A stretch of DNA of 51,221 nt from Bacteroidetes/Chlorobi group bacterium MS-B_bin-24. Lineage in GTDB: Bacteria > Bacteroidota > Ignavibacteria > Kapaibacteriales > UBA2268. This document shows, in pieces, positions 1 to 51,221 of this stretch. The stretch covers positions 1 through 51,221 of the forward strand of contig RCNO01000016.1 in NCBI GenBank assembly GCA_003731685.1, given 5' to 3'. Positions within the stretch are counted from its first letter, which is position 1. Each line of letters opens with the position of its first letter. Below the pieces are notes generated by a model, which ran no database searches, was not told the DNA's origin, and saw only the letters and a list, made by a program, of their open reading frames with translations. Made by a program: the position numbers and the translations under genes.

Positions 1-513
1 AAATTCAAGTTTTATGCTATCTTGGGGAAGAATTGTTTGCTTTGCTTCCGAAACCGTAGAAGTTTTGACTTGAAGAGTGTCTGATGTTTTAATTGTCTCT
101 AATGGTTTGATTTCTTCAGGTTCGTAAAAGAAAGTAAAATAAATTATTGCAAGGAAAGAGATGAACAATCCGCCGTAGACAAAATAGAGGATAGTGTTGA
201 GTTGTTTTGCAGTATATCGAAATTTTCGTTTGGTATGTGCAATAATTATTGGGGATTCATTTTCTTCGACAGCAAGGGGTTTGTGTTTGAAAATCGTTTC
301 CAATTGTTGTTGAAAATCGGACAAGTTTAGTCCAAGAAATTCAATATATTCTTTGGTGAAAGATTCCATATAAATTTGGTCAAGGTAATTGAAATTCCCA
401 TCTTCGATTGCTTTTAAAACAGGTTCACGAATTTTGGTCGCTTCGGAGACATCCCGTAAGGTAAGATTCTTACTTTCTCGGGTTCGTTTTAGTATTTCGG
501 AAATATTCTCCAT
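1..513 (-). CDS. RodZ-like helix-turn-helix membrane protein (C-terminus beyond window)
   Basis: The reverse strand is open from an ATG at 513 to the window edge, giving 171 residues with no stop. The N-terminus (MENISEILKRTRESKNLTLR) and the following 65 or so residues look like the HTH_25 helix-turn-helix of RodZ-type proteins. After a basic stretch (residues about 105-110) comes one hydrophobic segment (about residues 117-138, LYFVYGGLFISFLAIIYFTF), then a Thr/Lys-rich extracytoplasmic start. This cytoplasmic HTH, single membrane span and periplasmic tail is the RodZ layout. RodZ links MreB to the cell-wall elongation machinery. The family assignment is inferred, because the C-terminal domain is missing. 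It is divergent from the DUF2279 gene with only 46 nt between them. Confidence 0.75.
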   Translation of the reverse strand, partial: MENISEILKRTRESKNLTLRDVSEATKIREPVLKAIEDGNFNYLDQIYMESFTKEYIEFLGLNLSDFQQQLETIFKHKPLAVEENESPIIIAHTKRKFRYTAKQLNTILYFVYGGLFISFLAIIYFTFFYEPEEIKPLETIKTSDTLQVKTSTVSEAKQTILPQDSIKLEF

Positions 514-522
514 AAATTATGT

Positions 523-530
523 TATTTTTG
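523..530 (+). promoter_or_regulatory. TAnnTTTG-type -7 promoter element
   Basis: TATTTTTG matches the Bacteroidetes -7 consensus TAnnTTTG exactly and lies 29 nt before the ATG at 560, inside the short divergent spacer. No clear -33 TTTG is visible at the usual distance, so only half of the promoter is supported. Confidence 0.4.
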
Positions 531-559
531 TTACTTCGTGAAATCAAATTTAATTAAAA

Positions 560-1585
560 ATGGGTAAACAAAGGCGTAAGTCCTTTTTTTTATTACTACT
601 TCTTTTGGTAAACAAGTGTTTTCTACCTTACGAAAGCAAAGCAATAACCGACGATAGCCTCTATGTTTCATATAAAATCGCCGACAAACCTTTCTATCAT
701 ATTACTGGCACTAAAATTGAAAAGAATGCAAAAATCAAGCCAATTCCTGTGGCTATTTTTGCGGCTACTTATACTGGCATTTTTATAATTCAACATATTG
801 AGCAAAACCGAACGATTTGGAAGAACAAAGGCAGTTTCCATTTTGCCGAAGATGGTAAATATGCAATGTATCTTGATAAAGCAGGCCATTTTTATGGGAC
901 TTTTCTTCCATCCTATGTTCTTTCCCAGTCCCTTTTGGAATGCGGAATGAATTATAATTGGGCTGTTGTTGTTGGAACTCTGCTCGGAGTGGGTTATACA
1001 ACCTATGTGGAAATTTTGGATGGATTTGCAAAGGATTGGGGCTTTTCGCCATCGGATTTTTACGCCGATATTGCGGGGGGATTGTTCTTTTTGGGTTATT
1101 CTTACATTCCATTTATGCAGAATTTCACTCCAAAGTTTATGTATTTCCCGCCTCGGTGGTTTAATTCCTATTCCCGGAAACCTTCATCAATGTTTATCGA
1201 TGATTATAGTGCCCAAACTTTCTGGCTGAGTATAAATTTGCAGAATATTTTGCCCGAAAAAATTGGAAAGTATATTCCAAAATGGCTCGATATCTCATTT
1301 GGTTATGCTGTTAGGAATTTGTGTAATCCCCTTGATACCTCATTACGATGTAATCCCGAGTTGTCCGAACCCGTTTATCCCTATGTTTGGGGCAATCGAA
1401 AACTTATTATTGCATTAGATTATGACCTTGTTAAATTACTGCCCGATGGGGGGCATTTCTGGAACTGGCTAAAGCAATCCTTGAATTACTTTAAATTGCC
1501 CAGCCCAGCAATAGAAATTGGCAAGCCGATTCGTTTTTATTTGTTGTATCCTTTTCCCATTCAAATAGGCTCGATGAAGTTTTAA
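560..1585 (+). CDS. DUF2279 (YfiM-like) secreted or envelope protein
   Basis: A 341-residue protein with an N-terminal signal sequence: basic start, hydrophobic run around residues 9-17, likely cleavage near SKA. The middle carries the DUF2279 hallmark: DKAGHFYGTFLPSYVLSQ (about residues 106-123), then a glycine-rich hydrophobic stretch, the acidic EILDGFAKDWGFSPSDFYAD block and a second hydrophobic segment. The C-terminal 150 residues read as alternating beta-strand-like sequence. DUF2279 proteins are predicted envelope proteins of unknown function, common in Bacteroidetes. It is divergent from the RodZ-like gene and followed by a glycosyltransferase after 50 nt, so an envelope role is plausible but not shown. 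Confidence 0.7.
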   Translation: MGKQRRKSFFLLLLLLVNKCFLPYESKAITDDSLYVSYKIADKPFYHITGTKIEKNAKIKPIPVAIFAATYTGIFIIQHIEQNRTIWKNKGSFHFAEDGKYAMYLDKAGHFYGTFLPSYVLSQSLLECGMNYNWAVVVGTLLGVGYTTYVEILDGFAKDWGFSPSDFYADIAGGLFFLGYSYIPFMQNFTPKFMYFPPRWFNSYSRKPSSMFIDDYSAQTFWLSINLQNILPEKIGKYIPKWLDISFGYAVRNLCNPLDTSLRCNPELSEPVYPYVWGNRKLIIALDYDLVKLLPDGGHFWNWLKQSLNYFKLPSPAIEIGKPIRFYLLYPFPIQIGSMKF

Positions 1586-1635
1586 TTCCTTGAATTTTAT
1601 TAAGTTTGCTTTTTATATATTTAATTATTGATTAA

Positions 1636-2457
1636 ATGCGTAGCGAGAGTAACAAAGTTTTTTCCCAAGAATTACTTAGCCCAAACCAGTTGGTTCAAAC
1701 AGATAAGGCAAAGAAGTTAAATTATCATCCTAAAATAAGCATCATTATCCCTGTGTATCAGGAAGAAAAGATACTTCCATTTGTTTTGAAAAATTATAAC
1801 CAATCACTTCTTAGGAAGTATCTTGCAGAACTCATTGTGAGCGACGGCGGTAGTTCCGACAATTCGGTCGAAATAGCACGGAATTTTGCCCATAAGGTTG
1901 TGGTTCATCAAGAATCCCGTCGTCAAACCATTGCGGAAGGTCGCAATCGTGGAGCTGAAATTGCCCGGGGAGACTTGCTTGTTTTTATTAACGCCGATAC
2001 TGTTCCATCGGACATTGAAAAGTTTTTATCCTATATTTTGAATTGGCATTTGAACGCAAAAGATGAAATAGCACTTGCTGTTAAGGTTCGTGGTTCTCCG
2101 GGCGAGGAGATTTGGAAAGACCGGTTGTTTTATTTTTTCCATAATAATTATGTGCGTTTGCTAAACTTTGTTGGAATTGGAATGGGGCGGGGAGAATGCC
2201 AAGTGGTTCGCAAGGAGGCTTTTTGGAGAGTTGGTGGTTATAAACCGGAAATTACTGCTGGGGAAGATTTTGACCTTTACAAGAGGTTGAGGAAGATTGG
2301 GAAAATCCGTTTTGTTGATGAAGTTTGCGTTTATGAATCTCCGCGTAGATTTAGGAAATATGGCTATTTTCGTATTCTTGTTCGCTGGCTATTGAATGGA
2401 CTTTCGGTTATGTTTTTGAAAAAATCCTATTCAAGTGATTGGGAACCTGTTAGATAA
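1636..2457 (+). CDS. Family 2 glycosyltransferase
   Basis: A 273-residue GT-A-fold enzyme. After a 30-residue leader, the fold starts with KISIIIPVYQEE (residues 33-44), the nucleotide-binding DGGSSDNS (70-77) and a GRNRGAEIARGDLLVF block ending in NAD (119-121), where the metal-binding D-x-D normally lies. Later come a GEDFDL motif with the likely catalytic acid, and RRFRKYGYFRILVRW. The tail resembles the small soluble GT2 enzymes grouped as TIGR04283 rather than processive synthases. No membrane-spanning tail is evident beyond a modest hydrophobic stretch near the end. Donor and acceptor cannot be read from sequence. It sits 19 nt upstream of the giant activase-like gene, probably on one transcript. 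Confidence 0.85.
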   Translation: MRSESNKVFSQELLSPNQLVQTDKAKKLNYHPKISIIIPVYQEEKILPFVLKNYNQSLLRKYLAELIVSDGGSSDNSVEIARNFAHKVVVHQESRRQTIAEGRNRGAEIARGDLLVFINADTVPSDIEKFLSYILNWHLNAKDEIALAVKVRGSPGEEIWKDRLFYFFHNNYVRLLNFVGIGMGRGECQVVRKEAFWRVGGYKPEITAGEDFDLYKRLRKIGKIRFVDEVCVYESPRRFRKYGYFRILVRWLLNGLSVMFLKKSYSSDWEPVR

Positions 2458-2476
2458 TTTAGAGTGGTAATCTTTT

Positions 2477-5400
2477 ATGGATAGATTTTTTGGTGCCTGT
2501 ATAGGTGCTTCGACAATTTCAATTGTTGAACTTAAATCGGACTCAAAGGGTGGTTTTGTAATTCAAAATGTGATTTCGCGGAGCCATTATGGTTTACCGC
2601 GAGAAATTTTTGAAAAACTTATCTTGGAGCTTCGGATTGAAAATTTCCCCATTGTTGTAACAGGGCGAAAAATTCGCAATGTTATTAATCTTCCAAACAT
2701 TTCCGAGGTCGAAGCAACAGAGATTGCATTTAAGCATTTATTTCATTCGAAAGATAATTTCTCGGCAATTGCCTCTTTGGGAAGCGAAACCTTCATCGTT
2801 TACATCCTTGATAGAAATGGCAATGTTGTAGATGTCGTAACTCGTAATCAGTGTGCATCGGGGACGGGAGAATTTTTCCTCCAACAAATCAAAAGAATGA
2901 ATATTGGCTTGGAGGATTTAAACAAGTTTCAGAATAATGTTTCACCATACAAGGTTTCGGGAAGATGTTCAGTTTTTTGCAAATCCGATTGCACTCACGC
3001 ATTGAACAAGGGCGTTCCGAAAGATGAAGTTCTTGCAGGTCTTGCTCAGATGATGGCTGGCAAGGTCGAAGAACTTTTATATAAAGTTCCAAAGGGGAAA
3101 GTTTTGCTTGTCGGTGGCGTAGCGAAAAATCAGTTAGTGATTAAGTTCTTGCAACAGAAGGATTTTGAGTTTGTAATTCCCAAGGAAGCTACTTATTTCG
3201 AGGCTTTGGGGGCAGGAATATATTGCTTAAATCACCATAAATCATTGAAATGGGATTATTGCAATTTATTTTTGAACAAGGAAAGTTCATTTGTTTTTCA
3301 CAAGCCCATTTACGAGTACCGCGATTTGGTGGAATTTAAAACTTTGGAGCGTGGCGAAGCCAAAGATGGCGATGTTTGCATACTGGGCCTTGATGTTGGT
3401 TCCACAACAACCAAAGGGGTTATTATTCGGGTCGCGGACAATAAGATTTTAGCATCGTCATATCTCTATACACACGGAGAACCAATTAAGGCTGCCCGAA
3501 AGGTTTATGCTGAGTTGGCTCGCCAAGTTGGTAACAAGAAAATAAAGATTGTTGGCTTGGGAACTACAGGTTCCGGAAGGCAAGTAACAGGTTTACACGC
3601 TCTTACCCGAGGTGTTTTTAATGAAATCATTGCCCATGCTACTGCAGCATTGTATTTCGACCCAAATGTCGATACAATTTTGGAAATTGGTGGGCAAGAT
3701 GCCAAATATACTTACCTTGTTAATAAAGTTCCAGCCGATTATGCAATGAACGAAGCTTGCTCGGCGGGAACCGGCTCTTTTATCGAAGAGGCAGTATTTG
3801 AAGCTTTTGGGATACGCACTGAGGAAATAGAAGCAATAGCCCTCGAAGCAAAAAATCCCCCGAATTTCAGTGACCAGTGCGCTGCGTTCATTAGTTCCGA
3901 TATTAAAACTGCTCTCAATGAAAACATTAGCCGCGAAGACATAATCGCAGGCTTGGTGTATTCGATTTGTCTGAATTACATAAACAGAGTAAAAGGGAAT
4001 CGTCAGGTTGGCGATGTCGTTTTTATGCAAGGAGGTGTTTGCTACAACAAAGCAATTCCGATTGCAATGGCTGGCTTGCTGGGGAAAAAGATTATCGTTC
4101 CACCAGAACCCGGACTGATGGGGGCATTTGGTGTTGCGTTGCAAGTCAAAGAAAAGATTCAACTTGGTTTGCTCGAACCTCAAGATTTTTCTCTCGCTGA
4201 ACTTGCCAACCGCCAAGTTGAGTATAAAACTCCGTTTATTTGTATGGGTGGGAAGGAAAAATGCGATTTGCGTTGCTCAATAAATCGTATTGTTATCAAT
4301 GGGAAAACTTTTCCTTTCGGTGGCGCCTGTAACAAGTTCTACAATCTAATTTACAATAAAAGCTATTCAATCGAGGAATTCGATTTTGTTAGCAAAAGAA
4401 ATTCTATTTTATACAGAAACTCTGTAATTTCTTCTGCTTCTACGAATGGCACCAAAACAGTTGGATTAAATCTTTCTTATCATAATTATACACTTCTGCC
4501 CTTATTTACCCACTTTTTTACAAAAATAGGATTTCGAGTTATTCTGCCCGATTATCCGGACCCGAGGGGTTTCGATAGGGAATACACAAGCTTTTGTTTT
4601 CCCGCTCAGCTCTCTCTTTGTATGTTCCAGAATCTTTTGGATAAAAATCCCGACTACATTTTCCTGCCCGAAATTTTTGAAATGTGGACCGAAGGAGAAA
4701 CTTCGCAGAGACTGGATTTCAATAGTAGTTGTGTTTTTGTCAGTGGCGAACCTTTCTATTTAAAGCAGGCTTTTAAGGATTATGACCTCGAAAGTAAAAT
4801 AATAACAAGGTATTTTAACTTTGCCAATGGTTATGAGCCCGAAGAAGGGAAATTCATTGATATTGCTAAACAATTGGGTATCGAGGAAAGTTTGGCCATT
4901 GAAGCATATCGAGAGGCTCTCGAGTGGCAAAGGAATTTCCAGAGGGAAATTAAAGAAGAGAGCGAAAAATTTCTGAATTTTCTCCGTGAGAACCCAGAAA
5001 AGTTTGCAGTAGTTTTGGTTGGTCGTCCTTATAATTCGTTCACAAGTTTTGCAAATAAAGGAGTGCCGCAAAAATTTGCCAGTCGTGGCGTCTATATAAT
5101 TCCTTTTGAATTTCTGCCTCTTAGCGATTACAAACTTGACGAAAGCCAGTTTTGGGAATCGGGTAAAAAGATTTTAAAGGCTGCAAAAGCAATTCGGGAC
5201 AACGAGCAGTTGTTCCCAGTGTACATAACTAATTTTTCGTGTGGTCCCGATTCCCTTTTGGTTCCTCAATTCCGCCAGATCATTGGAACAAAACCATCGT
5301 TGACTTTGGAACTCGACCAGCATACTGCCGATGCAGGTATTAACACGAGAATTGATGCTTTTTTGGATATCGTCGAGAATTATCTCGCAGTCAAAAAACA

Positions 5401-6799
5401 TCTCAAAGCTGAAAGCAAAGAATTCCGAATAGCTGAAATTGAGTTTTCCGGCGATGACTCATTTTTCGTTTGTTCCGATGGCAAGAAAATCCCGCTTCGT
5501 AGCAAAGAGATTGATGTGCTAATCCCTTCGATGGGCGACCTTGCTGCGCCAATGTTTGCTTCTGCACTTCGAGGCTTGGGATTTAATGCAAAGCCTATGC
5601 CCGAAAGCAACCCCGAAATATTAAAACTTGCCCGTAGCGTTGCAACGGGAAAGGAATGCCTTCCTCTTTTGCTTTTGGTTGGGCATTTGTTGAATTACCT
5701 TGAAAATATTTGGGATAGGAAGCAGAAGATAGCATATTTCATTGTTCAGGGGGCGGGAAATTGTCGTCTTGGGCAATATCCAGTGTTTATACGCAACTTA
5801 ATTAGAAGCCGTAGGATTCCAGATGTTGCAACTTTGGTCTTAATGAACGAAGACGGATTTGCTGGCTTGGGGAGCGATTTCGCTTTGCGTGGTATTCAGG
5901 CAATTATTGCAAGCGATGTCCTCGACGATATTCACAGTGCAATTATGGCTAATGCTGTCGACCCAGACAAAGGTTTGGAAATTTTTAAGCAAGAATACGA
6001 AAGGCTTTTAAATTACTTTGAATTTTCGCCAAAGAAAATATATAAAGGTTTAAAGTTATTTGCAAAAAATATTCGCGAAAAGATACCAAGCAAAATCCCG
6101 ATTAATAAATCCCGTTATATAGCCCTTGTAGGGGAAATTTATGTTCGGCGCGACCATTTTGCCCATAGATATCTAAATCGCTATTTTGCTTCGAAAGGTT
6201 TCGTCTTAAAGGATGCATATATTAGCGAATGGATTTTCTATGTCGATTATCTTTTGAAGCTCAAATTGCTTGAACCCGAAACTGATTTTCGCAAAAAATT
6301 GGAGCGCTGGACAAGGGTTCTTTTTATGCGAATTGCTGAACACAAAATAAAAAAGATTTTGTCCTATTCGGGATATTATGAGTATTCCAAGACATTGATT
6401 GAGCCGATATTGAATCATAGTAAGCACATTATTCCTTTGGAATACAAAGGTGAGCCGGGTTTGACTCTTGGAGTTGCTTTAAAAGAGTTACTCGAAAAAT
6501 ACTGCGGGGTAATTAATGTTGGACCATTTAGCTGTATGCCAACAAGATTTGCCGAGGCGGTGAGTGTCCCCGAAATGAAAGTAATAAACAAGATACAAGC
6601 CCGCCGATTGAACGAGCCTGATTACGATTTGCCCTTGTTCATCGATAGAAACTATTCTTTGCCTTTCCTAACAATTGAAACCGATGGTAATCCCTATCCA
6701 CAAGTTATCGAGGCAAAACTTGAATCTTTTGTTCTAAAAGCTGAAAGAACAGCAAAAATTATGGAAGAATTGAAAATGAATGGTAAATTTAAAGGATAA
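2477..6799 (+). CDS. Giant acyl-CoA dehydratase activase-related protein (two BadF/BcrA ATPase modules + DUF2229)
   Basis: A 1440-residue fusion. Module 1 (about residues 1-255) is an ASKHA ATPase with NQCASGTG (C126) and GRCSVFCKSDC (C164, C168, C172). Module 2 (about 300-560) repeats the fold with LGLDVGSTTTKG, NEACSAGTG (C428) and FSDQCAAF (C468). In characterised activases of 2-hydroxyacyl-CoA dehydratases the two Cys positions hold the [4Fe-4S] cluster at the dimer interface; both modules keep them. A Cys-containing linker (EKCDLRCS, GGACNKF) leads to a DUF2229 region (about 650-900, with VVLVGRPYNSF), then a dehydratase-subunit-like tail (PSMGDLAAPMFASALRGLG; GKECLPL). The family is widespread, and its substrate is unknown. 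No separate dehydratase subunits are nearby. purM starts 5 nt after its stop. Confidence 0.9.
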   Translation: MDRFFGACIGASTISIVELKSDSKGGFVIQNVISRSHYGLPREIFEKLILELRIENFPIVVTGRKIRNVINLPNISEVEATEIAFKHLFHSKDNFSAIASLGSETFIVYILDRNGNVVDVVTRNQCASGTGEFFLQQIKRMNIGLEDLNKFQNNVSPYKVSGRCSVFCKSDCTHALNKGVPKDEVLAGLAQMMAGKVEELLYKVPKGKVLLVGGVAKNQLVIKFLQQKDFEFVIPKEATYFEALGAGIYCLNHHKSLKWDYCNLFLNKESSFVFHKPIYEYRDLVEFKTLERGEAKDGDVCILGLDVGSTTTKGVIIRVADNKILASSYLYTHGEPIKAARKVYAELARQVGNKKIKIVGLGTTGSGRQVTGLHALTRGVFNEIIAHATAALYFDPNVDTILEIGGQDAKYTYLVNKVPADYAMNEACSAGTGSFIEEAVFEAFGIRTEEIEAIALEAKNPPNFSDQCAAFISSDIKTALNENISREDIIAGLVYSICLNYINRVKGNRQVGDVVFMQGGVCYNKAIPIAMAGLLGKKIIVPPEPGLMGAFGVALQVKEKIQLGLLEPQDFSLAELANRQVEYKTPFICMGGKEKCDLRCSINRIVINGKTFPFGGACNKFYNLIYNKSYSIEEFDFVSKRNSILYRNSVISSASTNGTKTVGLNLSYHNYTLLPLFTHFFTKIGFRVILPDYPDPRGFDREYTSFCFPAQLSLCMFQNLLDKNPDYIFLPEIFEMWTEGETSQRLDFNSSCVFVSGEPFYLKQAFKDYDLESKIITRYFNFANGYEPEEGKFIDIAKQLGIEESLAIEAYREALEWQRNFQREIKEESEKFLNFLRENPEKFAVVLVGRPYNSFTSFANKGVPQKFASRGVYIIPFEFLPLSDYKLDESQFWESGKKILKAAKAIRDNEQLFPVYITNFSCGPDSLLVPQFRQIIGTKPSLTLELDQHTADAGINTRIDAFLDIVENYLAVKKHLKAESKEFRIAEIEFSGDDSFFVCSDGKKIPLRSKEIDVLIPSMGDLAAPMFASALRGLGFNAKPMPESNPEILKLARSVATGKECLPLLLLVGHLLNYLENIWDRKQKIAYFIVQGAGNCRLGQYPVFIRNLIRSRRIPDVATLVLMNEDGFAGLGSDFALRGIQAIIASDVLDDIHSAIMANAVDPDKGLEIFKQEYERLLNYFEFSPKKIYKGLKLFAKNIREKIPSKIPINKSRYIALVGEIYVRRDHFAHRYLNRYFASKGFVLKDAYISEWIFYVDYLLKLKLLEPETDFRKKLERWTRVLFMRIAEHKIKKILSYSGYYEYSKTLIEPILNHSKHIIPLEYKGEPGLTLGVALKELLEKYCGVINVGPFSCMPTRFAEAVSVPEMKVINKIQARRLNEPDYDLPLFIDRNYSLPFLTIETDGNPYPQVIEAKLESFVLKAERTAKIMEELKMNGKFKG

Positions 6800-6803
6800 A
6801 AAT

Positions 6804-7796
6804 ATGAATTCGACTTACAAACAGAGTGGAGTGGACATTGAAGCCGGAGAAAAAGTTGTTGAAATGATAAAATCTCTGGTTCGGACAACTTACAGTCCAA
6901 AAGTTTTGAGCGACTTGGGGCTTTTTGGTGGATTTTACGATGCAAGATTTAGCGAATACGAACATCCTGTCCTGATTTCGAGCACTGATGGTGTTGGCAC
7001 GAAGTTGAAGATTGCGTTTATGATGAACAAGCACGATACAATTGGGCAGTGTCTTGTAAATCATTGCGTAAACGATATTTTGACTGCCGGGGCAAAGCCA
7101 TTGTTTTTTCTGGATTATTTTGCCACGGGTAAATTGGATGTTGAAGTAGCTTACCAAGTTGTTAGTGGCTTAGTCAAAGCTTGTAAAGAAAACGACTGTG
7201 CTTTAATTGGGGGCGAGACAGCCGAAATGCCATCGTTTTATTCCGAAGGCGAATATGATTTGTCTGGTACAATCGTTGGCGTGGTAGATAAAAAGCAGAT
7301 AATCGATGGCTCAAAGGTGCAAAAAGGGGATGTTCTGATTGGTCTTGCATCCAATGGCTTGCATACAAATGGATATTCTCTCGCTCGAAATGTTCTTTTG
7401 AAAAAATTCCGAGTCGACGAATTTTTTCCTGAACTTGAAAATACATTAGGCAACGAACTTCTTAAAGTTCATAAGTCATATTTTAAAATTGTTTATCCTT
7501 TGATCGAAAAAGGGTTTATTAACGGAATTTCTCATATTACTGGTGGTGGTATTTTGGGGAATACAAAGCGAATTATACCAAGAGGACTTAGCCTGAAGAT
7601 TAATTGGACAGCTTGGGAACCCCCAGCCATTTTCAAACTTATCCAAGAGGTTGGAAATGTTGACGATGAGGAGATGCGGAACGTTTTCAATCTTGGTATT
7701 GGAATGATTTTGGTTGTTTCCGAAAATAATCTCGACAAAGTAATTAGTGAAATCGAGGGGAAAGAGCAATTTTTCGTAATCGGCGAGGTCTATTGA
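6804..7796 (+). CDS. purM: Phosphoribosylformylglycinamidine cyclo-ligase (AIR synthase)
   Basis: PurM converts FGAM to aminoimidazole ribotide with ATP, the fifth step of purine synthesis. The start chosen is the ATG at 6804, which has AAAGGA 7 nt upstream and gives the family N-terminus MNSTYKQSGVDIEAGEK. An in-frame ATG at 6780 would overlap the upstream gene. The 330-residue length is normal. Visible motifs are STDGVGTKLKIA, HCVNDILTAGAKPLFFLDYF, LIGGETAEMPSFY, GLASNGLHTNGYSLAR and ISHITGGGILGN, all standard for PurM. It follows the activase gene by 4 nt and overlaps the convergent M50 gene by 7 nt. No other pur genes are in the window. Confidence 0.96.
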   Translation: MNSTYKQSGVDIEAGEKVVEMIKSLVRTTYSPKVLSDLGLFGGFYDARFSEYEHPVLISSTDGVGTKLKIAFMMNKHDTIGQCLVNHCVNDILTAGAKPLFFLDYFATGKLDVEVAYQVVSGLVKACKENDCALIGGETAEMPSFYSEGEYDLSGTIVGVVDKKQIIDGSKVQKGDVLIGLASNGLHTNGYSLARNVLLKKFRVDEFFPELENTLGNELLKVHKSYFKIVYPLIEKGFINGISHITGGGILGNTKRIIPRGLSLKINWTAWEPPAIFKLIQEVGNVDDEEMRNVFNLGIGMILVVSENNLDKVISEIEGKEQFFVIGEVY

Positions 7797-8491
7797 TTTT
7801 TTAAAGCATTTTTTAAAGATAAAATAAACAGAATCAAAGTAAGAACAATTATCAAACCACCCCAAAACCAATTTGGAAGAAATAAATTTTGTGCGACTAT
7901 TTCTGTATCTGATGCAAAGGAAGATTGATTAACTATTCCACTTTTTGAAAACAAATATCCCATACTCAAGTAAACACTCACAAAGGCTTGTATTCCAATA
8001 GTTTGTGCTGTAACGACCGAAAGTTTTTCTTTTTTACCCAAAGCAACGAGTGCAAAAAATATGGAAATTCCTAAAAGAAAGACAAATCCAAATAAGTTTC
8101 TGACCCAATGGATTAAGCTTATAAAGATTGAAAATGAAAGGAGAAGCAAAAGAAATTTTACAATTTTTAAATTTTTGGAATAAGAAATAAAGAAATAACC
8201 AACAATAGGCGGGAAGATAGGACCACTTAAAGCAACCAAAGCACTTTTAAGGTTTGCCGATTGAAGAGGCAAGGTGTGGTAGGCAATACCGCTGCCATCG
8301 GCAAAGATTTCGATTTTCACCACACTCCCACCTACCAAAATCGCAGCAAGGCTATGTCCAATTTCGTGAAACCAAGTGCTAAGGAGGATAAAAGGATAGA
8401 TTATCATTCTACCTATTGGAAACTGAATCCAGATGATATTGAAAAGTAGGATAAAAAACGGAAAGGGAAGATATGAGCGAGACTTTTGCAT
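7790..8491 (-). CDS. M50-type membrane metalloprotease
   Basis: A 233-residue integral membrane protein. The first hydrophobic helices are followed by TWFHEIGHSLAAILVGG, in which HEIGH (residues 42-46) is the zinc-binding, catalytic HExxH of intramembrane site-2-type proteases. Further hydrophobic segments follow at about residues 80-105, 112-132, 136-150, 160-180 and 205-228. The sequence resembles M50B-like proteins, which lack PDZ domains. The second zinc-ligand motif (usually NPDG-like) is not obvious, so activity is not certain. The ATG lies 3 nt after the recN stop, so the two are probably co-transcribed; no functional link is implied. Its 3' end overlaps purM convergently. Confidence 0.8.
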   Translation of the reverse strand: MQKSRSYLPFPFFILLFNIIWIQFPIGRMIIYPFILLSTWFHEIGHSLAAILVGGSVVKIEIFADGSGIAYHTLPLQSANLKSALVALSGPIFPPIVGYFFISYSKNLKIVKFLLLLLSFSIFISLIHWVRNLFGFVFLLGISIFFALVALGKKEKLSVVTAQTIGIQAFVSVYLSMGYLFSKSGIVNQSSFASDTEIVAQNLFLPNWFWGGLIIVLTLILFILSLKNALKNQ

Positions 8492-8494
8492 TTG

Positions 8495-10210
8495 TTATTC
8501 GTTCGTTTCTTCTACAAGTCGCCGAGCGTTTTCCAGAGCAAATTCTGTAATCTTTTCGCCACTTAGCAAACGGGCAATTTCAATGATTTTCTGCTCATCG
8601 TTTAGTTTTGTTGCTTTCACATTTATTTTACCGTCTTGTTCGTGCTTTTCAATTAGTATTATGTTTGAGCCAGCGGAGGCTATTTGGGGAAGATGGGTAA
8701 TAGCAATTACTTGATGATTTTTCCCAAGTTTTTTCATTAGTTGAGCAGTTCGGGATGCGATTTTTCCACTTATTCCCGTGTCGATTTCATCGAAAATCAT
8801 AGTTGGGAATTGGTGGTACTCTGCTGTTGTGCTTTTCAAAGCCAGCATTAAACGAGAGAGCTCCCCGCCAGAGGCAATGTTTTCCAAAGGCATTGGCTTA
8901 GTGTTTGGATTTGTGGCTATTAGGAATTCGACTTTATCGAGCCCCTTGGGTAGCAGTTTGAAAAATTTATTGTCTATTTCGATGGTTAAATCCTCGACAT
9001 TGTTTTCGGTTGCTTCTTCTTGGTAAATTTCAATTTTAAACTGAACATTTTTCATTCCGAGTTCATTGAGAATTTCGGGGATTTTTGTTTCGAGAATCTC
9101 AATTCCCTTTAATCTTTTATTGTGAATTTCCTTTGCAATTTTGGTGATATGTATTTTTAATTCTTTAATCTCGGCACTTTTATCCTCAATTAACTTTTCG
9201 ATATTATTTGTATCGTTGATAAGACTTTCTAATCTTTCCTTCTCTTTGAAGATATTCTCGTAGTTTATGTATTTTTTTTCTAAATATTTTAAATCCGAAA
9301 GCCTACGCCGAAGGTTTTCGATATAGTCTGGCTCTAAATTGAATTGGTTGAATTTACGGGAAATCTCTTTCGAAATTTCGGAGATTTGGTCAATAACTTC
9401 TTGGAGTTGTTGCAAAGCGGTTGTTAAGCTTCCGTCGTAGCGGATTAGGTTGTTTAATTTTTTAGCCGAAAAGGAAAGTAAGTCGACAACTGATGATTCA
9501 GATTTGTAGAGAGTTTCATAGATTTCTGCCAAACCATTATTGAGCAATTCGATATTTTCGAGTTTTTTAAGTTCTTTCTCGATGTTTTGAAGTTCGTTTG
9601 GTTGTGGATTAATTCGAACGATTTCGTTAAGTTCAAATTCATAAAAATCTTTATCATTTGAATATTTCAAGAAATCAGCTTTTAAACTTTTAAGTTCTTC
9701 AATTTTGATTTCAAGTTCTTTTTTAAGTTTTCTGTATTTTTCGAGGAAATCTTCGTTGTTCGAAAGGCTGTCGATTAAGTCCAATTGAAACTTCGAAGAG
9801 AGAAGTTGCTGGTGGGAGTGCTGTCCGTGAAAATCTACCAAGTAGGTTCCAATTTCCTTCACTTGATTCAAAGGGAAAGGTGTATCGTTGATGAAGCATC
9901 GGGATTGACCTTTTGCAGTAATTTCACGGCGTAGTATTAAAGTGTCGTTTGTTGCTTCATCAAAATCTTTTAAAATTTCTTGGAAAAGTTCTGGATTATC
10001 GAATTGAAAAGTTGCTTCGACAATGGCTTTGTTTTCGCCCGATTTAACCAGTTCTGGCGAAGTCCTCTCGCCCAATGTGGTCATAAGAGCATCGATAAGA
10101 ATTGATTTTCCTGCCCCAGTTTCTCCTAAAATTATATTCAAACCGGGTTCAAATTCAATGTAGATTTCGTCTATAAGTGCAAAGTTCTTTATATAAAGGC
10201 TTTGAAGCAT
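8495..10210 (-). CDS. recN: DNA repair protein RecN
   Basis: An SMC-like ATPase for double-strand-break repair. From the ATG at 10210 it has 571 residues and begins MLQSLYIKNFALIDEIYIEF, the usual RecN start. An ATG 30 nt upstream would add an atypical hydrophobic decapeptide. Walker A is GETGAGKS (about residues 29-36). Long charged coiled-coil segments occupy about 150-400. The ABC signature ASGGELSRLMLAL and Walker B TMIFDEIDTGISG follow, then an HLPQIAS H-loop. Length and order match RecN. It is the first gene of a minus-strand pair with the M50 protease and is divergent from the CheR-like gene, separated by 54 nt. Confidence 0.95.
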   Translation of the reverse strand: MLQSLYIKNFALIDEIYIEFEPGLNIILGETGAGKSILIDALMTTLGERTSPELVKSGENKAIVEATFQFDNPELFQEILKDFDEATNDTLILRREITAKGQSRCFINDTPFPLNQVKEIGTYLVDFHGQHSHQQLLSSKFQLDLIDSLSNNEDFLEKYRKLKKELEIKIEELKSLKADFLKYSNDKDFYEFELNEIVRINPQPNELQNIEKELKKLENIELLNNGLAEIYETLYKSESSVVDLLSFSAKKLNNLIRYDGSLTTALQQLQEVIDQISEISKEISRKFNQFNLEPDYIENLRRRLSDLKYLEKKYINYENIFKEKERLESLINDTNNIEKLIEDKSAEIKELKIHITKIAKEIHNKRLKGIEILETKIPEILNELGMKNVQFKIEIYQEEATENNVEDLTIEIDNKFFKLLPKGLDKVEFLIATNPNTKPMPLENIASGGELSRLMLALKSTTAEYHQFPTMIFDEIDTGISGKIASRTAQLMKKLGKNHQVIAITHLPQIASAGSNIILIEKHEQDGKINVKATKLNDEQKIIEIARLLSGEKITEFALENARRLVEETNE

Positions 10211-10264
10211 AAAAATTAAATAGTAATTAGTAATTTGCAAATTTAAAAAATTTGGGTTTAGACG

Positions 10265-10867
10265 ATGGCTTTTTCGTTTTTTTTCCGCGACTATTTTGTT
10301 TTGGAACGACTCGCCGAGCTGATTGCAAAAGATTTTATTGGTTACAAAGATATTAAAATTTGGGATGCGGGTTGTGCACTTGGACAGGAGCCCTATACTT
10401 TGGCAATATTACTTTCGGAAAAGCTTGGGTATTTTACATTTAAGAAAGTTCGTATTATTGCCAGTGATATTGACGAAATGGGCGAATTCGAGAAAACAAT
10501 CACACAAGCGATTTATCCCTATCAGGATTTGGCGAGAATTCCGCAAGAACTTTTTCAAAAGTATTTCCAAAAAATTTCGGATAATCAATACCAAATTGTA
10601 GATGAAATAAAGAATAGAGTTGTTTTTCGAAAACACAATCTGCTCGATTTTCAACCTGTGGATACTGGGTTTGCTTCGATTGTTTGCAAGAATGTTCTGC
10701 TACATTTCACCTCCGAAGAAAGGGTTCGAGTCGTTGAAATGTTTTATCAGTCTATGCTACCCCGTGCATATTTGGCAATGGAACAAACTCAAAAATTACC
10801 TACTGAACTTGCTGACAAATTTGCTCTCGTTTCGACTGATGTTAATATTTACAGAAAAATCGTATGA
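10265..10867 (+). CDS. Minimal CheR-like SAM-dependent methyltransferase
   Basis: A 200-residue protein corresponding to the SAM-binding domain of CheR chemotaxis methyltransferases: SFFFRDYFVLERLAE at the start, WDAGCALGQEPYTLAILL (SAM loop), ASDID, then IVCKNVLLHFTSEER. Full CheR proteins have about 270 residues with an N-terminal helical domain that helps bind the receptor. That domain is absent here and no upstream in-frame extension restores it, because a stop lies just before the ATG. No receptor, CheB or CheA is nearby. It shares an ATGA overlap with the MBL-fold gene, which suggests translational coupling. Its substrate may differ from chemoreceptor glutamates. Confidence 0.8.
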   Translation: MAFSFFFRDYFVLERLAELIAKDFIGYKDIKIWDAGCALGQEPYTLAILLSEKLGYFTFKKVRIIASDIDEMGEFEKTITQAIYPYQDLARIPQELFQKYFQKISDNQYQIVDEIKNRVVFRKHNLLDFQPVDTGFASIVCKNVLLHFTSEERVRVVEMFYQSMLPRAYLAMEQTQKLPTELADKFALVSTDVNIYRKIV

Positions 10868-11463
10868 GAATAATTACTTTGCCATTGCATCCAACGAAAT
10901 ATTCTTGCAATGTTTATTATCTTTTAGGGGATTGGAACAAGTTGGACGATGTAAATACTCTTATTGATGCTGGTGTCGATGACTATGCAATTTCGCAAAT
11001 CGATGCTGTTACAACAGGTATTGGTCAGAAAAAAGTTTCACAAATCATCATTACCCACGAGCACTTCGACCATCGAGGTGGTGTTAAGTTCTTGAAACCA
11101 AAATACGACCCAAAAGTTTTTGCTTTTAACAAAGGGGAGTTTATCGACATACAAGTTTACGATGGGATGCAAGTCCGCTTGGGAGATACCGAAGGGATAA
11201 TTTTGCACACACCCGGGCATTCGAATGATTCTATAAGTGTTTATGTGCCTTCGCAAGGAGTGATTTTCACAGGCGATTTGCCTTTGATGGTTAGTAACAA
11301 CCGAGAAACTTATACTTTGAGCTATTACAATACATTGAAAAAACTTTTAGAATTGGATTTTAAGGACATTTACCCCGGTCATGGCAACCCGCTACTTGGC
11401 AATGGCAAGGAGGTTTTGGCGAGAACGTTCAGCATCGTAAGCAATTCAAGGATTATTCAGTAG
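10864..11463 (+). CDS. MBL-fold metal-dependent hydrolase
   Basis: A 199-residue metallo-beta-lactamase-fold protein. The metal ligands are readable in order: THEHFDHRGG (HxHxDH, residues 64-70), LHTPGHSNDS, FTGDLPL and the late YPGHGNPLL. This is the pattern of glyoxalase II-like or small single-domain hydrolases. Beyond hydrolysis of an ester or thioester, the substrate cannot be assigned. Translation probably couples to the CheR-like gene through the ATGA overlap at 10864-10867. The 3' end overlaps scpB on the other strand by 11 nt. Confidence 0.88.
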   Translation: MRIITLPLHPTKYSCNVYYLLGDWNKLDDVNTLIDAGVDDYAISQIDAVTTGIGQKKVSQIIITHEHFDHRGGVKFLKPKYDPKVFAFNKGEFIDIQVYDGMQVRLGDTEGIILHTPGHSNDSISVYVPSQGVIFTGDLPLMVSNNRETYTLSYYNTLKKLLELDFKDIYPGHGNPLLGNGKEVLARTFSIVSNSRIIQ

Positions 11464-12148
11464 CGTTTTGTTCGCCGTCGATTTTGTTTTCCTGCTCAAA
11501 TTCAATTTTCAAAGTTATCTCTTCGGCTCTGTTTTTTTCGTTAACAAAAGATTTTATTTCATTAAGATTAGGAAGCTCGTCGAGTGAGTTCAAGCCAAAA
11601 AGTTTAAGAAATTCGTTGGTGGTACCAAAAAGGAACGGACGACCAGGGGAATCTTTCCGTCCAACAATTTGGATTAAGTTCTTTTCGAGCAGAGAATTTA
11701 CTATTTCGCTGGAGTTTGTCCCACGAATTTCTTCGATTTCAGGTTTTGTGATAGGTTGTTGATAAGCAATGATGGCAAGAGTTTCGAGCATTGCCTTTGT
11801 AAGCCGTTTTTTATTCTTAAAAGTGGGCAAAAGGCTTAAAACTTTTCCAAATTCAGGTGTTGTAGCAAATGTAAATCCACCGCCAACCTCCACGATTGTG
11901 TATGGTCTTTGTGTTTGTTCCAATTCGTCTCGAATTTCGTTGATTAAATGAAGAATGTGTTGGTTCAAATTGTTTGATTCTGGTCTATCGGTTTGCTCCG
12001 AAAAGTTGTCTAATTTGTTGTTGGAGCGGTTTTTCAAGATAATTTCTGATAACTTTTGCAATGGAATTGGCTCTTCGCTTGCAAAAATTATTACTTCTAT
12101 AATTCTTTTTTGTATTTCTCTATCTAATTCAAAAAAAATGTTTAGCAT
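11453..12148 (-). CDS. scpB: Segregation and condensation protein B
   Basis: ScpB is the winged-helix kleisin-associated subunit of the SMC-ScpAB chromosome condensation complex. The 231-residue protein starts with the helical IQKRIIEVIIFASEEPIPLQKL. Around residues 120-180 it has the diagnostic TKAMLETLAIIAYQQPITKPEIEEIRGTNSSEIVNSLLEKNLI and RKDSPGRPFLFGTTNEFLKLFGL. An Asn/Ser-rich insertion (about 40-65) and a charged tail are extra to the core. It follows scpA with 2 nt between stop and start, the usual order. Confidence 0.95.
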   Translation of the reverse strand: MLNIFFELDREIQKRIIEVIIFASEEPIPLQKLSEIILKNRSNNKLDNFSEQTDRPESNNLNQHILHLINEIRDELEQTQRPYTIVEVGGGFTFATTPEFGKVLSLLPTFKNKKRLTKAMLETLAIIAYQQPITKPEIEEIRGTNSSEIVNSLLEKNLIQIVGRKDSPGRPFLFGTTNEFLKLFGLNSLDELPNLNEIKSFVNEKNRAEEITLKIEFEQENKIDGEQNATE

Positions 12149-12150
12149 AG

Positions 12151-12870
12151 TTAATTCAATAAATTTGAAGTTGAAAAAAAAATTATTTCACTTTGGAATT
12201 CCGATTGATAGGCATAGATTTTCTTTTGCTTAATTAGTTCCAAAATTGCAACAAAGAAAAGAATTTTATAGGGCAAAGAATATCCTGAGCATATTTTGCT
12301 GAAAGAAACTTGCTTTTCGGTTTTCATTACCGATGTAATGTATTCAATTCCATCCTCAATTTTAAGTTGATTTAGTTTAATTTCCTTAACTTCATCTTCT
12401 TTCTTATGGATTAAATTAAAGTAAGCTTTGCCAAGGTCAACAACATTTGCAGGTTTGAATGTTTTAAGTTTCGAAGCGATTTCCTGAATATCGCTTTCGA
12501 AAATCCCACGAAAATAAATGTTTTGATTTTCGTACAATTTTTCCTCGATTGCTTTGCTTGCTTCTTTGAAAATTTGGTATTCAATTAATCTATCGACAAG
12601 TTGTTGTCGTGGGTCTTGCTCTTTTTCTGCTTGTAGATTCTTTTCCTTAGGCAAAAGCATCTTTGCTTTGATTTCCATAAGCGTTGCCGCCATAACGAGG
12701 AATTCGCTTGCTGGTTCGATGTCGAGGCTTTGCATTAATCTTATGTAATTAAGGAACTCATCGGTTATTCGGGCAATTGGAATATCGTAAATGTTTATTT
12801 CATCTCTTTTGATGAAGTAAAGCAGCAAATCCAGTGGACCTTCGAAAATTGGTAAAATTATCTTAAACAT
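12151..12870 (-). CDS. scpA: Segregation and condensation protein A
   Basis: ScpA is the kleisin that bridges SMC heads. The 239-residue sequence begins with the family signature FEGPLDLLLYFIKRDEINIYDIPIARITDEFLNYI, followed by EPASEFLVMAATLMEIKAKMLLP. The acidic/Lys-rich linker and C-terminal winged-helix part (about residues 165-230, VSFSKICS...FFVAILELIKQKKI) are in place. It is the first gene of the scpA-scpB pair. A 112-nt AT-rich spacer separates it from the divergent secreted-protein gene at 12983 and must hold both promoters. Confidence 0.95.
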   Translation of the reverse strand: MFKIILPIFEGPLDLLLYFIKRDEINIYDIPIARITDEFLNYIRLMQSLDIEPASEFLVMAATLMEIKAKMLLPKEKNLQAEKEQDPRQQLVDRLIEYQIFKEASKAIEEKLYENQNIYFRGIFESDIQEIASKLKTFKPANVVDLGKAYFNLIHKKEDEVKEIKLNQLKIEDGIEYITSVMKTEKQVSFSKICSGYSLPYKILFFVAILELIKQKKIYAYQSEFQSEIIFFSTSNLLN

Positions 12871-12982
12871 TTACTTCCTCTTGTAAATGCAAAAATACAA
12901 AATCGACATCGAACTTTTGTTTAAGATTTATTGATTTTTTTATAATTTTTTTTGTAATTTAGAATGTTAAAAATCTTGGAAT

Positions 12983-13402
12983 ATGAAAAAATTATTTCAA
13001 ATATTCTTGTTCATAGCTGCGGTTGGCATTGCATTTGGTGTTGAAACTTACATAGAAACTTTCACTGCTACATCCAACGGCAAAGACATTGTTGTGGAGT
13101 TCAAAACTTTGAATGAAAAGAATGTCTTGCTTTTCGAACTCGAGAGGGCTGTGAATAATAATTCTTTCAAAAAGATTACCACGCTGAACGCAAAAGGCTT
13201 TCCTTCGTATTATAAATATGTTGACCAAGAAGCTTTCCTGAAAGATTCGGAAAATGATAAAGTCGTTGGGAACTCGTATTCTTATCGGATTAAAATTGTT
13301 TTCAAGGATGGAACTTCCTCGTATTCAAATACTGTGAATGTTGAACATAAGGTAAATGGCTTTTATCGGTCTTGGGGAATGATTAAAGAAATGTTCAGAT
13401 AG
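12983..13402 (+). CDS. Small secreted beta-sandwich-like protein, function unknown
   Basis: A 139-residue protein with a clear signal peptide (MKKLFQIFLFIAAVGIAFG). The mature part, about 120 residues, alternates strand-like segments: IETFTATSNGKDIVVEFKTLNE, VLLFELERAVNNNSFKKI, YSYRIKIVFKDGTSSYSNTVNV. This is the strand rhythm of a fibronectin-III/Ig-like domain of the type that Bacteroidota extracellular proteins carry before their sorting signals. The KNVLLFELERA...FKKI pattern is like the 'wrt FEIERS.DG..F' segment of those domains. No catalytic motif is seen. It lies 10 nt upstream of the secreted protease gene and may be co-expressed. Confidence 0.6.
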   Translation: MKKLFQIFLFIAAVGIAFGVETYIETFTATSNGKDIVVEFKTLNEKNVLLFELERAVNNNSFKKITTLNAKGFPSYYKYVDQEAFLKDSENDKVVGNSYSYRIKIVFKDGTSSYSNTVNVEHKVNGFYRSWGMIKEMFR

Positions 13403-13412
13403 GTTTCCGACG

Positions 13413-15062
13413 ATGCCTTTTAAAGCCTTTCTAATTTCCATTTTCATCTTTCTTTTAAGTTTTTATCCTATTTTCTCATTTGAAGAAGAAACCAAGTGTT
13501 TAACCTTCCCTTTTTTGTATAATAAAGATTTTAAGGATAGGGTCCTGTCTACAGTTTATTTTGATTCTACTGGAAGGCCCAAGAACCAATGCGTTGCGTA
13601 CTCTTCGGATGGGCTTTTCGCTGTTCACTACGATACATCGGGAAGCAACAGGGTTCCGTTGGTTGATTTAAACAGGAATGGGATTCCCGATTATGTAGAT
13701 TCTGCTTTATATTACCTTGAATATGCTTATAAAGTGTATGTTGATGTTATGGGATTCGACCCACCGCCGAAAGATAGTGGACGTGGCGGTTCCGATGCTT
13801 ATGATTTTTACCTTTGGGAAATTGGTAACGGCTTAGCCGATGAAGTTGCTTATGGATGGACTATTCCCGACATTGAAATAAAAGAACCCGGTGTATTTCA
13901 AAAATTTGCTTGTTATTCAATCCTTGATAATGATTTTAGTCCCTACGATACAGCATTTTTTTCCAATGGGACTAAAAGGGCAACTTTTCGGGAATCGGGG
14001 TATTTGGGTTTGAAGATTACAACTGCCCACGAACTTCACCATTTGTTTCAATTTGGTTATGGCGACCCGAATTTCCCCTCGTTTAACGAGATGACAAGCA
14101 CTTTTATGGAGTGGCGGGTGCATCCGGAAACAAAAGATTATTTACAATTTGTTGCAAGTTTGTTCCGGGATTTGCAAAAGTATGTTCTTTCAGACCCAAC
14201 TTACTATGTTGGTTATCGTTATGCAATATTCTTGCAGTATCTTTATAAGCGGTTTGGAGATTTTCCTATTGTGGAAGTTTGGCGAAATATTGGTAGGGGG
14301 AACTCCGCCTTGCTTTCCCTTGAGCTTGCTTTGAAAGCTTGTGGTAGTTCAATTTCCGAGGCTTTGGCGAATTTTTTGCCTTATCTTTATTACTCTGGGG
14401 GCAGAGCCCGTCCCAATCTTTTACCAAATGCTGAGTTATTCCCTGAAGTGAAGTATTATTTAGACCAAAAGTTCAATGGAACTTCTATCTCGAATCACAT
14501 TTTAAGACCATTGGAGATTATGGCATTGAGATTTGTTTTTCCGGGAATAACTTTTGAAACTCTCAACGATACTCTTGTTATTTATCTTGCAAATATTGAT
14601 TCTTATTCTGGAATAAACCAAATCAAAGATTCTGCGCGTGAATGCACAATTATCCTTTCCGAAATACCAACAGGGAACGGAATTCAATTATACCCAAGAA
14701 ATGTGTTTTATCAATTTCAAGGCGATAGAAATTTGATTGCAGATTCATTATTTTTGAGCTATGGTTACAAGACTTTTGCGACAACATCTGCATTTCCCAA
14801 TCCTTGGAAGTTCGGAAAGGAGCATTTGAATTTTCCTGTTCCACCAAATGCACCTGTTGATGGTTCTGTGGAATTAAGAATCTTCGATTCTAATTTAAAC
14901 GAAATAAGCTTGCCTTCGAATACATTTAAAATCTCCATAGTTAACAAGATTCGCGTAGTCGCTTTCGAAAATTTTCCAACAAAGTTGCCTTCTGGTGTCT
15001 ACTTCTTCAAAGTGCGATACAAAGATTCTGAAATTTTTGGGAAGTTTTCTGTCATAGATTGA
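13413..15062 (+). CDS. Secreted MXAN_6640-type putative metalloprotease with T9SS-like C-terminal domain
   Basis: A 549-residue protein. The N-terminus is a signal peptide (hydrophobic residues 5-22). VHYDTSGSN (71-79) and VDLNRNGIPDYVDSALYYLE (84-103) form the entry motif of the MXAN_6640 family. The zinc-binding HExxH is TAHELHHLFQFGYGD (HELHH at 206-210), with downstream acidic FNEMTSTFMEW as a possible third-ligand region. The last 90 residues (FPNPWKFGKEHLNF...LPSGVYFFKVRYKDSEIFGKFSVID) match type A T9SS sorting domains, so the protein is probably exported across the outer membrane. The peptidase assignment is by family; no substrate is known. Confidence 0.82.
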   Translation: MPFKAFLISIFIFLLSFYPIFSFEEETKCLTFPFLYNKDFKDRVLSTVYFDSTGRPKNQCVAYSSDGLFAVHYDTSGSNRVPLVDLNRNGIPDYVDSALYYLEYAYKVYVDVMGFDPPPKDSGRGGSDAYDFYLWEIGNGLADEVAYGWTIPDIEIKEPGVFQKFACYSILDNDFSPYDTAFFSNGTKRATFRESGYLGLKITTAHELHHLFQFGYGDPNFPSFNEMTSTFMEWRVHPETKDYLQFVASLFRDLQKYVLSDPTYYVGYRYAIFLQYLYKRFGDFPIVEVWRNIGRGNSALLSLELALKACGSSISEALANFLPYLYYSGGRARPNLLPNAELFPEVKYYLDQKFNGTSISNHILRPLEIMALRFVFPGITFETLNDTLVIYLANIDSYSGINQIKDSARECTIILSEIPTGNGIQLYPRNVFYQFQGDRNLIADSLFLSYGYKTFATTSAFPNPWKFGKEHLNFPVPPNAPVDGSVELRIFDSNLNEISLPSNTFKISIVNKIRVVAFENFPTKLPSGVYFFKVRYKDSEIFGKFSVID

Positions 15063-15136
15063 AACACCAAAGTTCTTTGTTTCGCCTTCGGAAGCCTGAC
15101 TTTTCGTAATTTTGAATTTTTAATTTGGTGAAGTAA

Positions 15137-15868
15137 ATGATTACTTTAAATGTTAATGTTGACCATATAGCAACAATTCGGCAGGCTCGTGGTGGTAATG
15201 AGCCCGACCCAGTGCTTGCTGCGATGTTATGTGAACTTGCAGGCGCTCGTGGGGTTGTTTGCCATCTTCGCGAAGACCGACGGCACATACAAGACCGCGA
15301 TGTTGAGCTTCTTCGCCAAGTAGTTTCTACTAAACTTGACTTGGAGATGGCTGCAGTTCCCGAAATTATTCAAATTGCATTGAAAATTAAACCCGATATG
15401 GTTACTATTGTTCCCGAAAAAAGAATGGAACTAACCACCGAAGGTGGTTTGGATGTTGCAAAAGATGTTCAAAGGTATTCTGAATTAGTTTCTACAATGC
15501 ATAGTGCTGGCATCGAGGTAAGTTTCTTTGTTGAACCCGAACAGAGCCAAATTGATGCTTCGAAGCAAGCCGGGGCAGATATTGTTGAAATACATACGGG
15601 GAAATATGCTAATTTGGTCAAAGAGCAGGATATTTTACAAGAGTTAGAGAAGATTAAGAACGCTGCACACTATGCTAAATCAATAGGTTTAAGAGTAGCT
15701 GCAGGTCACGGTTTGAATTATCGCAATGTTTTGCCTATATGTAAAATTGATGCTATTGATGAGTTAAGTATAGGACATTCGATTATTTCCCGTTCCGTAT
15801 TTGTTGGAATTGAGCAAGCAGTAAAGGAGATGATAGAAATCATTAATTCTGCCTCATTAATCAGGTAA
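15137..15868 (+). CDS. pdxJ: Pyridoxine 5'-phosphate synthase
   Basis: PdxJ condenses 1-deoxyxylulose 5-phosphate with 3-amino-2-oxopropyl phosphate to give pyridoxine 5'-phosphate (DXP-dependent vitamin B6 route). The 243-residue length is typical. Recognisable segments are LNVNVDHIATIRQARGG, GARGVVCHLREDRRHIQDRDV, MVTIVPEKRMELTTEGGLDV, SFFVEPEQSQIDASKQAGAD, VEIHTGKYAN, AAGHGLNYRN and ELSIGHSIISRSVFVGIEQAV. The catalytic His and Glu positions of the TIM barrel are in these blocks. It is preceded by a 74-nt spacer and followed by asnB after 7 nt. Confidence 0.97.
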   Translation: MITLNVNVDHIATIRQARGGNEPDPVLAAMLCELAGARGVVCHLREDRRHIQDRDVELLRQVVSTKLDLEMAAVPEIIQIALKIKPDMVTIVPEKRMELTTEGGLDVAKDVQRYSELVSTMHSAGIEVSFFVEPEQSQIDASKQAGADIVEIHTGKYANLVKEQDILQELEKIKNAAHYAKSIGLRVAAGHGLNYRNVLPICKIDAIDELSIGHSIISRSVFVGIEQAVKEMIEIINSASLIR

Positions 15869-15875
15869 AAATTTA

Positions 15876-17816
15876 ATGTGTGGCATTGGCGGGGTCCTCT
15901 GTTCAACTGAAAGCCGAATTCCAAGTTGCATTACCCCTCCAATTCTCGAATCGATGACCAATACGATAATCCACAGGGGACCAGATAGCGATGGGATTTG
16001 GATTTCAAAGAGTGGGCACTGTGGTTTCGGATTTCGACGACTCTCAATCATCGATTTAACTCCCGCAGGAAACCAACCAATGTCCACTGCCGATGGCTCT
16101 GTAACCATTGTCTTTAATGGGGAAATTTACAACTATTTGCAATTGCGAGAAGAATTAATAAGTAAAGGTTATAAGTTTCGTTCGCGCACCGATACCGAAG
16201 TAATCCTAAATGGATACAAAGAATGGGGATTCGAGGTAGTGAAAAAGATTTCGGGGATGTTCGCTTTTGTTTTATGGGACGAAGCAAAACAGCTGCTTTT
16301 TGGTGCTCGAGATAGAATTGGAAAGAAGCCACTTTATTACTATCAGCAAAATGATTTTTTTGTGTTTGCCTCGGAAATCAAAGCAATTTTAAAGCATCCA
16401 TTGGTTGCGAAAGAGCTGAACTGGAATGAATTATCGAGCTACTTAAATTTTGGGGCAAGTTCGAATCATTCCACATTGTTTCTTAATATTCAAAAGGTTC
16501 CACCAGCTCATTTTTTTGTTTTGGAAAGAGGCAAAAGCCAACCACGATTTGAAAGATACTGGAATCCATTCGAAAGGGAAAGAATTTTAGATATAAGCGA
16601 GAAAGAAGCAACAACAGAAATAATTCGCCTTTTGCGGGTTGCGATTAAAGACAGGATGATGAGCGATGTTCCCTTTGGTGTTTTTTTAAGTGGAGGAATA
16701 GATTCCAGCTTAAATGTTGCATTGATGTCCGAATTGATGGATAGACCTGTCGATACATTTACTATTGGTTTTAAGGAACTTGCAAAATATAACGAATTGG
16801 AATATACCCGAAAGATTGTCGAAATTTTCAAAACAAATCATAATGAAATTCTAATCGACGACAGAGATGCTTTCGATGTAGTTCAGGAGCTTGTGTGGTT
16901 CGAAGATGAACCGAATGCCGACCCCGTTTGCATTCCAATTTACTTTTTGAGCAAATTAACTCGAGATACAGGCACAATCGTTGTTCAAGTTGGCGAAGGC
17001 AGCGATGAGCAATTTGTTGGATATAACTGGCTACTTCGTGATTACAAATTTTACCACAGCATTTGGAAAAATTTTGATTTCCTCCCCAGTGCTTTAAAGA
17101 AATCAATATATTTTCTCTTAAAACCTGTTTTTAACTCTGCAAATCAATACTTGCCTTTGGAATTAATTCGCCGAAGTGCATACGACGAAGAATACTATTG
17201 GAGTGGGATTTCAATATTTCCACCAACTGAATTAGATGTTTTGCTGAATCCGGAATACAAGCATTTGAAATATAAACCTTGGAGTTATGTCTCTTCGATT
17301 TATAAGGAAGCTTTGGCATTGAGCGATGGAAATCTGGATTTTTTACAATGGGTTACTTTTGTCGAAATTTCGCAACGGCTTCCTGAACTTTTGCTTATGC
17401 GGATAGATAAAATGGGGATGGCAAACAGCATCGAGGCTCGGGTTCCTTTTTTGGACTACAAAATTGTTGAATTTACAATGTCTTTGCCTGCAAAGCTGAA
17501 AGTTCCCGATGGTAAAACCACAAAGTATCTTTTGAAGAAGGCAGTCGAAGGAATTTTGCCCCCTGAAATTATTTACAGAAAGAAACAGGGCTTTTGGGCT
17601 CCAATAAATGAATGGCTTCGGAATCAATGGTTCAATTTTGCTCACGATACCCTTAACAATTCTAATCTTTTGAAAAAGTTTGTCAATTTAGAATATGTGA
17701 ATAATATTTTGCTGAAGCATCGCGCTGGCAAAGGAAAGTATGCTTTTCGCATTTTTACTCTTTTGAATCTTGCTTTATGGTATAATAAGTTTTTCGACAA
17801 TCAGCCCATAGATTAA
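15876..17816 (+). CDS. asnB: Asparagine synthase (glutamine-hydrolysing)
   Basis: A two-domain, 646-residue amidotransferase converting aspartate, glutamine and ATP to asparagine. The N-terminal Ntn glutaminase begins MCGIGGVL, with Cys2 as the nucleophile once Met is removed, then IIHRGPDSDG, FGFRRLSIIDL and VFNGEIYNY. The synthetase domain has the PP-loop FGVFLSGGIDSSLNVALM and VGEGSDEQFVGY. The C-terminus (DYKIVEFTMSLPAKLKVPDGKTTK; RKKQGFWAPINEWL) fits the AsnB family. Such AsnB paralogues sometimes act in surface-polysaccharide loci, but no such cluster is adjacent, so the plain biosynthetic role is preferred. It overlaps the convergent rhomboid gene by 4 nt. Confidence 0.93.
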   Translation: MCGIGGVLCSTESRIPSCITPPILESMTNTIIHRGPDSDGIWISKSGHCGFGFRRLSIIDLTPAGNQPMSTADGSVTIVFNGEIYNYLQLREELISKGYKFRSRTDTEVILNGYKEWGFEVVKKISGMFAFVLWDEAKQLLFGARDRIGKKPLYYYQQNDFFVFASEIKAILKHPLVAKELNWNELSSYLNFGASSNHSTLFLNIQKVPPAHFFVLERGKSQPRFERYWNPFERERILDISEKEATTEIIRLLRVAIKDRMMSDVPFGVFLSGGIDSSLNVALMSELMDRPVDTFTIGFKELAKYNELEYTRKIVEIFKTNHNEILIDDRDAFDVVQELVWFEDEPNADPVCIPIYFLSKLTRDTGTIVVQVGEGSDEQFVGYNWLLRDYKFYHSIWKNFDFLPSALKKSIYFLLKPVFNSANQYLPLELIRRSAYDEEYYWSGISIFPPTELDVLLNPEYKHLKYKPWSYVSSIYKEALALSDGNLDFLQWVTFVEISQRLPELLLMRIDKMGMANSIEARVPFLDYKIVEFTMSLPAKLKVPDGKTTKYLLKKAVEGILPPEIIYRKKQGFWAPINEWLRNQWFNFAHDTLNNSNLLKKFVNLEYVNNILLKHRAGKGKYAFRIFTLLNLALWYNKFFDNQPID

Positions 17817-18424
17817 AAGATTTTTCCCATCCACCAAAGGAAAATTGAGACTGATTCAGGATGGATTAGGATTGTAAAAACCAAGCCCCAGACCGCTCCC
17901 CAAAAGTGAGCTTCGTGGTTTATTGTAGTCTCCCTTTTCGATGCATAAATGCAGTAAATCAGATAGAGCAGTGTAAAGATGGGCGCTGGGATGCCAAATG
18001 GAATAAAAAAGAAATAAATCCTCGACATTGGGTAGAGAAAGATAAAAGAAAAAACGACACCTGAAATTGCCCCAGAGGCTCCGAGCGAAAAATATAATGG
18101 ATTGTTTCGATATTTTATGAGGGAAGGGATAGATGAAACCGCGCCAGCAGTTAAAAATAATACTGCAAAAGCAAAACTTCCAATTGTTGTTTCAAGTTGT
18201 GGTGAAAAGAAATAGAAAGTCAAAAGATTGAAAATCAAATGGGTAAAATCGTAATGGACAAAGATATTTGTTAGAACTTGGTAATACTTTTTTCTATGAA
18301 AAACCGAGAAAGGATTCAAAGCAAGCAGACTTTTCAAATCACCTGCTTTGAATAAAGCAAGCAAAGATGTTCCCGCTATCAAAATAAAAAGTATAAGCGT
18401 GATAGGGGTTTCTTTAAAGCTCAT
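17813..18424 (-). CDS. Rhomboid-family intramembrane serine protease
   Basis: A 203-residue polytopic membrane protein with about six hydrophobic segments. Family features are YYQVLTNIFVHYDFTHLIFN (H62 and N66, helix-2 motif), GASGAISGVVF with the likely nucleophile S118, and INHEAHFWGAVWGLVF with the partner histidine H173. This is the Ser-His dyad of rhomboids, so an active enzyme is likely; substrates are unknown. It sits 14 nt downstream of the glutamine synthetase gene on the minus strand, probably on one transcript. Confidence 0.9.
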   Translation of the reverse strand: MSFKETPITLILFILIAGTSLLALFKAGDLKSLLALNPFSVFHRKKYYQVLTNIFVHYDFTHLIFNLLTFYFFSPQLETTIGSFAFAVLFLTAGAVSSIPSLIKYRNNPLYFSLGASGAISGVVFSFIFLYPMSRIYFFFIPFGIPAPIFTLLYLIYCIYASKRETTINHEAHFWGAVWGLVFTILIHPESVSIFLWWMGKIF

Positions 18425-18438
18425 TTATTTTTGTACGA

Positions 18439-19989
18439 TTAACAACGGTGTAAATTTCTATGCATAATTCTGCGCGATTCAATCAATCTTTCTTCTTCGG
18501 GCAAAGAGATAAGTCTTTGGTTCAAGTCCTTATCGTTTTCGGCAAGCAGTAGTTTTGCATAATAGTCGATAACTTCTTTGGGGAAAATGCCTTCGCGTTC
18601 GTAGTGGTGCCGTTTCTGAAGAAGTTTTTCAGCCGACTCGACGCAGCTTCGTCCAAGAATTTCGAGTTCTTTGTTTTCTAAACTCTTTGGGTCTTCGGTG
18701 ACGTTGTATTTTTTGGCAATTTCTAACGAGCGTTGGCTATTGGTCAAACCCCACTGAACAGCCAAGATTAGCCCGGCAAGCAAAAGATGAACAAGAGCAC
18801 TACCGTCTGGGCTTCGGAATTCGACTGTTTGGCGAGTGTCGTGGTATTCGAAAAGTTCCTTTTGCTGTGGGTTGATTTTCGAAGCTAGATTGTTTGCTTT
18901 GCTCCAAGCCAAAGGAACTCTAATCAACGAATTTCGGTTTGAGTGGCTCCAGCAAACTTTTGTTGGGGCTTCTTGCCCGGGAACCAAACGGAGATATGAT
19001 GCTGTAACTGTATTGCCAAAAGCGGTTAGGCTCGGAGCGTAATGGCATAAGCCACCGATTAGCATTAATGCTTCGGTGGATAGTTCTCCGGAGTTGTCGA
19101 CCATTATGTTTTTGTTGTCTTTTGTTAATGCAAGATGGAAATGTAAGCCATTACCAGCATGACCCGGGTCGATTTTAGGGAAAAACGAGGCAAAGCAATT
19201 GTTCTGGTATGCCACATTCCTAATTATCCAAGTCGACAGGGCAAGATAATTTGCAAGGTCTTCGATGTCGGTTAAAAAGAATTCAACTTCGAGTTGTTCC
19301 GCAGTTTTTCCATTTAACTCGGGGATTTCACTTTGAAGATTTTCTATGTAGCCAACTTCATTGTGGCAATATTTCACCGAGCCCGTAATTTGGGCAATCA
19401 AAGAAGCAATTTCGTTTAAAACAAGTGTAGTTTTGGCAAAAGGAGGGCTTGCATGGTAGCCTTGCTGTTTGGAAAGCATAAACATTTTTCGTGGTTGGTC
19501 AAAAATGAGATAAAATTCCAATTCACCCAAAGCTTTCAGGTCGTAGCCAGTAGATTTTAATAACAACTGATGAGCTTTGCTCAAAATCGTATCGGGAGTG
19601 AATTCAGCTGGATTACCATTGCTGTCGAAAAAGCGACAAACGAAGCCCAAGCTCTTTTTGTCGAATGGATTTACAAATGCAGTTTTGTACAACGGAACCA
19701 CATAAAGGTCAGATTTGCCAGTGCTTACAATACCTTTAAAAAGAGAGGAGCCATCGACACGTTCGCCGTCGGCAAGAATTGACTCCACTTGGTAAATGCT
19801 TTGAATTGGAATTTGCATCTGACGGAGCCTTCCGTCGATTGCAACATATTGGAAAGTAATTCGCTCAAGTTCCATTTGCTTGATAACTTTGATAATGTCT
19901 GCTCGGGTTAAATCTTCTTTCGGTTTGTTTGTTATAATTTGTATTGGATTATTCAATCCAAAATTATAATTTGAGTTTTGCATAACCAT
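18439..19989 (-). CDS. Glutamine synthetase family protein
   Basis: A 516-residue GS-fold enzyme (glutamate + ammonia + ATP to glutamine, or a related gamma-glutamyl ligation). Visible catalytic blocks are DGSS (80-82), GELEFYLI (E156 and E158), HNEVG (E211), QLEVEFF (E234), GNGLHFHLAL (H283), YLRLVPGQEAP, NRNSLIRVP and TVEFRSPDGS. The metal- and ATP-binding residues of GSI therefore appear retained. About 16 extra residues (GYIENLQSEIPELNGKTAEQ region) lie between the two metal-binding glutamates, and the C-terminal tail lacks the adenylylation-tyrosine motif of enteric GlnA. It could be a GlnA paralogue rather than the main assimilatory enzyme. The start could be either ATG at 19989 or 19983. 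Confidence 0.85.
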   Translation of the reverse strand: MVMQNSNYNFGLNNPIQIITNKPKEDLTRADIIKVIKQMELERITFQYVAIDGRLRQMQIPIQSIYQVESILADGERVDGSSLFKGIVSTGKSDLYVVPLYKTAFVNPFDKKSLGFVCRFFDSNGNPAEFTPDTILSKAHQLLLKSTGYDLKALGELEFYLIFDQPRKMFMLSKQQGYHASPPFAKTTLVLNEIASLIAQITGSVKYCHNEVGYIENLQSEIPELNGKTAEQLEVEFFLTDIEDLANYLALSTWIIRNVAYQNNCFASFFPKIDPGHAGNGLHFHLALTKDNKNIMVDNSGELSTEALMLIGGLCHYAPSLTAFGNTVTASYLRLVPGQEAPTKVCWSHSNRNSLIRVPLAWSKANNLASKINPQQKELFEYHDTRQTVEFRSPDGSALVHLLLAGLILAVQWGLTNSQRSLEIAKKYNVTEDPKSLENKELEILGRSCVESAEKLLQKRHHYEREGIFPKEVIDYYAKLLLAENDKDLNQRLISLPEEERLIESRRIMHRNLHRC

Positions 19990-20056
19990 TTAATTTTTGT
20001 TTTCAATAAAAAATGCAACTTAATTATTTCGATAAAAAGAACATAGCACAAAAGAT

Positions 20057-20431
20057 ATGAATGTATTGGAAATTAGGGAATTATGTTTGAATTTGCCTTA
20101 TGTTCTCGAAGATTTTCCATTCGATGAGGAAACACTTGTTTTCAAAGTGATGGGCAAAATGTTCCTTTTAGTCGATTTGGTTTCGCACCCATTGATGGTT
20201 AGTTTAAAAGCCGACCCAGAAGAAGTTGTAAGACTGCGTGAAAGCTATTCTTTTGTTCTCCCTGCATACCATTTAAACAAAAAGTATTGGATTTCGTTAA
20301 TAATTGATGAATACGCGCCTATTAAACTTGTAAAAAAATTGATAGAAGATTCGTATTTTGAAGTTGTTAAGAAGCTTCCAAAATACAAACAAGAAATGAT
20401 TTACAATGAGATTAAGTATGAACGAAGATAA
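20057..20431 (+). CDS. MmcQ/YjbR family protein
   Basis: A 124-residue protein of the YjbR/MmcQ fold (CyaY-like alpha/beta): LEIRELCLNLPYVLEDFPFDEETLVFKVMGKMFLLV, then SLKADPEEVVRLRESY, VLPAYHLNKKYWISLIID and a C-terminal ELV-type helix (APIKLVKKLIEDSYFEVVKKL). Members are often annotated as DNA-binding, though this is poorly established. The stop codon lies inside the next gene, whose ATG is at 20418, so the two reading frames overlap by 14 nt. It may head the signalling cassette that follows. Confidence 0.88.
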   Translation: MNVLEIRELCLNLPYVLEDFPFDEETLVFKVMGKMFLLVDLVSHPLMVSLKADPEEVVRLRESYSFVLPAYHLNKKYWISLIIDEYAPIKLVKKLIEDSYFEVVKKLPKYKQEMIYNEIKYERR

Positions 20432-21422
20432 AGAATTATTAGCACAAAAGGTCGAGCAATATCTTGGGTGGAGAGTAAATCCTTATCGGATTAAAATCAT
20501 CACCGATACAACTGATTGGATGAAAATAAATCGCGGGGATATCATCAGATTGAATTGCGGGGATTATCTTGTTCGTGGGAATATGCGAGAGCCACGCTTT
20601 GGAATCGACGAGCAGCCGAAGTATTGGGTCTTCAGTGCTGTAGATTTGAATGACGGAAGTGAAAAAATATTGAAAATGGTTTTCCACGAGGAATTCTATG
20701 TGCATATTGGATTTTTGCGTATCCGCTGCTATCGTAATCCGCAAAAAGAAGGAGAGGTGTTGAAATTGGTGCGTGGGGATAATCGGTTTATGCAAGGTTT
20801 TGTGTGTTACGACGAAAAGAACAACGCCGTGCGTATTATTGATTTCATTCGTGGTAAATCCTTCTTTCAATATGTTCCGCTTATCGAAAAGAAAAGCCAT
20901 CTCGATTACTTCAACGAAGATTTGCCTAAGATTCTATGGAAACTGCTGGATTCTTTCAAAGCCATATTGTTTTTGCACGAGATTAAGCTTTGCCACGGGG
21001 ATATACGTAATGACCACATCATAGTCGAATCGGATACCGGGAATTATCGATGGATTGATTTCGATTTGATGCAGGATGTTTCCGATTTTGATTTGTGGAG
21101 TTGTGGCAACATTGTTTCCTATGCCGTCGCAAAAGGATTAAAAACATTTGACCAAGTAATCAAAGGGAATGAATTTCCAATCGAGGTCAAGAAAAGTTTA
21201 GTTGCCGAAGATGGCTCCGCGTTTTATAATTACCGAATTATGAATCTAAAGAAGCTATATCCTTATATTCCAATAAAATTAAATCGAATACTTCTTCATT
21301 TTACGATAAAGCCTGTGGCTTTTTACGGAAGTTTACGGGAATTTATAGAGGATTATGCGGATATGCTCGAGAGTGAATTCCCCAATGGAAAGCCCATTGA
21401 AAGTAAACAGGAGGTGAAATGA
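20418..21422 (+). CDS. Protein-kinase-fold protein with atypical motifs
   Basis: A 334-residue protein (338 if the in-frame ATG at 20406 is used; 20418 has a GAG 7 nt upstream). Kinase features by position: a beta-3-like lysine in EKILKMVF (K86), the catalytic loop LCHGDIRNDHIIVE (HGDIRNDH, 193-200) with its Asp and Asn in the usual spacing, and RWIDFDLM (DFD, 214-216) in place of DFG. DFDLWSCG resembles the helix-F Asp-Trp block. The first 60 residues are not kinase-like. Similar motifs occur in bacterial Ser/Thr kinase-like and small-molecule phosphotransferase folds, so the substrate may be protein or metabolite. It ends with an ATGA overlap onto the histidine kinase. Confidence 0.72.
   Translation: MNEDKELLAQKVEQYLGWRVNPYRIKIITDTTDWMKINRGDIIRLNCGDYLVRGNMREPRFGIDEQPKYWVFSAVDLNDGSEKILKMVFHEEFYVHIGFLRIRCYRNPQKEGEVLKLVRGDNRFMQGFVCYDEKNNAVRIIDFIRGKSFFQYVPLIEKKSHLDYFNEDLPKILWKLLDSFKAILFLHEIKLCHGDIRNDHIIVESDTGNYRWIDFDLMQDVSDFDLWSCGNIVSYAVAKGLKTFDQVIKGNEFPIEVKKSLVAEDGSAFYNYRIMNLKKLYPYIPIKLNRILLHFTIKPVAFYGSLREFIEDYADMLESEFPNGKPIESKQEVK
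21409..21414 (+). promoter_or_regulatory. Strong Shine-Dalgarno site (AGGAGG)
   Basis: A perfect AGGAGG lies 4 nt before the ATG of the Rossmann-PAS kinase, inside the 3' end of the kinase-fold gene. It supports the 21419 start despite the ATGA overlap and shows that this organism uses Shine-Dalgarno initiation at some genes. Confidence 0.7.
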
Positions 21423-23248
21423 AAGGAATTATAATTGGTGGCGGGAAGGGTTGTCTTGCAATTTTGAAGTTGATTCAAGGGAAGCAAATCAAGGAATTGA
21501 ACATCGAAGTTGTTGCTGTTGTGGATATTAACCCCAATGCCGAAGGCGTTCAATATGCACGCGAACTTGGCCTGATGATATTCCAAGATTACCGAAAGGC
21601 TCTTGAAATTCCCGGAGTTGAGCTTGTTATTGAATTAACTGGTAATGATGATTTTGTAAAACAATTGAAAAAAGAATTAAGCCCAGAGATAAAATTAATT
21701 GAACATTCAATTGCACATATCTTTTGGGATTTAATGTTTGCATACGAAGAGCTGGATAATAAAATTCAATCCCTCGAAAAATTGGAAAGAATTATTGAAG
21801 ATGATAATTTTTTCCTTAAATCTATTTTCGACAGCCTACAAGATTTAACGGTTGTAATGGATTTAGACCAAACCATCACGCGTGCAAATCGTGCTTTTTG
21901 CGAGTTTGTGGGCATTGAAGAAGATAAAATTATTGGTCAAAAGTGCTTCGAGGTGCTTAATATTGCCGATATTAACTGCGATAAAAAAGGTTTGCAAGAA
22001 ATAATCGATTATATATGCGAAACGAAGAAGCCTCATATGATGATTCACACCACACCGCCTCCGAACGAAACTTATTGGGAAGTAACCCGTTCGCCGATTT
22101 TCGATTCCAAAGGGAATGTTCGTTTTATTCTTTCTAACTGGCATAGAATTACAGAGCTTGTTTATTTGAAAAGAGAAGTAGAAAGTTTGGAGCAAAAGTT
22201 AAAAAGCTTTATCAATAATGCCCAAGATTGGATAAGTATGAAAAATTTGAATGGACAATATATTCTTGTAAATCCTGTAATTGCGAAGGCATTTAATTTG
22301 AAACCCGAGGATTTTATTGGTAGAACCCCAGAAGAAGTTTTGCCTGCACCCATTGCCAAAACTGTTCGAATGCACGACGCAGAAGTTTTAAGAACTGGGA
22401 AACCACGAATGTATAACGAAACAGTTACAATAAATGGCGAAGAACATCATTTTCGTATGCTAAGATTTCCTTTGACTGACTACAGCGGGAAAATTATTGG
22501 AACCTGTACAATTGGGCGCGATGCAACTAATGAAATACAATTGATGGAAAAGCTTATTCAAAGCGAAAAGCTTGCTGCTTTGGGGAAACTTGCTGCTGGG
22601 GTTGCCCACGAGATTAACAACCCGCTGACGGGAATTCTCTCCTATGCAGAAAGTATTCTTGATGAACTTGAAAGCGATAGTCCATTGCAGGATGACATTA
22701 AAATAATTATTCGCGAGACCCTTCGGTGTAGGGATATTGTTCGTAATCTGCTCGATTTTGCTAAGCAATATACACCGAGGCTTGAAATTGTCGACCCCAA
22801 TCTGATTATTCGTCAAGCACTTGAGTTAGTGCATCGCCTTCCACAGTTTAAGGATATTGAAATTAATGTTTTTTTGGAAGAGAGAATTCCCAAAATTAAA
22901 GCCGATGCCAAACAAATCCAACAAGTAATCCTGAATTTCCTTATAAATGCTGCTGATGCGATGAAGTACAAAGGTAAAATCACTGTTTCGAGTGAATATT
23001 ATCGCCAACAGAAGAAATGTATTATTTCCGTTGAAGACACAGGTCCCGGCATTCCCGAGAATCTGATGGATAAGATTTTCGAACCATTCTTTTCGACAAA
23101 AAGTACCAGTGGATTAGGATTGGCTGTGTCGTGGGGAATCGTCGAGCGGCACCACGGAACAATCGAAGTTGATACTGCACCATCGGGCGGGGCAATTTTT
23201 AAAATTGTTTTGCCTGCATTTTTTGAAAGCGAAGTTCAACAAAATTAA
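21419..23248 (+). CDS. Histidine kinase with N-terminal Rossmann-like nucleotide-binding domain and two PAS domains
   Basis: A 609-residue cytoplasmic sensor kinase; no membrane helix is seen. Residues 1-100 look like a NAD(P)-type Rossmann fold: KGIIIGGGKGCLAILKLI, VVAVVDINPNAEGVQYAREL with an acid at the end of strand 2 (D36), then GVELVIELTGNDDFVKQL, as in dehydrogenase N-domains. A coiled-coil follows (about 105-130), then PAS 1 (about 130-245), PAS 2 (about 260-370), HisKA with GVAHEINNPLTG (H397) and HATPase (INAADAM; VEDTGPGIPE; TSGLGLAVSWGIVERH). It presumably senses a dinucleotide or redox state and phosphorylates the response regulator 11 nt downstream; both points are inferred. Confidence 0.88.
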   Translation: MKGIIIGGGKGCLAILKLIQGKQIKELNIEVVAVVDINPNAEGVQYARELGLMIFQDYRKALEIPGVELVIELTGNDDFVKQLKKELSPEIKLIEHSIAHIFWDLMFAYEELDNKIQSLEKLERIIEDDNFFLKSIFDSLQDLTVVMDLDQTITRANRAFCEFVGIEEDKIIGQKCFEVLNIADINCDKKGLQEIIDYICETKKPHMMIHTTPPPNETYWEVTRSPIFDSKGNVRFILSNWHRITELVYLKREVESLEQKLKSFINNAQDWISMKNLNGQYILVNPVIAKAFNLKPEDFIGRTPEEVLPAPIAKTVRMHDAEVLRTGKPRMYNETVTINGEEHHFRMLRFPLTDYSGKIIGTCTIGRDATNEIQLMEKLIQSEKLAALGKLAAGVAHEINNPLTGILSYAESILDELESDSPLQDDIKIIIRETLRCRDIVRNLLDFAKQYTPRLEIVDPNLIIRQALELVHRLPQFKDIEINVFLEERIPKIKADAKQIQQVILNFLINAADAMKYKGKITVSSEYYRQQKKCIISVEDTGPGIPENLMDKIFEPFFSTKSTSGLGLAVSWGIVERHHGTIEVDTAPSGGAIFKIVLPAFFESEVQQN

Positions 23249-23259
23249 TATTAAATAAA

Positions 23260-24036
23260 ATGGGTAGTGACAAAGTAAAAATTTTGGTTGTCGACGATGA
23301 GCAAATTGTTTTAGACAGCATAAAGAGAATACTTAAAAAGGATGATGATATTGAAATATTCACTGCAATATCCGCTGTCGAAGGGCTCGATTTGCTCAAC
23401 AAATTTCAACCAAATATAATTTTAACAGATTTGATGATGCCCGAAATCGATGGGCTTGAATTTCTTCGCAAAGCCAAAGAAGTGGACGAAAAGATACTTG
23501 TTATTATGATAACAGGTTACGCAACAATTAATACCGCTTTGCAAGCAATGCAGTTTGGTGCGTTCGATTATATTGCTAAGCCATTTACTCGCGAAGAATT
23601 GCGCCGAGTTATCGACAGAGCAAAAAGTATTGTTGTGAGCCAAATCAAAAATGGTATTAAATCGCCTTTGCAAAACGAGATAATAAGCAACATTCAGGGT
23701 GTAGGTCAATACTCTTGGATGATGATGAACGACGAGGGTTTGGTCGTGCTTGGCGTTGAGCGTGCAGTTTTGTTTTCGTTCGGGAAAATACAAACAATTT
23801 ACTTGCCATCGGTTGGAGATGAAATCAGGCAGGGCAGTGTTTACTTCCAAATATTCTCATCCGATTTAAGAACACAATCCATTCTTTCGCCGTTGAGTGG
23901 AACAGTTGTGGAGGTTAACAAAGCTGTATTAGATAACCCAGATGTTGCATTGCAAGACCCTTACGGCGAAGGTTGGTTGATTAAAATAAAACCGTCGAAT
24001 TTTGAAGCCGATATGAAAACTTTGGGTCTTCTATGA
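23260..24036 (+). CDS. Response regulator fused to a GcvH-like domain lacking the lipoyl lysine
   Basis: A 258-residue fusion. The receiver (residues 6-122) has the acidic pocket VVDDEQ (D12, D13), phospho-acceptor D57 in LTDLMMPEIDG, T85 and K108. Residues about 150-250 resemble glycine-cleavage H protein: IYLPSVGDEIRQG, LSPLSGTVVEVNKAVLDNPD and QDPYGEGWLIKIKPSN. In GcvH the lipoylated lysine sits in ESVKA. Here the equivalent stretch is SSDLRTQS (about 200-207), with leucine at the aligned position and no lysine nearby, so lipoylation there looks impossible. There is no DNA-binding output domain; the GcvH-like module is probably a protein-docking output. It lies between the Rossmann kinase and the radical SAM gene. 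Confidence 0.88.
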   Translation: MGSDKVKILVVDDEQIVLDSIKRILKKDDDIEIFTAISAVEGLDLLNKFQPNIILTDLMMPEIDGLEFLRKAKEVDEKILVIMITGYATINTALQAMQFGAFDYIAKPFTREELRRVIDRAKSIVVSQIKNGIKSPLQNEIISNIQGVGQYSWMMMNDEGLVVLGVERAVLFSFGKIQTIYLPSVGDEIRQGSVYFQIFSSDLRTQSILSPLSGTVVEVNKAVLDNPDVALQDPYGEGWLIKIKPSNFEADMKTLGLL

Positions 24037-24045
24037 GAGTTTCCA

Positions 24046-25086
24046 ATGGTCGAGGCTATTCTTTACGATAAGTTGCCCGATTTAGCTGTTCGATGTAATC
24101 TTTGTAATCATTATTGCGAGATTAAAAATGGCTATGGGGGTATCTGTCGTGTTCGATTTAATAAAGGAGGAACGCTGTATTCCTACACTTATGGGAAAAT
24201 TGATGGAGTTGCAATCGACCCGATAGAGAAAAAGCCATTTTATCATTTTAAACCTAAAACCAGAGTACTTTCTTTTGGAACACCGGGGTGTAATTTCAAA
24301 TGTTCGAATTGCCAGAATAGTTATCTTTCGCAATCGATTAAACTTAAGCCCGAGAATTTATTAATGAGTACAACAGTTCCGCCCGAACAAATAGTTAAAA
24401 TCGCAGAAGAATATAATGTCGACGGAATTGCATATACATATTCCGAGCCTACAATTTTTTTTGAATATGCTCGCGATATAATCAACCTTGCCCGCAAGAA
24501 TGAAAAGACCAAAAATCTCTTCCATCTATTTGTCTCGAATGGCTATTTTAGCAAAGAAATGCTTGAGATAGTTGATAATGAAAAATTACTTGAGGCAATA
24601 AACATAGATTTAAAATTTTTTGATGACCAAAAGTATTTGAAAATAACTGGTGGACATCTGAAACCTGTTCTCGATAACATCGAGAAAGTATATTCATTGG
24701 GAATACATATAGAAGTTATCAATTTAGTGATTCCGGGTGAGAATGATACGGATTCGAGCTTCGAAAAAATTTCGAATTTTATTGCTTCAATTTCCAAAGA
24801 TATTCCCTTGCATTTCAGTCGATTTTATCCACAATACAAAATGCTCGACAAACCTCCGACACCGTATTCTACTTTGATTCGGGCTCGGGAAATTGCAAAG
24901 TCTTTTGGTTTGAATTACGTTTATATTGGTAATACCGATATTCCAGATGCAGAGAATACTTACTGTCCTCAATGTAATTTTCTTGTTATTGAACGTCAAA
25001 GATATTTTGCGAAAATCAATTACAAAAAAGAACAAGGCAAAGCGATATGTCCAAATTGTGGAGCACAATTAAACGTAATTATTTGA
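24046..25086 (+). CDS. amrS: AmmeMemoRadiSam-type radical SAM enzyme
   Basis: A 346-residue radical SAM protein related to pyruvate-formate-lyase activases. An N-terminal four-Cys cluster (C17, C20, C24, C34) precedes the [4Fe-4S]/SAM motif GCNFKCSNCQN (C82, C86, C89; CxxxCxxC). Further blocks are GIAYTYSEPTIFFEYA, LEAINIDLKFFD and HFSRFYPQYKMLDKPPTP, typical of AmrS. A C-terminal zinc-ribbon-like pair, CPQC...CPNC, closes the protein. The AmmeMemoRadiSam set is named from co-occurrence of three families; its reaction is unknown to me. The partner AMMECR1 and Memo genes are not within the window. It starts 9 nt after the response regulator gene. Confidence 0.9.
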   Translation: MVEAILYDKLPDLAVRCNLCNHYCEIKNGYGGICRVRFNKGGTLYSYTYGKIDGVAIDPIEKKPFYHFKPKTRVLSFGTPGCNFKCSNCQNSYLSQSIKLKPENLLMSTTVPPEQIVKIAEEYNVDGIAYTYSEPTIFFEYARDIINLARKNEKTKNLFHLFVSNGYFSKEMLEIVDNEKLLEAINIDLKFFDDQKYLKITGGHLKPVLDNIEKVYSLGIHIEVINLVIPGENDTDSSFEKISNFIASISKDIPLHFSRFYPQYKMLDKPPTPYSTLIRAREIAKSFGLNYVYIGNTDIPDAENTYCPQCNFLVIERQRYFAKINYKKEQGKAICPNCGAQLNVII

Positions 25087-26234
25087 GCATTGGCTTGCTT
25101 TTCTTGATGTTATTACTTTCGTCGATGCACCTGCATAGCCAATGGCCTGCAATGAAAACCGATGCCGATAGTTTAGTCCTGCTTGGTGCCGATTACATCT
25201 ACAATATGGAGTTTGACAAAGCCGAGAAATGCTTTAACGAAGTGATAAAAAAATATCCGCAATTGCCAGCTGGGTATTTTCTCAACGCAATGGTAGATTG
25301 GTGGAAAATAGCGGTTTTTCGGGACTCCCGAGAATATGACAATTCTTTTCTCAAAAAAATCCAGAAAGTTTTGGATGTTTGCGACCAGATACTCGATACA
25401 AATGAATTTGAATTAAGTGCATTATTTTTCAAAGGAGGGGCTCTTGGCTACCGTGGTAGGTTCCACGTTGTTCGGGAAAATTGGTTTCGTGCTGCGTCGG
25501 ATGGGCATAGTGCATATCAAATTTTGTTGAAATGTTTGGAAATAGCACCGAATAATTACGACATTATGCTTGGAACTGGAATTTATAATTATTTCGCCGA
25601 GGTCCTACCCGAGCAATATCCTGTTATTAAGCCACTGATGCTTTTTCTACATAAGGGCGATAAAAAGCTGGGAATACTTCAACTGCAAGCTTCGAGCAAA
25701 TATGCTCGATACGCAAGCGTAGAGGCAAAGTTTGTTCTAATGCAAATTTATTACGATTTTGAGAAGGATTTCTACTCTGCTTTGGAGATTGCAAGAGAAC
25801 TCGTTGCAAAATATCCTAATAATCCCGTTTTCCAAAGATACTTGGGCCGTTGTTTGGTTTCGCTCTATATCCTTGATGAATGGTTAGAGCATTGGCAGAG
25901 AATACTTAAATGGTATAGCGAAAAAAAGCCCGGCTACGACCTGCTGACCGCCCGAGAAGCTCTATATTACGTTGGGAGCGCCTTGATGGAAAAAGGCAAA
26001 TACGATGAGGCTTTGAATTATTTTTATAAATGTGATGAACTTTCCCGAAAGTTGGACAAAGATGGACCTTCGCCTTTTATGATTTATCTAAATTTGAAAA
26101 TCGGAAAAATTTTCGATTTACAAGGGAAAAGAAAATATGCTATAATGCAGTATCAGAAAGTGCTTTCGTGGAAAAATTTCCGGGATTCACACGAGCAAGC
26201 TAATAAATATCTTCAAACTCCATATACAAGATAG
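25047..26234 (+). CDS. Secreted TPR-repeat protein
   Basis: A 395-residue protein with a signal-peptide-like start (LSIGLLFLMLLLSSMHLHSQ). Helical repeats follow: LLGADYIYNMEFDKAEKCFNEVIKKYPQLPAGYFLNAM, a DNYDIMLGTGIYNYFAEVLPE block, then EALYYVGSALMEKGKYDEALNYFYKCDEL and a final repeat near the C-terminus. These are tetratricopeptide-like hairpins that mediate protein contacts, here outside the cytoplasm. The first ATG overlaps the radical SAM gene by 40 nt. A later Met (in FLMLLL) would shorten the signal to an implausible length, so the overlap is accepted. It ends the cassette that begins at 20057. Confidence 0.78.
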   Translation: MSKLWSTIKRNYLSIGLLFLMLLLSSMHLHSQWPAMKTDADSLVLLGADYIYNMEFDKAEKCFNEVIKKYPQLPAGYFLNAMVDWWKIAVFRDSREYDNSFLKKIQKVLDVCDQILDTNEFELSALFFKGGALGYRGRFHVVRENWFRAASDGHSAYQILLKCLEIAPNNYDIMLGTGIYNYFAEVLPEQYPVIKPLMLFLHKGDKKLGILQLQASSKYARYASVEAKFVLMQIYYDFEKDFYSALEIARELVAKYPNNPVFQRYLGRCLVSLYILDEWLEHWQRILKWYSEKKPGYDLLTAREALYYVGSALMEKGKYDEALNYFYKCDELSRKLDKDGPSPFMIYLNLKIGKIFDLQGKRKYAIMQYQKVLSWKNFRDSHEQANKYLQTPYTR

Positions 26235-26272
26235 TTTTTTAATTTTGAAATTTATAATTACAATTTTTGGAA

Positions 26273-27523
26273 ATGTTCTTTCGGAGGAAGGAAGTTCTCG
26301 TTTTATGTTTGTTAATTTTGCTCAATTTCCCCTTACTTGGCAAGAAATCAGGTAGCAATGAGGTCCTACTTGGAATTGATGTTTTAATTCAAAGCGATTT
26401 TAAGTTGCTTTGGGGCAAAAGAGTCGGCTTGTTAACAAATTCGGCGAGTCGGTCTCGGGGACAAAAACTTACTGTTGAACATTTCGTTAATAATCCCAAT
26501 TTCGAGTTGAAAGCGATTTTCACCCCAGAGCATGGTTTCTACACCACTGTTCCAGCGGGGAAATTTGTTCCCGACGATTCGATTTACGGGGTGCCTGTCT
26601 TTTCGCTGTATGGAAACAATCGGAAACCAACACCGTTCCAAATGTCGCTTGTGGATGTAATTGTAGTGGATTTGCAAGAAGTTGGGGTTCGCTCGTATAC
26701 TTTTATCAGCACTTTGTATTATGTTATGCTTGCTTCGGCGGAATCTGGGGTACAGGTTGTTGTGCTGGACCGACCGAATCCGTTGGGTGGGAACTTGGTC
26801 GATGGCAATGTTCTGGAAATCGAGAAGGCTTCGTTCGTGGGCATCATTCCAATTCCATACATTCATGGTTGTACTATTGGAGAGCTGGCGACGATGATTA
26901 ACGAAGAAGGTTGGCTTGGGAAAAATGGTACTCCCAAGAAGTGTAAATTGACAGTGGTAAAAATGGAGAACTGGCGTCGCGATATGAAATGGGAAAATAC
27001 AGGATTGGAATGGATACCCACTTCGCCAAATGTTACATCACCTAATGCGGTTAGGGGGCTTGCAATGTTTGGGGCTTTGGGCGAATTAAAAATTTTCAAT
27101 CTTGGCGTTGGGACAAATTTACCTTTTCAGTTTTTTTCAATTCCGCGTGCGAATTTCAACCGTGTGCAATCTTTGATTTCAAAGTTGAATTTCGACGGTG
27201 TGGTTTTTAAAGTCATAAATTCCAAAAAGAGTATCCATAGTTCTAAACATTTAGGAATGGGATTTCAAGTATCTTTCGACTCAAACAAAGATGCAAGATT
27301 ATTTACGTATGGAATGACCCTTTTGTTTGAAGTCAGGAAAAAATTTCCCGATTTATTCGAAAACCTCAAGTTGCAATCAGTTGAAATGTTTAAAAAAGTC
27401 ACTGGAACTGATAAATTGTTCGATTACTTAATCGATGGAAACGAAACAAAGTTTAAGGATTATCTTTCAAATGGCTTGAATGAATTTGTTAAAATTCGTT
27501 CTAAATATTTGTTGTATCGTTAG
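26273..27523 (+). CDS. namZ: Exo-beta-N-acetylmuramidase NamZ-type protein (DUF1343)
   Basis: A 416-residue protein; the ATG at 26273 is preferred over an in-frame TTG two codons earlier. The N-terminus is a signal peptide (VLVLCLLILLNFPLLG). The core reads VLLGIDVLIQSDFKLLWGKRVGLLTNSAS, FTPEHGFYT, SLYGNNRKPTPFQMSLVDVIVVDLQEVGVRSYTFISTLYYVM, VLDRPNPLGGNLVDG and HGCTIGELATMINEEGWLG. These are the hallmark segments of DUF1343, the family of Bacillus YbbC and Tannerella NamZ, which release terminal MurNAc from peptidoglycan fragments. A role in muropeptide recycling is inferred from the family. The heparinase-family gene follows after 9 nt. Confidence 0.88.
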   Translation: MFFRRKEVLVLCLLILLNFPLLGKKSGSNEVLLGIDVLIQSDFKLLWGKRVGLLTNSASRSRGQKLTVEHFVNNPNFELKAIFTPEHGFYTTVPAGKFVPDDSIYGVPVFSLYGNNRKPTPFQMSLVDVIVVDLQEVGVRSYTFISTLYYVMLASAESGVQVVVLDRPNPLGGNLVDGNVLEIEKASFVGIIPIPYIHGCTIGELATMINEEGWLGKNGTPKKCKLTVVKMENWRRDMKWENTGLEWIPTSPNVTSPNAVRGLAMFGALGELKIFNLGVGTNLPFQFFSIPRANFNRVQSLISKLNFDGVVFKVINSKKSIHSSKHLGMGFQVSFDSNKDARLFTYGMTLLFEVRKKFPDLFENLKLQSVEMFKKVTGTDKLFDYLIDGNETKFKDYLSNGLNEFVKIRSKYLLYR

Positions 27524-27526
27524 GAG
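27522..27526 (+). promoter_or_regulatory. Shine-Dalgarno site (AGGAG) fixing a TTG start
   Basis: AGGAG, overlapping the end of the namZ stop region, lies 6 nt before the TTG at 27533. No in-frame ATG occurs near the beginning of the next protein, so this site decides a TTG start. Confidence 0.65.
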
Positions 27527-27532
27527 TTCGCT

Positions 27533-29680
27533 TTGTCTGAATTTTGGAAATTGACAAGAATTCCTTTCTCCGTCGCTTTTAGGAAGGTTTTAGCCAGAAT
27601 CTTCAAAAAATCTAATATTAATAAAGCAAAAAAAAATTTGTTGGAGATTATTTCCCAAGAAGTTCCCGATTGGTTTTCGGATTTAGAAACAGGTTATTTC
27701 ACTGTTCCAGATAAAGTCGTCTTGGAGCATCATAGTGAGAAGTTGAAGCAAGTTGGCGAACATATATTAAACCACCGCTTCAATTTGCTTGGCACTGGGT
27801 GGATTAGCAGAAATACAAAACTTTCTTTGAATGAGATTTTGGACAAACTTCCTGACTTTTGGAAAGCGAAAGCACGATTCCTACTTACTTACCTGAACGA
27901 AAAGAATTACAATTTGATTGATTTTTGGTCGAACCCTGTCAATAATTTTGTTTGGGAGCCAGCTTTCTACAAAGAAATAAAAATTGAGTTAGGAAACGAC
28001 ATTAAACACCCGTGGGAACTGGGAAAAATGCAGCATCTTCCTGTCTTGGCTTATAACTATAAGCTTTTTCGCGATTCGAATCCAGAATTTGCAAGGCTCT
28101 GCATCGAGGAATTTCAAAACCAAATACTAAATTTTATTGCTGTCAATCCTGTTGGATACACAGTGCAATGGCGTTCCCCTATGGATGTTGGAATAAGAAT
28201 GGCGAACTGGCTTGTTTCTTTCGATATGTTCAAAAGTTGTGGATGTCTTTTCGATGAACTTTTCCTAAAAGAGTTCATCGAAAGTATTTATAAACATTTA
28301 TTGTTTATTCTTCAAAATCTTGAATGGTCCGATGGCCTGCGTGGAAACCACTATTTTGCCAATATTGTTTCTTTGATTTTTGCTGGTGCATATTTGCCCA
28401 ATTGCAACTTTACAAGCCAGATACTTGCTTTTGGTTTGCAGGAGTTGTTGAATGAAACCGAATATCAATTCTTTTCCGATGGAGGCAACTTTGAATGCTC
28501 AACTTACTATCATATTCAAACAGCCGAAATGTTGCTTTTTGCTTTATATATTCTGAACTCTTTGACAAAGGAAAAAGTATTTTCCCTTTCCCAATATACA
28601 TCTTATGATTGGAAGTGTTGCAAAAGACTAAAAAAATACTCTAAGCAAAAATTTTCGGTTGGTCTGGATATGAAAATTGATTTACCTGAGGATTTCAAAA
28701 GGAAGCTATGTAAGATTGTTGAATTTGCTTTTGCAATACGAAAGCCAAATGGCGAAATAGAACAAATTGGCGACACCGATAGCGGATATTTTATACGTCT
28801 AAACTATTTTTTCAACGATTTTCTTGTATTCGAGGAAAACTATGAAAATGTTTTAAATCGTGATATTTTGGATAGATTAGTTGAATGTTTATCTTGTGAT
28901 GTAAAGAATGCAAAAGCCAGCAAAACTTTCTTCTCGAAATCTGTTTCGGCTAATTTGGCTTTGCCTAAACCAAAAATAGTTGTGCTTCCAACACTTTTCG
29001 CATTTCCAAACTTTGGTATTTACATTGTTAAATCAGTTTATTACTATTTGACGTTTCGCTGTGGGGATATTGGCCAAAACGGAAAGGGAGGACATTCGCA
29101 CAACGACCAGTTGTCCATCACTCTTTTCGCTTTTGGAAAGGATTTTATTGTTGACCCAGGAACCTATTGTTATACTTGCTCTGCTGAGGAAAGGAACCTA
29201 TTCCGTTCAACGAAAATGCACAATACAATTGTTTGGCAAGGCAAAGAGCAGAACCTTTTGCGCGCACAAAATCCTGATGATTTATTCTGGATATACAAGC
29301 ATCGGACCCGTTCACGTTTGATTTACACAAGTCAAAACAAAATTGTCGGCGAACACTATGCTTACCCAAGAGTTTGCAGGCGAGAAGTTGGATTTGAGTT
29401 GAGTCGCATAGAGATTTTAGATACTTTAAATCTTAAAGGCGAAAAATTAATTTTCTTGCATCTACATCCAAATGTTGAAGTTTCGATAAATGGGAACATA
29501 GTGTATTTTAAAAATGGAAATGTTGAAATTGTGGCTTCATTTCCCGACACAAGCATCGAAATTGAAGATTGTTTTTATTCTCCTCAATATGGTTTAAAGA
29601 TACCTTCAAAGAAATTAGTCTATCGGACAATGGCGAAAGAAATTAAGTGGACTTTTTCGCTCGAACCTTCTAGTATTTAA
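27533..29680 (+). CDS. Heparinase II/III family protein
   Basis: A 715-residue protein starting at TTG with a good Shine-Dalgarno (see 27522). The N-terminal two thirds are an alpha-toroid-type helical domain: RFNLLGTGWIS, FVWEPAFYKEIKIELGNDIKHPWELGKMQHLPVLAYNY, YTVQWRSPMDVGIRMANWL and LEWSDGLRGNHYFANIVSLIFAGAYLP. The C-terminal beta-sandwich has FRCGDIGQNGKGGHSHNDQLSITLFAFGKDFIVDPGTYCY, the family's catalytic His-rich block. No signal peptide is seen. In capsule or exopolysaccharide loci this family acts on uronic-acid-containing glycans by elimination; here the neighbour is NamZ, so the natural substrate is open. Confidence 0.85.
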   Translation: MSEFWKLTRIPFSVAFRKVLARIFKKSNINKAKKNLLEIISQEVPDWFSDLETGYFTVPDKVVLEHHSEKLKQVGEHILNHRFNLLGTGWISRNTKLSLNEILDKLPDFWKAKARFLLTYLNEKNYNLIDFWSNPVNNFVWEPAFYKEIKIELGNDIKHPWELGKMQHLPVLAYNYKLFRDSNPEFARLCIEEFQNQILNFIAVNPVGYTVQWRSPMDVGIRMANWLVSFDMFKSCGCLFDELFLKEFIESIYKHLLFILQNLEWSDGLRGNHYFANIVSLIFAGAYLPNCNFTSQILAFGLQELLNETEYQFFSDGGNFECSTYYHIQTAEMLLFALYILNSLTKEKVFSLSQYTSYDWKCCKRLKKYSKQKFSVGLDMKIDLPEDFKRKLCKIVEFAFAIRKPNGEIEQIGDTDSGYFIRLNYFFNDFLVFEENYENVLNRDILDRLVECLSCDVKNAKASKTFFSKSVSANLALPKPKIVVLPTLFAFPNFGIYIVKSVYYYLTFRCGDIGQNGKGGHSHNDQLSITLFAFGKDFIVDPGTYCYTCSAEERNLFRSTKMHNTIVWQGKEQNLLRAQNPDDLFWIYKHRTRSRLIYTSQNKIVGEHYAYPRVCRREVGFELSRIEILDTLNLKGEKLIFLHLHPNVEVSINGNIVYFKNGNVEIVASFPDTSIEIEDCFYSPQYGLKIPSKKLVYRTMAKEIKWTFSLEPSSI

Positions 29681-29681
29681 G

Positions 29682-29716
29682 TAAAAAACAAAAAACCCAC
29701 CCGCAATGGGGTGGGC
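29682..29716 (-). terminator. Intrinsic terminator of the glutamate dehydrogenase gene
   Basis: CCCACCC (29696-29702) pairs perfectly with GGGTGGG (29709-29715) around a 6-nt loop. The A-rich stretch at 29682-29695 becomes a U-tract when read on the minus strand, so the hairpin terminates gdhA. On the plus strand no U-run follows, so it should not efficiently stop readthrough from the heparinase gene. Confidence 0.85.
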
Positions 29717-29740
29717 CTAAATACTTAGAAAAGTTAATTA

Positions 29741-31027
29741 TTAAACCCAACCGCGAAGCCTAACAGCATCGGCAACTCTGGTAATAGCAATCATATAAGC
29801 GGCATCGCGCATATATTCATTTTTCTTAATTGCAAGGTCCAAGACGGAATGATAGGCGCTTGTCATCTTTTGGTCAAGTTTCTGCAGAACTTCTTCCTTT
29901 GTCCAATAATAGTTCATATTGGATTGAACTTGTTCGAAGTAGGAGCAGGTAACACCGCCGGCGTTGCAGAGGAAGTCTGGAATAACGTGAATCTTTTTGG
30001 CTTTCAGAACTTCGTCGGCTTCGGGAGTTGTTGGTCCATTTGCACCTTCGGCAATTATTTTGACCGATGGCTTGATTAACTGCACTGTGTCTTTGTTGAT
30101 TTGGTTTTCCAAAGCAGCAGGAACGAGGATGTCGACTTCTTGCTCAATCCAGGCAGTTCCATCAAGAATTTCATAGCCAAGGTCTTTTGCCTTTTCTTTG
30201 TCGATTTCACCAAACTTGTTGGTAATCCCAATCAGTTCTTGGAAACTAATTCCAGTTTTTTTACGGAAAGTGATTGCTCTTTTTTCTTTCGGGTCCCAAG
30301 TGGAAACCGCAATAGCTGTTCCGCCCATTTGGGTGTAAAGGTCGAGAGCATATTGGCTAACATTTCCGAAGCCTTGGAAAGAAGCCGTAGTATTTTTGAT
30401 ATCAATTCCAAGGTGCTTCAATGCTTCGCGCACTGTGTACATTACGCCATAACCTGTGGCTTCGGTTCGACCCAAAGAACCACCTAAACCAAGTGGTTTA
30501 CCGGTTATAAATCCGGGAGCCTTAATTCCCGTGATTTTTTCGTACTCGTCGAGCATCCAAATCATATGTTGGCTGTTGGTCATAACATCCGGGGCTGGAA
30601 CATCTTGTAATGGTCCTACATTACGAACAATCTGGCGGACCCAACCACGGCAGATTTGCTCTTGCTCGTGAAGAGTTAATTCGTGTGGGTCGCAAACGAC
30701 GCCACCTTTTCCGCCACCCAACGGGATATCGACAACTGCGGTTTTCCAAGTCATCCACATTGCGAGTGCTCGCACAGTATCGATTGTTTCGTTGGGATGG
30801 AAACGAATACCACCTTTTGCCGGACCACGAGCATCGTTGTGTTGAACGCGAAAGCCACGGAATACACGATAAGTACCGTTATCCATACGGATTGGGATGT
30901 TGAATTGATATTCACGCTCGGGAAATCGAAGTAAATCGCAAGTTGCTTGGTCTAAATTAAGCTTCTTTGCAACAGCATCAAATTGCTGTTGTGCCATTTT
31001 GAATGGATTAAAACCTTCTGTTGACAT
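29741..31027 (-). CDS. gdhA: Glutamate dehydrogenase (Glu/Leu/Phe/Val dehydrogenase family)
   Basis: A 428-residue NAD(P)-dependent dehydrogenase interconverting glutamate with 2-oxoglutarate and ammonia. Blocks in order are GFRVQHNDARGPAKGGIRFHPNET, MTWKTAVVDIPLGGGKGGVVCDP (substrate lysines), VPAPDVMTNSQHMIWMLDEY, the Rossmann motif FQGFGNVSQYALDLY and LVPAALENQINKDT...EGANGPTT. Length and motifs match the roughly 420-residue hexameric class. AAGGA lies about 7 nt before the ATG. The leader holds a short palindrome (31059-31076), and a strong terminator follows. It is monocistronic, flanked by convergent and divergent genes. Coenzyme preference cannot be read with confidence. Confidence 0.95.
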   Translation of the reverse strand: MSTEGFNPFKMAQQQFDAVAKKLNLDQATCDLLRFPEREYQFNIPIRMDNGTYRVFRGFRVQHNDARGPAKGGIRFHPNETIDTVRALAMWMTWKTAVVDIPLGGGKGGVVCDPHELTLHEQEQICRGWVRQIVRNVGPLQDVPAPDVMTNSQHMIWMLDEYEKITGIKAPGFITGKPLGLGGSLGRTEATGYGVMYTVREALKHLGIDIKNTTASFQGFGNVSQYALDLYTQMGGTAIAVSTWDPKEKRAITFRKKTGISFQELIGITNKFGEIDKEKAKDLGYEILDGTAWIEQEVDILVPAALENQINKDTVQLIKPSVKIIAEGANGPTTPEADEVLKAKKIHVIPDFLCNAGGVTCSYFEQVQSNMNYYWTKEEVLQKLDQKMTSAYHSVLDLAIKKNEYMRDAAYMIAITRVADAVRLRGWV

Positions 31028-31058
31028 TGTTTTTTCCTTTTTTGTTAATAATAACTAA

Positions 31059-31076
31059 ACTTCGTAAAAACGAAGT
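31059..31076. promoter_or_regulatory. Palindrome in the gdhA leader
   Basis: ACTTCGT (31059-31065) and ACGAAGT (31070-31076) form a perfect 7-bp inverted repeat around AAAA, 32-49 nt upstream of the gdhA ATG. It could be an operator or a small leader hairpin. The remaining spacer to 31333 is AT-rich; I see no RNA gene and only weak -7-like sequences such as TAGTTTTA at 31265, before ilvE. Confidence 0.3.
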
Positions 31077-31333
31077 CTTAAAAAAGCAAATTACTAAAAA
31101 AAATTCAGGCAAAAGGTATTGTTTGAATATATTTAAAAGTTTTGTGATAAATTTGTTAAAATGGTGTTGGTGTTTAAAATTGAAAAGGGCAGAAAACCTG
31201 TTTATCTATAATGATTATCAAAACTTGTCGAAATTATAGTTTTCCACATTTTCATTACATTAAGTAGTTTTACTTCGTGGATTGTAAAAATTTTCGTAAA
31301 ATTACATTTCAAAATTTTTCAAATGGTGAAGAA

Positions 31334-32404
31334 ATGGGAATACAAATTGAAAAAGCAACCCAAACCCGTTTTGATTCAATTGATTGGAAAAATTTAGGCT
31401 TTGGCCGCTATTTTTCCGACCATATGTTTATAAGCTTTTATCGCGACGGAAAGTGGGATGATGGTAAAATCGTTCCTTATGGTCCTATTTGTTTCGAACC
31501 ATCGATGATGACTTTACACTATGGTCAAACAATTTTTGAGGGATTAAAAGCCTATTATGATGTTAATGGTGGGGTCAACCTTTTCCGACCCGAGATGAAT
31601 GCAAAACGAATGCAATCTTCTGCCGAGCGTCTTTGCATACCTCCTTTCGATGTGGAAAAATTTATCGAGGCAATTATCGAACTTATTAAGCTTGACCACA
31701 AGTTTGTGCCCAAAGTCAAAGGGGAATCGCTTTATATTCGTCCCGTTTGCTTTGGTAGCAGTTGTTTCCTTGGGGTTCACCCTTCGCAGGAGTATACTTT
31801 TATAATTATAACTTCGCCAGTTGCTTCTTATTATCCCGAAGGATTAAATCCGGTAAAAATACTTATTGAAGACCAATTCGTTCGGGTAGTTCGAGGCGGC
31901 TTGGGAATGGCGAAAACTGCTGCCAACTATGCTGCCTCGCTTTATGCAGGACAGCGTGCCAAAGAAAAAGGCTTCTCGCAAGTCCTTTGGCTCGATGGGA
32001 TTCATCACGAATTCGTCGATGAAGTTGGTGCGATGAACATAATGTTCGTAATTGATGATATTTTAATCACTCCACCTTTAACACAGGGCACAATTCTCCC
32101 CGGGGTGACCCGGGATTCTGTTTTACATCTTGCCCGACAAATGGGAATCAAAGTTCAGGAGCGTTCGATTAAGATTCAAGAAGTTCTGGAAGCATACGAA
32201 CGAGGCACTTTGCAGGAGGTCTTTGGTACTGGCACCGCTGCAACAATTTCACCTGTGGGTAAGCTTTATTATCGCGATAAGGAACTAATTATCAACAATA
32301 ATCAAATTGGACCGATTGCTCAAAAGATGTACGACACACTGACGGGGTTGCAGCACGGAATAATCAAAGACACTTATAACTGGATAATTCACATTGATGT
32401 TTGA
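31334..32404 (+). CDS. ilvE: Branched-chain amino acid aminotransferase
   Basis: A 356-residue fold-type IV PLP enzyme for the last step of Leu/Ile/Val synthesis or the first step of their breakdown. The start at ATG 31334 gives the usual MGIQIEKATQ; an in-frame GTG at 31277 adds 19 residues unlike the family. Motifs are GPICFEPSMMTLHYGQTIFEGLKAY, YIRPVCFGSS, VRGGLGMAKTAANYAASL (the lysine here is the probable Schiff-base residue), FVDEVGAMNIMFV, PLTQGTILPGVTRDSVL and EVFGTGTAATISPVGKL. Length fits the eukaryote/Bacteroidetes-type IlvE of about 355 residues. It is divergent from gdhA. Confidence 0.93.
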   Translation: MGIQIEKATQTRFDSIDWKNLGFGRYFSDHMFISFYRDGKWDDGKIVPYGPICFEPSMMTLHYGQTIFEGLKAYYDVNGGVNLFRPEMNAKRMQSSAERLCIPPFDVEKFIEAIIELIKLDHKFVPKVKGESLYIRPVCFGSSCFLGVHPSQEYTFIIITSPVASYYPEGLNPVKILIEDQFVRVVRGGLGMAKTAANYAASLYAGQRAKEKGFSQVLWLDGIHHEFVDEVGAMNIMFVIDDILITPPLTQGTILPGVTRDSVLHLARQMGIKVQERSIKIQEVLEAYERGTLQEVFGTGTAATISPVGKLYYRDKELIINNNQIGPIAQKMYDTLTGLQHGIIKDTYNWIIHIDV

Positions 32405-32465
32405 TTAAACAATTTTTATATCGAAAAAACGATTTTATATTTTTAGTAACAATAATTGTTTGATT

Positions 32466-33164
32466 ATGAAAAGGGGATTAAATTCTTTCGAGAACCCATC
32501 ATTGGCGCTTGCATTGCAATCTTTCGTGCAAAAGACTTATGCCTGGATGGTTGGCGGATTGTTGATTTCGGGTTTGACCGCTGTTTTTGTGGCTTCCAGT
32601 TCTATGATTGAGTATATCGCATACAATCCGGGCTTGCTTATCTTTTTGTTTCTTGTTGAACTTGGCTTGGTTTTCTTTCTCTCCGCCCGAATTATGTCTC
32701 TTAAAGCTTCGACAGCTGGATTACTTTTCGTGATATATTCGTTCCTGAATGGGCTTACGTTATCATTGATTTTCCTTGTGTATACTGCGACCTCTATTCA
32801 GAATGTCTTTTTCACTACTGCGGCGCTCTTTGCTGCTATGAGTTTTTATGGCTACACCACGAAGCGCGACCTTACCAGCTTTGGCAGCTTTTTGTTTATG
32901 GGGCTGATTGGAATCATTCTTGCCACAATAATTAATATATTTTTAGCCAGCTCCGCATTGGATTTTGCAATTTCAATTATTGGTGTTTTCATCTTTGTTG
33001 GTTTAACTGCTTACGATACGCAGAAACTTAAAGAGATGTTCTATGAATTAAGCGACGACGGAACTGCGCTTGGCAAATTTGCTATTCTTGGTGCCTTAAC
33101 TTTGTATCTTGATTTTATCAATTTGTTCTTATTCCTGCTTCGTCTTTTTGGTCGGCGAGATTAG
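32466..33164 (+). CDS. Bax inhibitor-1/YccA family membrane protein
   Basis: A 232-residue membrane protein; ATG 32466 is preferred over a TTG two codons upstream. Seven hydrophobic segments can be counted between residues 25 and 228. The family blocks are FVQKTYAWMVGGLLISGLTAVFV, AGLLFVIYSFLNGLTLSLIFLVYT, AALFAAMSFYGYTTKRDLTSFGSFLFMGLIGIILA and IGVFIFVGLTAYDTQKLKEM, which holds the conserved Asp near the C-terminus. BI-1 relatives are channel-like proteins (pH-sensitive calcium leak in B. subtilis YetJ); the role here is unknown. The TPR gene follows after 1 nt. Confidence 0.92.
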   Translation: MKRGLNSFENPSLALALQSFVQKTYAWMVGGLLISGLTAVFVASSSMIEYIAYNPGLLIFLFLVELGLVFFLSARIMSLKASTAGLLFVIYSFLNGLTLSLIFLVYTATSIQNVFFTTAALFAAMSFYGYTTKRDLTSFGSFLFMGLIGIILATIINIFLASSALDFAISIIGVFIFVGLTAYDTQKLKEMFYELSDDGTALGKFAILGALTLYLDFINLFLFLLRLFGRRD

Positions 33165-33165
33165 T

Positions 33166-33576
33166 ATGGGCGTAGCTTTAGACCCTATCGCTTTTGTCGA
33201 AAATGTAAGCAATGAATTTAATTCTGGAAACTACGAAAGAGTAATTGAGTTGTGCAAAGAGGGAATTCACGATTTTGGTGAATTCCCTCTGCTTTATTTT
33301 TTTCTTTCTAAATCCTATCTTAAACTCCAAAAACATAATGATGCAAGAGAAGTCATTGAAATTGCCTTTCGTAAATTTCCATTTAATCGCTCCATTGCCG
33401 CTTTGAAAGATGAAATTGAATCGGCAGAAGTTGTAAATACATCCTCTTCCCTTTCGACACAAACCGATGTTCAAAAGAATAGTGTCGAGTTTGAACATAT
33501 TTTAAAAAACACTTTCATTTTTCATTTCCATTCCAACTTGGATAAGTTATTCAACAATCCAGAGAGGCTCTTCTAA
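33166..33576 (+). CDS. Small TPR-like protein, function unknown
   Basis: A 136-residue protein starting at the ATG 1 nt after the BI-1 gene. Residues about 8-75 form two tetratricopeptide-like hairpins: PIAFVENVSNEFNSGNYERVIELCKEGI and PLLYFFLSKSYLKLQKHNDAREVIEIAFRKFP. The rest is Ser/Thr-rich and then hydrophobic-aromatic (ILKNTFIFHFHSNLDKLF). No catalytic motif is visible. A perfect 13-bp hairpin followed by T-rich sequence lies within codons about 31-47 (see 33258), which could limit full-length expression. Confidence 0.6.
   Translation: MGVALDPIAFVENVSNEFNSGNYERVIELCKEGIHDFGEFPLLYFFLSKSYLKLQKHNDAREVIEIAFRKFPFNRSIAALKDEIESAEVVNTSSSLSTQTDVQKNSVEFEHILKNTFIFHFHSNLDKLFNNPERLF
33258..33310 (+). 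terminator. Terminator-like hairpin inside the TPR gene
   Basis: AGAGGGAATTCAC (33258-33270) pairs perfectly with GTGAATTCCCTCT (33278-33290) around a 7-nt loop. It is followed by a T-rich stretch with a run of seven T. This is the architecture of an intrinsic terminator, but it lies in frame inside an apparently intact gene. It may attenuate transcription between the BI-1 protein and the rest of the TPR gene, or be an incidental palindrome. Confidence 0.4.
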
Positions 33577-33702
33577 AAATTTACTTTCGATTTATTAATT
33601 AGGTAATTATTCAAAATAATCCACCAAAGCATTTTCAGGGTTGATACATAGGTCTACCTCTACGATGGGGATGATGAAGGAATACTTGTAAATTGTGTTT
33701 TG

Positions 33703-33734
33703 TTGTACGGGCTAATAATTATTCGCCCCTACAA
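33703..33734. repeat. Imperfect palindrome, REP-like (GGGGCGAAT family)
   Basis: Two 16-nt arms beginning TTGTACGGGC and ending CGCCCCTACAA match at 14 of 16 positions, with the centre at AATAATTATT. The ends are the same TGTAGGGGCG as in the perfect palindrome at 33919, so the two are members of one repeat family. Confidence 0.7.
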
Positions 33735-33787
33735 GACATTATAATCGCAAAACCGACTTTGTTACCCAAATGGAATTCATCACGGTT

Positions 33788-33820
33788 AGACATCGGATGT
33801 CTGCCAGACATCCGATGTCT
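33788..33820. repeat. Perfect 16-bp inverted repeat
   Basis: AGACATCGGATGTCTG (33788-33803) and CAGACATCCGATGTCT (33805-33820) are exact reverse complements with a 1-nt spacer. Each arm is itself almost palindromic (AGACATC/GATGTCT), so alternative nested hairpins or a cruciform are possible. Confidence 0.8.
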
Positions 33821-33918
33821 GAAAATCTCTTGTTCGGACGAATGCGACTGAAATAATTAGCAATTGCCTTGCAAAAATACATCGGATGTTTTCGCAACAT
33901 CCTATGTCTGAAAATACT

Positions 33919-33948
33919 TGTAGGGGCGACCGGCCGGTCGCCCCTACA
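33919..33948. repeat. Perfect 30-nt palindrome (TGTAGGGGCGACCGG and its complement)
   Basis: The left arm TGTAGGGGCGACCGG is followed immediately by its exact reverse complement, centred on CGGCCG. It is much more GC-rich than its surroundings, which marks it as an insertion. Palindromes with GTAGGGGCG ends are known as dispersed REP/MITE-type elements in many environmental bacteria. Confidence 0.85.
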
Positions 33949-34080
33949 GAACAATCTGGTAATGATAAATAAAAAATTTACACTTGCTTGGGTGGAATAA
34001 ATTGAGTAATTACCATTAATTATTCCAAACAAGTTGGCTTTTGAAAGCTATACAAGTGTTAATTTTGCTTTTTTTGTAAA

Positions 34081-35163
34081 ATGAAAATCATCTTTTGTGG
34101 TTTAAAATACGAATATGGTGTTCCATCTCGTGGCTTAAGCTTCGAATACTATAACTTTTATGATACACTAATGAAGATGAACAATGGGGAGCATTCTGTT
34201 GTTCATTTCCCATTTGATGTGTATTATCGTGAGCTTGGACAGAAGGGAATGAACCAAAAACTTTTGGAGTATGTCCGAAATCACCAGCCAGACTTAATTT
34301 TTTTCTTTCTGTTTAACGATGAATTTCAAAAGGATGTTTTGTTATATATAAAAAATGAGTTAAAAATAACAACCTTTAATTGGTTTGCTGATGACCATTG
34401 GCGATTTTACAACTTTTCTCGGTATTGGGCACCGTTTTTCTCTTTTGTTTCGACTACTGATGCCGAGTCGATTCCCAGATATCACAAGTATGGGATTTAC
34501 AATGTAGTTCAAACACAATGGGGGTTCAACCATTTTTTGTATCAAATTCCATCGGACTTTGATTTCGAAAAAGTTATTTATCGATTCGATGTTTCTTTTG
34601 TGGGACAGAATCATAGCAACCGTGAAAGGATAGTTAAGTTTTTAAGGAGTAATGGTATCGATGTAGCTTGCTTTGGTCGTGGTTGGGCAAGCGGGCGTTT
34701 GGAATTCAATGAAATGCTTAAAGTTTTTCGTAATTCAAAAATTAACTTGAATTTTAGCCGTGCTTCGGGTGGCTTTAAGCCAAGAAGTTTAGCAAGTATT
34801 TTAGTAACAAGGCGTTGCGACAGAAAAATAAGACTTCAGCCTATCAGCCGATTGCCTCAGAACATCAAGGCTACTATACATCGCTTTGGAAAGCAAATCA
34901 AGGGAAGAATGTTCGAGATTCCAGGCTCTGGGGGATTCTTAATTACCGAAAAAGCTGGAAATATTTCGGACTATTTCATCGAAGACAAGGAAATTGTGGT
35001 ATTCGACTCACCAAAGGAATTGCTCGAAAAAATCAGATATTATCTTGGCAATGATAGTTTGCGTAAAGAAATTGCTTATAACGGGTTTCGCCGTGCAGTT
35101 TCCGAACATACTTACGAACATAGATTCAATAATATTTTCAAACAAATTGGTTTAAAAAAGTAG
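34081..35163 (+). CDS. CgeB-like glycosyltransferase
   Basis: A 360-residue GT-B-type protein resembling the spore-maturation CgeB family. The N-terminal half has HQPDLIFFFLFNDEF and TTFNWFADDHWRFYNFSRYWAPFFSFVSTTD. The C-terminal half carries FVGQNHSNRERIVKFLRSNGI, VFRNSKINLNFSRA, RMFEIPGSGGFLITEKAGNISDYF, IVVFDSPKELLEKIRYYL and a final NGFRRAVSEHTYEHRFNNIF. The EIPGSGGFL block with its acid is the sugar-nucleotide-binding region of this family. The target glycan is unknown. It lies just downstream of the repeat nest and 9 nt before a methyltransferase, so the pair may decorate a surface sugar. Confidence 0.85.
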   Translation: MKIIFCGLKYEYGVPSRGLSFEYYNFYDTLMKMNNGEHSVVHFPFDVYYRELGQKGMNQKLLEYVRNHQPDLIFFFLFNDEFQKDVLLYIKNELKITTFNWFADDHWRFYNFSRYWAPFFSFVSTTDAESIPRYHKYGIYNVVQTQWGFNHFLYQIPSDFDFEKVIYRFDVSFVGQNHSNRERIVKFLRSNGIDVACFGRGWASGRLEFNEMLKVFRNSKINLNFSRASGGFKPRSLASILVTRRCDRKIRLQPISRLPQNIKATIHRFGKQIKGRMFEIPGSGGFLITEKAGNISDYFIEDKEIVVFDSPKELLEKIRYYLGNDSLRKEIAYNGFRRAVSEHTYEHRFNNIFKQIGLKK

Positions 35164-35172
35164 GAGTAATGA

Positions 35173-35862
35173 ATGAAAGTGCATCTTGGCTGCGGGAACA
35201 AATATCTTGAGGGCTACCTGAATATAGATTTGCCTTCGAGCGAGCATACAATAATGGATGTAAAAGCAGATATGTATGCAGACATCAGGACTGTGCAATT
35301 TCCCGAAAACTCGATTGATGAAGTTCGTTTGCATCATCTTTTCGAACATTTTAATCGTGCCGAGGCATTGAAGTTACTCTCTCGATGGCGAACTTGGCTA
35401 AAAGTTGGTGGAATTTTGCACATTGAAACTCCCGATTTTCAACTATGTGCCTTTTTGTATTTGTTTGCTTCCCGTCGATACAAGTTTCAACTTGGCAGAC
35501 ATATATTTGGTTCACAGGAAGCAAGTTGGGCAAACCATTTGGATTTTTGGGATAAGAAAAAATATAAATTTATCTTGAAAAAAATGGGATTTGATATAGT
35601 AAAAATAAAAAGATATTGGAATTCATTCCATAAACATTACGCTTATGTTCCTTTTGCTTCATTAATTGGTGCGATATTGCCAGAGAGTGTTTATCGGAAG
35701 TATGGGGGATACAAATTGCCGAATATTGTCGTCATCGCACGAAAGAACTCGCAAGATGTGAATTACAAACAAGTTGTTGAAGACATTCTCGGGGATTATT
35801 TAGTTGGCAACGAAGACCGAAAATTGCTCGACGTTTGGCTCGAGCAGTTCGAGAAAATGTGA
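35173..35862 (+). CDS. SAM-dependent class I methyltransferase
   Basis: A 229-residue methyltransferase of the type common in glycan loci. SAM loop: MKVHLGCGNKYLEGYLNIDL (residues 1-20). The acidic post-II position follows in MDVKADMYADIRTVQFPENSIDEV, then HHLFEHFNRAEALKLLSRW (motif IV/V region) and WLKVGGILHIETPDF. The C-terminal 90 residues are less conserved and end in acidic helices. GGAG lies 9 nt before the ATG. With the CgeB-like gene it forms a likely two-gene surface-modification unit. The methylated substrate cannot be read from sequence. Confidence 0.9.
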   Translation: MKVHLGCGNKYLEGYLNIDLPSSEHTIMDVKADMYADIRTVQFPENSIDEVRLHHLFEHFNRAEALKLLSRWRTWLKVGGILHIETPDFQLCAFLYLFASRRYKFQLGRHIFGSQEASWANHLDFWDKKKYKFILKKMGFDIVKIKRYWNSFHKHYAYVPFASLIGAILPESVYRKYGGYKLPNIVVIARKNSQDVNYKQVVEDILGDYLVGNEDRKLLDVWLEQFEKM

Positions 35863-35923
35863 ATAGCATTTTAAAGTGTTAATGAACTTAGGTCGATAAA
35901 AAAAGTGTGAAATTCTTTGGAAT

Positions 35924-36307
35924 ATGGAAACTTCATTGCAATTGGAAAATAAGTTTAATGAATTCAAAGTCGAGAAGAGCATAATTACCACGAAGTCGGA
36001 TGTTGAAAATTTGCAAGCCAATGACAAATTGGACATAAACAATGTTTGGGATGCTGTTGATAGACTTTTCGACTTGGGAGATTCGAACATCTTTAATTGG
36101 GTGAAACTTACCAAAGAGGAACAAGGCAAGTTTTGGGAGATTGTGAGCAAGTTGATTAAAGCGGGAATTATTGGCTATCGTTATTATGAAGTAAATGGAC
36201 ATTTGGAACGGCATTTTGTCGAAATAGAAATGGTGAATCCAGAGCTTGCAAATGCCAAAGTGAAATTAATAGATAAAAGGCAATACTCTCGTCAATGGTT
36301 CGTTTAA
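35924..36307 (+). CDS. Hypothetical protein, unrecognised
   Basis: A 127-residue acidic/charged protein with no signal peptide or membrane segment. It begins METSLQLENKFNEFKVEKSI and has mixed helix-like (IFNWVKLTKEEQGKFWEIVSKLIKAGIIGYRYYEV) and strand-like (HLERHFVEIEMVNPELANAKVKLI) stretches. I do not recognise a family. It is intact, AT-biased like its neighbours, and lies 7 nt upstream of ccmB, so co-transcription is likely. The middle region is suggestive of a small helix-turn segment but carries no diagnostic motif. Confidence 0.55.
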   Translation: METSLQLENKFNEFKVEKSIITTKSDVENLQANDKLDINNVWDAVDRLFDLGDSNIFNWVKLTKEEQGKFWEIVSKLIKAGIIGYRYYEVNGHLERHFVEIEMVNPELANAKVKLIDKRQYSRQWFV

Positions 36308-36314
36308 TTTCAAT

Positions 36315-36998
36315 TTGAATTTCAAATGTTGCCAATTGAACGGATTCCTTGCTGTTGCATACAAAGATTTACAAATTGAATTTAGAAATCGTTACACAAT
36401 ATCGATAACTCTTCTGTTTACATTAATTTCGACAACAATAATCAATTTTAGCATTCCAACAGAATTAATACAAAGTAATTTGTATGCTGGATTAATTTGG
36501 GTTGTGATTTTCTTTGCTTCGATGACAGGAATGGCTCGGAGTTTTGTAAGCGAAGAAGAAAAAGGAACAATTTTGTTGCTGAAGCTTATTTCCACGCCGT
36601 ATAAAGTTTTTTTCGGAAAATTTTTGTTCAACTTGTTGATTTCGCTTTTAATTAATCTTGCCTCAATTTTGATGTTTATGTTATTTTTCGATAAAATCAA
36701 AATCGCATCTTTTCATCTTTTTGTTGTGAGCATAATCAACGCAGGGATTGGGATAGCTGGTTGCTCAACAATAATCGGGGCGATAATTTCGAAAGCAAAT
36801 GTCAAAGGAGCACTTTTTCCAATCCTTTCGTTGCCAATCCTCATTCCTTTGCTGATGTTGGGAATCGAAGCCACACACTTTTCCCTAATCGGCAAGGATT
36901 ATGCTTTAATCCTGAAAGACAATTTGTTTATGTTTGGATATTCTGGCTTTTTGATAACCTTGTCTTCTTTTCTTTTTGAATTTGTTTGGAAAGATTAA
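36315..36998 (+). CDS. ccmB: Heme exporter protein B-like ABC permease
   Basis: A 227-residue membrane protein with six hydrophobic segments. The CcmB signature is present: GFLAVAYKDLQIEFRNRY at the N-terminus, LIWVVIFFASMTGMARSFVSEEEKGTILLLKLISTPYKVFFGKFLFN, and later STIIGAIISKANVKGALFPILSLPILIPLL. CcmB is the permease of the CcmAB ATPase used in cytochrome c maturation. No in-frame ATG exists near the start. TTG at 36315 or at 36336 (in front of NGFLAV) is the probable initiator. CcmA, C and E are not in the window. It overlaps the longest version of the speA frame, but the preferred speA start clears it. Confidence 0.85.
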   Translation: MNFKCCQLNGFLAVAYKDLQIEFRNRYTISITLLFTLISTTIINFSIPTELIQSNLYAGLIWVVIFFASMTGMARSFVSEEEKGTILLLKLISTPYKVFFGKFLFNLLISLLINLASILMFMLFFDKIKIASFHLFVVSIINAGIGIAGCSTIIGAIISKANVKGALFPILSLPILIPLLMLGIEATHFSLIGKDYALILKDNLFMFGYSGFLITLSSFLFEFVWKD

Positions 36999-37057
36999 TT
37001 TTAAAAAATACACTTTTTCTTAATTTTGTAAGTTTTTTGAATTCAAGGGGGTTGAAA

Positions 37058-38950
37058 ATGAGAAAGTGGAGAATTGAAGATTCAATTGAATTATACAACA
37101 TTCGTGGTTGGGGTCAGAATTATTTTGATATAAATGAAAAGGGGAATCTTGTAGTTACACCATCGAAAAATGGTGTGCAGATTGATTTAAAAGAACTTGT
37201 TGATGAGCTTATACTTCGGGATGTTTCCCTTCCTGTATTGATACGTTTTCCCGACATCTTGGATGATAGAATTGAAACAATAACAAAATGTTTCGAAGAA
37301 GCTTCCCGAGAATATGGATTCAAAGGTAACTATTATAATGTTTATCCTATTAAAGTCAATCAAGTTCGCCCCGTTGTCGAAGAGATTATGCGTTATGGTA
37401 AAAAGTACAATATTGGTTTAGAAGCAGGTTCGAAGCCCGAACTTCATGTGGTACTTGCTGTAACAAGTTCGCCCGATGCATTGATTATTTGTAATGGCTA
37501 CAAAGACGAAAACTTCATCGAACTTGCTTTGCTTGCTCAAAAGATGGGTCGAAAGGTTTTTGTAGTTGCCGAAAAACTTAATGAATTGAAATTGCTTATC
37601 TCCATAGCCAAAAGATTGAAGATTAAGCCAAATATTGGCGTAAGAATAAAATTGTCGACTCAAGGAAGCGGTAAATGGGAAGACTCTGCGGGTGATAAAA
37701 GTAAATTTGGGCTTACTTCGAGCGAACTTATCACAGCAATAGATTTAATCAAATCGCACAAACTGGCTGATTCGTTTAAACTGATTCATTTTCACATTGG
37801 GAGCCAAGTTACTAATATTCGAATGATTAAGAATGCTTTGCGCGAGTGTTCCCAGTTCTATGTTGAACTGAGAAAGATGGGTTGTAATATTGAATATGTC
37901 GACATTGGGGGAGGCTTGGGTGTTGATTACGATGGTACTCGGTCTTTTAGCCCGAGCAGTATTAATTACACAATCAAAGAATATGTCGACGACGCTGTGT
38001 ATATGATTAAGGAAGCCTGCGACAAAAACAACCTGCCGCATCCGAATATCATTACCGAGTCGGGAAGGTCTTTGACTGCTCATCATTCTGTTTTGGTTTT
38101 TGATGTATTGGAGACCACTTCTAATCCAAGATGGGATTACGAAAATGACGAAATAAGCGAAAACGACCACGAAAATGTCAAAGAGTTGTATAATTTGCTC
38201 GAAAATGTGAATTCAATTAATCTTCTCGAAACTTGGCACGATGCACAGCAAATTCGCGAGGATTCGCTCGATTTGTTTAGTCTTGGTTTACTCGATTTGC
38301 CTACCAGAGCAAAAGTTGAAAAATTATTTTGGACAATTGCAACGGAGATTTACAATATAGCTTTGGAAATGAAGCATATGCCCGATGAACTTCGCCCCCT
38401 TTCGCGTATGCTTGCCGATAAATACTTTTGCAATTTCTCATTATTCCAATCGTTGCCCGACTCTTGGGCAATCGACCAGATTTTTCCGATTGTTCCAATA
38501 CATCGTTTGAACGAAAGACCAACCAGATTCGCCACTCTGCACGATATTACTTGCGATTCCGACGGCAAAATTGAGAATTTCATCGGTATTAAAAACTATT
38601 CCCACTATCTTCCAATTCACGAGCTCAAACCCAACGAACCATATTACATCGGAGCCTTTCTGGTTGGCGCCTATCAGGAAATACTTGGCGATTTGCACAA
38701 TCTGTTTGGCGATACCAATGCTGTTCATGTTGTTGTCGATGGCGATAGTTACAAAATTGTACAGGTGATTGATGGCGAAACTGTTGCGGAAGTGCTAGAT
38801 TATGTTCAATATGATGCCAAAAGGTTGGTGCGAACTATTGAAACCTGGGTAACAACTGCTGTGAAAGAAGGAAAAATTTCGCCCCAAGAGGGCAAGGAGT
38901 TCCTTTCGAATTATCGTTCTGGTTTGTATGGTTACACATATTTGGAGTGA
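37058..38950 (+). CDS. speA: Biosynthetic arginine decarboxylase
   Basis: A 630-residue PLP enzyme (arginine to agmatine, first step of putrescine synthesis in this route). ATG 37058, after an AAGGGGG sequence, is preferred over an in-frame TTG at 36986. The N-terminus WRIEDSIELYNIRGWGQNYFDINEKG is the SpeA signature. PLP-lysine is in NVYPIKVNQVR. Later motifs are EAGSKPELHVVLA, STQGSGKWEDSAGDKSKFGL, LIHFHIGSQ, VDIGGGLGVDYDG, ITESGRSLTAHHSVLVFDV and the C-terminal FLVGAYQEILGDLHNLFGD. Length and order match SpeA. No speB is visible next to it. The HD-domain gene starts 3 nt after the stop. Confidence 0.96.
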   Translation: MRKWRIEDSIELYNIRGWGQNYFDINEKGNLVVTPSKNGVQIDLKELVDELILRDVSLPVLIRFPDILDDRIETITKCFEEASREYGFKGNYYNVYPIKVNQVRPVVEEIMRYGKKYNIGLEAGSKPELHVVLAVTSSPDALIICNGYKDENFIELALLAQKMGRKVFVVAEKLNELKLLISIAKRLKIKPNIGVRIKLSTQGSGKWEDSAGDKSKFGLTSSELITAIDLIKSHKLADSFKLIHFHIGSQVTNIRMIKNALRECSQFYVELRKMGCNIEYVDIGGGLGVDYDGTRSFSPSSINYTIKEYVDDAVYMIKEACDKNNLPHPNIITESGRSLTAHHSVLVFDVLETTSNPRWDYENDEISENDHENVKELYNLLENVNSINLLETWHDAQQIREDSLDLFSLGLLDLPTRAKVEKLFWTIATEIYNIALEMKHMPDELRPLSRMLADKYFCNFSLFQSLPDSWAIDQIFPIVPIHRLNERPTRFATLHDITCDSDGKIENFIGIKNYSHYLPIHELKPNEPYYIGAFLVGAYQEILGDLHNLFGDTNAVHVVVDGDSYKIVQVIDGETVAEVLDYVQYDAKRLVRTIETWVTTAVKEGKISPQEGKEFLSNYRSGLYGYTYLE

Positions 38951-38953
38951 AAA

Positions 38954-39520
38954 TTGAACGGGAAAATTCCAACAAGAGAAGAAGCATTAGGGTTGCTTCT
39001 AAAGTATAATCAAAGCGAATCGTTGATTAAGCATGCAAAGGCTGTCGAGGGCGTGATGCGAAATATTGCCCGAAAGCTTGGCGAAGATGAGGAGTTATGG
39101 GGGATTGTTGGACTTGTGCACGACCTTGATTACGAAAAGTATCCCGAAATTCATTGTCAGATGACAAAACAAATTCTGGAAGCCGAAGGATGGGACCCGA
39201 TGCTGATTCGGGCTATTCTCTCGCATGCGTGGGGCACGTGCACCGATGTAGAACCGCAAAGTTTGATGGAAAAATATCTTTATGCAATCGACGAGTTGAC
39301 TGGTTTGATTACAGCAGTGGCTTTGGTTCGTCCTTCCAAAAGCATTGCAGAAGTTGAAGTGAAATCTGTGAAAAAGAAGTGGAAGGAAAAGTCCTTTGCC
39401 GCTGGGGCTAATCGCGAGATTATTCAAAAAGGAGCCGAAATGTTGGGTATATCATTAGATGAATTAATTCAACTCACCATAGATGGAATGAAAGAAGTTG
39501 CAAAGGAAATTGGATTGTAA
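38954..39520 (+). CDS. HD-domain hydrolase
   Basis: A 188-residue HD-superfamily protein starting at TTG 38954 with GGAG 6 nt upstream inside the speA stop. Metal-binding motifs: H in LIKHAKAVEGVMRNIARKLG, HD in VGLVHDLDYEKYPEIH and a later H in ILSHAWGTCT. The C-terminus is helical. HD proteins of this size are generally phosphohydrolases on nucleotides or related small phosphates; the substrate is unknown. A partly hydrophobic stretch (LTGLITAVALVRPS) is typical of the family core. It lies 23 nt before lysC in a speA-HD-lysC-lysA run. Confidence 0.85.
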   Translation: MNGKIPTREEALGLLLKYNQSESLIKHAKAVEGVMRNIARKLGEDEELWGIVGLVHDLDYEKYPEIHCQMTKQILEAEGWDPMLIRAILSHAWGTCTDVEPQSLMEKYLYAIDELTGLITAVALVRPSKSIAEVEVKSVKKKWKEKSFAAGANREIIQKGAEMLGISLDELIQLTIDGMKEVAKEIGL

Positions 39521-39543
39521 AGTTCAATAATTTGAATGAATTA

Positions 39544-40893
39544 ATGATTGTTTCTAAATTTGGTGGGACTTCGGTTCAAAATTCTGATGCAATAAAACAA
39601 GTTTTTTCTATCGTTGCTTCGAGAAAAGAAAAAACTTTTATCGTTGTTTCTGCATTGTCAAAGGTAACTGATACTTTACTCAATTTGATTTCTAAAATAA
39701 AGGAAAAAAAAATAGATGAGGCTGAGGGAATAGTAGAAAAAATTTTCGAACGACATTTGGATGTTGCTTTTGAGCTTGGTGTAAGTAAAGAAATTGAGGA
39801 ATATTTCGAAAAGAAGAAACAAGATCTAATTGTTTTTGCAAAAGCCCTCGGCGTGCTTGGCGAAGTTACTAATCGGTCAGTAGATTATATTTTAAGCATT
39901 GGTGAACTTCTTTCCTCCAATTTGATATATGTCTTCTTGAAGTCCAAGGGTTTAAAAATAGCATACCTCGACCCAAGAGATATAATCAAAACAGATTCCA
40001 ATTTTACTTGTGCAGAAGTTGATTTTCCATCCACCAAAAAGGCATTGACAAAAAGATTTGCGGAGTTATCTGGCTACGACTATTGGGTAACAGGAGGCTT
40101 CGTTGGCTCCGATGGTTCTTTCGATACAACGACCCTTGGGAGGGGCGGTTCCGATTACTCCGCTTCCGTGATTGCTTCCGTTCTTGGGGCAAAGGTATTG
40201 GAAATATGGACTGATGTGGACGGAATATTGACAACCGACCCTAAAATATGTCCAAATGCAATGCTGGTCAAAGAAGTTTCTTACGATGAAGCTTCGGAGC
40301 TGGCAACCTTTGGAGCAAAAGTTCTTCATCCAAAAACCATTTATCCAGCAGTTTCCAAAAGAATTCCTGTTTATGTTTTGAATACTTTTAATCCATCTTC
40401 ATCGGGGACGTTAATTTCATTTGGTTCGCCGCGCAAAAAAGTTGTAAAAGCTATTGCTTTTCGAAAAAACATTATGGTGGTAAATATCAAATCCAATCGA
40501 ATGCTTGGGGTTTACGGTTATCTTGCAAAAGTTTTTGATATTTTCAACAAGTTCCAGACGTCGGTCGATTTGGTTTCTACTTCCGAAGTGAGCATTTCGT
40601 TGACAATTGACGACTCCAAGAATTTAAATAATATTGTGAAAGAACTATCGGAAATTTCAACTGTGGAGATTCTTGATAATTGTGCAATAGTTTCAGTTAT
40701 TGGAGAGGGGTTGAAAGACTCTACAACAATTGCATCTCGAATTTTTAATGCTTTGAAAAACATAAAAATTTATATGGTTAGTATGGGTGCTTCGGATATC
40801 AATTTTAGTTTTGTTGTTAGGCAAGACGAACTTGAGAAAACAGTGAATCTTTTGCATAATGAATTTTTTGGTAACTCAACTGGTTTAAGTTGA
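39544..40893 (+). CDS. lysC: Aspartokinase
   Basis: Aspartate kinase phosphorylates aspartate, the entry reaction to lysine, threonine and methionine synthesis. The ATG at 39544 gives the family start MIVSKFGGTSVQNSDAI; a TTG four codons earlier is less likely. The kinase core has TFIVVSALSKVTDTL, SIGELLSSNLI, WVTGGFVGSDGSFDTTTLGRGGSDYSASVIA, EIWTDVDGILTTDP, VKEVSYDEASELATFGAKVLHP and PVYVLNTFNP. The C-terminal 170 residues contain two ACT-like domains that usually give feedback control. It is 449 residues long and lies 9 nt before lysA. Confidence 0.95.
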   Translation: MIVSKFGGTSVQNSDAIKQVFSIVASRKEKTFIVVSALSKVTDTLLNLISKIKEKKIDEAEGIVEKIFERHLDVAFELGVSKEIEEYFEKKKQDLIVFAKALGVLGEVTNRSVDYILSIGELLSSNLIYVFLKSKGLKIAYLDPRDIIKTDSNFTCAEVDFPSTKKALTKRFAELSGYDYWVTGGFVGSDGSFDTTTLGRGGSDYSASVIASVLGAKVLEIWTDVDGILTTDPKICPNAMLVKEVSYDEASELATFGAKVLHPKTIYPAVSKRIPVYVLNTFNPSSSGTLISFGSPRKKVVKAIAFRKNIMVVNIKSNRMLGVYGYLAKVFDIFNKFQTSVDLVSTSEVSISLTIDDSKNLNNIVKELSEISTVEILDNCAIVSVIGEGLKDSTTIASRIFNALKNIKIYMVSMGASDINFSFVVRQDELEKTVNLLHNEFFGNSTGLS

Positions 40894-40902
40894 GGGGAAG
40901 TT

Positions 40903-42138
40903 ATGAAGTCAATTGGGAATTTGGACATTCGGGAGATTGCAAATAAATTTGGAACCCCTTTGTATGTTTACGATAAGAGCCGTATTGTTGGGAATTACAA
41001 TAGATTGTACGAGGCATTTTCGAAATATTTTGAAAAATTCAAGATACATTATTCAGTTAAAGCAAACTCAAATTTGCACATTCTTGAAATAATGAAGAAC
41101 TTGGGTGCTGGAATTGATTGCTCCTCTCCTTTTGAATTAAAATTAGCCTTGCTTGTTGGATTCCAACCCGAAGAAATTGTTTACACTGGAAACTACGAAA
41201 GTTTTGAAGATTTGGAGTTCGTTTCCCAACAAAATGTTAGGATAAATCTTGATGATATTACTTCTTTTTGGCGTTTGAAAAAAGTATCTAATCCTGAATT
41301 TGTATCGTTTCGTGTTAATCCCGGCATTGGTAAAGGAGGTTTCGAAGGAATAACAACTGGTGGTGCTGATGCCAAATTTGGAGTGCCATACGAACTACTT
41401 CATCAGGCATATTTGGATGCAAAAGCAAGCGGAGCGACCAGATTTGGTATCCATATAATGACAGGCTCGAATATTCTTGAGCCTTATTACTTTGCCGAAG
41501 TTCTCGAAAAATTGATGAGAATTGCTGGAAGAATATTTAAAGATTTGCAAATAAAGCCTGAATATATTGACATTGGAGGGGGATTCGGGATTCCATATAC
41601 TGACGACGAAATTGAGTTGGATATCGAAACATCTGCACGGCTTCTTGCCGAAGTATTCAAAGATTTTGTCGAAAAATACGATTTGGGAACACCAGAGCTG
41701 AAGATTGAACCTGGGCGTTTTTTAGTGGCAAATGCTGGTTACCTTGTCACCAAGGTTACAGCTATCAAAAATGGATACAAAAAATTTATCGGTATCGATG
41801 CTGGAATGAACATGCTCATTCGTCCAGCTTTGTATGGGGCGATCCACAGAGTAAAGATATACGGGAAAGATGGTGCAGTTCAAATGGCTCAAGTATGTGG
41901 GCAGATTTGCGAAAACTCCGACATCTTGGCAAAAAATGTTCCTTTACCCGAAGTTGTTGAAGGGGATATTTTGGTGTTTTTAGATGCTGGTGCTTATGGC
42001 TTTTCTATGGCATCGAATTACAACGGGAGACCGTTGCCAGCAGAAGTTTTAGTGGACGGGAATGCAGCAATCGAGATTCGGCGGCGGCAAACTTTCGAAG
42101 ATTACATTAGTTTGATAAATTATAGAAAATTAGTTTAG
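40903..42138 (+). CDS. lysA: Diaminopimelate decarboxylase
   Basis: LysA decarboxylates meso-diaminopimelate to lysine. The 411-residue PLP barrel enzyme has FGTPLYVYDKSRI, YSVKANSNLHIL (Schiff-base Lys), SSPFELKLAL, ITTGGADAKFGVPYE, GIHIMTGSN, EYIDIGGGFGIPY, LKIEPGRFLVANAGYLVTKVT and the late GQICENSDILAKN/DAGAYGFSMASNYNGRP. A short insertion-free C-terminus is normal. GAGGGGAAGTT precedes the ATG at a good distance. With lysC it forms a lysine pair. Its 3' end overlaps nrnA convergently by 9 nt. Confidence 0.96.
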   Translation: MKSIGNLDIREIANKFGTPLYVYDKSRIVGNYNRLYEAFSKYFEKFKIHYSVKANSNLHILEIMKNLGAGIDCSSPFELKLALLVGFQPEEIVYTGNYESFEDLEFVSQQNVRINLDDITSFWRLKKVSNPEFVSFRVNPGIGKGGFEGITTGGADAKFGVPYELLHQAYLDAKASGATRFGIHIMTGSNILEPYYFAEVLEKLMRIAGRIFKDLQIKPEYIDIGGGFGIPYTDDEIELDIETSARLLAEVFKDFVEKYDLGTPELKIEPGRFLVANAGYLVTKVTAIKNGYKKFIGIDAGMNMLIRPALYGAIHRVKIYGKDGAVQMAQVCGQICENSDILAKNVPLPEVVEGDILVFLDAGAYGFSMASNYNGRPLPAEVLVDGNAAIEIRRRQTFEDYISLINYRKLV

Positions 42139-43179
42139 TATTTCGGAAGCTTTATCGACCAATTTTTGTTTAGTTACTTCAAAATCAGCATTTTGGAAGC
42201 GGCAACCTGCTGCATTTATGTGCCCGCCTCCACCAAAGTTCAAAGCAAGATTTCTTGCAGAGTAATCTCCTTTCGAGCGAATAGAAACCCTAATTTCATT
42301 CCGCTCAACCACTTCCATAATTAATATGCTCATAACGACCCCATCGATAGAGAGAAGAGATTCGACAAAGCCTTCGGTGTCTTCCTCTTGGGTGTTGGTT
42401 TCGAGGAAGTCTTTGTGGCGAATGGGCATCACAACTAACTTTCCGCCGTAATAACTTTCTAACTTACTATAACCTAAACCCATAAGCTTTGCAGCGTTGA
42501 ATGGAATTTTGTTGTAAACTTCATTATAAAGTTTCACGGGGTCTGCCCCGTAATCAATCAATTCTGCAACAATTCTATGAACTTCTCCATCAGTTCTTTC
42601 GAAGCGGAAGTTTCCAGTGTCTGTCATTATTGCCACATAAAGATTTTCGCAGATTTCTTTTGTCCAATTGATTGAACAATCTTTTCGCAGAAGTTTAAAC
42701 AAAATCTCACCTGTTGAGCTTGCCGTTGTGTCGATAAGGTAGTAGTCGGCAAAATCTTTGGGTTCTTGGTGGTGGTCGATGACAATTTTTGTTGCCTTGC
42801 TTAGCTCGATTTCATCGCGTAAAGTTTTTAAACGAGAAATGTCGTTCAAATCGAGCAAAACTATTGTATCGAAATCTGGCGAAATTTTAAAGTTGTTTTG
42901 ATTTAATAAAAAATGTATCTTGTCTATTCCATTTAAAAATTGTAAATTTGTAGGGATGGGACTTTGAAGGATAAAAGTTACATTTTTGTTTTTTTGAGTT
43001 AAGTAATGATATAAACCAAGGCACGAGCCGATAGCGTCTCCATCGGGATTTGTATGTGTTACAAGTAGCAAGTTCTTTGAATTTTGTAAATGGTTAATTA
43101 TGGTAAATGCAGATTTTTCGAATTCTGGTATGATTTTTAGTCTTTTAATTTCTTTTATTGTGTTAGTTTGAAGTTCCAT
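42130..43179 (-). CDS. nrnA: DHH-family phosphoesterase, NrnA-like
   Basis: A 349-residue DHH/DHHA1 protein. NrnA-type enzymes degrade short RNA (nanoRNA) and dephosphorylate pAp. The motifs in order are LLVTHTNPDGDAIGSCLGL (N44, D46, D48), VLLDLNDISR, TKIVIDHHQEP (DHH), AIMTDTGNFRFERT and the DHHA1 C-terminus ending in NFGGGGHINAAG. All metal-ligand acids and the GGGH RNA-binding motif are present. The start ATG at 43179 lies 69 nt from the divergent beta-helix gene; the intergenic piece must serve both. Confidence 0.93.
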   Translation of the reverse strand: MELQTNTIKEIKRLKIIPEFEKSAFTIINHLQNSKNLLLVTHTNPDGDAIGSCLGLYHYLTQKNKNVTFILQSPIPTNLQFLNGIDKIHFLLNQNNFKISPDFDTIVLLDLNDISRLKTLRDEIELSKATKIVIDHHQEPKDFADYYLIDTTASSTGEILFKLLRKDCSINWTKEICENLYVAIMTDTGNFRFERTDGEVHRIVAELIDYGADPVKLYNEVYNKIPFNAAKLMGLGYSKLESYYGGKLVVMPIRHKDFLETNTQEEDTEGFVESLLSIDGVVMSILIMEVVERNEIRVSIRSKGDYSARNLALNFGGGGHINAAGCRFQNADFEVTKQKLVDKASEILN

Positions 43180-43239
43180 ATTAATTTCGTTTTTTTAAAT
43201 TGTTTTGACGACAAGTAAAAAAATAAATTTTTAAATATT

Positions 43240-43244
43240 GGAGG
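43240..43244 (+). promoter_or_regulatory. Shine-Dalgarno site (GGAGG)
   Basis: GGAGG with 4 nt to the ATG at 43249; it fixes the start of the secreted beta-helix protein. Confidence 0.65.
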
Positions 43245-43248
43245 TGTT

Positions 43249-45717
43249 ATGAAAAAATTTTTGATAATATTAAATCTTCTACTTTTACCCATATTTTCGT
43301 GGGGGCAAACAATTATGTCGATAGATTTTCCCTCTACCGCTCTGAAACCTGGAGAATCTTTCAAAGTGCAAGTCAAAACATCTGGGAAATTCCAATCGGG
43401 AAATGTTTTTCGAGCTGAATTGTCCAATAAATTTGGTGATTTTGCTAATGCGATTGCTATTGGTTCTATTTCTGCGATTGAAGATACAACAATCTCTTGC
43501 ATTATTCCCGATACAACCCCAATTGGTAATGGATACCGACTACGGGTTGTTGCCACAAAGCCAAATTTCGTTTCATCTCCAAGTAACAAGAAGATAATTG
43601 TTTATTTGGGGAAAAAATACTTTATTTCCCCTAACGGTGACGATAGCTACAAAGGAACCCCAGATTCAACTTTTAAGACCATTCAAAAAGGGCTTGATGT
43701 TGCTTGGTACTACGACACATTAATTGTTTTGCCTGGAACATACAAAGAGAATCTTGTCTTTCCCGGTGTCGATGTAGTTTTGATTGGGTTAAAAGGACCG
43801 GATAGCACATTTATCGATGGGCAGGAAAATGGTAGAACCGTGATTACTATTGAAAATGGGGAAACCAGCGCCACTTTGATAGACGGCTTTACGATTTTCA
43901 ATGGCGTGAATTATGAAATGGAAAGTGGAGCTGGCTTTACAATCCGTTTTAATAGTTCGCCGACACTTCGGAATCTTCGAATTCGCGATAACGAGGCTTG
44001 GGCTTATGGTGGTGCTATTTATTGTTATAATGCTGGTACAATTAAAATTGAGAATTGTATAATAGAGGGAAACAAAGCGAAATATTTAGGAGCTGGAATT
44101 TACACTAATAACACAAATCTTGAGCTGAATAGGTGTATTATTCGAAAGAATAACCCAGGCGGTATTTATAACTGGCGCTCCTACTCGAATCTCACCAACT
44201 GCTTGGTTTATTGGAATAACAATTTTGAACTCGTTAATTATTCTGATTTGGGGATTCAGTTGAAACCAATTATTCTTAATTCAACGATTGTCTCACAAAA
44301 TAAATTTTATGGGTATTATCTGTTTGGTCGGTTCTTGGCGAAGATTTACAATTCTATATTCCATTCCCAAGATTCATCTATTGCTATGATAGGGGATGCT
44401 TACGATACATTGGAAATTGCCAATTCGATTATTTTTAAGTATCCAGCGGGCTTTTATCGAGATAAAGCAATTTTGAAGCTCGGCGATAAGGTATATTCAG
44501 ACGACCCATTGTTTGTTAATCAAAATGCCGAGAATTTTAATCTCGACACTTGCAGTCCCGCCATAGGCAATGCTTTGAAGAGCATTTCGCCTCCTGTCGA
44601 TGTATTTGGAAATCCTCGACCAATTTCGCCTGACGACGAAAATATCCCAGACATTGGTGCAATTGAAAGCCCAAGAAATCAAAGGTCAAACATTGTAACC
44701 GTAACAAATGTTTCCAATACAAAGTTCTGCAAAGGCGGGACTTTTACTTTGGATTACTCCACAAGTGGATGCCCATTTTACCAAGGGAATGAGTTTATTG
44801 CTGAACTTTCGAATCCTAATGGAACTTTTAATCCATCTTATGAGCTCGGTCGGGTTAAATCTACGACCTCGGGGCAAATACTTTGCACTTTGCCATCAAA
44901 TTTGAAAAGTAGTGCAAATTATCGTGTTCGTGTGCGGGCAACTAACGTTCCGTATCGTTCTGAACCATTTCCAACCAACATTGCTATTTTCGATAATCCG
45001 CAAGTTAAAATCTTTGGACCAAACAAAGTTTGTTCTCAACGTGAGTATGAATATTGGACTGATTCTTCGGAGTCACCCATTAATAAGTGGGTAATCAAAA
45101 ATGGATATTCGAATAACCTAATGACAGAGAATAAAATTAAAGTTATCTGGTATGATTCTTCAAGCGGGAATATTAAATTAGTTCAAACCAACATTGCTAG
45201 ATGTAAAGATTCTGCAAATATAAATGTTACGATACTTGCAACTCCTGCGAAGCCATCTATCCAACAGCTTTCCGATGGCCAACTTGTTTCCAGTTATCCC
45301 AGTTGGAACCAGTGGTATTTCAATGGTTCGCCGATTCAAGGTGCAACAAGTAGAATTTTGAAGCCGACCAAGAATGGCTATTACTCGGTGAAAGTTATTC
45401 CCCCTAATGGTTGTGAATCGGATATGTCCGATAGCATTTACGTCATCGTTTCTTCAGTTGATTCGGATAATCAAATCGATGTGTTGGCTTTTGAACTGCA
45501 AGGAAATATCCTGCGCTTGGTTCGATTATATGATAATGGTCAGAAGATAAGTTTTACTATCGGTGATTTCGTTGGGCGGGAGCTAATTCGCGGGGAGATG
45601 TTGCCCTCTGTTTCTTCGGTAGAAATTGATTTGACGGGTATTTCTGATGGCTTGTTCTATCTTGTTGTACGTTCATTGAATAAAGTAAGGGTACATAGTT
45701 TTATCAAGATAGAATAG
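43249..45717 (+). CDS. Secreted right-handed beta-helix protein with duplicated Ig-like domains and T9SS-like C-terminus
   Basis: An 822-residue protein. Signal peptide at residues 1-20 (FLIILNLLLLPIFSWGQ). An Ig-like domain follows (about 36-119, PGESFKVQVKTSGKFQSGNVF...GNGYRLRVVATKP). Next is a parallel beta-helix (about 124-470) starting SPNGDDSYKGTPDSTFKTIQKGLD, with repeated TLIDGFTIFNG/TLRNLRIRDNEA/IKIENCIIEGNKA turns as in DUF1565/pectate-lyase-like proteins. A second copy of the Ig-like domain lies at about 495-583 and another Ig-like segment at about 590-740. The last 70 residues resemble a sorting domain (SVEIDLTGISDGLFYLVVRS). It is probably exported by T9SS to the cell surface; the ligand is unknown. 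Confidence 0.8.
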   Translation: MKKFLIILNLLLLPIFSWGQTIMSIDFPSTALKPGESFKVQVKTSGKFQSGNVFRAELSNKFGDFANAIAIGSISAIEDTTISCIIPDTTPIGNGYRLRVVATKPNFVSSPSNKKIIVYLGKKYFISPNGDDSYKGTPDSTFKTIQKGLDVAWYYDTLIVLPGTYKENLVFPGVDVVLIGLKGPDSTFIDGQENGRTVITIENGETSATLIDGFTIFNGVNYEMESGAGFTIRFNSSPTLRNLRIRDNEAWAYGGAIYCYNAGTIKIENCIIEGNKAKYLGAGIYTNNTNLELNRCIIRKNNPGGIYNWRSYSNLTNCLVYWNNNFELVNYSDLGIQLKPIILNSTIVSQNKFYGYYLFGRFLAKIYNSIFHSQDSSIAMIGDAYDTLEIANSIIFKYPAGFYRDKAILKLGDKVYSDDPLFVNQNAENFNLDTCSPAIGNALKSISPPVDVFGNPRPISPDDENIPDIGAIESPRNQRSNIVTVTNVSNTKFCKGGTFTLDYSTSGCPFYQGNEFIAELSNPNGTFNPSYELGRVKSTTSGQILCTLPSNLKSSANYRVRVRATNVPYRSEPFPTNIAIFDNPQVKIFGPNKVCSQREYEYWTDSSESPINKWVIKNGYSNNLMTENKIKVIWYDSSSGNIKLVQTNIARCKDSANINVTILATPAKPSIQQLSDGQLVSSYPSWNQWYFNGSPIQGATSRILKPTKNGYYSVKVIPPNGCESDMSDSIYVIVSSVDSDNQIDVLAFELQGNILRLVRLYDNGQKISFTIGDFVGRELIRGEMLPSVSSVEIDLTGISDGLFYLVVRSLNKVRVHSFIKIE

Positions 45718-45723
45718 TATTTA

Positions 45724-46278
45724 GTGAGAAAATTACTACACAATGAAATTTTAGAGCATAGGCTCTCGCTCGAAGAAGTTAAGAGAGTAACGAGGCATCC
45801 CGTTTCTGTTCTTCTTCACAATGTTCGAAGTCTTTATAATGTCGGTTCAATTTTCAGAACCTGCGACGCTGCTTTGTGTCGAGAGCTTATTCTTTGTGGA
45901 TTTACGCCACATCCACCGAGGAAAGAGATCGAAAAGACAGCGTTGGGAGCAGTGGAAACTGTACCTTGGCGCTATTTCCCTCGAACAAATGAGGCAATTC
46001 AGGTGTTACGTTCCGAAGGAAACAAAATCTTCGCATTGGAGATAACAGATAGAAAACGGAATTATACAACGATTGAGAAAGATGATTTTCCTTTGGTAGT
46101 TGTTCTTGGCAACGAATTAACTGGTATCGACCAAGATATTTTGAATCTCTGCGACGATGCCATCGAAATTCCTATGTTTGGGGTAAAACATTCTTTAAAT
46201 GTTGCCGTGGCAAGCGGAATAGTTTTGTTTGAATCAATACGCATTTATCGAAAATTATTTTTGGGGGAAATATGGTAG
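45724..46278 (+). CDS. TrmH/SpoU-family RNA methyltransferase
   Basis: A 184-residue SPOUT enzyme that 2'-O-methylates tRNA or rRNA. The start is GTG at 45724. The three SpoU motifs are present: VLLHNVRSLYNVGSIFRTCDAA, FPLVVVLGNELTGI and AIEIPMFGVKHSLNVAVASGIVLFE, which form the trefoil-knot SAM site. The absence of an N-terminal substrate-binding extension suggests a minimal tRNA enzyme, but the target cannot be decided. It overlaps the next kinase gene by 7 nt. Confidence 0.9.
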   Translation: MRKLLHNEILEHRLSLEEVKRVTRHPVSVLLHNVRSLYNVGSIFRTCDAALCRELILCGFTPHPPRKEIEKTALGAVETVPWRYFPRTNEAIQVLRSEGNKIFALEITDRKRNYTTIEKDDFPLVVVLGNELTGIDQDILNLCDDAIEIPMFGVKHSLNVAVASGIVLFESIRIYRKLFLGEIW

Positions 46279-49235
46279 TCGGCTTGTTGTTTTGTGGATT
46301 GCTGTCGTCGGATAGTTTGAACCAATTTATTTCCAGAGGTAAAGAGGATTTCATACTTATTTCTATTCTCATTGTAATTTTAATGATTATAACTTCGATT
46401 TCATTGATTCTTTATTTAAATTCCACAAAAAAGAAAAACCAGCAACTTCAAATTCTTTTGAAAGAAATTGAAGATAAAAGCAAAACTTTGGATACACTTT
46501 TTAGGTATTCTCCTGTTGGGATTTTGATTTCGGATTCCAAAGGAAAAATTCTTTCTTTCAACGATGAATTTGCAAAATTGTTCGGAATTGAGCAAGGATT
46601 GGATATTGTCGGACGGAGTATTTTCGATTTCCTTTCCCCAGAGGCTTTTGAAAAATGCAAAGACGCAATAAATAAAATTGAAAATGGAATTGCAAAGGTA
46701 ATAAATGAATTTGATGTAACTTTACCAAACGGTGAAGTTCGTAACCTTCGCCATATTTGTTCTGCATTTGAAAATGAATACTATGGCTTTGATACTTTTG
46801 CTCATATTTTTGTGGATTTAACTGAAATCAAGGCATATCAAAATTTACTTAAAAAGAATGAAGAAAAATATAGAACATACATCGAACTTTCGTCGGATGC
46901 AATCTGGTGTTTCGAAGGAATTCAACCATTACCGACAAATTTGCCTGTTGAAAAGCAAATAGAATTGATATTCAAGGTAGCCTATTTAGCCGATTGCAAT
47001 CTTGCTTTTGCTCGATTCTACGGCTTCGATAGTGTGGAATCGGCAAAGGGAACACCATTTTCCAAGTTAATAAGTCCAGATAATCCTACAAAGGTTGAAC
47101 TCCTTCGCCAGTTTATTACAAATAATTACTCTGTTGATGGATTTATTACAGTTGTGCAAGATGAGAAAGGGAATGATATTTATGTTCGAAACTCACTTTT
47201 CGGCGTAGTCGAAAATGGCTTTGTTGTTCGAGTGTGGGGCGCTTTTCAGAACATAACAGAACTAATCAATTTGCAAAGAAAATATCAACAAACGGCTCGA
47301 CAATATGAAAACCTCCTTGAAAATGTGAACAGCATTATCCTTCATATGGATCTGTCGGGAAGAATTCTGTATATGAACCAGTTTGGGTTGGACTTCTTTG
47401 GATATACTCGCGAAGAACTTATCGGGCAAAATGTTGTTGGCACAATTGTTCCAAAAATTGAAACTCATTCGGGACGCGACTTGGAGGAATTAATAAAAGA
47501 TTTGCTAAATAATCCCAAAAAGTATGAACAAAATGAGAACGAAAACCTTAAAAAAGATGGAACGCGTGTTTGGATATCTTGGAAAAATGCTCCAATTTTT
47601 GATGAACAAGGCAAAGTTGTAGCAGTTTTGTCCGCAGGAATTGATGTAACCGAAAGAAGACAAAAAGAAGAGGAATTGAAACAAGCTTGGAATTTCATCT
47701 ATTCGATGATGGAGGCTTTGCCTGATGGTGTAGCAATAAAAGACCCAGAAGGGCGATGGGTTTACGCTAATCGTGCAATGCTGGAAGTTTTCGACCTTGT
47801 TGGGAAAGAGGAGATTGGGAAAACAGACCTTGAATTGGCTCGGTATAATGAATTTTATCGTGAAGAGTTAGAAGATTGTTACAAAACTGATAATGTAGCT
47901 TGGGAGAAGAGAGAACCAATTCGTTCGGAAGAATCTGTTAAAACCAAAGATGGTGATGTTAAAATTTTCGATGTCATTAAAGTACCTGGTTTTAATCTGG
48001 ATGGCTCACGGCGAGGGCTTGCAGTTGTTGCACGAGATATAACTGTTCAAAAGAATGCCGAGAAAGCTTTGAAAATTAGCGATGAAAGATATAGGGAAAT
48101 TGTCCAAAATTTCCCTTTGCCTTCTTTTGTAGTACATCGTGATAATATTGTTTTTTCGAATGAACTCGCTAAAACCACATTTGAAAAGATTTTCAAAAGT
48201 GAGCCCGTGTTGTTTTCCAATCTCAAAGAATATTTCGATTTCGAAGAATTGGCAAAGATTTTCAATGCGATGCAATTACCTGAGCGAACAACTCAGTCTA
48301 CCAAAATAAATTCTTTTGCAAACGAGAGAATCTATTTGGTTTCGACAGTGCCAATTGTATTTGGTATGCTTGAATCATATCTAATTGTTTTCTTCGATAT
48401 CACCGGGCAAGCAAAGTATCAAGAATATTTAGAAAATTTGCAGAAAAAATTGATATACAAAAGCAAGGAATTGGAGAGGATAAATCGGGAATTAAACGAA
48501 AAGAATAGAGAGCTTGCGGAACTGAATGCAACAAAAGACAGGTTCTTTTCGATTATCGCACACGATTTGAAGAATCCTATTTATGGAATAAAGAGCCTGA
48601 GCGAAGAGTTTATTCGTTCTTTCGATGATTTACGCAAGGAAGAGATGCGTGAATTTGTTTTTGCTATGCAATCGAGCGCAGCCAAACTTGCTGAACTTCT
48701 CGAAGAATTATTAATTTGGGCAAGAACACAAACTAAAACCCTTCAGTTAAATCCAGTGGAGCTAAACCTACGATATGTTGTCGATTCGACAATTTCGCTA
48801 TTTCAAACTACCGCTCAGCAGAAGAATATAGTTCTGCTTTCCCGAGTTGATGATTCTGCTGTTGTTTTTGCCGATACAAATTGTCTTTCAACAATTTTAG
48901 CTAACTTAATTTCCAATTCCATTAAATTTACAAACGAGGGTGGGGTTGTTCGAATTTTTTCGAAAACTATTGAGGAAAATGGAAAATTATTCGAACAGAT
49001 TTCTGTTCAAGATAATGGCATCGGGATTCCTTACGAAGTTCAGGACAAACTTTTGCAACTCGATTTTGTTTATACCTCCCCGGGAACAAAGAAAGAAACT
49101 GGAACAGGCTTGGGATTGAATATTGTTCAGGAATTAGTCAAAATCAGTGTGGGACGGCTTTGGTTCGAAAGCACACCAAACGTTGGCTCGATATTCCATT
49201 TTACCTTACCAAAGGAAAGGTTTACGAAGTTATAA
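46272..49235 (+). CDS. Membrane-anchored multi-PAS sensor histidine kinase
   Basis: A 987-residue kinase. Residues about 26-48 form one hydrophobic membrane segment (FILISILIVILMIITSISLILYL). About five PAS-like units follow: near 55-185 (FRYSPVGILISDSKGKILSFN), 195-335 (IELSSDAIWCFEG), 345-470 (ILHMDLSGRILYMNQFGLDFFGYTREELIG), 475-600 (ALPDGVAIKDPEGRWVYANRA) and 610-715 (FPLPSFVVHRDNIVFSN). A coiled coil (RINRELNEKNRELAELN) leads to HisKA with FSIIAHDLKNPIYG (H764), then HATPase (NLISNSIKFTNEGG; VQDNGIGIP; GTGLGLNIVQELV). GGGGGA precedes the ATG. No receiver is fused. The partner regulator is not in the window. Confidence 0.92.
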   Translation: MVVGLLFCGLLSSDSLNQFISRGKEDFILISILIVILMIITSISLILYLNSTKKKNQQLQILLKEIEDKSKTLDTLFRYSPVGILISDSKGKILSFNDEFAKLFGIEQGLDIVGRSIFDFLSPEAFEKCKDAINKIENGIAKVINEFDVTLPNGEVRNLRHICSAFENEYYGFDTFAHIFVDLTEIKAYQNLLKKNEEKYRTYIELSSDAIWCFEGIQPLPTNLPVEKQIELIFKVAYLADCNLAFARFYGFDSVESAKGTPFSKLISPDNPTKVELLRQFITNNYSVDGFITVVQDEKGNDIYVRNSLFGVVENGFVVRVWGAFQNITELINLQRKYQQTARQYENLLENVNSIILHMDLSGRILYMNQFGLDFFGYTREELIGQNVVGTIVPKIETHSGRDLEELIKDLLNNPKKYEQNENENLKKDGTRVWISWKNAPIFDEQGKVVAVLSAGIDVTERRQKEEELKQAWNFIYSMMEALPDGVAIKDPEGRWVYANRAMLEVFDLVGKEEIGKTDLELARYNEFYREELEDCYKTDNVAWEKREPIRSEESVKTKDGDVKIFDVIKVPGFNLDGSRRGLAVVARDITVQKNAEKALKISDERYREIVQNFPLPSFVVHRDNIVFSNELAKTTFEKIFKSEPVLFSNLKEYFDFEELAKIFNAMQLPERTTQSTKINSFANERIYLVSTVPIVFGMLESYLIVFFDITGQAKYQEYLENLQKKLIYKSKELERINRELNEKNRELAELNATKDRFFSIIAHDLKNPIYGIKSLSEEFIRSFDDLRKEEMREFVFAMQSSAAKLAELLEELLIWARTQTKTLQLNPVELNLRYVVDSTISLFQTTAQQKNIVLLSRVDDSAVVFADTNCLSTILANLISNSIKFTNEGGVVRIFSKTIEENGKLFEQISVQDNGIGIPYEVQDKLLQLDFVYTSPGTKKETGTGLGLNIVQELVKISVGRLWFESTPNVGSIFHFTLPKERFTKL

Positions 49236-49236
49236 A

Positions 49237-50895
49237 ATGTATAAAATTGATTTGAACAACTTTAACAATGTCGCATTGGTGTGCGACAGTTCCCTCCAAA
49301 TTATTGATGCTAACGATTCTGCTTTGATGACCTTTGGATATTCATTTGATAAGTTAACTCAAATGTGTATTTGGGAGTTGCTGAAAAGCAAGAACGAATT
49401 TCTTGTTCGAGAATTCTTTTCGGACAAGGAGTATGGAACGGGTTATGAACAAGAATTTTTTTCGTCCGATGAACGAACATTTGTCGGTGCGGTAACAATT
49501 CACAAGATAATTGATGAAAACAATAAGGGGGAATTTTTGGTTTTTATTCGTGAAGTTACCGATGGACGTGAACAGTTGAAAAGATTCGAGGAGGTTAATT
49601 ATCTTCTGCGTTCCATTTTGAGTATTAATCAAGCAATAATAAAAAAATTTGAACTTGGGAAAATTTTCGAGATTGCTTGTTTTTCTTTTGTCAATATAAG
49701 TGGATTAAAGTTTGCCGTGTTTTTAAGGATAGATTGCGAAAGTATGACTTCAAGTTTTGTGGCTGGTTATGGTGAATACCAGTTTTGTTGCATGTTTGAG
49801 AAGGAAGAAAGTTTTGATGAACTATGTTGCTTGCTTCCAAAATATTCTGAGGCTGTATCCCTGAATCAAATTAGTGTGGAAAACAACCTAAGTCGAATTG
49901 GTAACTCAAACGAGTTTGTTCGAGAATTGGTACAAAATGATGTTAAATCTATTGCTTATCTACCAGTTTTCGTCGATGAAAAAATTTTTGGTGTACTTAT
50001 TTTGGGTTCAGACCGTGTCGATTATTTTGATTATGAAGTGATATTAATAATAGAAGAAGCTTGCAACAATTTGTCTTTTGCGGTCAAAGATTATTTATTG
50101 GACGTAAAATTAGTTGAGTCCGAAATAAAAAGAAAAATCTTTTTCGAAAGAAGTCCAGCAGGATTTGCCATTCTCGATGAGAATGGGAAGGTGCTTGATA
50201 TCAACAACAAGTTCCTTGAATTAATGGACTTAGATAAAGATAATGTCATCGATAGGCAATTACAATCGATTTTGCCTAAAAATATAGGAGTGGACTTTGA
50301 CGAAATTATTCAATCATTGCCCGAGAAAGGATTCGAAAAGTTTGAAATTTCTTTGGAAAGAAAAGGGAAAAAGGTTTGGATTTATGGTTATTTAGAGTTC
50401 ATCGAAGGTTTCAATTATTGCTTAGTGGTGATTTTTGACCAGACAGAACAAAAGGAGTTGCAAATTGCTTTAGAAATTGAGAGGAGAAAATCCGCAGAAG
50501 CAGACAAAGTTAAAACGTATATCCTTCAGAACATAAGTCATGAGCTTCGAACACCTCTTTCGAGCATACTTGGCTTTTCTAATATAATAAAATCCATTTC
50601 GGATGAACCAGAAATTGTTGAAAATTCCCAATTGATTTATGATTCGGGTAAAAGGTTGTACCGCACACTTGAATCTTTAGTTTATACTTCTCAATTAGTA
50701 AGTGGCTTTGTAACGGTTCAACCTAATTTCGTTGATTTAAATATGTTAGTGGAAGATTTTAACAATGAATTTGCTCCAGTTGCAGAAGAGAAAAAACTCG
50801 ACTATGGAGTTGAGATTAATTTGTCAAATTCATATTTCTGTACCGACCTCCAACTCCTACGGCATATTCTTTTGTTCTATTGGACAATGCTTTAA
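49237..50895 (+). CDS. PAS-GAF-PAS histidine kinase, 5' part of a frameshifted gene
   Basis: The start is ATG 49237, 1 nt after the preceding kinase, and the frame gives 552 residues. Order: PAS 1 (about 5-120, VALVCDSSLQIIDANDSALMTFGYS), a GAF-like region (about 130-290, with VKSIAYLPVFVDEKIFGVLILGS), PAS 2 (about 305-410, FFERSPAGFAILDENGKVLDIN) and HisKA with ILQNISHELRTPLSSILGF (H435). No membrane segment. The frame collapses after LQLLRHIL into FYWTML and a stop, just where NALKF of the ATPase domain should follow. The ATPase continues in the -1 frame (next entry). Total span 49237-51203 is 1967 nt, one base short of 656 codons, consistent with one missing base. Confidence 0.85.
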   Translation: MYKIDLNNFNNVALVCDSSLQIIDANDSALMTFGYSFDKLTQMCIWELLKSKNEFLVREFFSDKEYGTGYEQEFFSSDERTFVGAVTIHKIIDENNKGEFLVFIREVTDGREQLKRFEEVNYLLRSILSINQAIIKKFELGKIFEIACFSFVNISGLKFAVFLRIDCESMTSSFVAGYGEYQFCCMFEKEESFDELCCLLPKYSEAVSLNQISVENNLSRIGNSNEFVRELVQNDVKSIAYLPVFVDEKIFGVLILGSDRVDYFDYEVILIIEEACNNLSFAVKDYLLDVKLVESEIKRKIFFERSPAGFAILDENGKVLDINNKFLELMDLDKDNVIDRQLQSILPKNIGVDFDEIIQSLPEKGFEKFEISLERKGKKVWIYGYLEFIEGFNYCLVVIFDQTEQKELQIALEIERRKSAEADKVKTYILQNISHELRTPLSSILGFSNIIKSISDEPEIVENSQLIYDSGKRLYRTLESLVYTSQLVSGFVTVQPNFVDLNMLVEDFNNEFAPVAEEKKLDYGVEINLSNSYFCTDLQLLRHILLFYWTML

Positions 50896-51203
50896 AATTT
50901 ACTTCCGAAGGTAAAATTAAACTTGAAGTTACTGAGAAGCAAAGAGATGGTCATAGGTTCTGTGAATTTAAGGTAATTGATACAGGTATCGGGTTGACGA
51001 GCGAAGCAAAAGAGAAGATTTTCGAGATGTTCCGTCAAGGGAGCGAAGGAGTTGCTCGTCACTACGAAGGTTTAGGTCTTGGTTTGTTTAATGCCAAATT
51101 GATGGTTCAGCTTCTTGGTGGCGAAATCGAGATTGAATCCGAAGAAGGCAAAGGAACCACTGTTACGGTGCTTTTGCCCGAGTTGAACTGCGAAAGCATT
51201 TAA
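50880..51203 (+). pseudogene. ATPase domain of the frameshifted histidine kinase (3' part)
   Basis: This frame gives LLDNALKFTSEGKIKLEV (N box), FKVIDTGIGLTSEAKEKIFEMF (G1), EGLGLGLFNAKLMVQLLGG (G2) and a strand-rich end, that is, the HATPase_c half missing from 49237-50895. It carries no start of its own worth believing; TTG 50880 is internal. Joining the two frames near 50869-50874 (ATTCTTTTG, a run of four T) restores RHIL(x)FVLLDNALKF. Cause: a real mutation, or a homopolymer base call missed in assembly. Confidence 0.8.
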
Positions 51204-51221
51204 GGTTCGAAGCAAAGGCTT

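Follow-up and report, generated by a model that had tools for sequence, protein, structure and literature searches.

A two-component response regulator with an H-protein output domain that lacks the lipoyl-lysine, and a co-inherited protein-kinase-like gene, in a Kapaibacteriales genome

The output domains of two-component response regulators are usually DNA-binding or enzymatic. A gene of the Bacteroidetes/Chlorobi group bacterium MS-B_bin-24 (order Kapaibacteriales) raises the question of what a response regulator can do with an output domain that has the fold of the glycine-cleavage H-protein (GcvH) and no lysine at the position where GcvH is lipoylated. The gene occupies positions 23,260 to 24,036 of the 51,221-nucleotide stretch of contig RCNO01000016.1 that was analysed (hereafter, the window) and, like the other genes of its operon described below, is read on the forward strand; its open reading frame starts with ATG and encodes 258 amino acids. 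The original prediction held that this protein joins a receiver to a GcvH-like output, and proposed a binding module controlled by phosphorylation of Asp57. The joined architecture is borne out by Pfam, which places a receiver domain (PF00072, E 2.2e-28) at residues 8-118 (23,281-23,613) and a GCV_H domain (PF01597, E 1.1e-19, 71 bits against a cut-off of 22.2) at residues 150-252, with both scores far beyond chance. The residues of the acidic pocket and phospho-acceptor site, D12, D13, D57, T85 and K107, are invariant in 21/21 aligned proteins, Asp57 (codon 23,428-23,430) being the expected phospho-acceptor. With its full-pocket receiver and a histidine kinase gene beside it, the protein qualifies as a response regulator.

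Several lines of evidence assign the H-protein fold to the output domain, here delimited as residues 148-257 (23,701-24,030). Solved H-proteins are recovered by sequence: a search with the domain alone gave 1onl as the best of them (E 4.3e-13), and a profile built from 21 rows of the domain gave 2ka7 (E 6.8e-17). The AlphaFold model of the whole regulator (mean pLDDT 82.1, pTM 0.56) matches both receivers and H-proteins in Foldseek, and its predicted H-protein part superposes on 3klr with an rmsd of 1.7 over 104 columns and a TM-score by target of 0.74, in agreement with the claim that the fold is retained. When the whole regulator was submitted to VIA-align, receivers filled the list, and the structural match to H-proteins is therefore the one found by Foldseek, next to that in sequence. 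Seventeen residues of the domain are invariant across 21 regulator proteins from several phyla, and identity among orthologues is as high within the domain as over the whole protein.

The lipoyl-lysine was followed through the family. A genome scan, in which 80 loci were kept, yielded 20 full-length relatives of the regulator, 47-79% identical to it, whose record titles name Kapabacteria, Ignavibacteria, Bacteroidetes, Zixiibacteriota, GN15, the FCB group and Electryonea; two further searches added 16 regulators, which together with the window's own gave a set of 37 proteins. Not one of these 37 full-length orthologues has a lysine at the lipoyl position, which is lysine in 11/11 canonical-size GcvH proteins (picked for comparison by a frame length of about 130 amino acids, all with the lysine). 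Homologues that mostly keep the lysine are thus not what is found, and the predicted loss holds throughout the set. Which residue stands in its place is a matter of alignment. The leucine originally named is recovered by pairwise alignment, as Leu203 (L in 29, M in 6, T in 1 and F in 1 of the 37 proteins), whereas profile alignment puts Asp202 (D in 37/37) in the lysine column; the codons of both residues lie at 23,863-23,868. Since the lysine loop is one residue longer in the regulator domain than in GcvH, the choice between Asp202 and Leu203 depends on gap placement, and lysine is found in neither column. The further claim that no lysine lies nearby agrees with the first 21 regulators, none of which has one within five residues of the lipoyl position. 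Around the lysine loop, the regulator domain has wholly different residues from GcvH. D187, R190 and D202 do not vary among the 37 regulators and are mostly replaced in GcvH, and residue 204 is arginine in 31/37.

Neither decay of the domain nor a sequencing or assembly artefact accounts for the missing lysine, and both were rejected, since the domain is conserved across 37 proteins and the loss is present in 37 genomes; a lysine absent from all orthologues compared speaks for a conserved design rather than for decay. Nor is the domain the only H-protein of the cell. The window genome carries a canonical GcvH with the lysine on another contig, and at E 1e-8 the genomes of 17/20 relatives show a further GcvH-like frame of lesser length (three of the 20 have no such match), so that the regulator domain is an additional, altered copy of the fold. 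The kept fold, the lysine lost in 37/37 proteins and the family-specific invariant residues D187, R190 and D202 together point to selection for something other than lipoate, and a binding module is the candidate function most in keeping with a fold that is conserved while its chemistry is gone.

The regulator is the last gene of a three-gene operon, in which it follows a protein-kinase-like gene (338 amino acids, 20,406-21,422) and a gene for a soluble histidine kinase (609 amino acids, 21,419-23,248). The stop of the kinase-like gene overlaps the start of the histidine kinase gene by four bases, and the regulator begins 11 bases after the latter. Pfam identifies the histidine kinase by its HisKA (PF00512, residues 388-449, E 6.9e-16) and HATPase_c (PF02518, residues 496-599, E 6.9e-24) domains, which together span 22,580-23,215, and places two PAS domains ahead of them, PF00989 at residues 133-244 (21,815-22,150) and PF08448 at residues 266-372 (22,214-22,534); there is no membrane part among its Pfam matches. 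A histidine kinase directly adjoins the regulator in 35/37 loci (the exceptions are L013 and L159; in L148 it was read from two frames, and in L015 one middle PAS domain is missing), and the kinase-like gene adjoins the regulator in 25/37.

The N-terminus of the histidine kinase, at about residues 1-103 (21,419-21,727), is classed as a Rossmann fold by its glycine-rich GGGKG loop and by structural matches, with Asp36 following strand 2. Its AlphaFold model (pLDDT 85.5) finds 1nvm as the best Foldseek match (E 7.5e-05), and VIA-align ranks the NAD-dependent dehydrogenases 6nor (Z 11.4, rmsd 2.0 over 91) and 1nvm (Z 11.3, rmsd 1.6 over 93) ahead of GAR transformylases (Z about 10). The Pfam family GFO_IDH_MocA is matched weakly in 6/18 members (best 5.1e-04), and phmmer with this domain alone returned nothing under E 0.16. 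Because GAR transformylases resemble the domain too, its ligand need not be NAD, and given these matches and the weak Pfam scores, binding of NAD(H) is to be taken as a presumed property. The histidine kinases adjacent to the regulator in L010 and L161, the loci of genomes G261 and G305, have no Rossmann domain.

The first gene of the operon encodes a divergent member of the protein-kinase fold, as judged from its sequence: the protein encoded in the window scores 23.5 bits with PF00069, below the cut-off of 31.7, and 14/14 orthologues are matched (best 8.8e-09). K90, E115, D199 and D218, presumed from kinase motifs to be the catalytic Lys, the Glu, the HxD Asp and the DFG-type Asp, are invariant in 14 kinase-like proteins, and the presumed position of the catalytic-loop asparagine is taken by His204. 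With a histidine in place of the usual asparagine, the protein may perhaps be inactive.

The kinase-like gene is inherited together with the regulator, also where the two are on separate contigs. Among 100 genomes of the window's order, searched at E 1e-60 for the regulator and at E 1e-40 for the kinase-like gene, 14 have the regulator, the same 14 have the kinase-like gene and the other 86 have neither; in 8 of these genomes the two genes are on separate contigs (G261, G274, G280, G289, G293, G305, G311 and G312), and G293 has kept all three module genes on three contigs (C4, C7 and C2). The Rossmann domain of the histidine kinase occurs in 12/14 positive genomes (G261 and G305 excepted) and in 0/86 of the others. 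All 14 positive genomes belong to one family, whose other 17 sampled members have neither gene, and within this family the division into 14/31 with both and 17/31 with neither gives a Fisher value of 3.8e-09 in which kinship is ignored; inside one family, few events of gain or loss may underlie such a pattern. As a control, a neighbouring radical-SAM gene was found in 16/100 genomes (12/14 positive and 4/86 negative ones), and this imperfect agreement indicates that family membership explains part, and not all, of the match between regulator and kinase-like gene. The same radical-SAM gene, at 24,046, was rejected as a part of the module, as it lies next to the regulator in 5/21 loci and has a different phylogenetic profile.

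The association recurs in a second phylum, that of the genome G128 (titled Zixiibacteriota). Among 98 genomes, 20 have the regulator (one of them, in G166, truncated; G185 was counted on the basis of two fragments at contig edges), 20 have the kinase-like gene and 19 have both, with a Fisher value, kinship again ignored, of 1.7e-16 for counts of 18/1/2/77 that leave out the truncated regulator of G166; with it, the counts become 19/1/1/77. The genome with the regulator only (G138) is a single complete chromosome, and in the one with the kinase-like gene only (G183) the contig breaks off within the histidine kinase gene or immediately behind it. Over the whole set, the kinase-like gene accompanies the regulator in 33/37 genomes, and none is found at E 1e-20 in G124, G125, G137 and G138. 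The linkage is strong but not absolute, and these four genomes imply that the kinase-like protein cannot be the only target of the regulator everywhere.

A class-wide search of 119 genomes with the domain profile revealed more lysine-less GcvH domains, in settings that bear on their possible origin. In what we call type 2 loci (the window type being type 1, or T1), genes for HmcB/HybA-like, NrfD/HmcC-like and multihaem cytochrome proteins and for a membrane histidine kinase are followed by two tandem receiver-GcvH genes. This arrangement is complete in 6/7 fetched loci (L118-L122 and L131), which were picked for their tandem matches and do not give an unbiased rate; in the seventh, L123, the NrfD call and the first regulator are absent in the ORF calling used. 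The NCBIfam scores of the electron-transfer genes are under the Hmc and Hyb cut-offs, and we therefore call these neighbours Hmc/HybAB-like only. A zinc-ribbon-like stretch (weak Pfam match, residues 488-515) apparently interrupts the ATPase domain of the L118 kinase. Type 3 comprises membrane-anchored GcvH-like proteins of about 230 amino acids, whose neighbours are genes for HmcB-like and NrfD-like proteins, a histidine kinase, a receiver-bearing regulator and archaemetzincin. GcvH-like proteins that are long or membrane-anchored and have no conserved lysine were seen beside two-component genes in L124-L130, L162-L164 and L166, and most of these loci have archaemetzincin-like genes. In L165 a receiver-GcvH gene directly precedes HmcB- and NrfD-like genes, and two radical-SAM/SPASM genes (L165:8836-11140) lie directly upstream of it. 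Finally, L163 (at 3414-4712 and 6604-8475) has a fusion of a 2Fe-2S/4Fe-4S ferredoxin with GcvH near a NuoF-like gene, which also has another GcvH protein beside it, and a GcvH-bearing homologue is present at L162:14719-16026.

In a tree of GcvH domains (98 rows, 110 columns; canonical GcvH proteins were labelled 'TRUE' by their lysine motif) the window type forms one clade (100/95), sister to the first regulator of the type 2 loci, T2a (98/84), and a weak branch (84/41) joins T1/T2a to canonical GcvH. The second regulator of the type 2 loci groups apart, among the membrane types (clade 100/99), which indicates that receivers were fused to such domains at least twice. In T2a, where we also counted L093, labelled T1 by score and placed in T2a by the tree, the lysine column holds D in 8/11 proteins and K in 1/11 (L108), so that the loss of lysine is not complete in the sister clade. 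The T2a loci suggest that the ancestral setting was one of electron transfer.

How, then, might the window's module work? The reading that we favour, at a little short of an even chance, is that of a three-gene cytoplasmic module which joins redox-type sensing, relay to Asp57 and lipoate-free H-protein docking to a kinase-like target. By means of its Rossmann and PAS domains the histidine kinase would respond to conditions in the cytoplasm, in the first place probably to the NAD(H) pool, and would phosphorylate Asp57 of the regulator, whose output would be neither DNA binding nor catalysis: its lipoate-free H-protein fold would serve as a protein-docking module. The co-inherited kinase-like protein is the most likely docking target, and the phosphorylated regulator might switch its activity or its choice of partner; we infer it as the best candidate because it alone shares the distribution of the regulator even when unlinked. 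The binding module of the original prediction would thereby gain a candidate partner and a likely signal from its operon, from the kinase-like gene inherited with it and from the electron-transfer settings of the sister domains.

The domain might instead dock on a redox enzyme, for instance an electron-transfer complex of the membrane, with the kinase-like protein as a parallel output or upstream. The operons of the sister clade T2a argue for this, as do the receiver-GcvH gene of L165 and the ferredoxin fusion of L163; yet no such complex is found beside type 1 genes, and none of the window genome's four NrfD loci is matched by the sister NrfD profile at E 1e-5, so that we think this arrangement unlikely, though a serious contender. 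A more improbable proposal is that the H-protein domain modulates the enzymes of glycine cleavage or of lipoylation, as a decoy or regulator, binding the partners of GcvH without lipoate and tuned by phosphorylation. The core residues common to GcvH are kept, and genuine or possible GcvH proteins coexist with the regulator in the window genome and in most of its relatives, as such a role would have it; the lysine-loop surroundings, however, have become wholly unlike those of GcvH, three of the 20 genomes show no second GcvH-like match, and no glycine-cleavage or lipoylation gene is present in the window operon or recurs in the relatives, which makes a decoy less likely than docking to a redox enzyme. 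Very little probability attaches to a loop with another chemistry, in which D202 and R204 would bind a metal or small ligand, or another residue would be modified, and the domain would be a sensor or carrier: the constancy of D202 and the frequent R204 could be read in this way, but no conserved set of Cys or His ligands lies nearby, and the sister clade has D in only part of its members and K in one. Smaller still is the chance that a degraded carrier domain persists as a mere spacer or dimerisation piece; its known chemistry is indeed lost, and this reading is at odds with 17 invariant residues across several phyla and with a domain as conserved as the protein around it.

Compared with known systems, the regulator shares with GcvH (PF01597, TIGR00527) the full-length fold, the DPYGEGW block and core Gly, Pro and Trp residues, and differs from it in the missing lipoyl-lysine, the fused receiver and the lack of glycine-cleavage genes beside it; as the defining lysine is absent and the TIGR00527 equivalog score is 64.1 against a cut-off of 115.85 bits, it is not a GcvH. 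It is also far under the cut-offs for two other non-canonical GcvH relatives that have NCBIfam models, the chlamydial GcvH-like protein (TIGR03077, 48.4 against 144.05 bits) and the desulfo GcvH-related protein (NF045810, 36.5 against 150 bits). Another relative recruited to a different job, likewise in redox metabolism, is LbpA, the lipoate-binding protein of sHdr sulfur oxidation. In the LbpA study, 95/95 aligned proteins keep the lysine and most have two conserved cysteines (PMC6067878); both features are absent from the regulator domain, and no hdr-like genes occur among the scanned neighbours of the regulator, which is not an LbpA. With two-component response regulators it has in common the acidic-pocket receiver and the adjacent histidine kinase, and it departs from them in an output that is an H-protein fold, neither DNA-binding nor a known enzyme. 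Comparable too are the receiver-GcvH pairs and membrane-anchored GcvH-like proteins beside Hmc/HybAB-like complexes, which also place lysine-less GcvH domains in two-component loci; they differ from the window type by a membrane histidine kinase with HAMP and by the electron-transfer genes beside them, and no kinase-like gene of the window type was seen in the loci fetched.

No receiver-GcvH protein or output, and no GcvH with NrfD, was found in open-licence PMC full texts by title and abstract start, and a two-component regulator with a lysine-less H-protein output is apparently undescribed in that literature; domain databases may list the architecture. Here a cofactor-carrier fold seems to have lost its cofactor site and to have been retained for signalling, partnered by a constant histidine kinase and by the kinase-like gene that is inherited with it. 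Its fusion to a receiver and its inheritance with the kinase-like gene suggest the reuse of an ancient piece of an enzyme as an adaptor in signalling, and the module offers a small, testable system for the turning of a metabolic protein into a regulator. The lysine-less GcvH domains beside Hmc/HybAB-like and NuoF-like genes suggest that many of the 'glycine cleavage protein H' annotations given by pipelines to such proteins are wrong, and that respiration and two-component signalling may be connected in a way that has gone unrecognised. We put forward, tentatively and as something that we would not yet bet on, the broader idea that lysine-less H-protein domains are a wide family of redox-signalling adaptors derived from a lipoate carrier, joined to receivers at least twice, through which two-component systems would be coupled to electron-transfer complexes or to the NAD(H) pool. 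In the window type a dedicated protein kinase would be the next step, and a His-Asp relay would thus govern a kinase of the serine/threonine type by way of an H-protein without catalytic function.

The flanks of the module are common only to close relatives. Around it in the window (15,876-19,989 and 29,741-32,404) lie genes that by eye resemble those of nitrogen metabolism, namely genes for asparagine synthetase, glutamine synthetase, glutamate dehydrogenase and a branched-chain aminotransferase. Note also that a second contig of the window genome (L003) has the radical-SAM gene and all three genes of the module again, with an unchanged offset, where G000:C23:25318-28629 repeats window positions 22,207-25,518; with 2,899 of 2,900 bases identical and one N, this second regulator copy was rejected as a paralogue and is an assembly duplicate.
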